A stretch of 43,589 bases of DNA from a virus. A program made the translations under genes and the position numbers. The notes under the pieces were generated by a model. That model searched no databases and was not told where the DNA came from. It was given only the letters and a program-made list of their open reading frames with translations. The stretch covers positions 1 to 43,589 of the IMG/VR virus record IMGVR_UViG_3300031975_000054, one strand, 5' to 3'. Of the stretch, positions 1 to 43,589 are shown piece by piece. Numbering within the stretch: position 1 is the stretch's first letter; each line of letters starts with the position of its first letter.

Positions 1-1
1 A

Positions 2-1537
2 ATGAGGATTGTAGATAACAAAGCCATATTGCTTAAATTACGTAACCCTAAGCAAGTTACCGAGGTTATACCTAGGAGTAAGGAAGTCGCCCCTAACACA
101 GTAGCGGTTAGTTGGGGACTAGACGAGGCCAAGGCTTTACGCAACATGAAGATCAACGCGCCATCACCTATTGAGGGTAGGTATGAGTGGACAGGTAAGT
201 ACGAGCCGTTCGAGCACCAGAAGAAGACAGCAGGGTTCTTGACTATGAACCGCCGTGCGTTCTGTTTCAATGAGCAGGGCACAGGTAAAACAGCCAGCGC
301 AATATGGGCGGCTGACTACTTGATGAGACAAGGTAAGATCAACCGCGTGTTAGTTATATGCCCACTGTCAATCATGGATAGCGCGTGGCGTGCCGACTTG
401 TTTACCTTTGCTATGCACCGAACAGTTGACGTGGCGCATGGTGCGAAAGCAAAACGCCGAAAGATAATCGAGGGTGGCGCTGAGTTCGTTATCATTAACT
501 ACGATGGTGTGAAGATAGTACAAGACGTCATAGCTGATGGGGGCTTCGACTGCATCATTATAGATGAGGCTACCCACTACAAGAATGTGCAGACCGACCG
601 TTGGAAAACTCTAAACAGGATAGTTAAACCAGACACGTGGCTGTGGCTGATGACGGGTACGCCCGCCGCACAAAGCCCAGTAGATGCGTACGGCCTAGCT
701 AAACTTGTTAACCCCAAAGCAGTGCCTAAGTTCTTTAGTGCGTTTCGAGATCAAGTATTGGTTCGCGTTACGCAGTTCAAGTGGGCACCAAAAGAGTCGG
801 CTACCGATACAGTATTCAACGCACTACAACCCGCAATACGGTTTACCAAGGATGAATGCCTAGACCTACCGCCGATGGTATACGTTAAGCGTGCGGTTGA
901 GTTAACAAGTCAACAGAAGAAGTACTACAAGGCTTTGAAGGATCAGCTCGTTATGCGCGTGGCAGGTGAGCAAGTTACCGCAGTAAACGCAGCGGTTACC
1001 ATGAACAAGCTACTCCAAATAAGCGCAGGTGCAGTGTACACCGATGACAAAGAGACATTAGAGTTTGATATTAAGAACCGATACAAAGTACTGCGTGAAG
1101 TAATTGATGAGTCGAGTAAGAAAGTGCTTGTGTTTGTACCATTCAAACACGTCATAGATATACTCACTGACAGACTACGTAGCGAGGGTATATCCACAGA
1201 GGTAATACGTGGAGACGTACCAGCTAGTAAACGTACTGAGATATTCAAACGGTTTCAAGAGACTGACGACCCCAAGGTGTTAGTCATACAACCGCAGTCC
1301 GCTGCACACGGTGTGACCCTGACAGCCGCAAACACTGTCGTATGGTGGGGGCCAACTTCTTCGCTGGAGACTTACGCCCAAGCTAACGCACGTGTACACA
1401 GGTCAGGGCAAACACACAAATGTACCGTCGTTCAGTTACAAGGTTCTGATGTAGAAAAACGTGTGTACTCACTATTAGATAATAGAATAGACGTACACAC
1501 AAAAATGATCGATCTTTACAACGAACTACTTGACTAG
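2..1537 (+). CDS. SNF2-family (superfamily 2) DNA helicase/ATPase
   Basis: An ATP-dependent DNA translocase of the SNF2-like phage helicase type, probably acting in replication, recombination or fork repair. The 511-aa product has the helicase motifs in order: a Q-motif-like segment (EHQKKTAGFL) near residue 71, Walker A GTGKT at 93-97, the Walker B/motif II box DEAT at 188-191, motif III TGTPA at 218-222, and motif VI QANARVHRSGQ at 460-470, which is the SNF2-type arginine-finger box. The N-terminus before the ATPase core is only about 70 residues, so the ATG at position 2 could be the true start, but the window begins here and an upstream start cannot be excluded. It is the first gene of a plus-strand replication block. 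Superfamily assignment is firm; the exact role is inferred. Confidence 0.92.
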   Translation: MRIVDNKAILLKLRNPKQVTEVIPRSKEVAPNTVAVSWGLDEAKALRNMKINAPSPIEGRYEWTGKYEPFEHQKKTAGFLTMNRRAFCFNEQGTGKTASAIWAADYLMRQGKINRVLVICPLSIMDSAWRADLFTFAMHRTVDVAHGAKAKRRKIIEGGAEFVIINYDGVKIVQDVIADGGFDCIIIDEATHYKNVQTDRWKTLNRIVKPDTWLWLMTGTPAAQSPVDAYGLAKLVNPKAVPKFFSAFRDQVLVRVTQFKWAPKESATDTVFNALQPAIRFTKDECLDLPPMVYVKRAVELTSQQKKYYKALKDQLVMRVAGEQVTAVNAAVTMNKLLQISAGAVYTDDKETLEFDIKNRYKVLREVIDESSKKVLVFVPFKHVIDILTDRLRSEGISTEVIRGDVPASKRTEIFKRFQETDDPKVLVIQPQSAAHGVTLTAANTVVWWGPTSSLETYAQANARVHRSGQTHKCTVVQLQGSDVEKRVYSLLDNRIDVHTKMIDLYNELLD

Positions 1538-1584
1538 GGCATTACATACCACTATATTGCTTGTCCACTAACTAGGAGGTAGTT

Positions 1585-1980
1585 ATGTCAGAACCATTAG
1601 ACGTGGCCAAAATGGTACGGGTGTACCAGAAGATACGTAGCAAACGGTCAGAGTTGTCGGCCAACTTTAAAGAAGAAGACAAAGCATTGTCTGAGAAGCT
1701 AGATGCAGTGAAAGCCGCACTACTTAAATACTGTGATGAGCAAGGTGTTGAAAGTGTACGCACCGCCGAGGGCTTGTTCTACCGTAGCACTAAGACACGG
1801 TACTGGACTAGCGATTGGGAGTCCATGCACAAGTTTATATTAGAAGAGGGAGTGCCGGAGCTGTTAGACAAACGTGTTAACCAAACTAACATGCGCCAGT
1901 ACTTAGAAGAGAATCCCGATACAGTTCCTATGGGGCTTAACGTAGATTCAGAATACACATTATCAGTGAGGAAGAAGTAA
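1585..1980 (+). CDS. Small phage protein of unknown function, N-terminal coiled coil
   Basis: A 131-aa soluble protein. Residues about 8-52 are charged and helical (KEEDKALSEKLDAVKAALLKY) and look like a coiled coil. They are followed by a short strand-like segment (VESVRTAEGLFYRSTKTRYW) and end in a beta-like tail (EYTLSVRKK). That order, an antiparallel helical pair followed by a small sheet, recalls Gp157-type phage proteins, but the match is by pattern only. The start is supported by a strong ribosome-binding site (AGGAGG at about 1574-1579). The stop overlaps the next gene's ATG by one base, so the two are probably translationally coupled. It sits between the helicase and a DNA-binding protein, which suggests a replication or DNA-processing accessory role. 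Confidence 0.85.
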   Translation: MSEPLDVAKMVRVYQKIRSKRSELSANFKEEDKALSEKLDAVKAALLKYCDEQGVESVRTAEGLFYRSTKTRYWTSDWESMHKFILEEGVPELLDKRVNQTNMRQYLEENPDTVPMGLNVDSEYTLSVRKK

Positions 1981-2228
1981 TGGAACAACTAGCAACAATA
2001 GAAGAGTTAGCCAAACACTTTAGGGTGTCTGTGTCTACTGTTCGAGCGTGGCTACGCAAGGGCCACATACCTGAGCACACTTATGTAAGTGTAGGCCATA
2101 CCTATAGGTTTAAGATACCTTTAGTTGAAGCAGCTATGCTAAGCCGAACCTCTACCAGTGATGGCTGGCAAGGTGATGCTAAGAACACGCTTGATGATTT
2201 AGGGCTTAGCGTGGATGAGGACGCTTAG
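1980..2228 (+). CDS. MerR/excisionase-type helix-turn-helix protein
   Basis: An 82-aa DNA-binding protein. Residues 4-46 fit the HTH_17/excisionase pattern: a first helix (TIEELAKHFRV), a recognition helix (SVSTVRAWLRKGHI), then a wing with an arginine strand (GHTYRFKI). The C-terminal 35 residues are acidic and probably flexible. The ATG overlaps the preceding stop as TAATG, and the next gene begins directly after its stop, so it belongs to the replication operon. Proteins of this family act as excisionases, small transcription regulators or helicase-loading adaptors. No integrase is visible in the window, so a regulator or replication accessory role is more likely than excision. Confidence 0.85.
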   Translation: MEQLATIEELAKHFRVSVSTVRAWLRKGHIPEHTYVSVGHTYRFKIPLVEAAMLSRTSTSDGWQGDAKNTLDDLGLSVDEDA

Positions 2229-2882
2229 ATGCGCCGAATCAGCTTGCGGGGTGGGAACTTCATGGGGCAACCGTTTGCTTATGACAACAGTATGGAGGTT
2301 GTTTTACTAGACGCGGCACCCGTATCACGTTCATACTACGCCGCAGATTTCGACCCTAGTAAAACTGTAGCACCAACGTGTTGGTCGTCTACAACACAAA
2401 CACCTGACGCGGACGTGCCAGAAGAACAGGTACAGAGTCGTCGGTGTATGGACTGCAAGCAAAATGTACGCGGTTCATCTGGAAGTAATGGTAGGGCTTG
2501 TAGGTTTTCTCAAAGATTAGCAGTAGCACCGGCTGAAAAGTTAGATGAAGTTTATCAAATTCAGTTGCCAGCCACTTCTATTTTTGGTAAAACTGTAAAG
2601 GGCAACATGCCAATGCAAGAATACGTTCGTTTGTTATCACAAAATAATACGCAAGCAGCGTCTATCGTTACCAAAATGTACTTCGATGAGTACAGCGCCG
2701 TACCAAAACTTTACTTCAAGCCAGTCCGTTCCTTGGACAAGCAAGAGGTAGACGTAGTAAGTCAGACTAAGAATCACCCTGACACGAAAGAAGCAATAAC
2801 TTTGCTCGTTATCGAGCAGAGCGTAGGATCGTCACCCTTTGGAATTACTGACGGGTACGAACATAACCCAAACCATTCTTAG
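2229..2882 (+). CDS. Putative zinc-binding phage protein, four-cysteine N-terminus
   Basis: A 217-aa protein whose N-terminal half carries Cys51, Cys73, Cys76 and Cys91 in the arrangement CW...CxxC...C (local motifs APTCWSS, RRCMDC, GRACRF), consistent with one structural zinc site. The C-terminal half reads as a compact alpha/beta domain and ends in a flexible Pro/Asn-rich tail. I recognise the type from replication regions of environmental phages, where it is uncharacterised. It lies between a DNA-binding protein and the ssDNA-binding protein, so a nucleic-acid role is plausible but unproven. The start at 2229 has GAGGA upstream; an internal ATG at 2262 preceded by a G-rich stretch is an alternative. 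Confidence 0.8.
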   Translation: MRRISLRGGNFMGQPFAYDNSMEVVLLDAAPVSRSYYAADFDPSKTVAPTCWSSTTQTPDADVPEEQVQSRRCMDCKQNVRGSSGSNGRACRFSQRLAVAPAEKLDEVYQIQLPATSIFGKTVKGNMPMQEYVRLLSQNNTQAASIVTKMYFDEYSAVPKLYFKPVRSLDKQEVDVVSQTKNHPDTKEAITLLVIEQSVGSSPFGITDGYEHNPNHS

Positions 2883-2892
2883 GAGAATGAGC

Positions 2893-3612
2893 ATGTACTT
2901 AGTAAACAATGTAGAAGCACTATACCCACGTATCAACCAGACGTATCGTTTTGACAATACCGAGAACCGTTCGGTATCTTGTGACCCGAACGAAGATGGC
3001 GCGTCATACGAGATGTCATTCCGTATGAACAAAGACCAAGCCAAGGCGTTGTTCCTTGAAATGTCTAAAGCGTACCAAGAAAAGAAAGAAGCCAAGTGGC
3101 CTGCCAAGTTAGAGATGCCATTCGTTAAAGACGAAGACGGTTTCTACGTAGGTAAAGCTAAACTGAAAGGCGCGTACGGCGCAGAGCTGACTAATAAGCC
3201 CATGCAATGTGACGCTAAAGGTACTGAGTTACCAGATGACTTTAGGTTGACTACAGGTAGTACGGTTAACGTAGCAGTTATATTCGTACCATATAACATG
3301 CGTGACCACGGCGTATCACTACGCTTGAAAGCTGTACAGGTTATCAAGTATGTAGAGCAGCAGAAGTCTAACCCATTCGGTGCAGTTGAGGGCTTCACTA
3401 TGGGTGGTGACGATAACCCTTTCGCCCCAGCAGCGGCAGTTAGCCAAGAGTCTATGGAAGAAACAACCGCTGATGTGTTTGGCGACGACGAACCTGCGCC
3501 TACTGAGCCAGAATCTACGCCGAAAAAAGTAGTTAAGAAGAAAGCTGCTCCAGCCCCAAAGGCCAAAGACGAAGACCTTAGCTCTATCATTGATGATTGG
3601 GACGACGAATAA
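2893..3612 (+). CDS. Single-stranded DNA-binding protein with acidic C-terminal tail
   Basis: A 239-aa protein that probably coats ssDNA during phage replication. Residues 1 to about 165 are beta-rich with alternating aromatic and basic positions, as expected for an OB-fold phage SSB of the T7 gp2.5 or DUF2815 sort. A Pro/Ala/Lys-rich linker (KKVVKKKAAPAPKAK) follows, and the protein ends in an acidic, aromatic-containing tip (IIDDWDDE). Such a tip is the hallmark by which SSBs recruit polymerase and helicase. The ATG at 2893 is chosen because AGGAGA at 2881-2886 sits at proper spacing; the in-frame ATGs at 2839 and 2887 fit less well. The gene is followed by a probable terminator, so its level may be set separately from the primase downstream. 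Confidence 0.82.
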   Translation: MYLVNNVEALYPRINQTYRFDNTENRSVSCDPNEDGASYEMSFRMNKDQAKALFLEMSKAYQEKKEAKWPAKLEMPFVKDEDGFYVGKAKLKGAYGAELTNKPMQCDAKGTELPDDFRLTTGSTVNVAVIFVPYNMRDHGVSLRLKAVQVIKYVEQQKSNPFGAVEGFTMGGDDNPFAPAAAVSQESMEETTADVFGDDEPAPTEPESTPKKVVKKKAAPAPKAKDEDLSSIIDDWDDE

Positions 3613-3635
3613 CCTTTAACCGTTTGTTAACTTGG

Positions 3636-3674
3636 CTACAGGGCGGCTTACACTAGCGCCTTGTAGTATTTTTT
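3636..3674 (+). terminator. Probable intrinsic terminator between SSB and primase-helicase
   Basis: The arm CTACAGGGCG (3636-3645) pairs with CGCCTTGTAG (3657-3666), giving a 10-bp stem with one G-U wobble and an 11-nt loop. It is followed at once by TATTTTTT (3667-3674). Placement just after the SSB stop and before the primase start fits termination or attenuation, leaving more SSB than primase transcript. Confidence 0.6.
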
Positions 3675-3689
3675 CGGTTGGGGGGTTAT

Positions 3690-6530
3690 ATGAATGCGAG
3701 TGAATTTTTAGAAAAGGTATTAGCGGAGGGGAACTTCTACTGTCTATTGGCTTTACGCAATGGTGGCAAACAGTGGGAAGACCGCAAACAGATATTCTTC
3801 AAAGATAAAGAATCCTTGGTAGCCAGCGCTACCGACTACGATGCTGATGGGTGGGATACGTTCTACGCGCTAGGATCGTTTGCCAGTAAAGGCTCACGCA
3901 GTGCAGACCTAGTGGAGAATGTGCAAGCGTTCTTTCTTGATCTGGACATAGGGGATGACGTTAAGAAGTATGCTACTAGGCCAGAAGCTATGGCCGCGTT
4001 AAAGACTTTCTGTAAAGAAGTTTCTCTACCAAAACCTATTATAGTGGACTCTGGTTACGGCTTACATGTGTACTGGCCATTGTCTGAGCCTGTGCCTGTA
4101 CGTAAGTGGCAAGTAGTTGCTGCTAAGTTCAAGGGACTGGTATCAAGTATGGGGCTACGCGCTGATTCAGCGGTAACATCTGACGCAGCTAGAGTTTTAC
4201 GTATACCATCCATGCACAATTGGAAAGGCGATTCCAAGGTACAGGTCAACGTGTTGTGCGATAGCGATCCTGTATCAGTAGAAGACTTCGCCAAAGTAAT
4301 CGGTATGGCGAGCATTGTAGTGCCTGCCGAAGACGATGGGACAATTAGTTTGTTCACTGAGGCTATGAGACGTAACAACGAGAATAGCTTTAAAGACATC
4401 ATGATGAAAACAAAAGCGGGTCGGGGTTGTGAGCAGCTAAAGATCATCGCTACCGATCAAGACAGCACTAGCGAACCTATGTGGCGAGCGGGCTTGTCTA
4501 TCGCTAAGTTCTGCAACGATGGCGAGATAGCAGCGCACAAAATATCTAAAGGGCACGAGGGGTATAGTCCAGACCTCACACAAGCCAAGTTCGACCTTAT
4601 CAAAGGGCCGTACACTTGTACTACGTTCGACGAGAACAACGCGGGCGTATGCCCTGACTGTCCCAATTGGGGCAAGATAAAATCACCAGTGACACTAGGT
4701 AAGAAGTTTAAAGAAGCCACAGAAGAAGAGGTGGTGTACGCACCGGCTACAGAACTACCCAACGCACCTGTACTAGAATACGTTATACCGACATACCCAA
4801 AGCCTTACTTCCGTGGGGCGAACGGTGGCGTATACATGCGCCTTAAAAATGCTGATGGTGACGTAGATGAGAAGACCATATACCACAACGACCTGTACGT
4901 TGTTCGCAGGTTAAAGGATGTAGAGTTAGGCGAGGCCATTGTAATGCGCCTACACCTACCTATGGATGGGGTATCAGAATTTACCGTGCCGCTCACTTCG
5001 GTGACGTCAAGAGAAGAGTTTAGAAAGCAAATGTCTATGCGAGGAGTCGCAGTAACTAAGGTGGAGGAACTCATGCAATACACGACAACGTGGATAAATG
5101 AACTACAGAACGCAAGCGCAGCCGATGAAGCGCACCGGCAGTTTGGTTGGACAAACAAGAAGATGGATAAGTTTATCTTGGGTAACCAAGAGATACACGC
5201 CGACAAGGTGAAGTTTAACCCACCATCATCGCAGACCGCAGGTTTGTTCCCAGCGTTCGAGCCTAAAGGCGACCTACAGGGCTGGATAGATACGGTTAAC
5301 TTTTATAACCGTGATGGTATGGAGTTACACCAATACATACTAGGTACAGGGTTTGGCTCTGTACTCATGCCATTCTCGTCGCTGCATTGCGCCGCCATGC
5401 ACATACACAGTAAAGAGTCTGGGCTAGGTAAGACGACCGCCATGATTGCGGGGGCATCTATATGGGGGAACCCAGAAGAGTTGCTAATCCAAGAGCGGGA
5501 CACTTATGCTACCAAAATGAACAGGGGAGAGATGTACCATAACTTACCCTTGTACATGGATGAGTTAACTAACTCACACGGTACGGAGTTGTCAGACCTA
5601 GCATACCAATTAACGTCGGGCAGGCAGCGTGGGCGTATGACCAGCGGGGCTAACCAAGAACGCCACAGAGGTGAGGCTTGGCAGTTACTCGCGGTTACTA
5701 CGGGGAACACTAGCCTTATCGAGCGTATCAGTATGATAAAGAATATGCCGAAAGCTGAGGCACAGAGGGTGCTCGAATGCCACGTCAAGAAAGTACACTT
5801 TAGTACCAAGGAAGAGACGGATGTATTTAGTAAGTCATTAACGGAACACTACGGGTGGGCGGGCGTACCGTTTGTACAGTACGTAATGAACAACGTAGAA
5901 GAAGTTAAGCAGATATGCGCGGATATGCAGGCTCGTGTAGATAGGCTAGCAGGGCTAACAGCGGAAAACCGATTCTGGTCGGTACATGCCGCTATGACTC
6001 TAGCAGGGTTGCATATATCAAATAATTTAAAGCTGACTAGCTTCGATCTACCATCGGTAGAGAAGTGGATAATAAACCAGCTACGGGTAAACAAAGCAAC
6101 GGTGGAAGATATGTCTGTATCTATAGAACAAATGTTAAACGATTACATGAGTGAGCACTTCAACAGCATGATTTGGATTAAGAGTACTGCCAGATCAGGT
6201 GGGGAACAAAATAACGGATTAGATTCCCTAGTTATTCCTGACATGATGCCACGTGCTAACAAGTTGGTTGGTAGGTACGAGACTGACTTGAAGCGGGCAT
6301 ACCTACTACCTAAACCCTTAAAGGAATGGTGTGGTAAGCAACAAATAAACTACACGCAGTTAGTGCAAGACTTGAAAGACAAGCTAGGCGCTAAGAAGAA
6401 AAAGGTACGCATCACGAAAGGTACCCAGATGCAGTTACCACCGGCAGATTGTATTATTGTCGATTGTGACGCTAATGTACCTGAAGAGGTTATGCTTAGT
6501 GAATTACATCCTGCGAACGTACGATCTTAA
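3690..6530 (+). CDS. Primase-helicase fusion (AEP primase plus DUF927-like ATPase)
   Basis: A 946-aa replication protein that probably both primes and unwinds. The N-terminal ~210 residues look like an archaeo-eukaryotic-type primase: FFLDLDIGDD near residue 83 supplies the catalytic acidic pair, GLHVYW supplies the conserved His, and a later ARVLRIP...HNWK box follows. A middle region (about 250-340) contains Cys/His-bearing segments (GPYTCTTF, GVCPDCPNWGK), possibly a small metal site. The C-terminal part is a P-loop helicase domain with Walker A SGLGKTT near 576 and Walker B LPLYMDELTN, resembling DUF927-type helicases. The ATG at 3690 has a G-rich ribosome-binding site just upstream; a TTG at 3678 would add four residues. 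The last 32 nt overlap the next gene. Confidence 0.88.
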   Translation: MNASEFLEKVLAEGNFYCLLALRNGGKQWEDRKQIFFKDKESLVASATDYDADGWDTFYALGSFASKGSRSADLVENVQAFFLDLDIGDDVKKYATRPEAMAALKTFCKEVSLPKPIIVDSGYGLHVYWPLSEPVPVRKWQVVAAKFKGLVSSMGLRADSAVTSDAARVLRIPSMHNWKGDSKVQVNVLCDSDPVSVEDFAKVIGMASIVVPAEDDGTISLFTEAMRRNNENSFKDIMMKTKAGRGCEQLKIIATDQDSTSEPMWRAGLSIAKFCNDGEIAAHKISKGHEGYSPDLTQAKFDLIKGPYTCTTFDENNAGVCPDCPNWGKIKSPVTLGKKFKEATEEEVVYAPATELPNAPVLEYVIPTYPKPYFRGANGGVYMRLKNADGDVDEKTIYHNDLYVVRRLKDVELGEAIVMRLHLPMDGVSEFTVPLTSVTSREEFRKQMSMRGVAVTKVEELMQYTTTWINELQNASAADEAHRQFGWTNKKMDKFILGNQEIHADKVKFNPPSSQTAGLFPAFEPKGDLQGWIDTVNFYNRDGMELHQYILGTGFGSVLMPFSSLHCAAMHIHSKESGLGKTTAMIAGASIWGNPEELLIQERDTYATKMNRGEMYHNLPLYMDELTNSHGTELSDLAYQLTSGRQRGRMTSGANQERHRGEAWQLLAVTTGNTSLIERISMIKNMPKAEAQRVLECHVKKVHFSTKEETDVFSKSLTEHYGWAGVPFVQYVMNNVEEVKQICADMQARVDRLAGLTAENRFWSVHAAMTLAGLHISNNLKLTSFDLPSVEKWIINQLRVNKATVEDMSVSIEQMLNDYMSEHFNSMIWIKSTARSGGEQNNGLDSLVIPDMMPRANKLVGRYETDLKRAYLLPKPLKEWCGKQQINYTQLVQDLKDKLGAKKKKVRITKGTQMQLPPADCIIVDCDANVPEEVMLSELHPANVRS

Positions 6531-6723
6531 CCCTGACGGGGTAAAGGTGGAGGTAAACTGGGATGCCTTTGTAATAGGTTCATCCTTGTTTATCCCCTGT
6601 ATAAATACTGTACTAGCTAAGCGCCAACTGGCTACATACACGCATAGTAAAGGGTGGTCTACTACCACCAAAACCCGCGAAGAAAGCGGCCTTTTAGGGG
6701 TTCGCATTTGGCGGACTTTATGA
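6499..6723 (+). CDS. Short conserved phage protein, unknown function
   Basis: A 74-aa protein starting at a GTG with AAGAGG at 6484-6489 as ribosome-binding site; an ATG at 6475 would add eight residues but lacks one. I recognise the pattern WDxFVIGSSLFIPCINT followed by a basic middle and a C-terminal GLLGVRIWRTL from small proteins of environmental phages. It has one Cys in a hydrophobic strand and a positively charged helix-like middle, consistent with a small alpha/beta nucleic-acid-associated protein. It overlaps the primase-helicase 3' end by 32 nt and is the last gene of the plus-strand block. Function is unknown; association with replication is inferred from position. Confidence 0.72.
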   Translation: MNYILRTYDLNPDGVKVEVNWDAFVIGSSLFIPCINTVLAKRQLATYTHSKGWSTTTKTREESGLLGVRIWRTL

Positions 6724-6740
6724 TACATTGGCGTTGATTT

Positions 6741-6770
6741 TGGTGTTCACTGGCGTTCATTGGCGTTCAC
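6741..6770. repeat. Three tandem 10-bp repeats at the convergent junction
   Basis: Three adjacent units TGGTGTTCAC, TGGCGTTCAT and TGGCGTTCAC follow one another exactly, with a partial degenerate copy (TTGGCGTTGA) just before at 6729-6738. The spacing of one DNA helical turn would place identical binding faces on the same side. They lie in the 120-bp noncoding gap between the plus-strand replication block and the minus-strand late block. A protein-binding site or iteron-like element is possible; no function is shown. Confidence 0.6.
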
Positions 6771-6802
6771 TGAAGTCCAGAATCATTCTCCTAGAAAGTA
6801 CT

Positions 6803-6846
6803 CTACGTTACATCAGCCCCCCCTCCACTGGTGTAGCGTAGTTTTA
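6803..6846 (+). terminator. Candidate terminator for the rightward replication operon
   Basis: CTACGTTACA (6803-6812) pairs with TGTAGCGTAG (6832-6841), a 10-bp stem with one wobble in the plus-strand RNA, followed by TTTT (6842-6845). The loop is long (19 nt) and holds a run of seven C. In the minus-strand RNA the wobble becomes a C-A mismatch and no U tract follows, so the rightward direction is favoured. The short U tract and large loop keep confidence moderate. Confidence 0.42.
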
Positions 6847-9800
6847 GTACAACTGCCAACCTTTATCCCACTCTGCTCTTTGTATCTCTAGCCCATCACG
6901 CAATGCAGGGTTTAAAGATACGCCGTTGTTCATTCTAAGGGACTGCTCTTGGTGACGCTTCATAGAGTTCTTAATCGTTTTACCGCTTATGAATATCTTC
7001 TTGCCGTACGTAGGAGCGTGGCGGTTGTTAAAGTCCGACATATCTTCGGATATTTCTCGCACACGAGGCCAATCACCCTTACGAACTGCGGTGTAATACT
7101 TACTTAACAAGTCAGAACGTTTGTCGGCAATGCTGCGCTCAATGCCTTTACTCATCATGTTTTGTTCTTGATTAAACGCGTAGTCTCTAGGGGCGAAACC
7201 TAACACCTGTCCCGCAAGCTCACCTGCACTGAAGTCATCGTATATAACGTCGCCTCTACGTGTTAGTGCGCCTTCACGGTTGTACCTATTAAGACCCCTG
7301 TTAAGGTTACGGAATGCCGCAGGTAACATACCCTCTATACCACGCTCTAAATTACCCCGACCTAAGTCAGTAACACCACGAGCAAAACCTGCGAACGTAC
7401 TCCATGCAGGGCCACCAAGGTAGAAGAATATCTCTTCCTCTGTCGAAGCCTCTGGGTTGTAGCGGTTAGTTTGTATTAATAACTGCCCAAGGGAAACACG
7501 TTTAGATACGTCTGTACCTGAGTACTTAGTGATCGCACCTTTGTACCAACCTTCACCTATATGCCTACGTACGTACGAGTCCCAATCTTCCTCTTCGTCA
7601 TCCATAAACATGTTAGCTACTAGCTTAACTGCGCCGTATAGCGGTATGCCCTGAACGCCTGCAAAAAACAACGAGGTAAGATGCACGCCAGCCAACTGCT
7701 TAATTGCTACTTTACGCTGTTCCGGGTCAGAGTACGCTACGTAGGCGGACTTAAACATGTTGTAGTACATAGTTAAACCGAAGTTTTTGTACATCAACGC
7801 TACACTACCTAGGTCAGTTTGCGCTAGTCTAGCGCCTGTTTCCTTAACTGAGCCACCATTAAGTTCTTGTGTCTTGGTTAGTGCTTTATCCGCTAAGGCT
7901 TGCTTTTCCTCTATCGTAGCTGATCTTTCTTTATCCGCCTCTAACTTACGTAACGCCAGTAAGTAGGTGGTAGCTAACGTAACTTGTCGGTTGTAGTTCT
8001 CCACGTTATGGAAGCCCCATGCACCCATTCGAGTAGCGCTGTCTGAAAGGCCACGCTGCTGCCCCGACTGGTCAACGTTAATCTCTGAGCCTATAACAGA
8101 CTGATCTAGTTGGTTAGCGTCTGCCGCAGCCTGTACTAATGGCTGTATTGATTCCACCATCGCTTTAACTTCGGCATTGGGGAACTCTATGTCGTCACGA
8201 AGGTCGTACACATGCGAGTTAGTAGCCTTATCGTACCTAGCAATAAAGTAGTTCTCTAAGCTAGCTTTACCTTCAAACTCTATATCTTCTGTAATGTCAT
8301 CTTTGCGGTTAATTTTACGCTTTAAAGACTTACCTAGCTTCTTACCGTCTTTTGTTAGCACCGAACTACTCGCAGTAATAAGTTTACCTGCGTCTTTTAT
8401 AGCCCTGCCTGTATTACCGATACCGTACTCTGCACTTAGGTAAGGCATGACAAATAGAGGTATCTGTGACATGTTGACTATCGCAGACGAGGCGTTAAAC
8501 CCTATCGTGTACATAAATGCAAAACGGTTAGCTGCTTGCGCTTGCGTTTGGTACTCAGTCTTAGGGTTTCTAGCGTAGTTAGCGCGCATGTTGAGTTGGT
8601 TTACGATGTCAGAAAAAGCATTTACCTTACCCTTACGTTTAGGGTCTTCCTGCATAGCCGACTCTTCTAACTTAGCAAACTCGTTCATCTCACTTTGTAA
8701 GGCTATTAAGTTAGAGGTGTTACTTAGACGGGCGATTTGCCTGCCCATGTCGTACGCCTTTCTATTAAACGTATATAGGGCATCAGGGATATACCCTTCG
8801 CGGTTCTTACGTTTTCGGATAGACTTGGCGAAAGCTGATTCTGGTAGCGAATCTATGTACAGCTCAAGTATGTTCGCAGATACTTCTTTGTCTACTCCAG
8901 CTAAATCTAACTGCGTAAGTATAGTGTTGACAAAAGCTGTAGGAGGCACGACTCCCGTAGTGCTTATAGAACCCTTACCGGTTTCATACGTAAACACTTT
9001 TTGCTGTACTACTTCGGGGTCGTTTTCCAACTCCTTAATTCTACGCTGCATGTGGGCATTAGTAGTAAACATCTCTACTTGCGCCTGATCTCTCTCGCTC
9101 TTACGGTCAGCCTTTAACTCATACACTAGCTTAAAGTTACCCTCACGTAGTAGTGGGAAGTAAACTCCTAGCTCAGTTTTCTCAAACAGGCGTTTGGTCA
9201 GTAAGCTCTTCACTTGCTTCGCCGATTTCGCATCGGTGCTAGCTTTATCTATGTCACCAAAGATAGCTTCTTTTAGCCTAGCGAATTGGTTTCTGTAAGC
9301 CTGACGCATATCGTTGTAGACTTTCTGCCCGTCTGGGCCAAGTGCGTCCCACTCTTTTTTAAGTATGTTGTAGGCTTCTCGAGAACTCATCTCTCGCCCT
9401 TTAAACTCGATAACATCGTCGTCTTTATAGTCACTTGCTTTCTTTTCAGCGACGTCAATCTGGTTAGTTGTGGAGCTAAACACAACGTCATTAAAACGAG
9501 TTATCACCTCTTCACTTTGTTTATCAGCCCACTTAGCGAACTCACCTTTAATTACGTTAAGATCGTTATCTGATTCTCGTATGGCTGCACGCTGCTTCAA
9601 GAAAGCGTCATGTAACTGTTTGGACAGTTTACCTAGCTTAGCGTTAGCACTGGTGGCTATGTCTACCATAGCTAACATAGGGGCGAGTTCTAATAAGTAC
9701 GAACCCATCTTACGAGGGCTACCCGTAATAAAATCTATCGCGCTATCACCAAACCTAGAACCATCAGCCTTAGTCATGGGCTTAAAGGCTTTCTGTATCT

Positions 9801-12800
9801 TATCCATGTTACTCATTGTTTCTTGCACGCCTTCCTTAGTAGACATGTGCGCTAGAGTTACTCCAGTACCAGAATTTTTGGAGGGTTGTAGTATCTGTAA
9901 GATAAGGGCATCAGTTGTATTTAAAGCGTTTTCGCTGTCACTTAACTTACCTCTGTATACAGCGCGAGTAGATTGCCCAAGAATACTGTCAAGTAATCTT
10001 TTCACTACGTTAGCAAAACGTTGCCACGCACTAAGCGTTAAGTCTTTCTTAGTGTATATCTTAGACAGGTCACTCTGGAAACTCGGGTTGCTAAATGCCT
10101 CGGCTACAAACTCAAGTAGGCTTTCACTACCGTAAGCTGTAGGTAGTTTGTCTTTAACTTCTTTATACAACGCCTCCAACTGCTTAACCGCTGGGCTACC
10201 TTTCTTGTTTATAATTGTTTCGTATGTTGCAGCATGGGTCATCTCGTGTAACAACGTGTGTACAGTAAGTCCTTCTGGGTCAAGAATAATAGTGTTGTCT
10301 ATCCCCCCAAAGGAGTCAGTATTTACAAACAGCCCTAAAGTTTTAGCGCCCTCGCCATACCTTTCAACGTCTACTTTTTGTCTGGCTTTAAATGCCTTGT
10401 ATAAGTTGTTCCTAACGCTACCATCTGCAACGAATACTTTAGTGTCCCCTATGTACTCGGCTAACTTTTTGGCAGTTTGCCTTACTCGTGGGGTCACTTT
10501 AGGTAGTGCCGTTATTTTTTCCAATGCTTCTTTTAACTTGCCCGACCTAAGTAACGCAAGTATCTCAGGACTCAAGTCTATACCCAGTGCTTTAATGTCT
10601 TTACTTGTGTAAGGAAGGCCGTCCACGTTCAGGTCTAAACCTATTTCTTCCTCAGTAAAGGAGTTCATTTCGTCGTAGACTTCTATCTCTTCTAGCGTGG
10701 CTACTACTTCATCTACTTCTTTCTGCACCTTACTTTTCTTAGGTTTAGGAGGTAGGGTAGCAAACTTTTTATAGCGGTCAGTCATCTGCATGTACTTCAC
10801 GACTTGTTTAGCCGCTACAGTCTTCTGTTGCTTATCTTTGTCTACACCCTCGTTTAGTTGCTTGAGTAATTCTTTCTCCGCCTTTTCAAACTGCGCTTGG
10901 TCAAGTACGTCTTCTAGGGCTTCTTTTTTGTCTAACGTACGTTGACGACTTCTCTGCCGTTCTTCTGTAAGATCATCTGCCTTATCCTTGGTGGTAGGAG
11001 GCTTTTCTTTAATCTCTTTTCGTTTCTCCGCTAACTTCTTGTCGATAAACTTACCGACTTCTGGGGACACGATTTTCTTAACCTCTGCTAACGCCTCAGT
11101 AGCGTTATCCGCACTTCGGTTTTTTAGTTGCGCTCTAACATCGGGGTCTAAGCTGTCATTTGCCGCCACGCTAGTAGCTGGAATTCCCAACACAATGTCG
11201 CTAACGGCATTTAGAATCCCATCAACTGGGTCAGGCGCGTTACCAAAGTAGGTAGCTACCTTTTTATTTTCACTGGCTTTAACCGCTTTCCTGTCTGCAT
11301 CTGTTACAGGGTTTTTACTATCAGGCACTTCGTCAACGTAGCCAGTCCTACGAATCTCTTCCATCCGCGCTGCGGCAGGACTTAGAGGAGCTACTTCTTT
11401 AGCTTTGCGTTTAGCCTTAGTCTTAGCTTTGGGCTTAGCTTTGGGCTTAGCTTTAGCTTTAGCTTTAGCTTTAGCTTTAGCTTTAGTTTGTTTTAATGTA
11501 GGTATATCTTTACTTACAGTAACAGGTTGAGGTGTAGTACCTCTTGTAGTTACTCCCGGGGCGACCACGTTTGTATCCAGAGGTGTAGGTGTTAGTGTAG
11601 GATTGACGTCTCCTTCTCCACCAACAAGCGTATTAACGACTCCATCAGACACTTCCACTCCTCTAGCTGTAGGTGCCTTAGCTGCGGTGGGGTTTTGAAC
11701 TGGCTCCCGTCTTTGTTCCACACTTGCTGGATTACTGAAAACGCTAGCTCCACTTCGTTCTGCTGTAGCATTCTTAGGTTGTTGCTTTGCGTTAGTAGCT
11801 CCACGTGCTGTGTCTCCTGTCGCTAGGGGGTCGCCCGAAGTTTGTTGTAGTTTTTTAGTTTTCTTAACTTCAGTGGCTATAGTAGCGCTTTCCGCTTTTG
11901 TAGCAAAACTTTTAGCTACCTTTTCCGCCTTCAATGCTCTATGGTATCTAGCTTCTATAGCTTTTTGGGGGTTAGCGAACCCTTTAATGTCCACAGACTC
12001 ATCTAGGACTTTGTTAAGTATACGCTCACGTGTTTCGGCGGCTCTTTTCTCTCGCCCTTCTTGCACTCGTCTGTCGGTTTTAGGTAGTTCTTTAAGTGCT
12101 TCTTCGGCAGTGGCCTCAGCCTCTACACCTGCATCTTCCGCCAATAACGATTCAATCTCTTTTGTTTCCGCATCGTCTGCACGTGCAGCTTCTTGTTTTG
12201 CTACCTTGTCTTTTTCTGCGGCTGCTTCGTCTTTCTTATCCTTGTCTATTACTTCGTCTATATCTACTTGTTTCTTAGCCCGCTCATCCTCTGCGAACAT
12301 GTCTTCAATTTCTTTTGTCTCTGCCTCGTCCTTTAGCCTAGCGTCAGTCGATGTAATTTTGCCACTAGCTTCATCTTCTCTTCTCGCCTCAGCGTTGCGC
12401 CTGTCTAAACTGGTTTGTGGAAACAACTCTCCTTGCCCGTCTTCACCAAACAGTTCGCCTTGCTCTCGTTCGATGTCTTCTTCGCTAATTTCTTCTGGGA
12501 CATCTTGTACATCCGCCTCTGACTCTGGGCCTGTCTCATCACGTTGTGGCGTAGCACCTCTTCGTCTCCCCGGAAGTACATCTATAAGTAGTTGGTAGAT
12601 AGCACCTGTTGCACCGCCATATCCGGCAGACGCAGCGGCACCTTCAGCGAGTTCTCTGTCTGGGTTGTAGCCTTGCTCGACTAAGTTTTGTGCAGTGTTC
12701 TGGGCAAGTTCTTGGAGGGCTTCCACACCACCAGTAGTTCCGGCGCTTCTAGCTCGGTCAAGTAGACCTTTGAGTTCTTTGTCGCCACCAAGCATTTTGC

Positions 12801-13431
12801 TTAGTTTATTGGCGGTGGGCTTACTAAATTTGCCGACAGCTTTTAGGTAGGGGATGGTTTCTAGTAAACCCGCACCGATAATCATTGGATTAGTTATTGC
12901 ACGGTTACGTTCTTTTTCTGATACGCCTGCTTCGCGGGCACGTTCACTTGCTTCACCGACTTGAACACCAACACCTGCTGCGGTACCTGCGGTAACTGCA
13001 CCTACAGGGCCAGCGATTGCGCCACCTGCTAACGTAGCTGCACCTGTACCAAGAATAGAGCCAAGCCCTGAACCTACGTTGTAGGTAATAGAATCTTTGT
13101 CTCCACCTTCAGGAGTAAATCTATCGGCCACACGCTGTATCTTTTCGCGGGCTTTTAGTTCGTCTTCTTCTTCAAGAACAGTAGCTAAGCCTAAAGCGGC
13201 AGATTCGATAGTCCCAACAGCACCTGCGCCAAAACCTTTAGCTAGGTTACCTAATACGCCGGATTCTTCTTGCCTTGGCCCCATAGCTAAGCGAGCTTTA
13301 TACTCTTCAACAGAGGTTCTAGGTGCTCCGTCTAACTCAAACAATGCTACTCGTAACATGTCTGAAGAGCGTTTATCCCCTTGTCGATCTGATACTTCTA
13401 GGGCCGCTTCAATATCCGCTCTACTTGCCAT
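6844..13431 (-). CDS. Giant polyvalent-type virion protein with metallopeptidase domain
   Basis: A 2195-aa protein, probably packaged in the capsid and ejected with the DNA. A Gly/Ala-rich hydrophobic stretch near residues 120-160 could insert in membranes. Residues about 290-560 are strongly charged and probably disordered or coiled. A Lys-Ala repeat lies at about 649-677. A zinc peptidase motif, HEMTH, is at 1062-1066, and a downstream LLEFVAEAF offers Glu1107 or Glu1111 as third ligand, as in MPTase domains of polyvalent proteins. The long C-terminal half is a large helical structural domain. It ends with an LTRRGD...LGFAP signature near the C-terminus of the kind seen in PLxRFG-type phage proteins, then a basic tail. 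It follows the 692-aa gene with an 8-nt gap after that gene's stop. The peptidase motif is directly visible; ejection is inferred from size, composition and position. Confidence 0.85.
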   Translation of the reverse strand: MASRADIEAALEVSDRQGDKRSSDMLRVALFELDGAPRTSVEEYKARLAMGPRQEESGVLGNLAKGFGAGAVGTIESAALGLATVLEEEDELKAREKIQRVADRFTPEGGDKDSITYNVGSGLGSILGTGAATLAGGAIAGPVGAVTAGTAAGVGVQVGEASERAREAGVSEKERNRAITNPMIIGAGLLETIPYLKAVGKFSKPTANKLSKMLGGDKELKGLLDRARSAGTTGGVEALQELAQNTAQNLVEQGYNPDRELAEGAAASAGYGGATGAIYQLLIDVLPGRRRGATPQRDETGPESEADVQDVPEEISEEDIEREQGELFGEDGQGELFPQTSLDRRNAEARREDEASGKITSTDARLKDEAETKEIEDMFAEDERAKKQVDIDEVIDKDKKDEAAAEKDKVAKQEAARADDAETKEIESLLAEDAGVEAEATAEEALKELPKTDRRVQEGREKRAAETRERILNKVLDESVDIKGFANPQKAIEARYHRALKAEKVAKSFATKAESATIATEVKKTKKLQQTSGDPLATGDTARGATNAKQQPKNATAERSGASVFSNPASVEQRREPVQNPTAAKAPTARGVEVSDGVVNTLVGGEGDVNPTLTPTPLDTNVVAPGVTTRGTTPQPVTVSKDIPTLKQTKAKAKAKAKAKAKPKAKPKAKTKAKRKAKEVAPLSPAAARMEEIRRTGYVDEVPDSKNPVTDADRKAVKASENKKVATYFGNAPDPVDGILNAVSDIVLGIPATSVAANDSLDPDVRAQLKNRSADNATEALAEVKKIVSPEVGKFIDKKLAEKRKEIKEKPPTTKDKADDLTEERQRSRQRTLDKKEALEDVLDQAQFEKAEKELLKQLNEGVDKDKQQKTVAAKQVVKYMQMTDRYKKFATLPPKPKKSKVQKEVDEVVATLEEIEVYDEMNSFTEEEIGLDLNVDGLPYTSKDIKALGIDLSPEILALLRSGKLKEALEKITALPKVTPRVRQTAKKLAEYIGDTKVFVADGSVRNNLYKAFKARQKVDVERYGEGAKTLGLFVNTDSFGGIDNTIILDPEGLTVHTLLHEMTHAATYETIINKKGSPAVKQLEALYKEVKDKLPTAYGSESLLEFVAEAFSNPSFQSDLSKIYTKKDLTLSAWQRFANVVKRLLDSILGQSTRAVYRGKLSDSENALNTTDALILQILQPSKNSGTGVTLAHMSTKEGVQETMSNMDKIQKAFKPMTKADGSRFGDSAIDFITGSPRKMGSYLLELAPMLAMVDIATSANAKLGKLSKQLHDAFLKQRAAIRESDNDLNVIKGEFAKWADKQSEEVITRFNDVVFSSTTNQIDVAEKKASDYKDDDVIEFKGREMSSREAYNILKKEWDALGPDGQKVYNDMRQAYRNQFARLKEAIFGDIDKASTDAKSAKQVKSLLTKRLFEKTELGVYFPLLREGNFKLVYELKADRKSERDQAQVEMFTTNAHMQRRIKELENDPEVVQQKVFTYETGKGSISTTGVVPPTAFVNTILTQLDLAGVDKEVSANILELYIDSLPESAFAKSIRKRKNREGYIPDALYTFNRKAYDMGRQIARLSNTSNLIALQSEMNEFAKLEESAMQEDPKRKGKVNAFSDIVNQLNMRANYARNPKTEYQTQAQAANRFAFMYTIGFNASSAIVNMSQIPLFVMPYLSAEYGIGNTGRAIKDAGKLITASSSVLTKDGKKLGKSLKRKINRKDDITEDIEFEGKASLENYFIARYDKATNSHVYDLRDDIEFPNAEVKAMVESIQPLVQAAADANQLDQSVIGSEINVDQSGQQRGLSDSATRMGAWGFHNVENYNRQVTLATTYLLALRKLEADKERSATIEEKQALADKALTKTQELNGGSVKETGARLAQTDLGSVALMYKNFGLTMYYNMFKSAYVAYSDPEQRKVAIKQLAGVHLTSLFFAGVQGIPLYGAVKLVANMFMDDEEEDWDSYVRRHIGEGWYKGAITKYSGTDVSKRVSLGQLLIQTNRYNPEASTEEEIFFYLGGPAWSTFAGFARGVTDLGRGNLERGIEGMLPAAFRNLNRGLNRYNREGALTRRGDVIYDDFSAGELAGQVLGFAPRDYAFNQEQNMMSKGIERSIADKRSDLLSKYYTAVRKGDWPRVREISEDMSDFNNRHAPTYGKKIFISGKTIKNSMKRHQEQSLRMNNGVSLNPALRDGLEIQRAEWDKGWQLY
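11451..11486 (-). repeat. Hexanucleotide microsatellite encoding Lys-Ala repeats
   Basis: Six perfect CTTTAG units (plus-strand reading), flanked over 11401-11450 by degenerate copies, encode alternating Lys and Ala with later Pro, Thr and Arg substitutions inside the 2195-aa protein. Unit gain or loss by slippage keeps the reading frame. The product resembles histone-H1-like tails that bind DNA. Confidence 0.85.
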
Positions 13432-13440
13432 AAGTACTCT

Positions 13441-15519
13441 CTACTGTTTTGTTTTAAGTTTATCGCCGACTATACTGTTCACATCTGCACTGTCACTGTA
13501 AGGGGAGCCGCTAAGGTTTGGTCGGTTTACTCCAGCCATCTCGTTCATTTTAGCAATTACACCCGAATACCCAGCTACAACACCATCAACCGCTTTATCT
13601 CTTATATCTATTAGCGGTGCCGTATCCTTTCCTTGCTGTTGTGCCATACTTATTTGTGCCTCGTAGGCTTTAAATATTTCTTCTTTAGCTTTAAGAATGT
13701 TTCCTTCAGCGGTAACGATAAGGGATAGTATATCTTTTCTTTGGGTGGCTCCAGCCTCGCCTGCCGCAATTATTTTCTCCATTTCCAATTCGGCTTCCGC
13801 TAGGTTAGCCTCCATTTTTCTAGCTATGGACTTATCTTTTCGGTCAAGGTCTTCTCGCGCTTTTACCATGTCTTGTTGTGATGCAACAGAAAAGCCCTGA
13901 ACAGCCGCATTTAGTATTGAAGTGCCGTTCGAGCCTATGCTTTCGTACCGGCTCATACCTTTATCAGCTATTAGACGATCCTGCTCTCTACCTTTTTGCC
14001 CTAATGATTCAAGCCCAAGCATTTGTTTTTCTCTGGCTTTGGATTGCGCGTTTCTTACTTGCATTTGGGCTTGTAGTCCCTGAGCAGCGCCCCCTTTACC
14101 CCTACCTACATACGCAGCGAAGGCTTCGGATTGTCTCTCTTTATCTGCTTCTGGATCGTATTCCCCGTAAAATTTCTTACGTGTTTCCATATCTGTTTTA
14201 TAGGCGTCTTCATTCGCCTGTCTTTTATAGTATATATCAGAGTCTGCACGCGCAGCTTCTTGCTCAGTTTTAAATGGTTGAGGATTAACTGTACCATCTT
14301 CTTTAAGCGCCCCAAGCCCTTGTAAGTTTTTCTTTGTTTGGTCTTGTGCTGTCGAACCTAGCTCTAGTTCCCCAGCGGACTCACCTGCGTTACCTTTTGC
14401 AGCGGCCAAAGCTGCATCGACCTTAGCGTAAGGATTAGCTCCGCCTTCTATGACACCTTGTACTTGGGCGTCAATACCAGCGGTATCGTCAGCGGCAAAC
14501 TGGGCGTCTTCATCAGCCATTAACCTTTCTAAGTCATCCTCTAAGCCAAACTGAACGTCTTCATCAGCTATTGCCTTTTCTAATCCAGCCTCGTTTTCCT
14601 GTTTAGCGACACGTTCTTCTTGTGTCATGTACCGCTTACCACCACCTTCCTTATCGACTAGTGGCCCAGAACCGTAGTTCATAAACGCATCAACGGCAGT
14701 ACTCGCAGTACGAGCATTTGGGTCTACATTTTCAGCGCGGAGTCGTTCGTTTATTGCCGCGTTATCCGCCGAGGGTATTCGGGGTCTGCCATATAGGTCT
14801 TCTGCCCCAGCGGCAAAACCATCAAAACCATACTTAGTCTTTAAGAAGTCTACTATTGCTTTGTTGTTCTTAGAAGCCGCCGCCATACTTTGCATAACTT
14901 GTTGGCTTAACTTGCCACCCTGTGATTCCGCATACTTTTCTATTTGCGCGATATTACCTTCCACAGAGAACTTTCTCGCATCTACATCACCGCCTTTTTT
15001 AAACTGCGCACGCATAAGTCCACCGGCAGCCGCAGCTACCCCACCCTGCATAGGATTACCTTGTGGCATTGGTCGGCCTTGTGGCATTGGTCGGCCTTGT
15101 GGTGCTCCACCTTGTGGTGCTCCGCCTAACAGATTACCGATACCAGCTCCCTGTGGCTTAGTAGCCTGAGAAAGCATTTTCTGTTGGGCTTTCTCTCTTT
15201 TCTGTTGATTCTGTTGCAGCACCTCCCCAACTTGGCCAGTAACCTCGTTCTTAGTAAGAGCAGTTGCCTTCTCTTCTAACTGGTCAACAATAGTTTTAGG
15301 GTTCTGCTGCTGCGCCAGCACCATCTGGTTCTTGGCAGCTTCTTTTTCGCTAGTGATTTTTTGTAACGCTAGAGCGTCAATCAGGTCACTAGGGATATTC
15401 CCCATGTTAGGTTGTTTACCCATAGCCTGTTTAAGTTTGCCGGGGTTACCCGCGTAAACACCTGCGGTTTTATCCACTGTGTCTAACATTCCTGCTATGC
15501 CGTTACCTGTGTATGCCAT
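13441..15519 (-). CDS. Probable internal virion/structural protein, 692 aa
   Basis: A Gln/Ala/Lys-rich, largely helical protein with no recognisable enzyme motif. Residues about 132-157 hold short Gly-Gln-Pro-Met repeats (GAPQG twice, RPMPQG twice). A GGLMRAQFKKGGDVD segment follows, of the sort common in structural-region proteins of marine phages. The C-terminal 200 residues form long amphipathic helices (KMEANLAEAELEMEKIIAAG) suited to a bundle or coiled coil. It lies between two other virion-type genes in the late operon, which in podoviruses is the ejection-protein position. I infer a component of the internal core or ejection apparatus; precise function is unknown. There is no transmembrane segment and no signal peptide. 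Confidence 0.78.
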   Translation of the reverse strand: MAYTGNGIAGMLDTVDKTAGVYAGNPGKLKQAMGKQPNMGNIPSDLIDALALQKITSEKEAAKNQMVLAQQQNPKTIVDQLEEKATALTKNEVTGQVGEVLQQNQQKREKAQQKMLSQATKPQGAGIGNLLGGAPQGGAPQGRPMPQGRPMPQGNPMQGGVAAAAGGLMRAQFKKGGDVDARKFSVEGNIAQIEKYAESQGGKLSQQVMQSMAAASKNNKAIVDFLKTKYGFDGFAAGAEDLYGRPRIPSADNAAINERLRAENVDPNARTASTAVDAFMNYGSGPLVDKEGGGKRYMTQEERVAKQENEAGLEKAIADEDVQFGLEDDLERLMADEDAQFAADDTAGIDAQVQGVIEGGANPYAKVDAALAAAKGNAGESAGELELGSTAQDQTKKNLQGLGALKEDGTVNPQPFKTEQEAARADSDIYYKRQANEDAYKTDMETRKKFYGEYDPEADKERQSEAFAAYVGRGKGGAAQGLQAQMQVRNAQSKAREKQMLGLESLGQKGREQDRLIADKGMSRYESIGSNGTSILNAAVQGFSVASQQDMVKAREDLDRKDKSIARKMEANLAEAELEMEKIIAAGEAGATQRKDILSLIVTAEGNILKAKEEIFKAYEAQISMAQQQGKDTAPLIDIRDKAVDGVVAGYSGVIAKMNEMAGVNRPNLSGSPYSDSADVNSIVGDKLKTKQ

Positions 15520-15545
15520 TGGGCTGCCCTATGTATTAGTTGTAT

Positions 15546-17693
15546 TTACGCTACGTTATCAAGATTAGTGTATTCGTTAGCCGATGTATCACCTGCATCC
15601 GGCTCTGTTTGATCACTCCCGCCAAACGTCGTTTCCCAGAAATTTTTAATTTTATCCGCCCCGTATTCAGTACCAGCGTCAATCAGTCCGGTAAGTACAT
15701 CAGCGGGGCCACCTGTGCCACCCAGTGCTTTGAACATACTGGTAATATCCGCGTAGTCACTAGGCTGAGAATAATTATAATTCTGCGCCTCTACAGGTAA
15801 GCCCTGTAGTAACGAGCTAATATACTGATTAGCGTTCCAATCAAAGTCACGCTCTTCTTCAAACTGGTCTTTCGCCGCAGCTACAGACTCAGAGTAAATG
15901 TCACGCTCTGTCGCACCTAGGTCAGACTGGCGCTGTAAAGCATCCAAACCGAACTGGCGGTCTTCTCCGAAAGACTTCTGCGCGTTATCAAACGCGGTGT
16001 TGTACCCTTGCGCTGTAATATCAGCCTGCTGCTGCGCCGAATCTCGTTGGAGCATAGCATTCATAATAGCGTTTCGAGAGCCGCCGAATGATCCCGACTG
16101 CGCTGCACGTACGTTCTGTTCAGCCATCTGCCTAGCAGCTTCTTCTTGTGCTACACGTAGCTGTGGGTCAAGAGAGCCTTGGAGGTAAGGATTCATGTAC
16201 TGATCCCTACCTGCTTGATTTACAGAGCCGTCTGGGTTATAAGTAGTTGTTTGAGCTAAATTACCAAACGAGCCTAACCCTGCGCCAGAGGTATCTATGT
16301 TAGCGCCAGCGTCAAATGCAGCTTGTTGGTTGGCGTTAATGCCAGCGGTTAGCGGGCCGGTATAGGCTTGGTAGCCATCCTCTACTAGGGCTTCGCCTCT
16401 ACCAATCATGCCAGTAACAGTATCACCTACCCAGTTGGATAGAGACGATTCCGCGCCTGTCTGCTTACCTAGCCCAGAAGTATCGGTAACATTAATAGTT
16501 GAGTCAGTCCCCTGAGTAGCGTTGTCAGTAGTAGCGTTGTCAGTAGTAGCGTTGTCAGTAGTAGCGTTGTTCATTGGGTCTATATTAACAGGCTCGGCAG
16601 CTAAATTAGAGTCAGCGCTAAAATCGTTCATCCCGTCAAAAGCTGTAGCCTCAACTAGGTCACCCTCTACAAACTTCTGGACTTTTCCGCCATGTGCATA
16701 TGCGTTAGCTATACCACCTTGAGCCAAAACTTTTTTAGCATCAATTTCTTTGCCTTGTTTTGGGTTACCCGTACGGGTTTCCCGTACATTAGACATCATA
16801 TCGTTTAACACGTTAGCGCCTGCATTAGAGCTACCGTTACCTAGGTGGCTTACAACATCCGCAGGAATAACAAACTCGCCGTCACTCAAGGCAGCGGGTT
16901 GTACTCCATCTATATTAGAAGGTACTTCGTCAGCCATGCCGTCTGTCATACCGTTTAGATAACGACCACCAGCTAACTGCTGTACTCCGCCGCCCATGTT
17001 AAAGTTGGCAGAATCTTCTTCTTTTTTGGTATAAGGGGAAGCGGCCATGCCGCCCATGTTGTACTTGCTAACCTTACCACCGGCAGCCATATAAGGGCTG
17101 TAGCCCGCAGAAAACCCTCTAGCTTGGTTTGCTGCGATACCCGAAGCTATGTCTTGGTTAGAGTAGTCTTGGGCCATAGTTTCTATAGCCCGACCCTCGT
17201 CCGTGTAGTTATTACCATACACTTGCGGGTTTTCGCCGGGAGTAGATAAGTACCCTTCTTCGGTGTAAGTTAGATTCGCGTCTTGGTCTTCTTTAGCTAT
17301 TTGCCCACCTGCATAGTCTATGGTGGGTTTTGTGTATATAGTTGTATCGTCTTCGTACAATTTTTGAGGGGTAGACTCAATACCACTAGCCCCACCTGCG
17401 TTTCTAAGGTACCGAGTGTCAGAAAAGTAGCGTCTACCCATTGCGCCGGGACTAACAGCACCACGATCTTGCGCATCGGTGTAGTTAACCCGCTCCATAA
17501 TTTTTTTGTAATCAGGCACAGACCCTTGGTATCCTGAACGCTTAATCTCTTCGTCAGTAAACCCAGATTTGTTTATAAAGTACGAAGCGGCCAGAGCTTT
17601 AGCGTTCGAGCCTTCTTCTGAACCTAGCCATGTCCCTACTTTGTCTTTTGTATTTTCCCACCAACCTGCGTCAGTTGTATCTGTTTCGGCCAT
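15546..17693 (-). CDS. Probable virion protein, GGKV/DGEFV-type, 715 aa
   Basis: A structural-region protein with three recognisable parts. The N-terminal third has Gly/Met-rich linkers (NMGGMAASPY, AAGGKVSKYNMGG). Residues about 246-303 carry the segment DGVQPAALSDGEFVIPADVV and then SHLGNGSSNAGANVLNDMM, which I know as a recurrent module in marine phage virion-region proteins. A low-complexity TDNAT repeat lies near 375-393. The C-terminal third (LDPQLRVAQEEAARQMAEQN, GSFGGSRNAIMNAMLQRD) is a helical region also typical of these proteins. The gene starts two bases after the stop of the 3780-aa gene, so it is co-translated in the late operon. A role in the ejected or tail-associated complex is inferred; the biochemical role is unknown. 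Confidence 0.8.
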   Translation of the reverse strand: MAETDTTDAGWWENTKDKVGTWLGSEEGSNAKALAASYFINKSGFTDEEIKRSGYQGSVPDYKKIMERVNYTDAQDRGAVSPGAMGRRYFSDTRYLRNAGGASGIESTPQKLYEDDTTIYTKPTIDYAGGQIAKEDQDANLTYTEEGYLSTPGENPQVYGNNYTDEGRAIETMAQDYSNQDIASGIAANQARGFSAGYSPYMAAGGKVSKYNMGGMAASPYTKKEEDSANFNMGGGVQQLAGGRYLNGMTDGMADEVPSNIDGVQPAALSDGEFVIPADVVSHLGNGSSNAGANVLNDMMSNVRETRTGNPKQGKEIDAKKVLAQGGIANAYAHGGKVQKFVEGDLVEATAFDGMNDFSADSNLAAEPVNIDPMNNATTDNATTDNATTDNATQGTDSTINVTDTSGLGKQTGAESSLSNWVGDTVTGMIGRGEALVEDGYQAYTGPLTAGINANQQAAFDAGANIDTSGAGLGSFGNLAQTTTYNPDGSVNQAGRDQYMNPYLQGSLDPQLRVAQEEAARQMAEQNVRAAQSGSFGGSRNAIMNAMLQRDSAQQQADITAQGYNTAFDNAQKSFGEDRQFGLDALQRQSDLGATERDIYSESVAAAKDQFEEERDFDWNANQYISSLLQGLPVEAQNYNYSQPSDYADITSMFKALGGTGGPADVLTGLIDAGTEYGADKIKNFWETTFGGSDQTEPDAGDTSANEYTNLDNVA
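16516..16570 (-). repeat. 15-bp tandem repeat (about 3.7 units)
   Basis: GTAGCGTTGTCAGTA is repeated perfectly three times (16516-16560), with a further ten bases of a fourth copy. It encodes Thr-Asp-Asn-Ala-Thr repeats in the 715-aa protein. Each unit is five codons, so copy-number changes keep the frame. It acts as a hydrophilic linker in the product. Confidence 0.88.
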
Positions 17694-17695
17694 GA

Positions 17696-20600
17696 TTATA
17701 TACCTAATAGTTTCATTAATTCGTCGGTTTCATCCTCAATCAGCCCGCCTTCGGCAGCGGCTCTAAGAGGAAGTTGTTGTGTCGCCATTTCATCCTGTTT
17801 CGCTCTAGCGTAAGGACTTTGATACAGCCCCCGTTGCTGATCATTAGCAAAAGGACTATCACCATATACATCATACATATACTCAATGTTCGCAAGCTCT
17901 TGAGGAGTTTCTACGCTAACTTGGCTCATAGCCTGTACTTGCTGCATTAAACGGGCGTATTCTTGTTTATCTGCCTCTTCCTCTGCTTTTTTCTGCGCGT
18001 CTAAGAAAATGTTTGTGTTGATATTTATGTTGTTGTTTATTTCTTCATTTATTTCGTTTTGTATATCTTGGTCTTGTTTGCGCTGTATTTCCGTATCATA
18101 CCTAGTTTCGTCGAATATATCATAAAATCCAGTGTTAGAAAACAGCGAATCCGTAGCTAATTCCCCACCATATACCGAGTAATCTCCTTCCTGTACCGCA
18201 GTTAGCAGGTCTTGATCTCTAGTATCTACTATACCGTCATTGTTTACGTCGTATTTAGCGTCATAAAGAGATACTACTCCTGTTTCTGGGTCAACCGTAG
18301 TGCCCTGTACTAAAGAGGTAACGGCGTCTATATCTTCTTGAGTTACCTCTTGGGCAGGTTTGCCTACTACAGCACCGATTGCCTCCAACTCCGCAGAGCC
18401 TACCGTGTCCATATTCCCTACGTAGTCGTACACAGCATTTATAGCTTGTAGTACGTCATCGTTAACACCTTCTCCTGACTGAGCGTATACCCCAGTTGCA
18501 GGTGTGAGGACAGTAGTGCCATCCTCGGCGTACGTAGCAGGCTCACCGATAACTGCTTCTAGCGCGGCAATAGCATCTTCGTTATCCAAAGACCCGTTAG
18601 CTATCTGGTCGATGATACCGTAGACGCCCGTTGCAGGTGAAGACTCGTCAATGTCTAACGTATTAGGGTCGTCAACTACACCCTGCGTACCGAACGCGTC
18701 TTGTAAATCACTTACGTCACCCTCTAAGCCAGCTATGTTAGCCCAGATACCAGTTGCTTCTTGGTCATCTGTTGCTTGTGTACCGAACGCTGTCTCTAGG
18801 TCATCGAACTTAGTAGAGTTATCGCCAATTAGTTTGAGTAACGCATCTTCGGCTATACCAAGGTCATCAGCTACTTTAGATACTGCTTGGTCTAACGAAC
18901 CACCTTCGGCTAAAGCGCCATTTAATTGGTCTTGTAGTTGGCCAACAGTAAGGGCTAAATCTCCTACGTCGCTCACTAACGTGTCCATTCGGCCAGCTAC
19001 GTACGCTGGTATAGTAGTACCTATGTCACCATCAGGCAGAAGACCCATGTAACGTGCTATCTCTGCATCCGTAGGGTCATAGTTCTCCCCAAATGCGGCA
19101 CGTACTTCTTCCTCTGTAGTAGTGGCAGCGTCTACTTTGCTACCTAGGGTTGTCGGGTCGTACTGCCCAGCAAGCCCCATACCAACAAGTTGGTCGTCAG
19201 TTATGACGTAAGCACCATCGCCATCTTGCTCGTATGCGTCTACACCAGCTATACCGTTTAGCGCCTCACGTGCTGCATCTGCTTGTACGTAGTTGTCCCC
19301 TACGTGAGTTTGTACTAGACCTGCTAACGTGGTGTCGTCCGCAACACCCGGCTCTATGCCCAAAGGTGTTTGGGTAAAGTCAAAGTAAGAGTAGCCGCCC
19401 GTCGCAGTGTCTATCTCATCTTGCGTAATTATGTACTTATCTATTAATGTGTCTTCTGGGTCGTCTACCAATTCACCCTGCGTAGTAGGTGTACCTGCTG
19501 CACCTTTATCTACTACTAACTGAGTAATCAAGCTCTCGAACTGCGGGTGATTTGCGTCTATACCTTGTGCAGATAATGCAGTAATCGCTTGATCTCTAGT
19601 AAACTGCCTTTCAGCTACCCACGCGTCACGTCCGGCGGAGTCTAAACTCTCGACCGCAGCTATATCAGCATCAGAAGCATCTGCCCACCCTTTAGTGCCT
19701 AAGTCTGCCGCAATCTGATTCTGTGCCGTGGTTCTATTGTCAGCCTTAAAGTCGCCTAGCTCAGTGTCTAAATCAACACCTAAACCTGTTAAGCCATCAA
19801 AGCTAAAGTCTTCACCTAGTGTGTAGTCTGATAAGTAGTCTCGTACCTCCTGCTCGCTAGTTATATCGCCTTGTACTTGTAAATCACCTTGCGCGTTAGT
19901 TCTAGCGCCGGTCATGTCTACTAGACCGTCTAGGTAATCTTTGTAGGTTGTTAAGTCCTCGGCAGTAAGCGTCCTACCTAACTCGGCAGCCAAAGCTGCT
20001 TCAGCGTCAGCACGTGTGTACTGTAGAGGCGCTAGGTCTGTAGATATTTGAGTACCTAACTGTGTCTCATCCATTACCCCAGTGAAGTTAGTGAAGTCAA
20101 AGCCTTCGGGTATAACAAAACCTGTAGCTTCTAAAGACGCCCTAGCCTCAGCTTCGGTAGTGGTTGCAGCGCCGAACGCGGTTCTTTGCTCATTTTCTGT
20201 AGCGTATGCGCCTGTTTTTACTAGGTCAAATGCTCCAGCGTATTTAGCTTCTAATTCTTCTACAGACAAGCCTGCATCTGCTGGGAACGCAGCGCGTAGG
20301 TCGTCAGCTACTTCACTTCTGGTGTAGCGTTTGTTATCTATATCATCATAGATAGTTGCTTTTATTTCCTCGGCTGTTTTACCTTCAAAGTTTTTATTAT
20401 TTACAAACCAGTCTATAAAGCCTTGACGGTCGCCCGGAGTATACGCACCACCGTCTTGGGTAGCGTCATCTAACGCAGCGTTTATAGCGGCTGTTTGTCG
20501 TTGTATTTCTGCTTCTTCTGCACGATCTGCATCTACGCCGCCACGATAACCAGAGGTTATGTCTTCTACTGAGGTTGTACCGAAACCTAAGCTGCTATCG

Positions 20601-23600
20601 AATGTACCCGCAGTGGCTGGGTCGTAACCTTGTCCTGTTAGGTATGCGTCGATCTCGTCTTGGCTTACAGTAGCGTCATCTAAACGATCAACTAAACTCT
20701 TAGAAGTTTCAGCCGTACCTGTGCCACCCGTCTGCCAATACCTACCTGTGTACGCACTGAGGTCTAGCCCCTCAGAAATTGCCTGCCCTACTGCCGCTGC
20801 ATCTGCAAACCCGAAGTCCGTTGGGTTAGTAATCATAGCTGCCATTACTTCATCTTGAGTAATAGTAGTTTCGTTGTAGAGGTCTAGTGTTTTACCAGTT
20901 AGATTGGCTGGATCCGTAGGTAGTACTGTAGATTCGTCACCCACACCAACTAATCGGCTATCTATATTGCCAGTAGGTATCCACCCCTCGCCGTACCCAA
21001 GAACATCTCTAAAGTAAGCGTTAGCTTCGTCCTGAGTAATAGTGCCTTCGTCGAACGCGATTCTTTGGTTGTCTTCGTGCCCGTAATTACCTTCAGTCTG
21101 CAAGTTAGTAAATAACGTACCGTACTTAGTTTTTAGGTCTTCTACAGACAAGTCTGCATCTGCTGGGAACGCAGTTCTTATATCAGCGGCTATCTCACTT
21201 TCACTATAACGTCTGTCATCTACGGCACGTTGTACTAATGCTTTTCTTCCCTCTTCGTCTAAAGCATCGTACTGTGGCTTACCTTTCACGTTATATAAGT
21301 AGTAGTCTCTTATACCGTCGTATGCCACACCAGAATACGCGCCACCGTCTTGGCTAGCATCGTCCATAGCCGCATTAATTTCGGTTGTTTTAGCTGCTAT
21401 CTCGGCTGCTGCGGCTGCTTCTGCTGCTAAACGTGCATCTCGTTGCGTTATGGTTTCATTAGCTGTTTGGTACTCAGACGTAGCTGTACCTAGGTCAATA
21501 CCTAAGCCTGTACCTGCAAACGCAAGTAAATCTTCGTTGGATAAACCCGTAGTATCGTAGTCTAAACCTTCTAGGTACGACTTAACATCGTCAGCGCTAG
21601 TTATGTCGCTTTCTACTTGGGTTTTACCCGTTGCATCAGCACTTGTATCACCGTCTAACTGCACTACTCCGGCTAAGAAAGAGTCGTAAACACCATCGTC
21701 TATTTCTTCTTGGGTAAGTGATCTACCTAACTCAGTTTCTAAATCAGCTATAGCTTCGTCACGTGTGTACTGCCTAGACTTTTTATACGCATCCACTGCG
21801 TAGGGTAGTCCCGTTTCCCAAGCCCAAATAGGTTGCTCTTCTGCTCTAGCGTAGAATCCAGCGTAGTCAAAATCCGCAGGCATTGTTAAGCCTGTAGCTG
21901 CTAGTGCATCTTTTACAGTTTGTACTTCCGCTGCTGCGGCTGCTTCTGCTGCTAAACGTGCATCTCGTTGCGTTATGGTTTCATTAGCTGTTTGGTACTC
22001 AGACGTAGCTGTACCTAGGTCAATACCTAAGCCTGTACCTGCAAACGCAAGTAAATCTTCGTTGGATAAACCCGTAGTATCGTAGTCTAAACCTTCTAGG
22101 TACGACTTAACATCGTCAGCGCTAGTTATGTCGCTTTCTACTTGGGTTTTACCCGTTGCATCAGCACTTGTATCACCGTCTAACTGCACTACTCCGGCTA
22201 AGAAAGAGTCGTAAACACCATCGTCTATTTCTTCTTGGGTAAGTGATCTACCTAACTCAGTTTCTAAATCAGCTATAGCTTCGTCACGTGTGTACTGCCT
22301 AGGGGCTAAGTAGCCAGCTATACCTGCATTGTTGTTTAGGTAGTCGGTAACCTCTTGTGGAGTAGGGTTGTAGTCACCAAACAGAGCTGCGGTATCGTTT
22401 CGTTTATCTTGTACAAACCCAGCTATACCCGCATTGTTGTTTAGGTAGTCGGTAATATCTTGTTCGCTAGGGTTGTAGTCACCAAACAGAGCTGCGGTAT
22501 CGTCTCGTTTACCTTGTACAAACCCAGCTATACCTGCGGTGTTGTTTAAGTACGCATCGACAGTAGCCGCATCAGGGTCGTATCCTGCATCAATGAATAC
22601 TTGTTTTACTCTAGGTTTTACGGTGTTCTCTACAAAGTCAGAAATCCCTGCGTTGTCAGTTAAGAACTGTTCAACTTCTGAGTCAGTAGGTGTGTACCCC
22701 GCGTCGATAAACGCTTGTTTTGTGTCAGCAAGTTGCTGTGCAGCATCGTTCTCTGCGTCGTATGCTTCTTTTAGCCTAGTAACTTCGGTTGCTATAGCTG
22801 CACGTTGGTCAGCATCAAAAGTAGCTCCGCCTTCTCCGGTAAAGCCCATACCCATTATCGCTTGGTATATGCCATCATCAGAGTTGTAGCTCAGACCTAA
22901 ATCTGATAAGTAGTAAGCTAACTCCATTGGGCTAAGAGTTTTCGCGTTGTTCGCGGCAGCAAGGTCACGTCTAGCTTGTAGTATTTCTGGGTCGTTCATC
23001 CACTGCGTTGTCGTAGCATCACGTAAACGCTCTAGCTGTTCTGGTGTAGGTGTAATACCGTATTTATCTTCTATTAACTCGGTACGGTACGCGTCTATAC
23101 CTGCGTTTAGTCTTTCTAAGGCAGAGCCTTCAGCACCTACACCTACATCAAAGTGTCTGGCTATTATATCGGCCATTTCTTGGTTAGGTACGTTCTTACC
23201 TTGCTCCGCGTCCCATGTCATGTTTGACATGCCGAATCGCGTAATTAGAACAGCTTGGGCAGTACCATTACTAAGCGTAGTACTAGCCTCTATACGAGCA
23301 TCTTGGTTCCTTTTTTGTTGTTCTGCGTACGTCGTAAACTCTTCTATAGGGTTGGTACGGCCCTTAAACGCATTTACATTACTTGCGGTTACTTCAAAGT
23401 CAGTTACGCCAGCGTCATCGAGTATGTTCTGGAGCGTAGCTACCCACTTATTTTGCGCCGCATTTTTAAGTACATCATCATTCGAGATATATGGAAAGAG
23501 CGTGGGTTGCGGACTAAAAGCCGTGGAGTTAGTCCCTAAAGTAATACCCTGTTCACTCATGTAGGCGTCAACTTGAGCGTCAAAATCAGAGTCTTCTCTG

Positions 23601-26600
23601 GACACGCCAAGGTTACCAAACTGTTGTACAAACGACTCTTCAACTTCTGCTCTAGTAAGCTCAAAGTTGGATGCGCTTCGTAGCAGGTGATCTAAACTTA
23701 AATATCCGCCACTTAATGTCCGGTTAATATAAAGGCTACCATCTGGCGCGTGCGAATCTTTTATTCTTTTTAAGAAAGTCCGATAAACGTCGGTATTCTT
23801 ATTAGATAGCACTTCGTCCAACTGCTGTATTGCTAAATCTTCTGCGGTTAATTCAGGTGGTGGTGGGGCTACCGGGTTGTCCTCTAAAAATTGGCCCGTG
23901 TCGGTAAATATATTACCAAACCCTTCTTGTATAACTGAGGAAGTTCCTAGAGTTAGCTTATTGTCTATATCAGCTTTGTTAGCGTTGTAGTAAGCCTCCG
24001 CTTGTCCTTCTGTAAACCCATGATCACTAACTAAATACGCTTTAAACTCTTCGCCAGTAAATTTGTCCTCCTGTATCTGGGTAGTTATTCCGGCTATAGC
24101 GTCTTCCTTGGTAATCCCCGCAGCAAACGCCCCAGACAATGCTCTTATGTCCGCTTGGGTAGCGTACTGTAGACCTGCGGCTTGCGCAGCGGCGGTTACA
24201 TCACTTGCCAGTATTACGTATGGGGCAGCATACTGAGTTACCGCAGTAGTTAGCGGCATATTTAAGTCAGTTTTTAGCCCAGTAAAATTAGCTAGTTCCG
24301 CTTGTGTAGGAGTATACCCAAGTATTTTAAATTGATCCGCCACTTCAGTAGAACTATTGTAAGCCGCATCGTCAATTTCGTTTAGGAAATCGCTGTACGC
24401 TGGATTATCGTACTCTACCCCTATACTACCTAAAAACCCTGTTGCCGCGTTTAAAGCTGTTTCGTCGTCCCACTCTAATAACTTTTGCTTGTTTTTTATT
24501 TGTTCCATCGCGTTGCTAACAAGGGGGTTAAACATGAGTACGGTAGATGCGCCAGTTCCAGATAAGTCGTTATTAAGCCCGTTTGAATCTTTATTGACTT
24601 CTGAATTGGTATTAATATAAACACCTGAGCCTGCACCGACAAGGGAGGTACCCGCGCCGATTGTACCCTCTATAAATATGCCCGCCCACATAGCATCAAA
24701 TGCTGACTCGCTAAGTCCCCAGTCTTTATCTACATTTTTGTTTATCCATATATTATCGCCTAACGCTAATAAGCCCTCGTCTGCCCCGCCTGTGGCACCT
24801 TCTTTTAACGCTATTTTTGTGGTGTCAATTACCCTGTCAGAGGCGGCGTCCCACATACTGTTAAATACTTTATTTTGTCCTGTGTTCGTGCCAAGTAATG
24901 CTTCTTCAGCGGCTAGCTTACCCATGCCCATAAGAAGCGATAATGTGATCCCTTGTCGTGTGGCACTCTCAAGCCCCGCAGTAGCGGCTTGTCTATCGGC
25001 TATTTCCGCTATCTGCTCGTCTGAATACTTCCTAACCATAGAAGGAGGATCAGTTATAAAACTTAACTCTTCGATGGCCTTATACTGCTCAGTAACTAGT
25101 TGGCGTACGAGGTCTGATTGACCCTCATAAGCTGCGCCCATGGCAAACGCTACGTCTACACCTGCACCTATCCCTAACGCCGCTTTTTTCGCCATTAAGT
25201 TGTTGGCTATGTTGTATGCTCTTGCGCCAGTTGAATAAACAAACCCACCTGCTGCGCCCACCGCAGAACCTACCACAGTGCCGGTAGGCCCAAGTATCCT
25301 CCCCCAAGCAGCACCCAAAGCTAAACCTGATGCTGTACCAGCGGCTATGGCGGGTGCCGACTCAAGTATCTCTTGTAGCAACATGTCATACATAAACGAC
25401 GTAGGTGCAGCTTTATACGACCCAAGTACCATTAACATAGAGTTGTTTGCTTGTGCGCTTAGTAATTCTTTGCCTTCTAAACCTTCTTCGTTGACGTAAT
25501 AATCGCGGCGTATTTTATTACCTAGGTCGTCTCGTAAAAACTCTCCTGTGTCAGGGTCTTTTAAGAACTCGTCAAAGTTCTGTATGTACCTATCCATGTC
25601 TTCTCTAGCGGCTTTTAACTCCGCCGTAGTATATGAGGTAGCCATAGTTTCTAAGGCTTCAGCGCGGGCCATGAGTTCAGGGTCTACCGCCCCACCCTCA
25701 CTTGTTGTCAGTCGCTCCCAATACCCTTTTAAACCTGCATATTGCTTTACTACTGCTGCGCTAGCGTTTAGAACTGTGGCGTATTCATTGTTAAGCCCAA
25801 ACAAGGCTTCTCTTCTTTCTTGTTCAGACAGAGAGTCATCGTCCTTCGCATTTTGTAGGGCTTCTGCACGCGCCGCTGCTAACTCACGTACTTCACTAGG
25901 TATATACGTAACGTTGTTAGAGTCCGCGTAAACTACAATCTCTTCCATGGTAGCGCCAAAATCACCGCTAAAAAGAGAATTAACATTACTTAGGTACGCG
26001 TTAGGGTCTGTGTATCTTTGGTTTTCTAGGGAGTTACCTGCTACATCCTTAGAACCTGTTGTACTGTCCCACATAGTACTGGTAGGTATTGAAGATTCTA
26101 AAACGTAAGTGCCTGTAGCCACGTCAAAAGTTTGTGTTGTATTGCCGTCTACAACATCTTCCCAAGTAACTCCGTCGCCTAACACTGTGTCGGCGTTGTT
26201 CCAGTCCTTGGCGGAGTCGTTATTAAACGAAGTGTACGTGTCTAACAAAGTGTCTATGGAAGCTATATCAGGACTAAAGTTCCAAGTAGTTATAGAACCA
26301 TTTGCGTTGTGTTTTTGCTTACCATTTAAGGCTTGTAGGGTGTCTTTAGTCCTTTCCAAGTTTTCTAAAGAACCATCTATGTCCCTCAAACCGTAGTTAA
26401 GCGCGCCGTTACCACTTATTAGATAATTTATGTCTTCCGTAGATACACCACTAAAACCCCCCGCATTAAGACTACGAAGTATGTCTGCCGCTACATCGGC
26501 ATTGTTTACGTTTAGGTTTACTTGGACAGCGGCAGACCCCGCGTTAGTAGCTCCTATACTACCTTGGTCGGTGACAAACCCCGCGTTACCTAGCCCTAGA

Positions 26601-29038
26601 CCGTTAACTATAACCGCTAAATCAAATGATTGGTTGTTGTATGCAGCGTCGCTTACTTTAGGTATAGCTTTAGGGTTATATACTGCCGGTATTTGCCCAC
26701 CCAAAGTATTCTGATTTGATAGCGCTGTTATTGCTCCAGTCTGTATAGCCGACACATAGGCGTCTTGGTTGGTAAAGTAGTTTTGTTTAGACCCAACAGC
26801 AAGGTAATGTTGCGCTGCCTCTGAACGTGTAAAACTACCCCCCGTTTCTGCCATGTTGTAGTTTTCAAAATACCAGTCGGAGTCAAAATTTTCATCCATG
26901 GAGACTGCGATAGTTACGTTTATATTTTCTATGTCGTCATCAAAATTGTTCCAGAAATTATCGGACTCTAAGCCCAAAGTTCCTTGGGTAGTTACGACAT
27001 CATTCCATAGTTCGTTATAGGTTGTTATATCTGTGGCGTCAAACCCTGTTCTAGCACTCCAGTCTTCTGCCCATGTGTCGTACCCAGCCGTAGCGTTGTC
27101 AAAATCATTTATCGCTGCGACAGCGTTGTTGCCTACCTCGTCTGCGTATTCTTTAAGCCGGTCAAAACTAGATTCTGTTATACCAATGTAAGCGTCAGAG
27201 CCGTACCCGAGTGATGGGCCGTTAGAGTTATATCCGGGGCCTATAGGATTAACTTGGTTATTACGCGTTTCTATACCTATCTTCCCTAATAGTTGGGCGT
27301 TCCAATAGTTATCGCCTGAACCCATTACTCTGCCCGACGGGGGGTTTACAAGCACGACGCCACTTAGCCCTGTAACGTCATATATGGCCTCTGTTACATT
27401 ATCAATGTTCGCCGGTCTACTGGATGAGTTGATTATGAAACTAGCCGTTACCTCTGGCCCGGCATACGCTTCAAACCCACTATCGACATACTCTTGGTAT
27501 TTGGCGTCGTACCATTCAGCGTTGTCGATTTTCCATTGTTCAATCCCCTCATCGTCATACGAAAAACCTTTTGCGTCACGAGATGTTGTCGTAACTTTCA
27601 TGTACACTTCTTGCCCTACTTCATACGGTGGGGCTGTGCCATTCTCTTGTGTGTAAGCGTCATACTCCTCCTGAGTGTAAGCATATTTCTTGTACACTCT
27701 ACTACTGTACAGCCACCCACCAGTTGGATCGTTCATTTCAGCGTCAGTGGCGTAACTCAAAAACTCGCCACCTTCTTGCAGGGCATAAACGTCACCCATT
27801 AAATCTTGTTGGCCCGCTATAGACTCATTTGCGTTTTCGTGTAACGCTAGTATCTCATCTTGCTTACCATTAGCCTCCTCTAAAGCGTTTAAAAATTCCG
27901 GGGTTGCCATAGCTTCCAAAGCATCTATAGCATCTTTATGCGCTTGCCAACTACCCTGTATCATTTTAACGCCTACCGCAAATGTATCTCCGGCAAACCT
28001 AATTCCGCTGTCTACTGCGTCTACTACCCAGTCAACCCCTTTTTCTACCATTTTCCCTAGCGCACTTTCGTCGAAAAAATCTGACAGGGCCGCAACGCCA
28101 TTAGCTTCTAAAGCACCTAAAAGATGCGCGGCAGCTTCCTCTCCAGTACCCCCAGATAGCGCAGAGGCCACGGCATTCTGCACGCCGCCCGTTAAAAACG
28201 ACAGCATCTGATTGCTTAGTTCATTATCGGCTGTTAGAAAATTTACGCCATCAGGGTCTAGCGTTTCTAGTACCCCAGATACAGTCTTAGAAGTAATAAT
28301 CGCGTTGGTAACGGCCTCATAAAATATGCCTTCAGTTACATCTTGTCCTTGTAGTTTGGCGTTTATGCCTCCCGCAATAGTGTCCTGTATTATGGTGGGT
28401 AACTTTTTAAATTCCCCTTCTATGGTTTCAAAATTTAGGCCGTCGGCCAATTCGTCAACTTTGCCCATAGCCATTCCTACTAGCTGTGGAACAGAGGCTT
28501 CTAAAAATGGGTTAAGAAACGCGTCGGAAAAGCTATCCCCTAATACTAACGCCGTACTAGAGGCGGAAAAACCGTCAACTAGGCCATCTAGGAGTACATC
28601 TTGGAGGAAAAAATTACTCTCGGGAATTAAATCCGCGTATCCTTGGTACTTTTGACTGAATCCGCCTATTAGTTTTCCAGTGGCGTATGTTTTGGCTGCT
28701 CCTTTTGCGATGTCTCCCCATGATATGTCCTCGTACCCGGGAAAACCCACGGCCTTCATCCATACAGCTTCTGCGGTGTTCATTAGGGGTATCACCCAAC
28801 CCGCACCTGTCGCCATCAATATTATTTGAAAGATAGCTTTCATCGGGTCGTCTAGCATCCCGTTTACAAAACCTTTCTGCCAATCGTATATTGGCTCGAT
28901 TATGTATTCGTCAAACTTTCTACCTAGCCTACGTAAGTCATCTTCAAAACCACCGTGAAAAGCGTAGTCGTCGAAACTTGCTAAAGCATCCGAAAGGGGA
29001 TCCCATAAGTCGTGCCATCTATCACTTAACCAACTCAT
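17696..29038 (-). CDS. Giant repeat-rich virion protein (3780 aa), probable ejection protein
   Basis: One uninterrupted frame of 11.3 kb. The N-terminal ~150 residues (MSWLSDRWHDLWDPLSDALA, then IFQIILMATGAGWVIPL) are aromatic and partly hydrophobic. A Gly/Ala-rich membrane-like region lies at about 1230-1275 (GLALGAAWGRILGPTG). From about residue 1500 onward come many degenerate 35-60-aa units of the pattern ITQDEVxxYLxxxGYDP, with close tandem copies at about 2136-2241 and an exact duplication at 2246-2370 and 2421-2545. Near 3597-3608, DVNNDGIVDTRD matches a dockerin/EF-hand type calcium loop. The C-terminus is a Lys/Glu/Gln-rich helix and a short GGLIEDETDELMKLLGI tail. It starts in an ATGA overlap with the upstream gene. 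Size, membrane-like region and position suggest an ejected or tail-associated protein. No enzyme domain is recognised. Confidence 0.85.
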   Translation of the reverse strand: MSWLSDRWHDLWDPLSDALASFDDYAFHGGFEDDLRRLGRKFDEYIIEPIYDWQKGFVNGMLDDPMKAIFQIILMATGAGWVIPLMNTAEAVWMKAVGFPGYEDISWGDIAKGAAKTYATGKLIGGFSQKYQGYADLIPESNFFLQDVLLDGLVDGFSASSTALVLGDSFSDAFLNPFLEASVPQLVGMAMGKVDELADGLNFETIEGEFKKLPTIIQDTIAGGINAKLQGQDVTEGIFYEAVTNAIITSKTVSGVLETLDPDGVNFLTADNELSNQMLSFLTGGVQNAVASALSGGTGEEAAAHLLGALEANGVAALSDFFDESALGKMVEKGVDWVVDAVDSGIRFAGDTFAVGVKMIQGSWQAHKDAIDALEAMATPEFLNALEEANGKQDEILALHENANESIAGQQDLMGDVYALQEGGEFLSYATDAEMNDPTGGWLYSSRVYKKYAYTQEEYDAYTQENGTAPPYEVGQEVYMKVTTTSRDAKGFSYDDEGIEQWKIDNAEWYDAKYQEYVDSGFEAYAGPEVTASFIINSSSRPANIDNVTEAIYDVTGLSGVVLVNPPSGRVMGSGDNYWNAQLLGKIGIETRNNQVNPIGPGYNSNGPSLGYGSDAYIGITESSFDRLKEYADEVGNNAVAAINDFDNATAGYDTWAEDWSARTGFDATDITTYNELWNDVVTTQGTLGLESDNFWNNFDDDIENINVTIAVSMDENFDSDWYFENYNMAETGGSFTRSEAAQHYLAVGSKQNYFTNQDAYVSAIQTGAITALSNQNTLGGQIPAVYNPKAIPKVSDAAYNNQSFDLAVIVNGLGLGNAGFVTDQGSIGATNAGSAAVQVNLNVNNADVAADILRSLNAGGFSGVSTEDINYLISGNGALNYGLRDIDGSLENLERTKDTLQALNGKQKHNANGSITTWNFSPDIASIDTLLDTYTSFNNDSAKDWNNADTVLGDGVTWEDVVDGNTTQTFDVATGTYVLESSIPTSTMWDSTTGSKDVAGNSLENQRYTDPNAYLSNVNSLFSGDFGATMEEIVVYADSNNVTYIPSEVRELAAARAEALQNAKDDDSLSEQERREALFGLNNEYATVLNASAAVVKQYAGLKGYWERLTTSEGGAVDPELMARAEALETMATSYTTAELKAAREDMDRYIQNFDEFLKDPDTGEFLRDDLGNKIRRDYYVNEEGLEGKELLSAQANNSMLMVLGSYKAAPTSFMYDMLLQEILESAPAIAAGTASGLALGAAWGRILGPTGTVVGSAVGAAGGFVYSTGARAYNIANNLMAKKAALGIGAGVDVAFAMGAAYEGQSDLVRQLVTEQYKAIEELSFITDPPSMVRKYSDEQIAEIADRQAATAGLESATRQGITLSLLMGMGKLAAEEALLGTNTGQNKVFNSMWDAASDRVIDTTKIALKEGATGGADEGLLALGDNIWINKNVDKDWGLSESAFDAMWAGIFIEGTIGAGTSLVGAGSGVYINTNSEVNKDSNGLNNDLSGTGASTVLMFNPLVSNAMEQIKNKQKLLEWDDETALNAATGFLGSIGVEYDNPAYSDFLNEIDDAAYNSSTEVADQFKILGYTPTQAELANFTGLKTDLNMPLTTAVTQYAAPYVILASDVTAAAQAAGLQYATQADIRALSGAFAAGITKEDAIAGITTQIQEDKFTGEEFKAYLVSDHGFTEGQAEAYYNANKADIDNKLTLGTSSVIQEGFGNIFTDTGQFLEDNPVAPPPPELTAEDLAIQQLDEVLSNKNTDVYRTFLKRIKDSHAPDGSLYINRTLSGGYLSLDHLLRSASNFELTRAEVEESFVQQFGNLGVSREDSDFDAQVDAYMSEQGITLGTNSTAFSPQPTLFPYISNDDVLKNAAQNKWVATLQNILDDAGVTDFEVTASNVNAFKGRTNPIEEFTTYAEQQKRNQDARIEASTTLSNGTAQAVLITRFGMSNMTWDAEQGKNVPNQEMADIIARHFDVGVGAEGSALERLNAGIDAYRTELIEDKYGITPTPEQLERLRDATTTQWMNDPEILQARRDLAAANNAKTLSPMELAYYLSDLGLSYNSDDGIYQAIMGMGFTGEGGATFDADQRAAIATEVTRLKEAYDAENDAAQQLADTKQAFIDAGYTPTDSEVEQFLTDNAGISDFVENTVKPRVKQVFIDAGYDPDAATVDAYLNNTAGIAGFVQGKRDDTAALFGDYNPSEQDITDYLNNNAGIAGFVQDKRNDTAALFGDYNPTPQEVTDYLNNNAGIAGYLAPRQYTRDEAIADLETELGRSLTQEEIDDGVYDSFLAGVVQLDGDTSADATGKTQVESDITSADDVKSYLEGLDYDTTGLSNEDLLAFAGTGLGIDLGTATSEYQTANETITQRDARLAAEAAAAAEVQTVKDALAATGLTMPADFDYAGFYARAEEQPIWAWETGLPYAVDAYKKSRQYTRDEAIADLETELGRSLTQEEIDDGVYDSFLAGVVQLDGDTSADATGKTQVESDITSADDVKSYLEGLDYDTTGLSNEDLLAFAGTGLGIDLGTATSEYQTANETITQRDARLAAEAAAAAEIAAKTTEINAAMDDASQDGGAYSGVAYDGIRDYYLYNVKGKPQYDALDEEGRKALVQRAVDDRRYSESEIAADIRTAFPADADLSVEDLKTKYGTLFTNLQTEGNYGHEDNQRIAFDEGTITQDEANAYFRDVLGYGEGWIPTGNIDSRLVGVGDESTVLPTDPANLTGKTLDLYNETTITQDEVMAAMITNPTDFGFADAAAVGQAISEGLDLSAYTGRYWQTGGTGTAETSKSLVDRLDDATVSQDEIDAYLTGQGYDPATAGTFDSSLGFGTTSVEDITSGYRGGVDADRAEEAEIQRQTAAINAALDDATQDGGAYTPGDRQGFIDWFVNNKNFEGKTAEEIKATIYDDIDNKRYTRSEVADDLRAAFPADAGLSVEELEAKYAGAFDLVKTGAYATENEQRTAFGAATTTEAEARASLEATGFVIPEGFDFTNFTGVMDETQLGTQISTDLAPLQYTRADAEAALAAELGRTLTAEDLTTYKDYLDGLVDMTGARTNAQGDLQVQGDITSEQEVRDYLSDYTLGEDFSFDGLTGLGVDLDTELGDFKADNRTTAQNQIAADLGTKGWADASDADIAAVESLDSAGRDAWVAERQFTRDQAITALSAQGIDANHPQFESLITQLVVDKGAAGTPTTQGELVDDPEDTLIDKYIITQDEIDTATGGYSYFDFTQTPLGIEPGVADDTTLAGLVQTHVGDNYVQADAAREALNGIAGVDAYEQDGDGAYVITDDQLVGMGLAGQYDPTTLGSKVDAATTTEEEVRAAFGENYDPTDAEIARYMGLLPDGDIGTTIPAYVAGRMDTLVSDVGDLALTVGQLQDQLNGALAEGGSLDQAVSKVADDLGIAEDALLKLIGDNSTKFDDLETAFGTQATDDQEATGIWANIAGLEGDVSDLQDAFGTQGVVDDPNTLDIDESSPATGVYGIIDQIANGSLDNEDAIAALEAVIGEPATYAEDGTTVLTPATGVYAQSGEGVNDDVLQAINAVYDYVGNMDTVGSAELEAIGAVVGKPAQEVTQEDIDAVTSLVQGTTVDPETGVVSLYDAKYDVNNDGIVDTRDQDLLTAVQEGDYSVYGGELATDSLFSNTGFYDIFDETRYDTEIQRKQDQDIQNEINEEINNNININTNIFLDAQKKAEEEADKQEYARLMQQVQAMSQVSVETPQELANIEYMYDVYGDSPFANDQQRGLYQSPYARAKQDEMATQQLPLRAAAEGGLIEDETDELMKLLGI
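21405..21777 (-). repeat. 373-bp direct repeat, copy A
   Basis: I aligned this by eye to 21930-22302 at a constant offset of 525 bases and found no mismatch. It encodes about 124 identical residues, from the segment beginning YTRDEAIADLETELGRSLTQ to the Ala-rich end RLAAEAAAAAE. The offset is 175 codons, so the frame is maintained. Confidence 0.93.
21930..22302 (-). repeat. 373-bp direct repeat, copy B
   Basis: This is the partner of copy A. It is separated from it by 152 bases of unique sequence encoding a short spacer (TGLTMPADFDYAGFYARAEE and a little more). The sharp edges and lack of silent differences point to a recent in-gene duplication, or to gene conversion between copies. Confidence 0.93.
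22310..22735 (-). repeat. Tandem 105-bp repeats (35-aa units), last units degenerate
   Basis: The landmark AGCTATACC recurs at 22316, 22421 and 22526, exactly 105 bases apart, with close similarity across the units. Each encodes a unit of the form ALFGDYNPxxxxxxDYLNNN followed by AGIAGFV. Further copies toward 22735 are diverged (AFIDAGYTPTDSEVEQFLTD). The array abuts copy B of the 373-bp repeat. Confidence 0.85.
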
Positions 29039-29559
29039 TCAGCCTTTCCTTTCTGCTTAATTCTTTTTTTGCCCATACTTATAAACGCTAGGTAGTCATC
29101 AGGGTTTTTATTACTTTTGCCTAAAGTAACTTTAACATCTTTGTCTTTTAATTCTTCGTACATAGCTAAAAAAGACTCTGTGTACATATCGTTGTCGTAT
29201 TTTATAACCCCAAAAGTCGCTTCGTTTCTTTGTAAATGACTTAAAAAGTCTACAAGGTTTGTTTTTATGTTGGGTAATACGTCAGCGTTATAGAATAAGG
29301 TAAAAAACTGGCTAAAGCTGTCTTTCTTACCTCTAGTTGTAGCGAACGCTGAGTTATTAACTTGGACTAAATCAGTGCCGGGTATAGCCGCCGCAGCCAT
29401 GTTGTGTATCTGGTCAACAGTTTTAAGGCTAGAAACGGCAGTTGTTATAATTTCAATTGGGTTTAGTTGTTGTTGTTTGCTGTCTATAAGCGGCGCTTCA
29501 ATCCCCTCAAATTTATGCGTGATCAACCCGTCAATTTGTTGTCTAGTTATCTGCTGCAT
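29035..29559 (-). CDS. Unknown phage protein, coupled to the 3780-aa gene
   Basis: A 174-aa soluble protein with no motif I recognise. It has a helical N-terminal half (ITTAVSSLKTVDQIHNMAAA), a central stretch FSQFFTLFYNADVLPN, and a strongly basic C-terminus (GKKRIKQKGKAE). Its stop overlaps the ATG of the giant gene as ATGA, so the two are translationally coupled, which suggests an assembly partner or chaperone for the giant protein. It lies nine bases downstream of the tail-fibre gene stop. Function is inferred from coupling only. Confidence 0.78.
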   Translation of the reverse strand: MQQITRQQIDGLITHKFEGIEAPLIDSKQQQLNPIEIITTAVSSLKTVDQIHNMAAAAIPGTDLVQVNNSAFATTRGKKDSFSQFFTLFYNADVLPNIKTNLVDFLSHLQRNEATFGVIKYDNDMYTESFLAMYEELKDKDVKVTLGKSNKNPDDYLAFISMGKKRIKQKGKAE

Positions 29560-29568
29560 GCTGCGCTC

Positions 29569-31062
29569 CTAGTTAAGGTCAACCCATGCGCCATTAGCGT
29601 ATAGTTTTAACTTATGGTCGTCGGTGTCGTAGTATACCTGCCCATTTGCTGGAGAGCTAGGAGCCGCGCTCTGCGCTGGGAACTGAACCCCGCCGTTAAG
29701 TGGCTGTGTTACAAGGTCACCTGTTTGCTGTGAGCCAGCTACAACCTTACTATACCTTAAATTACCGTCTTCAGAGCCGTCAGACGCATCGCCTATTTCT
29801 GTATACACACTGGCATATAAGATTTTTTCGGGGCCACCTGATGAGAAGCCACGGTCATTACTACCGTAAAACTCTATTTTTCCTAAGTCTTCTCCGTCTG
29901 CTCCTGCTGATTGAGATCGGTGAAGCTCAATAATAGGACTAGCATCTGCGGAACTATTCTCACTGTTTGTTATAACAAGGTCAGCACTTGTGCTAGTGCT
30001 AGTAATAGTTAAAGGGGCAGTTTTTACTTGTACGCCCGCATTATCTATTACAAGCGTCTGTGCAGTTGAACCTGCTTGTATAGTCTCAACTACAAACCTA
30101 CCGTCTTCTGTACCGGCAGTTGAATCTACGATTTCTCCGTAAATAGTAGCGTACTGGACTTTCTGAGGGCCACCACTAGACAAACCACGGTCATTCATAC
30201 CATAGAACTGTATTTCCCCTATTTCGTCACCATCATTACCACCATCAGCACCGTGTTGCCTCCACAACTCGATAATAGGGCTAGCGTCGGCACTACTCGC
30301 TTCAGTATTGGATATTACTAAGTCAGCGTTTGTATTGTTACTGTTTATCGTTATAGGGCCAGTACTTACTGTCAATGGAGTGCTAATATCTACACCACTA
30401 GCGTTTAGCTCGAAGCCAACTGTAGAAGTGCCCGCCACCATTCTGGATATTTTGTACGCGCCGTCCTCTGTACCATCAGTAACATCGTCGGCTTGCGCTT
30501 CAACTTCGGCGTAGGTTACCTTTTGGTCGGCATCGTTGTTACCTTGGTACCGAATATTACCTAAAGTATCAGCATCCGCAGGGCTAGACGAGTCTCTGTA
30601 AGACTGAATTATTGGGCTGTCACCGGCTCCTGTATTGGTACTTACCATATCAAAAGTCTTACCCGCCCCAAGATTTAGGGTAAGGCCACCGTTAATAACG
30701 CCATAGGGAGCGTATGAGTTAGTACTCCCTAGGACAAATAGCCCCGTGTTCGATATAGTGCTACCACCGACGTTTATGCTGCCGAAGTTAGAGGTTATTG
30801 ACCCGCCATCTAATGTTCCTACAGAAGTAATGTTAGTCTGTGCGGCTGTTTGTAGCGTGCCTGTTAACGTAGTAGCAGTAACCCCACCTGTAACAGTAAG
30901 ATCACCATTGATAGTAGTGTCGCCTAGGTCTTGACGTAGGTGCTCGTCTATCTGGTTAAAGTACAAGCGTAGGACACTAAACGTGCGTTGGTACAGGCTT
31001 TGATTGTACTGTGCAGGCGGTATCGGCAGAGCTGGGGACTTAAACTTAACGTTATTAGCCAT
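29569..31062 (-). CDS. Tail fibre protein with repeated beta domains
   Basis: A 497-aa adhesin-type fibre. The N-terminal part (YNQSLYQRTFSVLRLYFNQI, about residues 19-38) is a helical attachment segment common at the start of environmental-phage fibres. It is followed by TINGDLTVTGGVTATTLTG-type beta repeats. The middle has three related domains of about 100-110 residues, each with a SADASPIIELWR or similar line, a FYGMNDRG/FYGSNDRG line and a DGTEDG-like turn. The C-terminus (SSPANGQVYYDTDDHKLKLY and a few more residues) is a typical fibre end. Its start overlaps the stop of the tail-hub-like gene by one base. It probably forms a trimeric shaft that contacts the host surface. No chaperone or lyase motif is seen. 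Confidence 0.87.
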   Translation of the reverse strand: MANNVKFKSPALPIPPAQYNQSLYQRTFSVLRLYFNQIDEHLRQDLGDTTINGDLTVTGGVTATTLTGTLQTAAQTNITSVGTLDGGSITSNFGSINVGGSTISNTGLFVLGSTNSYAPYGVINGGLTLNLGAGKTFDMVSTNTGAGDSPIIQSYRDSSSPADADTLGNIRYQGNNDADQKVTYAEVEAQADDVTDGTEDGAYKISRMVAGTSTVGFELNASGVDISTPLTVSTGPITINSNNTNADLVISNTEASSADASPIIELWRQHGADGGNDGDEIGEIQFYGMNDRGLSSGGPQKVQYATIYGEIVDSTAGTEDGRFVVETIQAGSTAQTLVIDNAGVQVKTAPLTITSTSTSADLVITNSENSSADASPIIELHRSQSAGADGEDLGKIEFYGSNDRGFSSGGPEKILYASVYTEIGDASDGSEDGNLRYSKVVAGSQQTGDLVTQPLNGGVQFPAQSAAPSSPANGQVYYDTDDHKLKLYANGAWVDLN

Positions 31063-33365
31063 TAGCGTCTTCCATCTGGGCGCATATCAATACGGGGGTA
31101 CCCGAGCTGCCACTTAACTCCTAAGTCCGTAGACTCGACTTTCATAGACATTTGTCTGCCACGTAAGCGCGTGTTTATGTGTGTGGTGTAAGGTTCTACA
31201 GTAATTGTAGTTCCCTGCACTATTGTGCCTGTGTTACTGCCACCTTCTGACGTTGGAGTGTTATATCCAGAGCCAGAGCTGTCTAACGGGTTTAGAGTCA
31301 TATCTACGCTAGGAGAGCCTTGTGTAGACCCTTGGAACGTAATATCTGGCAACATACGCCATACAAAGGCGAATTGGTGCCCATCTTGTAGGTCGAACTC
31401 AGAAGACGTAATAGAGGCAGTTATAGGTAACGTAGTAGTTGTTTCATTATCATCTACCCCTGCTTCATGGTTTACAAGGTTTTTAGTGTACGTAGCGGCT
31501 AATGGAAAGCTACGAATACCTGAATTTTCCCATGCAGTACGTGCCATAGTGCCGTGGTACCATAGGTTTTCTAAGTAATTGTACACCACATACAAGTCAT
31601 TAGTTGTAGATTCTGCGCTAGGGTAGAACCACCAAACCTCATTAAATTCTTCATTGGTGCCAGAAACTACTTGCTGTAGTTGACCAACCTCAAAATTCTC
31701 AAACACGTGCCTGTGTAGGGTAGACGGTAGTGGTTTTACGTTGCCATCATAGGTATAAAACTTGTCTTTACCCATCCAGAATGCCATACCATTAGCGTAC
31801 GCAACAGCGCTTGGGCTGGCTATAGACACATTTTCACCTACTATTTGCGCACCCCAGCCTTCTAAACCGAGTAGCTGTAGGGAGTATAGAGCCGCGTCTG
31901 TCCAGATAAGTATCTCTTGGCGGGCTTGTATACCCGTTATAATCTCACCACCCCTAGATAAACGTAAGCTACCAGCCACATTTGTGGTAGTAGGTATCCA
32001 ATCAGTTGCGTCTTCTTGGTCAGACCATCGAACTAGCAGAGGATCCATAACGTATGTGTCATCTAAGTACGCGGTCGTACCTAAACAAAACACAAACCGA
32101 CTAATATCTGATACCAGTACCCTGTTAGCTTTGGTCGGTACATCATATTTAAAAGTAAGGGGAGCATCATCGGACACGTTTACAGCCGTATCAAGCACGA
32201 GATTTTGTTGGTCGGTCACAGTAACTACACGAACAACACCTGCGGCTCCTGTACCCCCCACAATCATACCGACACGTATTGTGCCCACGTTATCATTTAT
32301 TACTAGAGTTGTGGTAGAGCCACCGCTAGCGTTGTGTTTATTAGCGGTTACTGCATCTTTATCGTCTAGCGGTACAGCTAGAGTAGTTAACGCGTTGCTA
32401 CCTTTCCAGTAATACAACGGCCCGCTTCTATAATTAAGAATAAGGTCTTCGCCAAAGTTAGCTTGGCTCCACAAACGTATGTTAGATTCGGTAGTGAGTC
32501 CAGTGCTCCAAACCCCACCACCATAGTATCCTGCGCCCCAACCTTGAGCTGGAGTCTGTACTTCATCACCTGAGTTTATTTTGTACGTAGCTGTAATAGC
32601 GTTTCCGCCCGCAGGGGTAGCAGCAGGGGAACCGCCAGAGGCGCTAGCTATAGTTATTGTGTAGGAATCGGCGAACGTAAACGACAGCACAACGTCTTCA
32701 TCTAAGGATTTAGCGGCGCTTAACTTTATTTTGTTCTGGTCTAAATCGCCGGTAGTAACATCTAAGACGTATACCCCCGTACCTACTCCAGTGCCCGTCA
32801 CTGTCATACCAATAGCGATAGTGCCAGTATTGTTGTCTAGGGTGACTTCCTGATTACTAGAAGTGGTTGCTGCTACGTGTGCTGTAGCTTGTTCTGCCAA
32901 GTTGTGGGATATTTGGAATTCGTTACTTAATAGAGCAGTAGTCACCCCGTTTGTTGTCTCTGCCGTACCTGCAAACGTTACGAAGTCCCCATTGCCGTAC
33001 CCACCAGTAGTGTCTATTACGCGCACAGTGGTAGAACTTGCAGTGGTAACAATGGGGTCATCAGCTAAGGTAGCCGTAGCTTTGCGGAGTGGGGTGATGT
33101 CATTGTACTCACCACCAGACTCGATGTAGAACTTAGTGTTTGTGCCAACACCTACGTACAACTTACTAGCTAGAGTACGCCAGCTATGGATAGAGCGAGA
33201 TATGCCGTTAAACACATTGTTAGACAGGCGCACCCACCCACCGATCTTTTCCGGCAAACCTTTACGGAACCGTACTTTGTCGGAGTCGTGCCATCCACCC
33301 TCAGTACTGTATCGAGTACCTTCTTTGTCTACACCGGGTTTTAGTTCTAACTTGCTTAATGGCAT
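31062..33365 (-). CDS. Tail hub / packaged-DNA stabilisation-like protein
   Basis: A 767-aa beta-rich protein. Its opening (LKPGVDKEGTRYSTEGGWHD, then DKVRFRKGLPEKIGGW) and later WYHGTMARTAW and LWYPSAES-like lines are of the type seen in podoviral tail hub proteins related to P22 gp10. Two similar inserted beta domains (about residues 165-230, TLDNNTGTIAIGMTVTGTGV; and about 345-410, TTTLVINDNVGTIRVGMIVG) look like Ig-like or carbohydrate-binding inserts. A start with GAGGTAAC upstream is well supported. It lies directly upstream of the tail fibre gene in transcription order, as expected for the tail module. The family link is by pattern; a beta-propeller core is likely but untested. Confidence 0.72.
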   Translation of the reverse strand: MPLSKLELKPGVDKEGTRYSTEGGWHDSDKVRFRKGLPEKIGGWVRLSNNVFNGISRSIHSWRTLASKLYVGVGTNTKFYIESGGEYNDITPLRKATATLADDPIVTTASSTTVRVIDTTGGYGNGDFVTFAGTAETTNGVTTALLSNEFQISHNLAEQATAHVAATTSSNQEVTLDNNTGTIAIGMTVTGTGVGTGVYVLDVTTGDLDQNKIKLSAAKSLDEDVVLSFTFADSYTITIASASGGSPAATPAGGNAITATYKINSGDEVQTPAQGWGAGYYGGGVWSTGLTTESNIRLWSQANFGEDLILNYRSGPLYYWKGSNALTTLAVPLDDKDAVTANKHNASGGSTTTLVINDNVGTIRVGMIVGGTGAAGVVRVVTVTDQQNLVLDTAVNVSDDAPLTFKYDVPTKANRVLVSDISRFVFCLGTTAYLDDTYVMDPLLVRWSDQEDATDWIPTTTNVAGSLRLSRGGEIITGIQARQEILIWTDAALYSLQLLGLEGWGAQIVGENVSIASPSAVAYANGMAFWMGKDKFYTYDGNVKPLPSTLHRHVFENFEVGQLQQVVSGTNEEFNEVWWFYPSAESTTNDLYVVYNYLENLWYHGTMARTAWENSGIRSFPLAATYTKNLVNHEAGVDDNETTTTLPITASITSSEFDLQDGHQFAFVWRMLPDITFQGSTQGSPSVDMTLNPLDSSGSGYNTPTSEGGSNTGTIVQGTTITVEPYTTHINTRLRGRQMSMKVESTDLGVKWQLGYPRIDMRPDGRR

Positions 33366-33374
33366 TGTTACCTC

Positions 33375-33725
33375 TTAATAAGTCCACAGCACAGGTACAG
33401 TATCGCGTGTGTCTACGTGAACAAAAGTCTTAGCGATACCGATACCACTAAAACCTAGCTCGAAGGCTAGTTTTGCTAGCAAGAATCTCTGCGCGCCGCT
33501 ACTAACTCGTATGTCTGCGGCAATGCCTTTGCTGTGCATCCCCGGCTCTGCTTTCTTAGCTTCGATGGAATGTTTAGGGCTTCTGTAGCCAGAAGTAATT
33601 GTAAAGGCAAAACCTGCCGCCTCACGTAGCGCGTCTAACGCATGGATAAATTCATCCTGCATGTCATTCTCGCCAGTCTCTTGGCAATTAAACTCTTCGA
33701 TCTTAAAGTATTTAAAGTTACTCAT
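33375..33725 (-). CDS. Endolysin: M15-type zinc peptidase
   Basis: A 116-aa single-domain cell-wall peptidase (M15_3 / D-Ala-D-Ala carboxypeptidase-like) that cuts peptidoglycan cross-links at lysis. The zinc site is visible: ITSGYRS (43-49), HSKGIAAD with His64 and Asp71, and FVHVDTR with His103 and Asp105. The length is typical of stand-alone phage M15 lysins and there is no signal peptide, so it depends on the holin for access. The ATG overlaps the holin stop by eight bases, giving a tightly coupled holin-lysin pair. Confidence 0.93.
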   Translation of the reverse strand: MSNFKYFKIEEFNCQETGENDMQDEFIHALDALREAAGFAFTITSGYRSPKHSIEAKKAEPGMHSKGIAADIRVSSGAQRFLLAKLAFELGFSGIGIAKTFVHVDTRDTVPVLWTY

Positions 33726-34194
33726 CTGGTTTATGACTCGCCCCGAAGTAAAAAGAAGTTATAGCTGATACTACACCGCCCATGTAGCCTAGGATTAGGC
33801 TTACTATAGTGTCACTATTAGCATCAGGTGGCTGGATAGTAACAAGAAAAATATACCCAACAAAACCCACCAGAGCGACAAGAGCAACGACTCTCGGCGT
33901 CCAATCACCTTTGTGTGCCTGTCTCGCATCTTTGACATCTTGAGCCTCCAAAGCAAATACATCGACTTCTAACTCTGCCATCTTCTTCTCGAAGTCTAAC
34001 TCGGCCTTTTTAATCTCAACAAGCTGCTCAGGTGTGGCGGATTGCATCGCCGTCTCGATAGACTTAGCGTCTGACTTACAACCTAATACAGATGCAATTG
34101 CAGACGCCGCAGTGCCCCCAAGAGGGCCAGCTAGTGCCGTACCAAGTGTAGGAGCAACCGCGCCAATTAAGCCTTTAATAGCTTTAAAATTCAT
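33718..34194 (-). CDS. Holin, 3-hydrophobic-segment type
   Basis: A 158-aa membrane protein. A Gly/Ala-rich hydrophobic N-terminus (residues 6-38) is followed by a charged helix (about 55-95, ELDFEKKMAELEVDVFALE), then two clear membrane spans at about 101-120 (RVVALVALVGFVGYIFLVTI) and 130-152. The segment ending KGDWTPR just before the first span and the GYMGGVVSAITSFYFGASHK end match the 3TM holin family seen in marine phages. It overlaps the lysin gene by eight bases. It would form the membrane lesion that releases the lysin. Family recognition is from sequence pattern. Confidence 0.85.
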   Translation of the reverse strand: MNFKAIKGLIGAVAPTLGTALAGPLGGTAASAIASVLGCKSDAKSIETAMQSATPEQLVEIKKAELDFEKKMAELEVDVFALEAQDVKDARQAHKGDWTPRVVALVALVGFVGYIFLVTIQPPDANSDTIVSLILGYMGGVVSAITSFYFGASHKPDE

Positions 34195-34195
34195 T

Positions 34196-34360
34196 TTACT
34201 TACCTACTTTTTGCATAGCTAATTTATGTGAAGCTGAAAAACTCTTACCGTTCTTCATTTCTTTACGCATAAAAGCCATATGCTTCGCTGTATGGTGCTC
34301 TTTATGCTTTTCTAGTGTTGTTTTCTGCCGCTTGGTTAGCCCTGAAGTACGTTTACGCAT
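34196..34360 (-). CDS. 54-aa basic phage protein (HHTAKHMAFMRKEM type)
   Basis: A short gene that fills the gap between the holin and the coiled-coil gene. The 54-aa product is very basic and helical: MRKRTSGLTKRQKTTLEKHK, then HHTAKHMAFMRKEMKNGKSF and SASHKLAMQKVGK. I know this pattern (a double-His helix followed by KHMAxMRKEMKxGKSFxxAH) from many environmental phages, where it is uncharacterised and often lies in the late region. Its stop is separated from the holin ATG by one base. A nucleic-acid-binding or assembly role is possible. The conserved pattern and packing argue that it is real. Confidence 0.82.
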   Translation of the reverse strand: MRKRTSGLTKRQKTTLEKHKEHHTAKHMAFMRKEMKNGKSFSASHKLAMQKVGK

Positions 34361-34365
34361 AGCCC

Positions 34366-34803
34366 TTACCCCAGTGGATTACTGTTTAAGTTACTTAGTC
34401 TCGAACTAAGGCGCGCAATTTGCCCTTCAAGCCTTTCAATCGTGCTTTGAAGATTGCTAATTCGGCTTTTATTAACGCTAACGCCGCTTTCGATTTCGCT
34501 TGTATCTTGGTTTTGAAGCCCGCTAATAGTGCCTTCAAGTCGTTTAATAGTTTGGTTAGCATTGGTTATCTCCGCTTGTATTGTAGCAATAGTAGCCGAT
34601 ATACGGCCTATATCGCTGTTTGATTGTGTGACTTCGAGTGTAGTTAATCTACGTTCCATAACGCGAATTTCTTCGACATTATACAGTTCTGACATAGAAC
34701 CTTCTAGTTGAGATACTTTCTCTTCCATTGTAGCGAAAGTCATAGCGACACCACCTAAAGCGCCTGCTATGCCTATCCACGTGCTTATCTGTTCTGCGTT
34801 CAT
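34366..34803 (-). CDS. Membrane-anchored coiled-coil protein, possible i-spanin-like
   Basis: A 145-aa protein with one N-terminal hydrophobic helix (about 6-26, ISTWIGIAGALGGVAMTFAT) followed by almost continuous coiled coil (about 27-138; heptads such as LEGTISGLQ, ISNLQSTIERLEGQIARLSS). The topology would place a long coiled coil in the periplasm anchored to the inner membrane, as in i-spanins, and it sits beside the holin and lysin. An alternative is a tail needle or fibre core with a hydrophobic tip. It begins in a TAATG overlap with the upstream gene. No o-spanin lipobox partner is seen, so the spanin reading is only suggestive. Confidence 0.78.
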   Translation of the reverse strand: MNAEQISTWIGIAGALGGVAMTFATMEEKVSQLEGSMSELYNVEEIRVMERRLTTLEVTQSNSDIGRISATIATIQAEITNANQTIKRLEGTISGLQNQDTSEIESGVSVNKSRISNLQSTIERLEGQIARLSSRLSNLNSNPLG

Positions 34804-35591
34804 TATGGGAATACCTCAAAACTAGGGTCAGGGTCAGGGAAAAACCCTTGCTCTGTATTTATATTGTCTGTCCAGAATTGATCTTCTACACCCACAAGAA
34901 TGCCACTCCAAGCTACGTTTAGTTGGTTTAGGTATAGGTCGTCAATACTTACCACAGCAGAGTCGTAGAATGCCTGAACAGTCTCGGTAGCCTGTGTTGT
35001 AAACGTAGTCGCTTCAATGATCGCTCCTTCGTACTGTTCAAGCATATTCTTGGTACGCGATGCCACAACCATACCCTCTATACTGGCTGCGTATTTGTCG
35101 CGGGTTTCTTGTTTAATCTCTCTTAGGCCGTTATCAGTGGCGTACTTCTCCATACCGATCTTAGTTGACTCACTGGCAACTTCTATCTCCGCAGCGATAG
35201 CGGTAACGGCGGCTATTTTCTGCGCTTCGTTAACCATAACGTTCTTCTGCGCTTCAAACTCAACCTGTTGGCCGATAATCTGATCTTGTATTAACAGACC
35301 AGTGATGTGCTCTTGAGTGGACTCGGAGAGTGCCAAAGAATAGGCGTCATTAAACGCGTCCAACTGACCTTGGGTAACGTGATACTGTTGGCCAGTGTTA
35401 GGGTCGACAATAGTAGTAGTACCGTCAACCATGTTGGCGGCCATTTGGGAGATAAAATTGTTTGCTTCCTCACCTATTAGGGAATTTATGACGGCTGTAT
35501 GATTTTGGAGGTCTGTTTGACTTCTCACGGTAGATGAGAGGCTGATCAGGAACCCTATCAGGGCGATGTTTATAAAACGTGTACGCATCAT
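34803..35591 (-). CDS. Exported protein of unknown function
   Basis: A 262-aa protein with an N-terminal signal peptide: a positive start (MMRTR), a hydrophobic core (FINIALIGFLISLSS), then a likely cleavage near TVRSQ. The mature part is mostly helical (EFEAQKNVMVNEAQKIAAVT, MEKYATDNGLREIKQETRDK) with no cysteine and no enzyme motif. The ATG at 35591 is chosen because AAGGA lies about 11 bases upstream; a TTG at 35597 is possible. Its first 122 bases overlap, in another frame, the end of the upstream exported-protein gene, and its stop overlaps the next start as TAATG. Location with the lysis genes suggests a periplasmic or envelope role, but none is demonstrated. Confidence 0.72.
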   Translation of the reverse strand: MMRTRFINIALIGFLISLSSTVRSQTDLQNHTAVINSLIGEEANNFISQMAANMVDGTTTIVDPNTGQQYHVTQGQLDAFNDAYSLALSESTQEHITGLLIQDQIIGQQVEFEAQKNVMVNEAQKIAAVTAIAAEIEVASESTKIGMEKYATDNGLREIKQETRDKYAASIEGMVVASRTKNMLEQYEGAIIEATTFTTQATETVQAFYDSAVVSIDDLYLNQLNVAWSGILVGVEDQFWTDNINTEQGFFPDPDPSFEVFP

Positions 35592-36024
35592 TTCCAATTA
35601 ATCCTTGGTTAGTAGGGCACGGAGTCCCAGATTCATATAAAGCCCACCACACCCTATGATCTTGGCACATAACGCTAACGGCAGCAACCTTTAGACCTAG
35701 AGCTTGTAGCTGCTTAGACAACTTTAAACGCTCACAATTTTGATCTACAACAGGGTTACCAATGGCTAACCCAAACATCTGCGTCTGTACGCCCGCGCTA
35801 CCAGAAAACACACATACGTCTTGGTTATAAGACGTACCGCTAGGAGCTACCGCAGTATTAACTACAGCGCCCTCTTGTGTAACTGTGGTGGTGGTTCGAT
35901 TATCAATACTCTCGGCGCTTTGCTGATTGTTAGAGCCAAAGTCACCTACTGAAGCATCTTGCGCTTCTTGAGCGTTAGACGAGTTTACTGATAATAGTAA
36001 TGCCGCTAGTAATAACAACCGCAT
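35470..36024 (-). CDS. Exported four-cysteine protein of unknown function
   Basis: A 184-aa protein with a signal peptide (MRLLLLAALLLSVNSSNAQE; likely cleavage after NA). The mature domain has Cys71, Cys97, Cys120 and Cys136 within a segment I recognise from other environmental phages: GVQTQMFGLAIG, NCERLKLSKQLQALGLKVAA, then MCQDHRVWWALYESGTPCP. Two disulfides are possible, which fits a periplasmic location. The conserved part ends near residue 148; the remaining ~37 residues are basic and are encoded by the stretch overlapping the next gene. No lipobox is present, so it is not an obvious o-spanin. Function is unknown. Confidence 0.78.
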   Translation of the reverse strand: MRLLLLAALLLSVNSSNAQEAQDASVGDFGSNNQQSAESIDNRTTTTVTQEGAVVNTAVAPSGTSYNQDVCVFSGSAGVQTQMFGLAIGNPVVDQNCERLKLSKQLQALGLKVAAVSVMCQDHRVWWALYESGTPCPTNQGLIGNDAYTFYKHRPDRVPDQPLIYREKSNRPPKSYSRHKFPNR

Positions 36025-36175
36025 ACAGCCCCCAGATCATGTTCTCTAGGCGGATAAACTTCTTAGACCCAGAATCAAGTTCTTTTTTAATGTGGCCGTA
36101 CTTGAGGTTACACTCCGCCTCGTGTTTTTCGATGCCCGCGATTGTTTCTGCAATCAATTCCTTCTGCGTTGCCAT
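35975..36175 (-). CDS. XhlA-like small membrane protein
   Basis: A 66-aa protein with a soluble helical N-terminus (about 1-43) and one C-terminal membrane span (about 46-65, MIWGLYAVVITSGITIISKL). This layout and the short IRLENMIWGLY-type lead-in fit the XhlA (haemolysin-like) family that works with holins in some phages. It overlaps the start of the exported four-cysteine gene by about 50 bases, and its start lies 9 bases from the upstream gene stop. It probably contributes to membrane disruption or lysis timing; the assignment rests on topology. Confidence 0.68.
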   Translation of the reverse strand: MATQKELIAETIAGIEKHEAECNLKYGHIKKELDSGSKKFIRLENMIWGLYAVVITSGITIISKLV

Positions 36176-36183
36176 TACTACCT

Positions 36184-36633
36184 CTACAATATGTTTAAAG
36201 TTATGATTATACCGTCGTGCCCTTCAATAGGGAGGCCCACTTCGGCGTTAAATAAGTCTTCTCTGCCAAAACTCGCAAGTAAGAAATCATACATTGGAGT
36301 GTTTGTCTTTACATGCCCTTTTATGGCTGTAATGTCTAAATCCCGTAATACCTTACAAAAGGAATCACCAGACAGTATAAATGCTTTGTTGTCACCCACT
36401 ATCACGTTTGTGCAGTAGTATGCTTTGTTCTTAACTATACCTGTTGTGTAGCCCGCAACTTTCCCGTCTTTAGTTATCTCTGCGTTAAGTTTGTTCTCGC
36501 ACGCGTGTACGAACATACGCTTTATAGTGTCAAAGTCTGCCCTTGTATTAGTATCTATGGTGTCTTTGTTTTCGGCGTATAGTTGCTCTAGCTTTACTAG
36601 GTCAACTGCGTTAACTATTGCAGTGCTAAACAT
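36184..36633 (-). CDS. Unknown phage protein, 149 aa (faintly GNAT-like)
   Basis: A compact alpha/beta protein without signal or membrane segments. Helices at the N-terminus (AVDLVKLEQLYAENKDTID, FDTIKRMFVHACENK) are followed by a run of strands (NAEITKDGKVAGYTTGIVKN, KAYYCTNVIVGDNKAFILSG) and then KGHVKTNTPMYDFLLASFGR. The last line recalls the final helix-strand of acetyltransferase folds, but no acetyl-CoA loop is evident, so I do not call an enzyme. Its ATG overlaps the upstream gene stop by eight bases. It lies between the lysis block and the adhesin-type genes. Confidence 0.72.
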   Translation of the reverse strand: MFSTAIVNAVDLVKLEQLYAENKDTIDTNTRADFDTIKRMFVHACENKLNAEITKDGKVAGYTTGIVKNKAYYCTNVIVGDNKAFILSGDSFCKVLRDLDITAIKGHVKTNTPMYDFLLASFGREDLFNAEVGLPIEGHDGIIITLNIL

Positions 36634-37093
36634 TGAACGTCACCGTTACAGAAGCGCCGTCTGTGCCACCAAATAATGATACTGCGGCTACTGCTGTACC
36701 TGACCACGATGCGTAGTTAACTCCGGCACTTAGTACTGTTTGGAAGTTAAGGGCGCTCATATTAACACTGCCTAAAGGTGTTGCTACAGACGTTATTGAT
36801 GTGGCTGATAGATTTTCGTCTGGGTCGGCCACGGCGAATATAAATGTAGAGCCAGTGTTCTGTGTGCGGAGGGTGTGTATAGTGTAGTTAGTGCCATCAA
36901 CTGTCACGTGGTTAGGAGATAGGCTACCTAAGAACTGAGCCTTTTCGAGCGATTCATCAGATAACACCGAGAATGGCGATCTAGCAAACCCGTAGTAATA
37001 ACCCTGTTTTGCATTGGTGACACCCACAGTCATAACGGAGACATTAGCCCCACCCCCTGCGCCGCCTACCATCATTATAGCGCCAGAAGACAT
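36626..37093 (-). CDS. Beta-rich virion surface protein (putative)
   Basis: A 155-aa protein with a Gly-rich start (MVGGAGGGANVSVMTVG) followed by alternating strands (YYYGFARSPFSVLSDE, NYTIHTLRTQNTGSTFIFAV, VNYASWSGTAVAAVSLFG). It looks like a small tail-tip or receptor-binding domain of the kind encoded downstream of fibre genes. There are no catalytic motifs. It overlaps both neighbours (one base upstream, eight downstream), so it is part of the late operon. Structural role inferred from fold character and position. Confidence 0.68.
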   Translation of the reverse strand: MSSGAIMMVGGAGGGANVSVMTVGVTNAKQGYYYGFARSPFSVLSDESLEKAQFLGSLSPNHVTVDGTNYTIHTLRTQNTGSTFIFAVADPDENLSATSITSVATPLGSVNMSALNFQTVLSAGVNYASWSGTAVAAVSLFGGTDGASVTVTFNV

Positions 37094-38040
37094 TAACTAA
37101 CGCCCCCACCAAAGATAACATATAGGTTAGCTTGTACGCATACGATCTCGGCTACACCGCCTTGCACAATGGTTCTGTCAGTGCTCGCGTCACCCGGAGT
37201 GTATGCTGCACCTGAACACAGGGCTATAACATCGTCAGTGCCACCAGATTCGATAGTAATATCAGCCGTTGCATGAGCATTAACAATAACCCAAGTAGAG
37301 CCAACAGGGACATCTGCTGTGGCTGCATCAGGTAGGGTGTACGTAGTGTCTCCACTAGCTGTAGATATAATTCTTTGTCCGACAAGTGCTGTCATTGCCG
37401 TGGCATCTTTGTTGCCGCTAGCAGATACGCTTACTGTAGGTGACCCTGTAAGCCCGCCAGTAGCCGTTGTAACACCTGTAACAGCTAACGTGCCCGCTAC
37501 AACTGTGTTGCCCGTGGCGGCTGTGACAGTAAACTTGTCTGTGTTTACAGCTACATTGCCCGTTACACCTAATGTACTAGCCATAGTAACCGCGCCAGTA
37601 ACACCTAGTGTGCCACCCATTGTGGCGTTACCTGCGGTGCTAGTACCTGCTTCTAAAACATCTGCGCCGTCACAATATATAATGCCGGTTTTACCATTAG
37701 ATATAACTACACCCGCATCATTTGCGGTTTTTACAGTTACAGTCTGACCACCAGTAGTGGCGTTATTAATCACCCATATCTTGGCTAAGTCAGGCACAAT
37801 TATATTGGCGTTACTACTTAAACTGCCTGTTAGTTTGATTATCGCGTGTCTTGCTTGGCAAGTTACACCCGTAACGTTAGTAGTTAGAGTAGTATCTCCA
37901 GTTATAGCTATGCTTACATAACCAGATATAGCTTCTTCTAACATATCAGTGAGGGACGAGTTTATAGTGGTACCCCAAGTACCCGCACCTTCGCCCGCTG
38001 CCGGTTTTACAAGCCCTAAACTATCTGTGTACGTAGCCAT
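37093..38040 (-). CDS. Tail fibre-like adhesin
   Basis: A 315-aa beta-rich protein. The N-terminus MATYTDSLGLVKPAAGEGAG followed by TWGTTINSSLTDMLEEAISG is a recognised opening of small phage tail-fibre proteins. The middle contains repeats (GGTLGVTGAVTMASTLGVTG, VVAGTLAVTGVTTATGGLTG) of the shaft type, and the C-terminal ~100 residues form a beta domain (TTYTLPDAATADVPVGSTWV) ending in IFGGGVS. It would be a virion appendage contacting the host. The stop of the upstream gene overlaps its ATG by one base. Confidence 0.82.
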   Translation of the reverse strand: MATYTDSLGLVKPAAGEGAGTWGTTINSSLTDMLEEAISGYVSIAITGDTTLTTNVTGVTCQARHAIIKLTGSLSSNANIIVPDLAKIWVINNATTGGQTVTVKTANDAGVVISNGKTGIIYCDGADVLEAGTSTAGNATMGGTLGVTGAVTMASTLGVTGNVAVNTDKFTVTAATGNTVVAGTLAVTGVTTATGGLTGSPTVSVSASGNKDATAMTALVGQRIISTASGDTTYTLPDAATADVPVGSTWVIVNAHATADITIESGGTDDVIALCSGAAYTPGDASTDRTIVQGGVAEIVCVQANLYVIFGGGVS

Positions 38041-38453
38041 TATTCAATCCTAATTATTGCTGTAGTCGCGCTCGCGGCAGGGAAAGTAACCGTAAACGTG
38101 CTGTTAGATGATGTTTTGTCTGAGCCGAAGTTTAGCACAGCTATAGCTATACCGCCGTCCACGTACAATAACGCTCCACGAGCCGTTATAGAAGAACTCG
38201 CCCACTCTACGTCTGTTAAGTCTACGTAAGCTGTGGTGCCACTTGAAGTGGGCGTGCCTTTAGTTACTGCTTTACCTGTAGCGTCGTACCCTGTACCAGA
38301 GGCTTCGCCTGTAGCGGTGTACGCTGTAGTGGCGGCACCTAAATCAGCGGCGCTAGTATACAAAGCTAATTTTAAACTAACTGAGTCAAAGTCCAAGTCC
38401 CCTTTAAGGAGGGCTAACTTAGCTGATGTGGTCATTGTTTGTGTAATAGCCAT
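38040..38453 (-). CDS. Conserved small virion-region protein
   Basis: A 137-aa beta-sandwich-like protein. The pattern MAITQTMTTSAKLALLKGDL, then VSLKLALYTSAADLGAATTAY, GYDATGKAVTKGTPTSSGT, ITARGALLYV and LNFGSDKTSSNSTFTVTFPA is one I recognise as a very common small protein in phage structural regions. It is frequently annotated only as hypothetical or tail-fibre-associated. The gene begins one base before the upstream stop region ends and finishes overlapping the adhesin ATG by one base. A role in baseplate, fibre or head-tail junction is plausible but not shown. Confidence 0.8.
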   Translation of the reverse strand: MAITQTMTTSAKLALLKGDLDFDSVSLKLALYTSAADLGAATTAYTATGEASGTGYDATGKAVTKGTPTSSGTTAYVDLTDVEWASSSITARGALLYVDGGIAIAVLNFGSDKTSSNSTFTVTFPAASATTAIIRIE

Positions 38454-38454
38454 C

Positions 38455-39132
38455 TTATGCTGCTCCTACCGGTGCTGCTCCAGTGGGCGTACGATACGCA
38501 TCTTTAAATGTTCTAGCCCCTAGTGATCCTAACAGCTTTAGAGATGTCACAAACTGTTGATTGTACATGGCTACTATGTCCGGCTCAGCTTTCATAAACC
38601 TAGCTGCTTCTACTAGCGCACCGTTTAGCAACACACTATCAAAGTTAGTTGATAGCCACGTAGTGCCAGTTTCCTCGCCCGAAGTAATAGACGCAGGATA
38701 GGCTTTGTATGTGTGGATTGTCGCGTATTCTGCGTCAGGTGTGGGAGCTACGGTAAGAAATAGTGTATTAGCTGGGCCACCATAAGTACTTTCACCATAC
38801 TGCGCGTAGTGCGTAGGAACGGCTGTGGAGGTTGTGTCAGGGTATGCCTCTAACAAAAAGCTATTGTCTTTCTGTAGTAGGTACGTAACTACACCTGCGG
38901 CGCTCTTAACAGCTAGGCTAACACTACTTAAATACCCGCTAGGGACAGCGAATGTAGCACTACCGATAGTTAAATTAGTAGCGCTGTCTGTAAACGTGTT
39001 AGCAGGTAAATCAATAGCTATGTATATAGCTTGCTCTGCTTGGGTAATGAACAAGTTTAGCTGAAAGTCTGAAAACGTATTCTCAGTAACGTCAGCGATG
39101 TTAGTCTTCAAGTCCGCGTATGTCATGCTCAT
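38455..39132 (-). CDS. Head-tail adaptor / connector-like protein
   Basis: A 225-aa protein with a helical start (YADLKTNIADVTENTFSDFQ, LNLFITQAEQAIYIAIDLPA), a beta middle (ATFAVPSGYLSSVSLAVKSA) and a helical C-terminus (SVLLNGALVEAARFMKAEPD, then QFVTSLKLLGSLGARTFKDA). This helix-beta-helix layout is typical of tail-adaptor (gp11-like, tail tubular protein A-like) proteins that join the portal ring to the tail in podoviruses. It follows a zinc-ribbon and another connector-like gene in transcription order. The assignment to adaptor is by architecture and position. Confidence 0.72.
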   Translation of the reverse strand: MSMTYADLKTNIADVTENTFSDFQLNLFITQAEQAIYIAIDLPANTFTDSATNLTIGSATFAVPSGYLSSVSLAVKSAAGVVTYLLQKDNSFLLEAYPDTTSTAVPTHYAQYGESTYGGPANTLFLTVAPTPDAEYATIHTYKAYPASITSGEETGTTWLSTNFDSVLLNGALVEAARFMKAEPDIVAMYNQQFVTSLKLLGSLGARTFKDAYRTPTGAAPVGAA

Positions 39133-39473
39133 TATGTCGTCACCGTCACTGTGCCTATCTTAGTATTACCCACTAGTGTGTTGGGTATGTCTATGTTATT
39201 TCCGCCGCCTACAGGTCTAAAACCGTACTGGGTAACTCTACTTGCCACAGCGGCGTTGTCTGGGCGCGGGTTGCGTATTGCTTGCGGGTCAGTTACTACA
39301 ACTTCCCCTAACTTGTTCTGTGGGTGATCTTTTTCCCAGCATTCAGGGCATACCATTAAATGCGTGTTCTTACTCTTGATAACCAGAGCTTTGAGTTTCT
39401 TTAGTTTATACTGAAACCCACAACGATCACATATAGCAATCGCTCTTTTAGCGGATGCAAATTTATTAGCCAT
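39132..39473 (-). CDS. Zinc-ribbon phage protein
   Basis: A 113-aa protein with CDRCGFQYKL (Cys15, Cys18) and VCPECWEKDHPQ (Cys42, Cys45), a clear four-cysteine zinc ribbon. The following line DPQAIRNPRPDNAA is a signature I know from many marine phage genomes, where this small protein lies among connector genes. The C-terminal 45 residues are Gly/Asn/Thr-rich. The start at 39473 is an ATG overlapping the upstream stop by one base; a TTG at 39479 is less likely. It may assist head completion or be a minor virion component. No enzymatic role is evident. Confidence 0.85.
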   Translation of the reverse strand: MANKFASAKRAIAICDRCGFQYKLKKLKALVIKSKNTHLMVCPECWEKDHPQNKLGEVVVTDPQAIRNPRPDNAAVASRVTQYGFRPVGGGNNIDIPNTLVGNTKIGTVTVTT

Positions 39474-40237
39474 TAGCAACGACCTATACTAGGCACAAAA
39501 CGCGCTGAAGTTTTCTCCCTATCTTCTTCAGAAGCTAACTTAAACTGTTCTTCGTATTCTTGTTTTAGCATCGGTATTCTAGGGGCTAGCTCAGGAACTT
39601 TCATAGCAATGTAATAAGCTAATCCTGCTACCGCGCACGGGAAGAACCTAAACGGCATATCTGCGTCGGTCTTACCTGCTTCTGAACCCATGTCTTGTAT
39701 GCGGCGCATACGATAGAACGATATTTGGTAAGCGGTACTGCTGTCCGGTACAGGCCACAAAGTAAGGAAAGATACGTTTGCACCTATAATAGTAGGGGAC
39801 GGGGCATTACCATTGGTGCGGTCGCCAGCTTGGTATATACCTGCTTGGCCTAACCTATGGACTACAGCTTGTAATGGTCTACCTGTGGATAACTTGTTTG
39901 GTATAGCTGAGTACGTAGGTATACTGATTCTGTTTAAAGATAAGTCAGATTGTGATGACGCATCGCCTGCGTTTGTGCGTATGTTCATTTCACATACGTC
40001 TATTGTGTCAGCGGGTAAGGTGTACGTAGCATCGTCTTTAGTAAGTTGGATAGTACCTTCGTCTATCGTCCACAGGTTAATACCCCTGTTTGCCCACTCA
40101 ATGGTGAGTAGGTTCATAGAACGTCTAGCGGTACGTAGATCGTAACCTGTTCGTAGCTCGCGCCCAGCGCGTTCCCACGCCTCTTCAGCAAGCTCTGCGA
40201 AAGGCATATTGAATGTAGCAGTACCTGAAGTAGCCAT
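39473..40237 (-). CDS. Connector / tail tubular-like structural protein
   Basis: A 254-aa protein. The N-terminal helices (FNMPFAELAEEAWERAGRE, LRTARRSMNLLTIEWANRGI) precede a beta segment with ATYTLPADTIDVCEMNIRT, and a C-terminal part with SFYRMRRIQDMGSEAGK and FFPCAVAGLAYYIAMKVPE, then a basic end (EDREKTSARFVPSIGRC). The order and small beta core match the podoviral head-tail connector group. It is similar in layout to the 225-aa gene further downstream, so the two may be related ring proteins. It overlaps the next gene upstream and downstream by one base. Confidence 0.72.
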   Translation of the reverse strand: MATSGTATFNMPFAELAEEAWERAGRELRTGYDLRTARRSMNLLTIEWANRGINLWTIDEGTIQLTKDDATYTLPADTIDVCEMNIRTNAGDASSQSDLSLNRISIPTYSAIPNKLSTGRPLQAVVHRLGQAGIYQAGDRTNGNAPSPTIIGANVSFLTLWPVPDSSTAYQISFYRMRRIQDMGSEAGKTDADMPFRFFPCAVAGLAYYIAMKVPELAPRIPMLKQEYEEQFKLASEEDREKTSARFVPSIGRC

Positions 40238-40530
40238 TATTTAGTTCCACATCCGCATTTGTGTCGTCGTTTACGAGCTAAGCCACCACCCCCAAACTTT
40301 ACTGTAGCGGGTTTAGTGTTCTTAACTACCGTTTTGCCTTTTGCGCCTTCCCGCTTCTTTTTCTTAGCGGTGGCTGCACGTTGGCCTTTAGTTAGCGAGT
40401 TCGCTTTGTTGCGTGGTAAGCAACGGTCTGGGTTCTTCTTGTCTTTTGATGTGCCGCACTTACCTTTGACTTTGCCATCAGTGCCAACACGAACCCAGTC
40501 TTGGTCAACCCATTTCTTTAGATCGCCCAT
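40237..40530 (-). CDS. Small basic Cys-containing protein (DUF5872-like)
   Basis: A 97-aa strongly basic protein. The line MGDLKKWVDQDWVRVGTDGK, then KCGTSKDKKNPDRCLPRNKA and SLTKGQRAATAKKKKREG resembles the DUF5872 type seen in marine phages. Cys25, Cys37, Cys92 and Cys94 (the last two in KCGCGTK) could form a metal site. It shares Lys/Gly richness with the next three genes upstream. It overlaps its neighbours by one base on each side. Function unknown; a minor virion or DNA-associated protein is plausible. Confidence 0.78.
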   Translation of the reverse strand: MGDLKKWVDQDWVRVGTDGKVKGKCGTSKDKKNPDRCLPRNKANSLTKGQRAATAKKKKREGAKGKTVVKNTKPATVKFGGGGLARKRRHKCGCGTK

Positions 40531-40688
40531 TATTTCTTACCTTTAGAACCTTTAGCGTAATTAGGGTCTTTGCAGTATTTAGAGGCTGCCATATTAGCAT
40601 ATGCGCTAGGGTAAGTATCGAAGGTACGTTTCGCCCACGACTTACCCTTAGAGCATATTTTTCCGCCAGATTTATAGTAGCGGCGCAT
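40530..40688 (-). CDS. 52-aa KGKSWAKRTF-type phage protein
   Basis: A short gene between two overlapping neighbours. The 52-aa product begins MRRYYKSGGKICSKGKSWA and continues KRTFDTYPSAYANMAASKYC before a Lys-rich end. I recognise this motif (SKGKxWAKRTFxTYPSAYAN with a following KYCKDP) from small proteins of cyanophages and other marine phages. Its stop overlaps the downstream ATG as TAATG and its start follows the upstream stop by two bases, which supports it being translated. Function unknown. Confidence 0.82.
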   Translation of the reverse strand: MRRYYKSGGKICSKGKSWAKRTFDTYPSAYANMAASKYCKDPNYAKGSKGKK

Positions 40689-40690
40689 GG

Positions 40691-41209
40691 TTAGCGCATC
40701 TTACACTTACGGACGCCTTTCTTAGCAATGCCCGCACCGCGAACTTTACCGCCAGACTTGTACGTCTTAACCTTACCGCCTTTCTTCATGGCGGGCCGTT
40801 TAGCCGCTGGTTTCATAAAGTCGTAGTCAGAAGGTTTCATCTCTACAGGTTTGCCCGTTTTAGGGTCAGTACCCATGTCTAGGTCTTGCTTTCTATTAGT
40901 TTCTTTTTCTTGGCGCATTCTTTTTATGCCACTATCCATCTTGCCTTGTGCAGCCATGCCGCCTTTCTTCTTAGCTTTAGGTACTTTACCGCCAGCTTTA
41001 GCGGTCATAGTAGTGCCAGCAGGAGCACCGCCGCCCATAGCCTGCTTCTTCATCATCTCTTCCATCATTTTCTTTTTCTTTTGCTCTTCCGTCATAGGCA
41101 TAGCAGGAGCACCGCCGCCCATAGCAGCAGCAGCACCCATGGGAGCACCACCAGCGCCGGGCATAGCCATTCCGCCAGCCATATATTTTTTAGTTTTCTT
41201 AGTTTTCAT
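40691..41209 (-). CDS. Low-complexity Lys/Gly/Met-rich protein
   Basis: A 172-aa protein of unusual composition. It has Gly/Ala/Met stretches (MAGGMAMPGAGGAPMGAAAA), a Met/Lys-rich helix (EEQKKKKMMEEMMKKQAMGG), then several KKGG or SGGK units (MKKGGKVKTYKSGGKVRGAG) and a terminal IAKKGVRKCKMR. It is probably disordered and nucleic-acid or shell binding. The recurring SGGK unit is shared with neighbouring small genes. No domain is recognised. Confidence 0.75.
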   Translation of the reverse strand: MKTKKTKKYMAGGMAMPGAGGAPMGAAAAMGGGAPAMPMTEEQKKKKMMEEMMKKQAMGGGAPAGTTMTAKAGGKVPKAKKKGGMAAQGKMDSGIKRMRQEKETNRKQDLDMGTDPKTGKPVEMKPSDYDFMKPAAKRPAMKKGGKVKTYKSGGKVRGAGIAKKGVRKCKMR

Positions 41210-41221
41210 CTTCTTAATCTC

Positions 41222-41530
41222 CTAACATTTCCAACGTTTGCGCGCTTGGCGAAGCCTTGAATTGGGGTCTTTCGCTGCCTTCGGAAACTGTTTCATTTGT
41301 CCGGCAGAACGCGCACAGTACGACTTTCGACGTGATGCGCGCTTGCCAGTTGGTTTGTCTTCAGTTACTGCTGTCTTTAACTTACTACCGGGATTATCTT
41401 TACGATACTTAGCTACACCTTTAGCGGTCATGCCAGCACCAGATTTGGTAGGGCGTTTCTGCCCGCCGCCTATGGTGTGGCCCTTCATAGAGCCTTTGAC
41501 CTTACCGCCTTTTTTGTAGTAGTTACGCAT
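41222..41530 (-). CDS. DUF6321-type small basic protein
   Basis: A 102-aa protein. After a KKGGK start it has GAGMTAKGVAKYRKDNPGSK, LKTAVT, then KRASRRKSYCARSAGQMKQF and PKAAKDPNSRLRQARKRWKC, the pattern I associate with DUF6321 in phages. Its C-terminal half is strongly basic with two cysteines, consistent with a DNA-facing role or a small metal site. It overlaps the upstream gene by eight bases. Function is not known; position beside the head genes suggests a head-associated component. Confidence 0.82.
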   Translation of the reverse strand: MRNYYKKGGKVKGSMKGHTIGGGQKRPTKSGAGMTAKGVAKYRKDNPGSKLKTAVTEDKPTGKRASRRKSYCARSAGQMKQFPKAAKDPNSRLRQARKRWKC

Positions 41531-41999
41531 AATGCTTAGTGCCTTCTACAACTACACTAAATACATCATTAGCGGAAATACCAGCACTATTTATTAGTAG
41601 CGTCCCATCGGTTGCGCCCGAACCTGCGCCAGTGCCCGAGTTAGCGGTAACAGAGTTAGCGCCTTTTCCGGGGGGTACTAGCCCACCCCAACCACCTAAA
41701 GTAAAGTCTGAACACGCGGTCATAACAGAACTAGCGCCAACCCCATTAGCGCCCCACACATAGTAGTCATTGGTAGCATCCCAGTATAGGTTAACCTGTA
41801 CGCCTGTCTCTAGGTTTGCCCATATACGGTCTATGGACACATAACTACACGCTTTACCCTCTTGGCTGGTGTAGTCAGCGGGGTCGATGAAGTCAGTTTT
41901 AGCTAGGTCATCAGTGTTACTATCGTTAACCAGTGAAAACTTAACTACTAACTTACGCTCGGTGCTAGCTAGCGTTTCTATGTTATATGATAACGCCAT
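41523..41999 (-). CDS. Probable head-associated virion protein
   Basis: A 158-aa beta-rich protein (SYNIETLASTERKLVVKFSL, SIDRIWANLETGVQVNLYWD, DYYVWGANGVGASSVMTACS) with a Gly-rich loop region (GLVPPGKGANSVTANSGTG) and a final strand DVFSVVVEGTKHYA. This type lies close to the capsid gene in marine phages and may be a decoration or head-completion component. A GGGAG-like ribosome-binding site precedes its start. No signal or membrane segment is present. Confidence 0.75.
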   Translation of the reverse strand: MALSYNIETLASTERKLVVKFSLVNDSNTDDLAKTDFIDPADYTSQEGKACSYVSIDRIWANLETGVQVNLYWDATNDYYVWGANGVGASSVMTACSDFTLGGWGGLVPPGKGANSVTANSGTGAGSGATDGTLLINSAGISANDVFSVVVEGTKHYA

Positions 42000-42018
42000 A
42001 ATCTATACTCCCGAGTTA

Positions 42019-42582
42019 TTAAGCTACCGTAGCAATAGGTGTAGATAATGTAGTAGTCATCCACTTAGAGTTTGTGCCGTCATCTGATACACACGTCATA
42101 GAAACTCTAGCATTAGCTACCGTTGAGTTTGGTAATGTCAACGTGTCTCCAGCTACATCACTTGCCGCGTTAGCCGCTGTGCCACCAACTAAGTATTTCA
42201 TTGTTTGGAAGTCTGAAACGGCTGATCCGGGAAGTACAATAGTAGTAGTTACACTACCACCAACTGCTACGGTGAGGAAGAAGTCGTAAGTAACCCCTAC
42301 GTTTGCAGTAGAAACAGCAGGTAACGTAATTACATTAGCAGCCGCACCATTAATTAAAAACAAAGTACCAGATTGCGCAGCAGTTAAAGTTGCTGATGCG
42401 GCTCCAGCGGCATTAAAAGTTGTATCAATCTTTTGTTTGTTGTTGATAGTACCAGTGGTAGAAATATTACCGCTAGAATCAATGTCTAGTACAGTTGTGA
42501 TAGCACCAGTAGTGCTGTCTTTTGTGATTTGCTCGAAACCGTTTTCTGAACGGACTGGGCCGTTAAAAGTTGTATTCGCCAT
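42019..42582 (-). CDS. Putative capsid-proximal decoration/virion protein
   Basis: A 187-aa protein. The opening MANTTFNGPVRSENGFEQIT is a recurrent start of small proteins encoded next to phage capsid genes. The rest is beta-rich (TLFLINGAAANVITLPAVST, YDFFLTVAVGGSVTTTIVLP, RVSMTCVSDDGTNSKWMTTT). The start has CAGGAGAT upstream at good spacing. It is the first gene after the capsid terminator and so may have its own promoter in the ~70-bp leader 42583-42651, where I see no confident promoter. A head-decoration role is inferred from position. Confidence 0.75.
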   Translation of the reverse strand: MANTTFNGPVRSENGFEQITKDSTTGAITTVLDIDSSGNISTTGTINNKQKIDTTFNAAGAASATLTAAQSGTLFLINGAAANVITLPAVSTANVGVTYDFFLTVAVGGSVTTTIVLPGSAVSDFQTMKYLVGGTAANAASDVAGDTLTLPNSTVANARVSMTCVSDDGTNSKWMTTTLSTPIATVA

Positions 42583-42651
42583 GAGAATCTCCTGTCGTGG
42601 CTAATGTCTACCTACGATATTGCGGGTAGTCAGGGATTAGAACTTCGATCT

Positions 42652-42683
42652 TATAATAAAAAGAAAGGGAGCGCAAGGCTCCC
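42652..42683 (-). terminator. Intrinsic terminator after the major capsid gene
   Basis: Read on the minus strand, GGGAGC, a five-base loop CTTGC and GCTCCC form a perfect 6-bp GC-rich stem (42667-42683). It is followed by TTTCTTTTTATT (complement of 42655-42666). It lies 28 bases after the capsid stop and is well formed. Partial readthrough would explain higher capsid than downstream gene expression. Confidence 0.82.
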
Positions 42684-42710
42684 TCTCAATCTTACTTTTT
42701 CGCTGCTCAA

Positions 42711-43589
42711 TTAAGAGTCAGCACCGCATCCGAAGATAGCTAGTGGGTCAGAGACACCGAAAGAGTAACGCTCACGAGCTTTATAACGACTGTTACCAGT
42801 GTCAAAATCCGCGTCCATAGACGTAGACATTTTTGAACGAGTAAAGTGCTTTAAGCCATTTGGAATGTCAGTAGTTAGAAACCAGTTACCTGTATCAGTT
42901 AGGTAATGGTTAACCGCGTATCCGCCGGGAACCACGCCATTGCTAGAGATAGCATTGATGTCGTTATCAGCAGTACCAACACGGCCTTCAGTTTCTAACA
43001 AACGAGTAGCAACGAACTGTAAGTCAGATGGGATAATCATCTTCTTAGGACGAGCAGCGATTTTTAAGCCACGTTCGTCAGTCCACTTACCAATCTGAAT
43101 AACTGCATTCTCAAGTGAAGTTTCGTTAAGGTCAACGTCACCACCACTGTTTGAGTTAACACCACCAGATACTAACGGGTGAGAAGCGTTTACTAAAGTA
43201 ACGCCGTCGCCGTAAGTGTGGCCAGTATCAAACGCATTGTTTAATACCGCAGCAGCTTTAACCTGCTTGGTGTACGCCATAGCGCGAGCTAATGCTTTAG
43301 TGTAACGACCCGATAAAGAATCGTACAAGTTATCTTCAATCGCTTCTTCAGTGATTGAGAAACCCATAGCAACAGTTTCGTGCGTGTAGCGTGCAGTGAA
43401 TGCTTCTTGCGCTGTATCGTATTCGATAGATGCGCCTTCAGCCTTAGTGCCTGCTGCGCCGAAGCCAGACAATTTAGTTTCTTCCTCAAACGAGCGGTCA
43501 GAAGTCTCTGATTCAAAGATTTCTTTATGCTCTTCACCGTACTTGGCATACTCTAAACCAAATAAGGCGTTAAGGCCGGGTAATAGCTC
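42711..43589 (-). CDS. Major capsid protein, 5' part cut by the window edge
   Basis: The frame is open to the window edge; 292 residues are visible and the true start lies outside. The N-terminal visible segment (GLNALFGLEYAKYGEEHKEI, then FESETSDRSFEEE) and the line ARYTHETVAMGFSITEEAIE, DNLYDSLSGRYTKALARAMA are those of phage major capsid proteins of a Mu gpT/HK97-fold type common in environmental phages. The middle holds GLKIAARPKKMIIPSDLQFV, a capsid A-domain-like stretch. The protein builds the icosahedral shell. The gene ends in a strong terminator. The family call is by recognition and position. Confidence 0.85.
   Translation of the reverse strand, partial: ELLPGLNALFGLEYAKYGEEHKEIFESETSDRSFEEETKLSGFGAAGTKAEGASIEYDTAQEAFTARYTHETVAMGFSITEEAIEDNLYDSLSGRYTKALARAMAYTKQVKAAAVLNNAFDTGHTYGDGVTLVNASHPLVSGGVNSNSGGDVDLNETSLENAVIQIGKWTDERGLKIAARPKKMIIPSDLQFVATRLLETEGRVGTADNDINAISSNGVVPGGYAVNHYLTDTGNWFLTTDIPNGLKHFTRSKMSTSMDADFDTGNSRYKARERYSFGVSDPLAIFGCGADS

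Follow-up and report, generated by a model that had tools for sequence, protein, structure and literature searches.

A 3780-residue cysteine-free repeat protein as a very probable ejection protein of a short-tailed phage

The linear viral contig of 43,589 bases considered here (the window, by which the whole stretch of analysed DNA is meant) gives 26.0% of its length to one uninterrupted reading frame, and the question that this locus raises is what kind of protein, 3780 residues long, such a gene encodes. An initial annotation, made from the letters alone, had pointed to this single gene at 17696–29038 and proposed for its product a new class of ejection or tail protein. The extent of the gene agrees with that description, and of the two functions proposed it is the first that the present analysis favours: the giant protein is very probably an ejected internal virion protein of a short-tailed phage. 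The basis for this reading is well supported and consists of the fixed place of the gene in an ejection-gene block, the absence of cysteine from the giant onward, as in known ejected proteins, and the virion proteomics of phage phiM5, in which homologues of its partner proteins were detected.

The start ATG of the giant gene is preceded by a Shine-Dalgarno-like sequence (AGGAAAGG). Upstream, the gene has 4 bp in common with the 174-aa gene, and downstream a 2-bp gap separates it from the 715-aa gene. The same gene is present on contigs L001–L005 and L012, where the best segments are 82–100% identical. The dN/dS ratio for the first 2300 residues is 0.53–0.70 (compared with L002) and for the C-terminus it is 0.25 (compared with L005), and because of these values the giant is regarded as a translated gene that is constrained yet fast-evolving. 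The corresponding ratios of the nozzle, the holin and the 174-aa gene are 0.16, 0.08 and 0.17, whereas the 692-aa partner gene, with 0.59, resembles the giant in lying several-fold above the nozzle and the holin. Ejection proteins are known to diverge rapidly (PMC8954989), and the difference between the first 2300 residues of the giant and the nozzle, holin and 174-aa genes is in line with this. The dS values also differ between genes, from 0.05 to 0.50, which suggests recombination.

The protein has a net charge of −409 and consists of several distinct parts (Table 1). Its first 100 residues contain 6 W, 7 F and 3 Y, residues 1201–1400 are 18% Ala and 12% Gly, and a calcium-loop motif (DVNNDGIVDTRD) begins at residue 3597, in agreement with the aromatic N-terminal part, Gly/Ala region and calcium loop initially described. 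Transmembrane-like character was limited to one weak window at aa 68. The repeat units, which are 43–46 aa in length with the consensus VDPRQVTEDEARAAFAALGYTPTDEEIAQFVGQGNETTQQTAI, are located mainly at residues 2097–3343, with one more at 1557. In self-comparison the giant gave 420 off-diagonal high-scoring windows as against 4–16 in block shuffles, and a hidden Markov model (HMM) of the unit detected 13–14 copies, with none in 20 shuffled proteins; the repeats are thus real, but their earlier count of “dozens” was overstated. Part of this repeat signal is due to a recent duplication of 373 bp, which is exact and has an offset of 525 bp, and when L002 is aligned to the window protein it shows one extra 35-aa unit within the tandem region.

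Table 1. Positions of the giant gene, its parts and the neighbouring genes in the window (aa numbers refer to the protein concerned).
Feature	Positions	Strand	Basis
Giant gene, 3780 aa, product very probably ejected	17696..29038	minus	ORF, conservation, dN/dS, synteny, cysteine-free
N-domain, aa 1-480, with amphipathic helices and Gly/Ala stretches; common to the family	27599..29038	minus	profile of other giants, E 2.4e-36; alignments
Second Ala/Gly-rich membrane-like region, aa ~1230-1480	24599..25351	minus	composition; comparable stretch seen by eye in relatives
Isolated repeat unit, aa 1557-1597	24248..24370	minus	unit HMM, E 2.8e-13
Tandem repeat units, aa 2097-2278	22205..22750	minus	unit HMM; alignment gap
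Further, more degenerate units, aa 2302-3343	19010..22135	minus	unit HMM, self-comparison
Recent exact 373-bp duplication, copy 1	21930..22302	minus	
Recent exact 373-bp duplication, copy 2	21405..21777	minus	
EF-hand/dockerin-like loop DVNNDGIVDTRD, aa 3597-3608	18215..18250	minus	same place in 15/25 giants
Conserved C-terminal tail, aa 3706-3780 (QVSV...YMYD...SPY...GGLIEDETDELMKLLG)	17699..17923	minus	retrieves family alone
174-aa gene associated with giants	29035..29559	minus	
Tail nozzle/stabilisation protein, 767 aa	31062..33365	minus	phrog_3287, E 1.5e-51
SU10-type tail adaptor	38455..39132	minus	PF24175, E 2.1e-19
Cysteine-free partner of 715 aa in which SDGEFV and GGSR domains are fused	15546..17693	minus	
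Partner W692, 692 aa, no cysteine	13441..15519	minus	
Partner W2195, cysteine-free protein of 2195 aa in the DNA-transfer slot; HEMTH motif; LPD39 and DarB-like C-terminus	6844..13431	minus	

AlphaFold modelled the N-domain at a pLDDT of 41 and the repeat and C-terminal half of a relative at a pLDDT of 56 (pTM 0.22), both too poor for fold assignment, and a Foldseek search with the latter model returned nothing at E ≤ 0.001. In this low-confidence model the repeats are helical, with about three short helices per unit, and the region resembles a string of beads joined by linkers more than it does a stiff rod. With models of this quality, the helical rod across the envelope or periplasm that had initially been proposed stays conjectural. 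The unit profile weakly matched calmodulin and myosin light chains, which share a helix-linker-helix organization, with a summed E of ~5e-4 (single-domain i-E 0.9–12), and Pfam scans of the units gave scattered unrelated families. An origin of the unit from EF-hands is a lead suggested by this similarity, and it stays at that level because the E-value is derived from summed weak domain scores and the Pfam matches are scattered.

In comparisons with Pfam, PHROGs and NCBIfam the window giant showed no convincing family match and no enzymatic domain, and a match to a known tape-measure or enzyme family, which would have spoken against the original proposal, was likewise not found in these libraries. 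The whole protein matched no PDB sequence, and a match to HNH_repeat (E 1.3e-4) was rejected as it was below the cut-off with no significant stretch. When both halves of the giant and its relatives were used in tblastn searches of 50,697 phage records, the only phage found was ctpbd312 (MW202545), through a relative. The survey sample comprised 80 nozzle loci from IMG/VR, in which large ORFs were seen in the slot occupied by the giant. Twenty-five complete giants were recognized, ranging from 974 to 3780 aa; the window protein is the longest found and the next has 3111 aa. The unit HMM finds 0–17 repeats in these 25 proteins (14 in the window giant), and length and unit number are correlated (Spearman 0.80), a relationship which is partly trivial because units add length.

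A profile of the N-domain, built on residues 1–480 of giants other than the window protein and those closely related to it, recovered the window giant with the E-value given in Table 1 and did not match the reversed sequence. The C-terminal tail motif alone retrieved 27 loci, and since the N-domain too is present in the majority of the giant ORFs of these loci, this provides an independent check of the family. A scan of genome contigs with the same tail gave no relatives and hence no host or prophage evidence. Some other candidates were not retained as members. An apparent N-domain in a 759-aa protein of DSL-LC04 (E 8e-13) was attributed to profile drift, as it disappeared with the giants-only profile, and the 314–369-aa proteins of L023, L047 and L077 gave weak matches (1e-5 to 1e-6) and were not counted. 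In L022 (4714–10275, 1854 aa) and L063 (3137–6112, 992 aa) the giant slot is filled by proteins with no convincing family similarity. As judged from these sequence comparisons, the giants are an undescribed family.

Upstream of the giant, the window encodes a capsid protein, two SU10-type adaptors, an M15 endolysin, the nozzle, a 497-aa fibre-like gene and the 174-aa gene. On these short-tailed-phage contigs the giants share a common slot order, viz. nozzle, fibre, 174-aa gene, giant and partners, the last of which is the DNA-transfer protein. The nozzle, fibre and 174-aa genes precede the giants wherever the contig covers that side, and the genes for SDGEFV, GGSR (both names coined here from conserved strings), W692 and W2195 follow the giant in nearly all loci retrieved by the C-terminal tail alone. 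The SDGEFV gene follows in all but one of the loci in which the contig reaches it (L016 is unmarked). SDGEFV and GGSR are fused in the window (15546–17693), L005, L097 and L098, and they are separate genes elsewhere. The 174-aa gene, whose position recalls T7 gene 13, was not seen away from giants except in ctpbd312, where it adjoins a protein which combines the N-domain and the SDGEFV domain (E 4.2e-27 and 1.6e-25, respectively). In the block of ctpbd312 the last gene has a transglycosylase domain. No DarB-like, LPD or enzymatic domain was detected in the giant with Pfam and PHROGs, such domains being located in the neighboring 2195-aa protein. The latter also contains a zincin-like HEMTH motif (aa 1062, window positions 10234–10248), and this region matches a Vibrio phage protein annotated as a virion RNA polymerase (E 1e-3).

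The giant gene marks an abrupt change in cysteine content. The giants contain one cysteine in 50,171 aa and the SDGEFV, GGSR, W692 and W2195 families none in 67,281 aa, in comparison to 6.8 per 1000 aa for the nozzle proteins and 6.9 for other ORFs of the same loci. When ORFs of at least 200 aa are arranged by gene position, the five positions preceding the giant show 5.7–8.4 cysteines per 1000, as against 0.00–0.02 at the giant and the positions after it; the step is located exactly at the giant gene. At the background rate, the chance of a cysteine-free protein of 3780 aa is ~4e-12, which is an indicative figure only. Cysteine is similarly lacking from T7 gp15 and gp16, from N4 gp50, gp51 and gp52, from P22 gp7, gp20 and gp16, and from the JC1 virion proteins gp64, gp67, gp68 and gp69, while T7 gp14 has a single one. 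Portals, nozzles and spikes of the control phages have several, but some of their capsid, scaffold and fibre proteins have none, and for this reason the absence of cysteine is a sensitive but not a specific indicator for short proteins; among the remaining ORFs of the giant loci that reach 200 aa, 13 of 64 are also cysteine-free. The one exception is ctpbd312 (L093, 19941–23102), where SDGEFV has 36 and GGSR 33 cysteines, including runs such as CCSCCCSCCC, which is opposite to all other phages examined. The near-absence of cysteine is a feature derived here and not a textbook criterion for ejection proteins; a search of the literature by title or abstract gave no match for such a rule, which may still have been published.

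These observations can be compared with what is known of podoviral ejection proteins. The giant is encoded in the block that follows the tail nozzle genes and is free of cysteine, as such proteins are. In particles of Sinorhizobium phage phiM5, according to the notes in its own record, the homologues of the nozzle and of GGSR (E 8.7e-44 for the latter) were detected together with the three “internal virion proteins” which follow GGSR. No sequence similarity was found between the giant and the ejection proteins of T7, P22 and N4 in PHROGs and among PDB sequences, and similarity is lacking among the known groups of ejection proteins as well (PMC8954989). In T7, P22 and N4 these proteins exit the head before the DNA and form a trans-envelope conduit (PMC8954989, PMC12633501). 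In SU10, the source of the adaptor family present in the window, five types of ejection proteins are released through the extending nozzle (PMC9509320), and the block of the giant loci likewise has five functions.

The same evidence bears on other explanations of the giant. It is unlikely that the protein is injected cargo which acts in the cytoplasm as an effector or antidefence protein, in the manner of DarB or vRNAP, and is not a part of the conduit. Known giant ejected proteins (N4 vRNAP and DarB-like proteins) have cytoplasmic roles, the last protein of the ejection block (2195 aa) is DarB-like, and the absence of cysteine suits cargo equally well; such a role is compatible with all of the sequence evidence. 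However, the libraries searched reveal no enzymatic domain in the giant, which is moreover first in its block, whereas in T7, P22 and N4 the large protein that reaches the cytoplasm is last.

Two further readings are much less probable. Adhesins can have both calcium loops and repeats, and the giant, which possesses both of these and adjoins fibre-like genes, could on this ground be a calcium-stabilised external tail protein, i.e., a repeat-built fibre, spike or adhesin. We consider this highly improbable, as the cysteine step places the giant with the ejection block and not with the nozzle and tail genes, its prediction is all-helical with no fibre-family match, and its N-domain is fused to SDGEFV in ctpbd312; the tail-protein half of the initial proposal is thus not favoured by either the cysteine step or the gene order. 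That the giant is the tape measure of a long-tailed phage is suggested by its length, helical nature and Gly/Ala stretches, by a match of its relative L025 to phrog_167 (E 2e-10, within the coiled coil of L025) and by a syntenic protein which is annotated as tape measure in DSL-LC04 and GB2A, but there is hardly any chance that it is one: the window giant matches no tape-measure family in Pfam or PHROGs, the nozzle and adaptor genes of the window are of the short-tailed type with no recognised tail-tube gene, and lengths vary from 974 to 3780 aa within one gene order.

If the giant is an ejected internal virion protein, it would be packed in the head with its partners, exit via the nozzle in an unfolded or partly folded state before DNA entry, and help to form a conduit across the envelope. 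The roles assigned to its regions are tentative and only perhaps correct. The N-domain might insert in or dock at the membrane and contact the partner SDGEFV protein, a proposal for which the fusion of the two domains in ctpbd312 is cited. The acidic helical repeats may serve as a flexible spacer or lining of variable length in the periplasm or channel, and the calcium loop and conserved C-terminal tail could function in packaging or in refolding outside the capsid. The EF-hand-type loop is present in 15 of the 25 giants, all 15 matches in the 45,853 residues scanned being inside the last 200 aa; it is usually single and is 143–184 residues from the C-terminus. The giants share the DxNxDGxIxxxD loop with dockerin type I and EF-hand proteins, and relatives give subthreshold Dockerin_1 matches, but unlike dockerin type I they have one loop only and fall below the family cut-off; with Pfam PF00404 the window giant gave no match and its relatives remained below the cut-off, with unpaired loops. 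A GG motif is found within the last 45 residues of 17 of the 25 giants. A short GG motif, often MAAGGI, is also enriched in the SDGEFV family (34 vs. 9 in shuffles) and in W692 (32 vs. 8), and the MAAGG[IV]-like form occurs in these two families in many loci, including the window (15546–17693 and 13441–15519). It is possibly a packaging or cleavage signal, and that the GG motif of the giants, SDGEFV and W692 is a shared packaging signal is a guess.

The giants add a large family, with no match in the family libraries searched, to the poorly understood apparatus that carries short-tailed phages through the cell envelope, and they suggest that ejection proteins with no recognisable enzyme can reach 3,780 residues. 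The variation in their repeat number supplies a ready-made series of lengths with which to study what determines how far the conduit extends, and the sharp cysteine boundary provides a sequence-only way to predict ejected phage proteins, which is testable on cultured phages. The broadest generalization, that such giant non-enzymatic ejection proteins are widespread and undescribed, with a reach set by repeat number (0–17) and a refolding switched by calcium, and that abrupt cysteine loss marks ejected products generally, is doubtful as a whole.

Among known systems, T7 gp14/gp15/gp16 and P22 gp7/gp20/gp16 resemble the giants in forming a block after the tail genes and in their near-absence of cysteine, but they are far shorter and have no detectable sequence similarity to the window protein. 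To our knowledge, no such repeat units or calcium loop have been reported for them. The phages DSL-LC04, GB2A, HTVC023P, CRP-901, MinM2 and phiM5 have ejection-type blocks that are nearly cysteine-free, with homologues of the nozzle and of GGSR arranged in an identical order, but they contain no giant, and in its place there is either nothing or an SDGEFV protein of smaller size; in the first five the order is nozzle, usually an SDGEFV-domain protein, GGSR protein, a third protein and the DNA-transfer protein. The initial annotation had considered the giant to be much larger than known podoviral internal proteins. This does not hold, and of its claim of a new class the part that stands is an undescribed family, to which Pfam, PHROGs, NCBIfam and PDB offer nothing convincingly similar, giant internal proteins of podoviruses being already known. 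The ejected N4 vRNAP (gp50) has 3500 aa, with a membrane-spanning N-domain, loosely linked domains and an HExxH subdomain (PMC12633501). It is like the giant in being very large and cysteine-free, and it is ejected with smaller partners; unlike it, the giant shows no single-subunit RNA polymerase domain in Pfam, PHROGs or PDB, and the counterpart of the HExxH subdomain is in the 2195-aa protein of the window. Burkholderia podovirus JC1 encodes the DarB-like gp69 of 4515 aa, which is found in virions and accounts for 22% of its genome (PMC9144972). Neither gp69 nor the other genes of the JC1 block were matched by the profiles used and they were rejected as homologues, but gp69, which is also very large and cysteine-free, is a virion protein of a short-tailed phage and as such a precedent for the giant.
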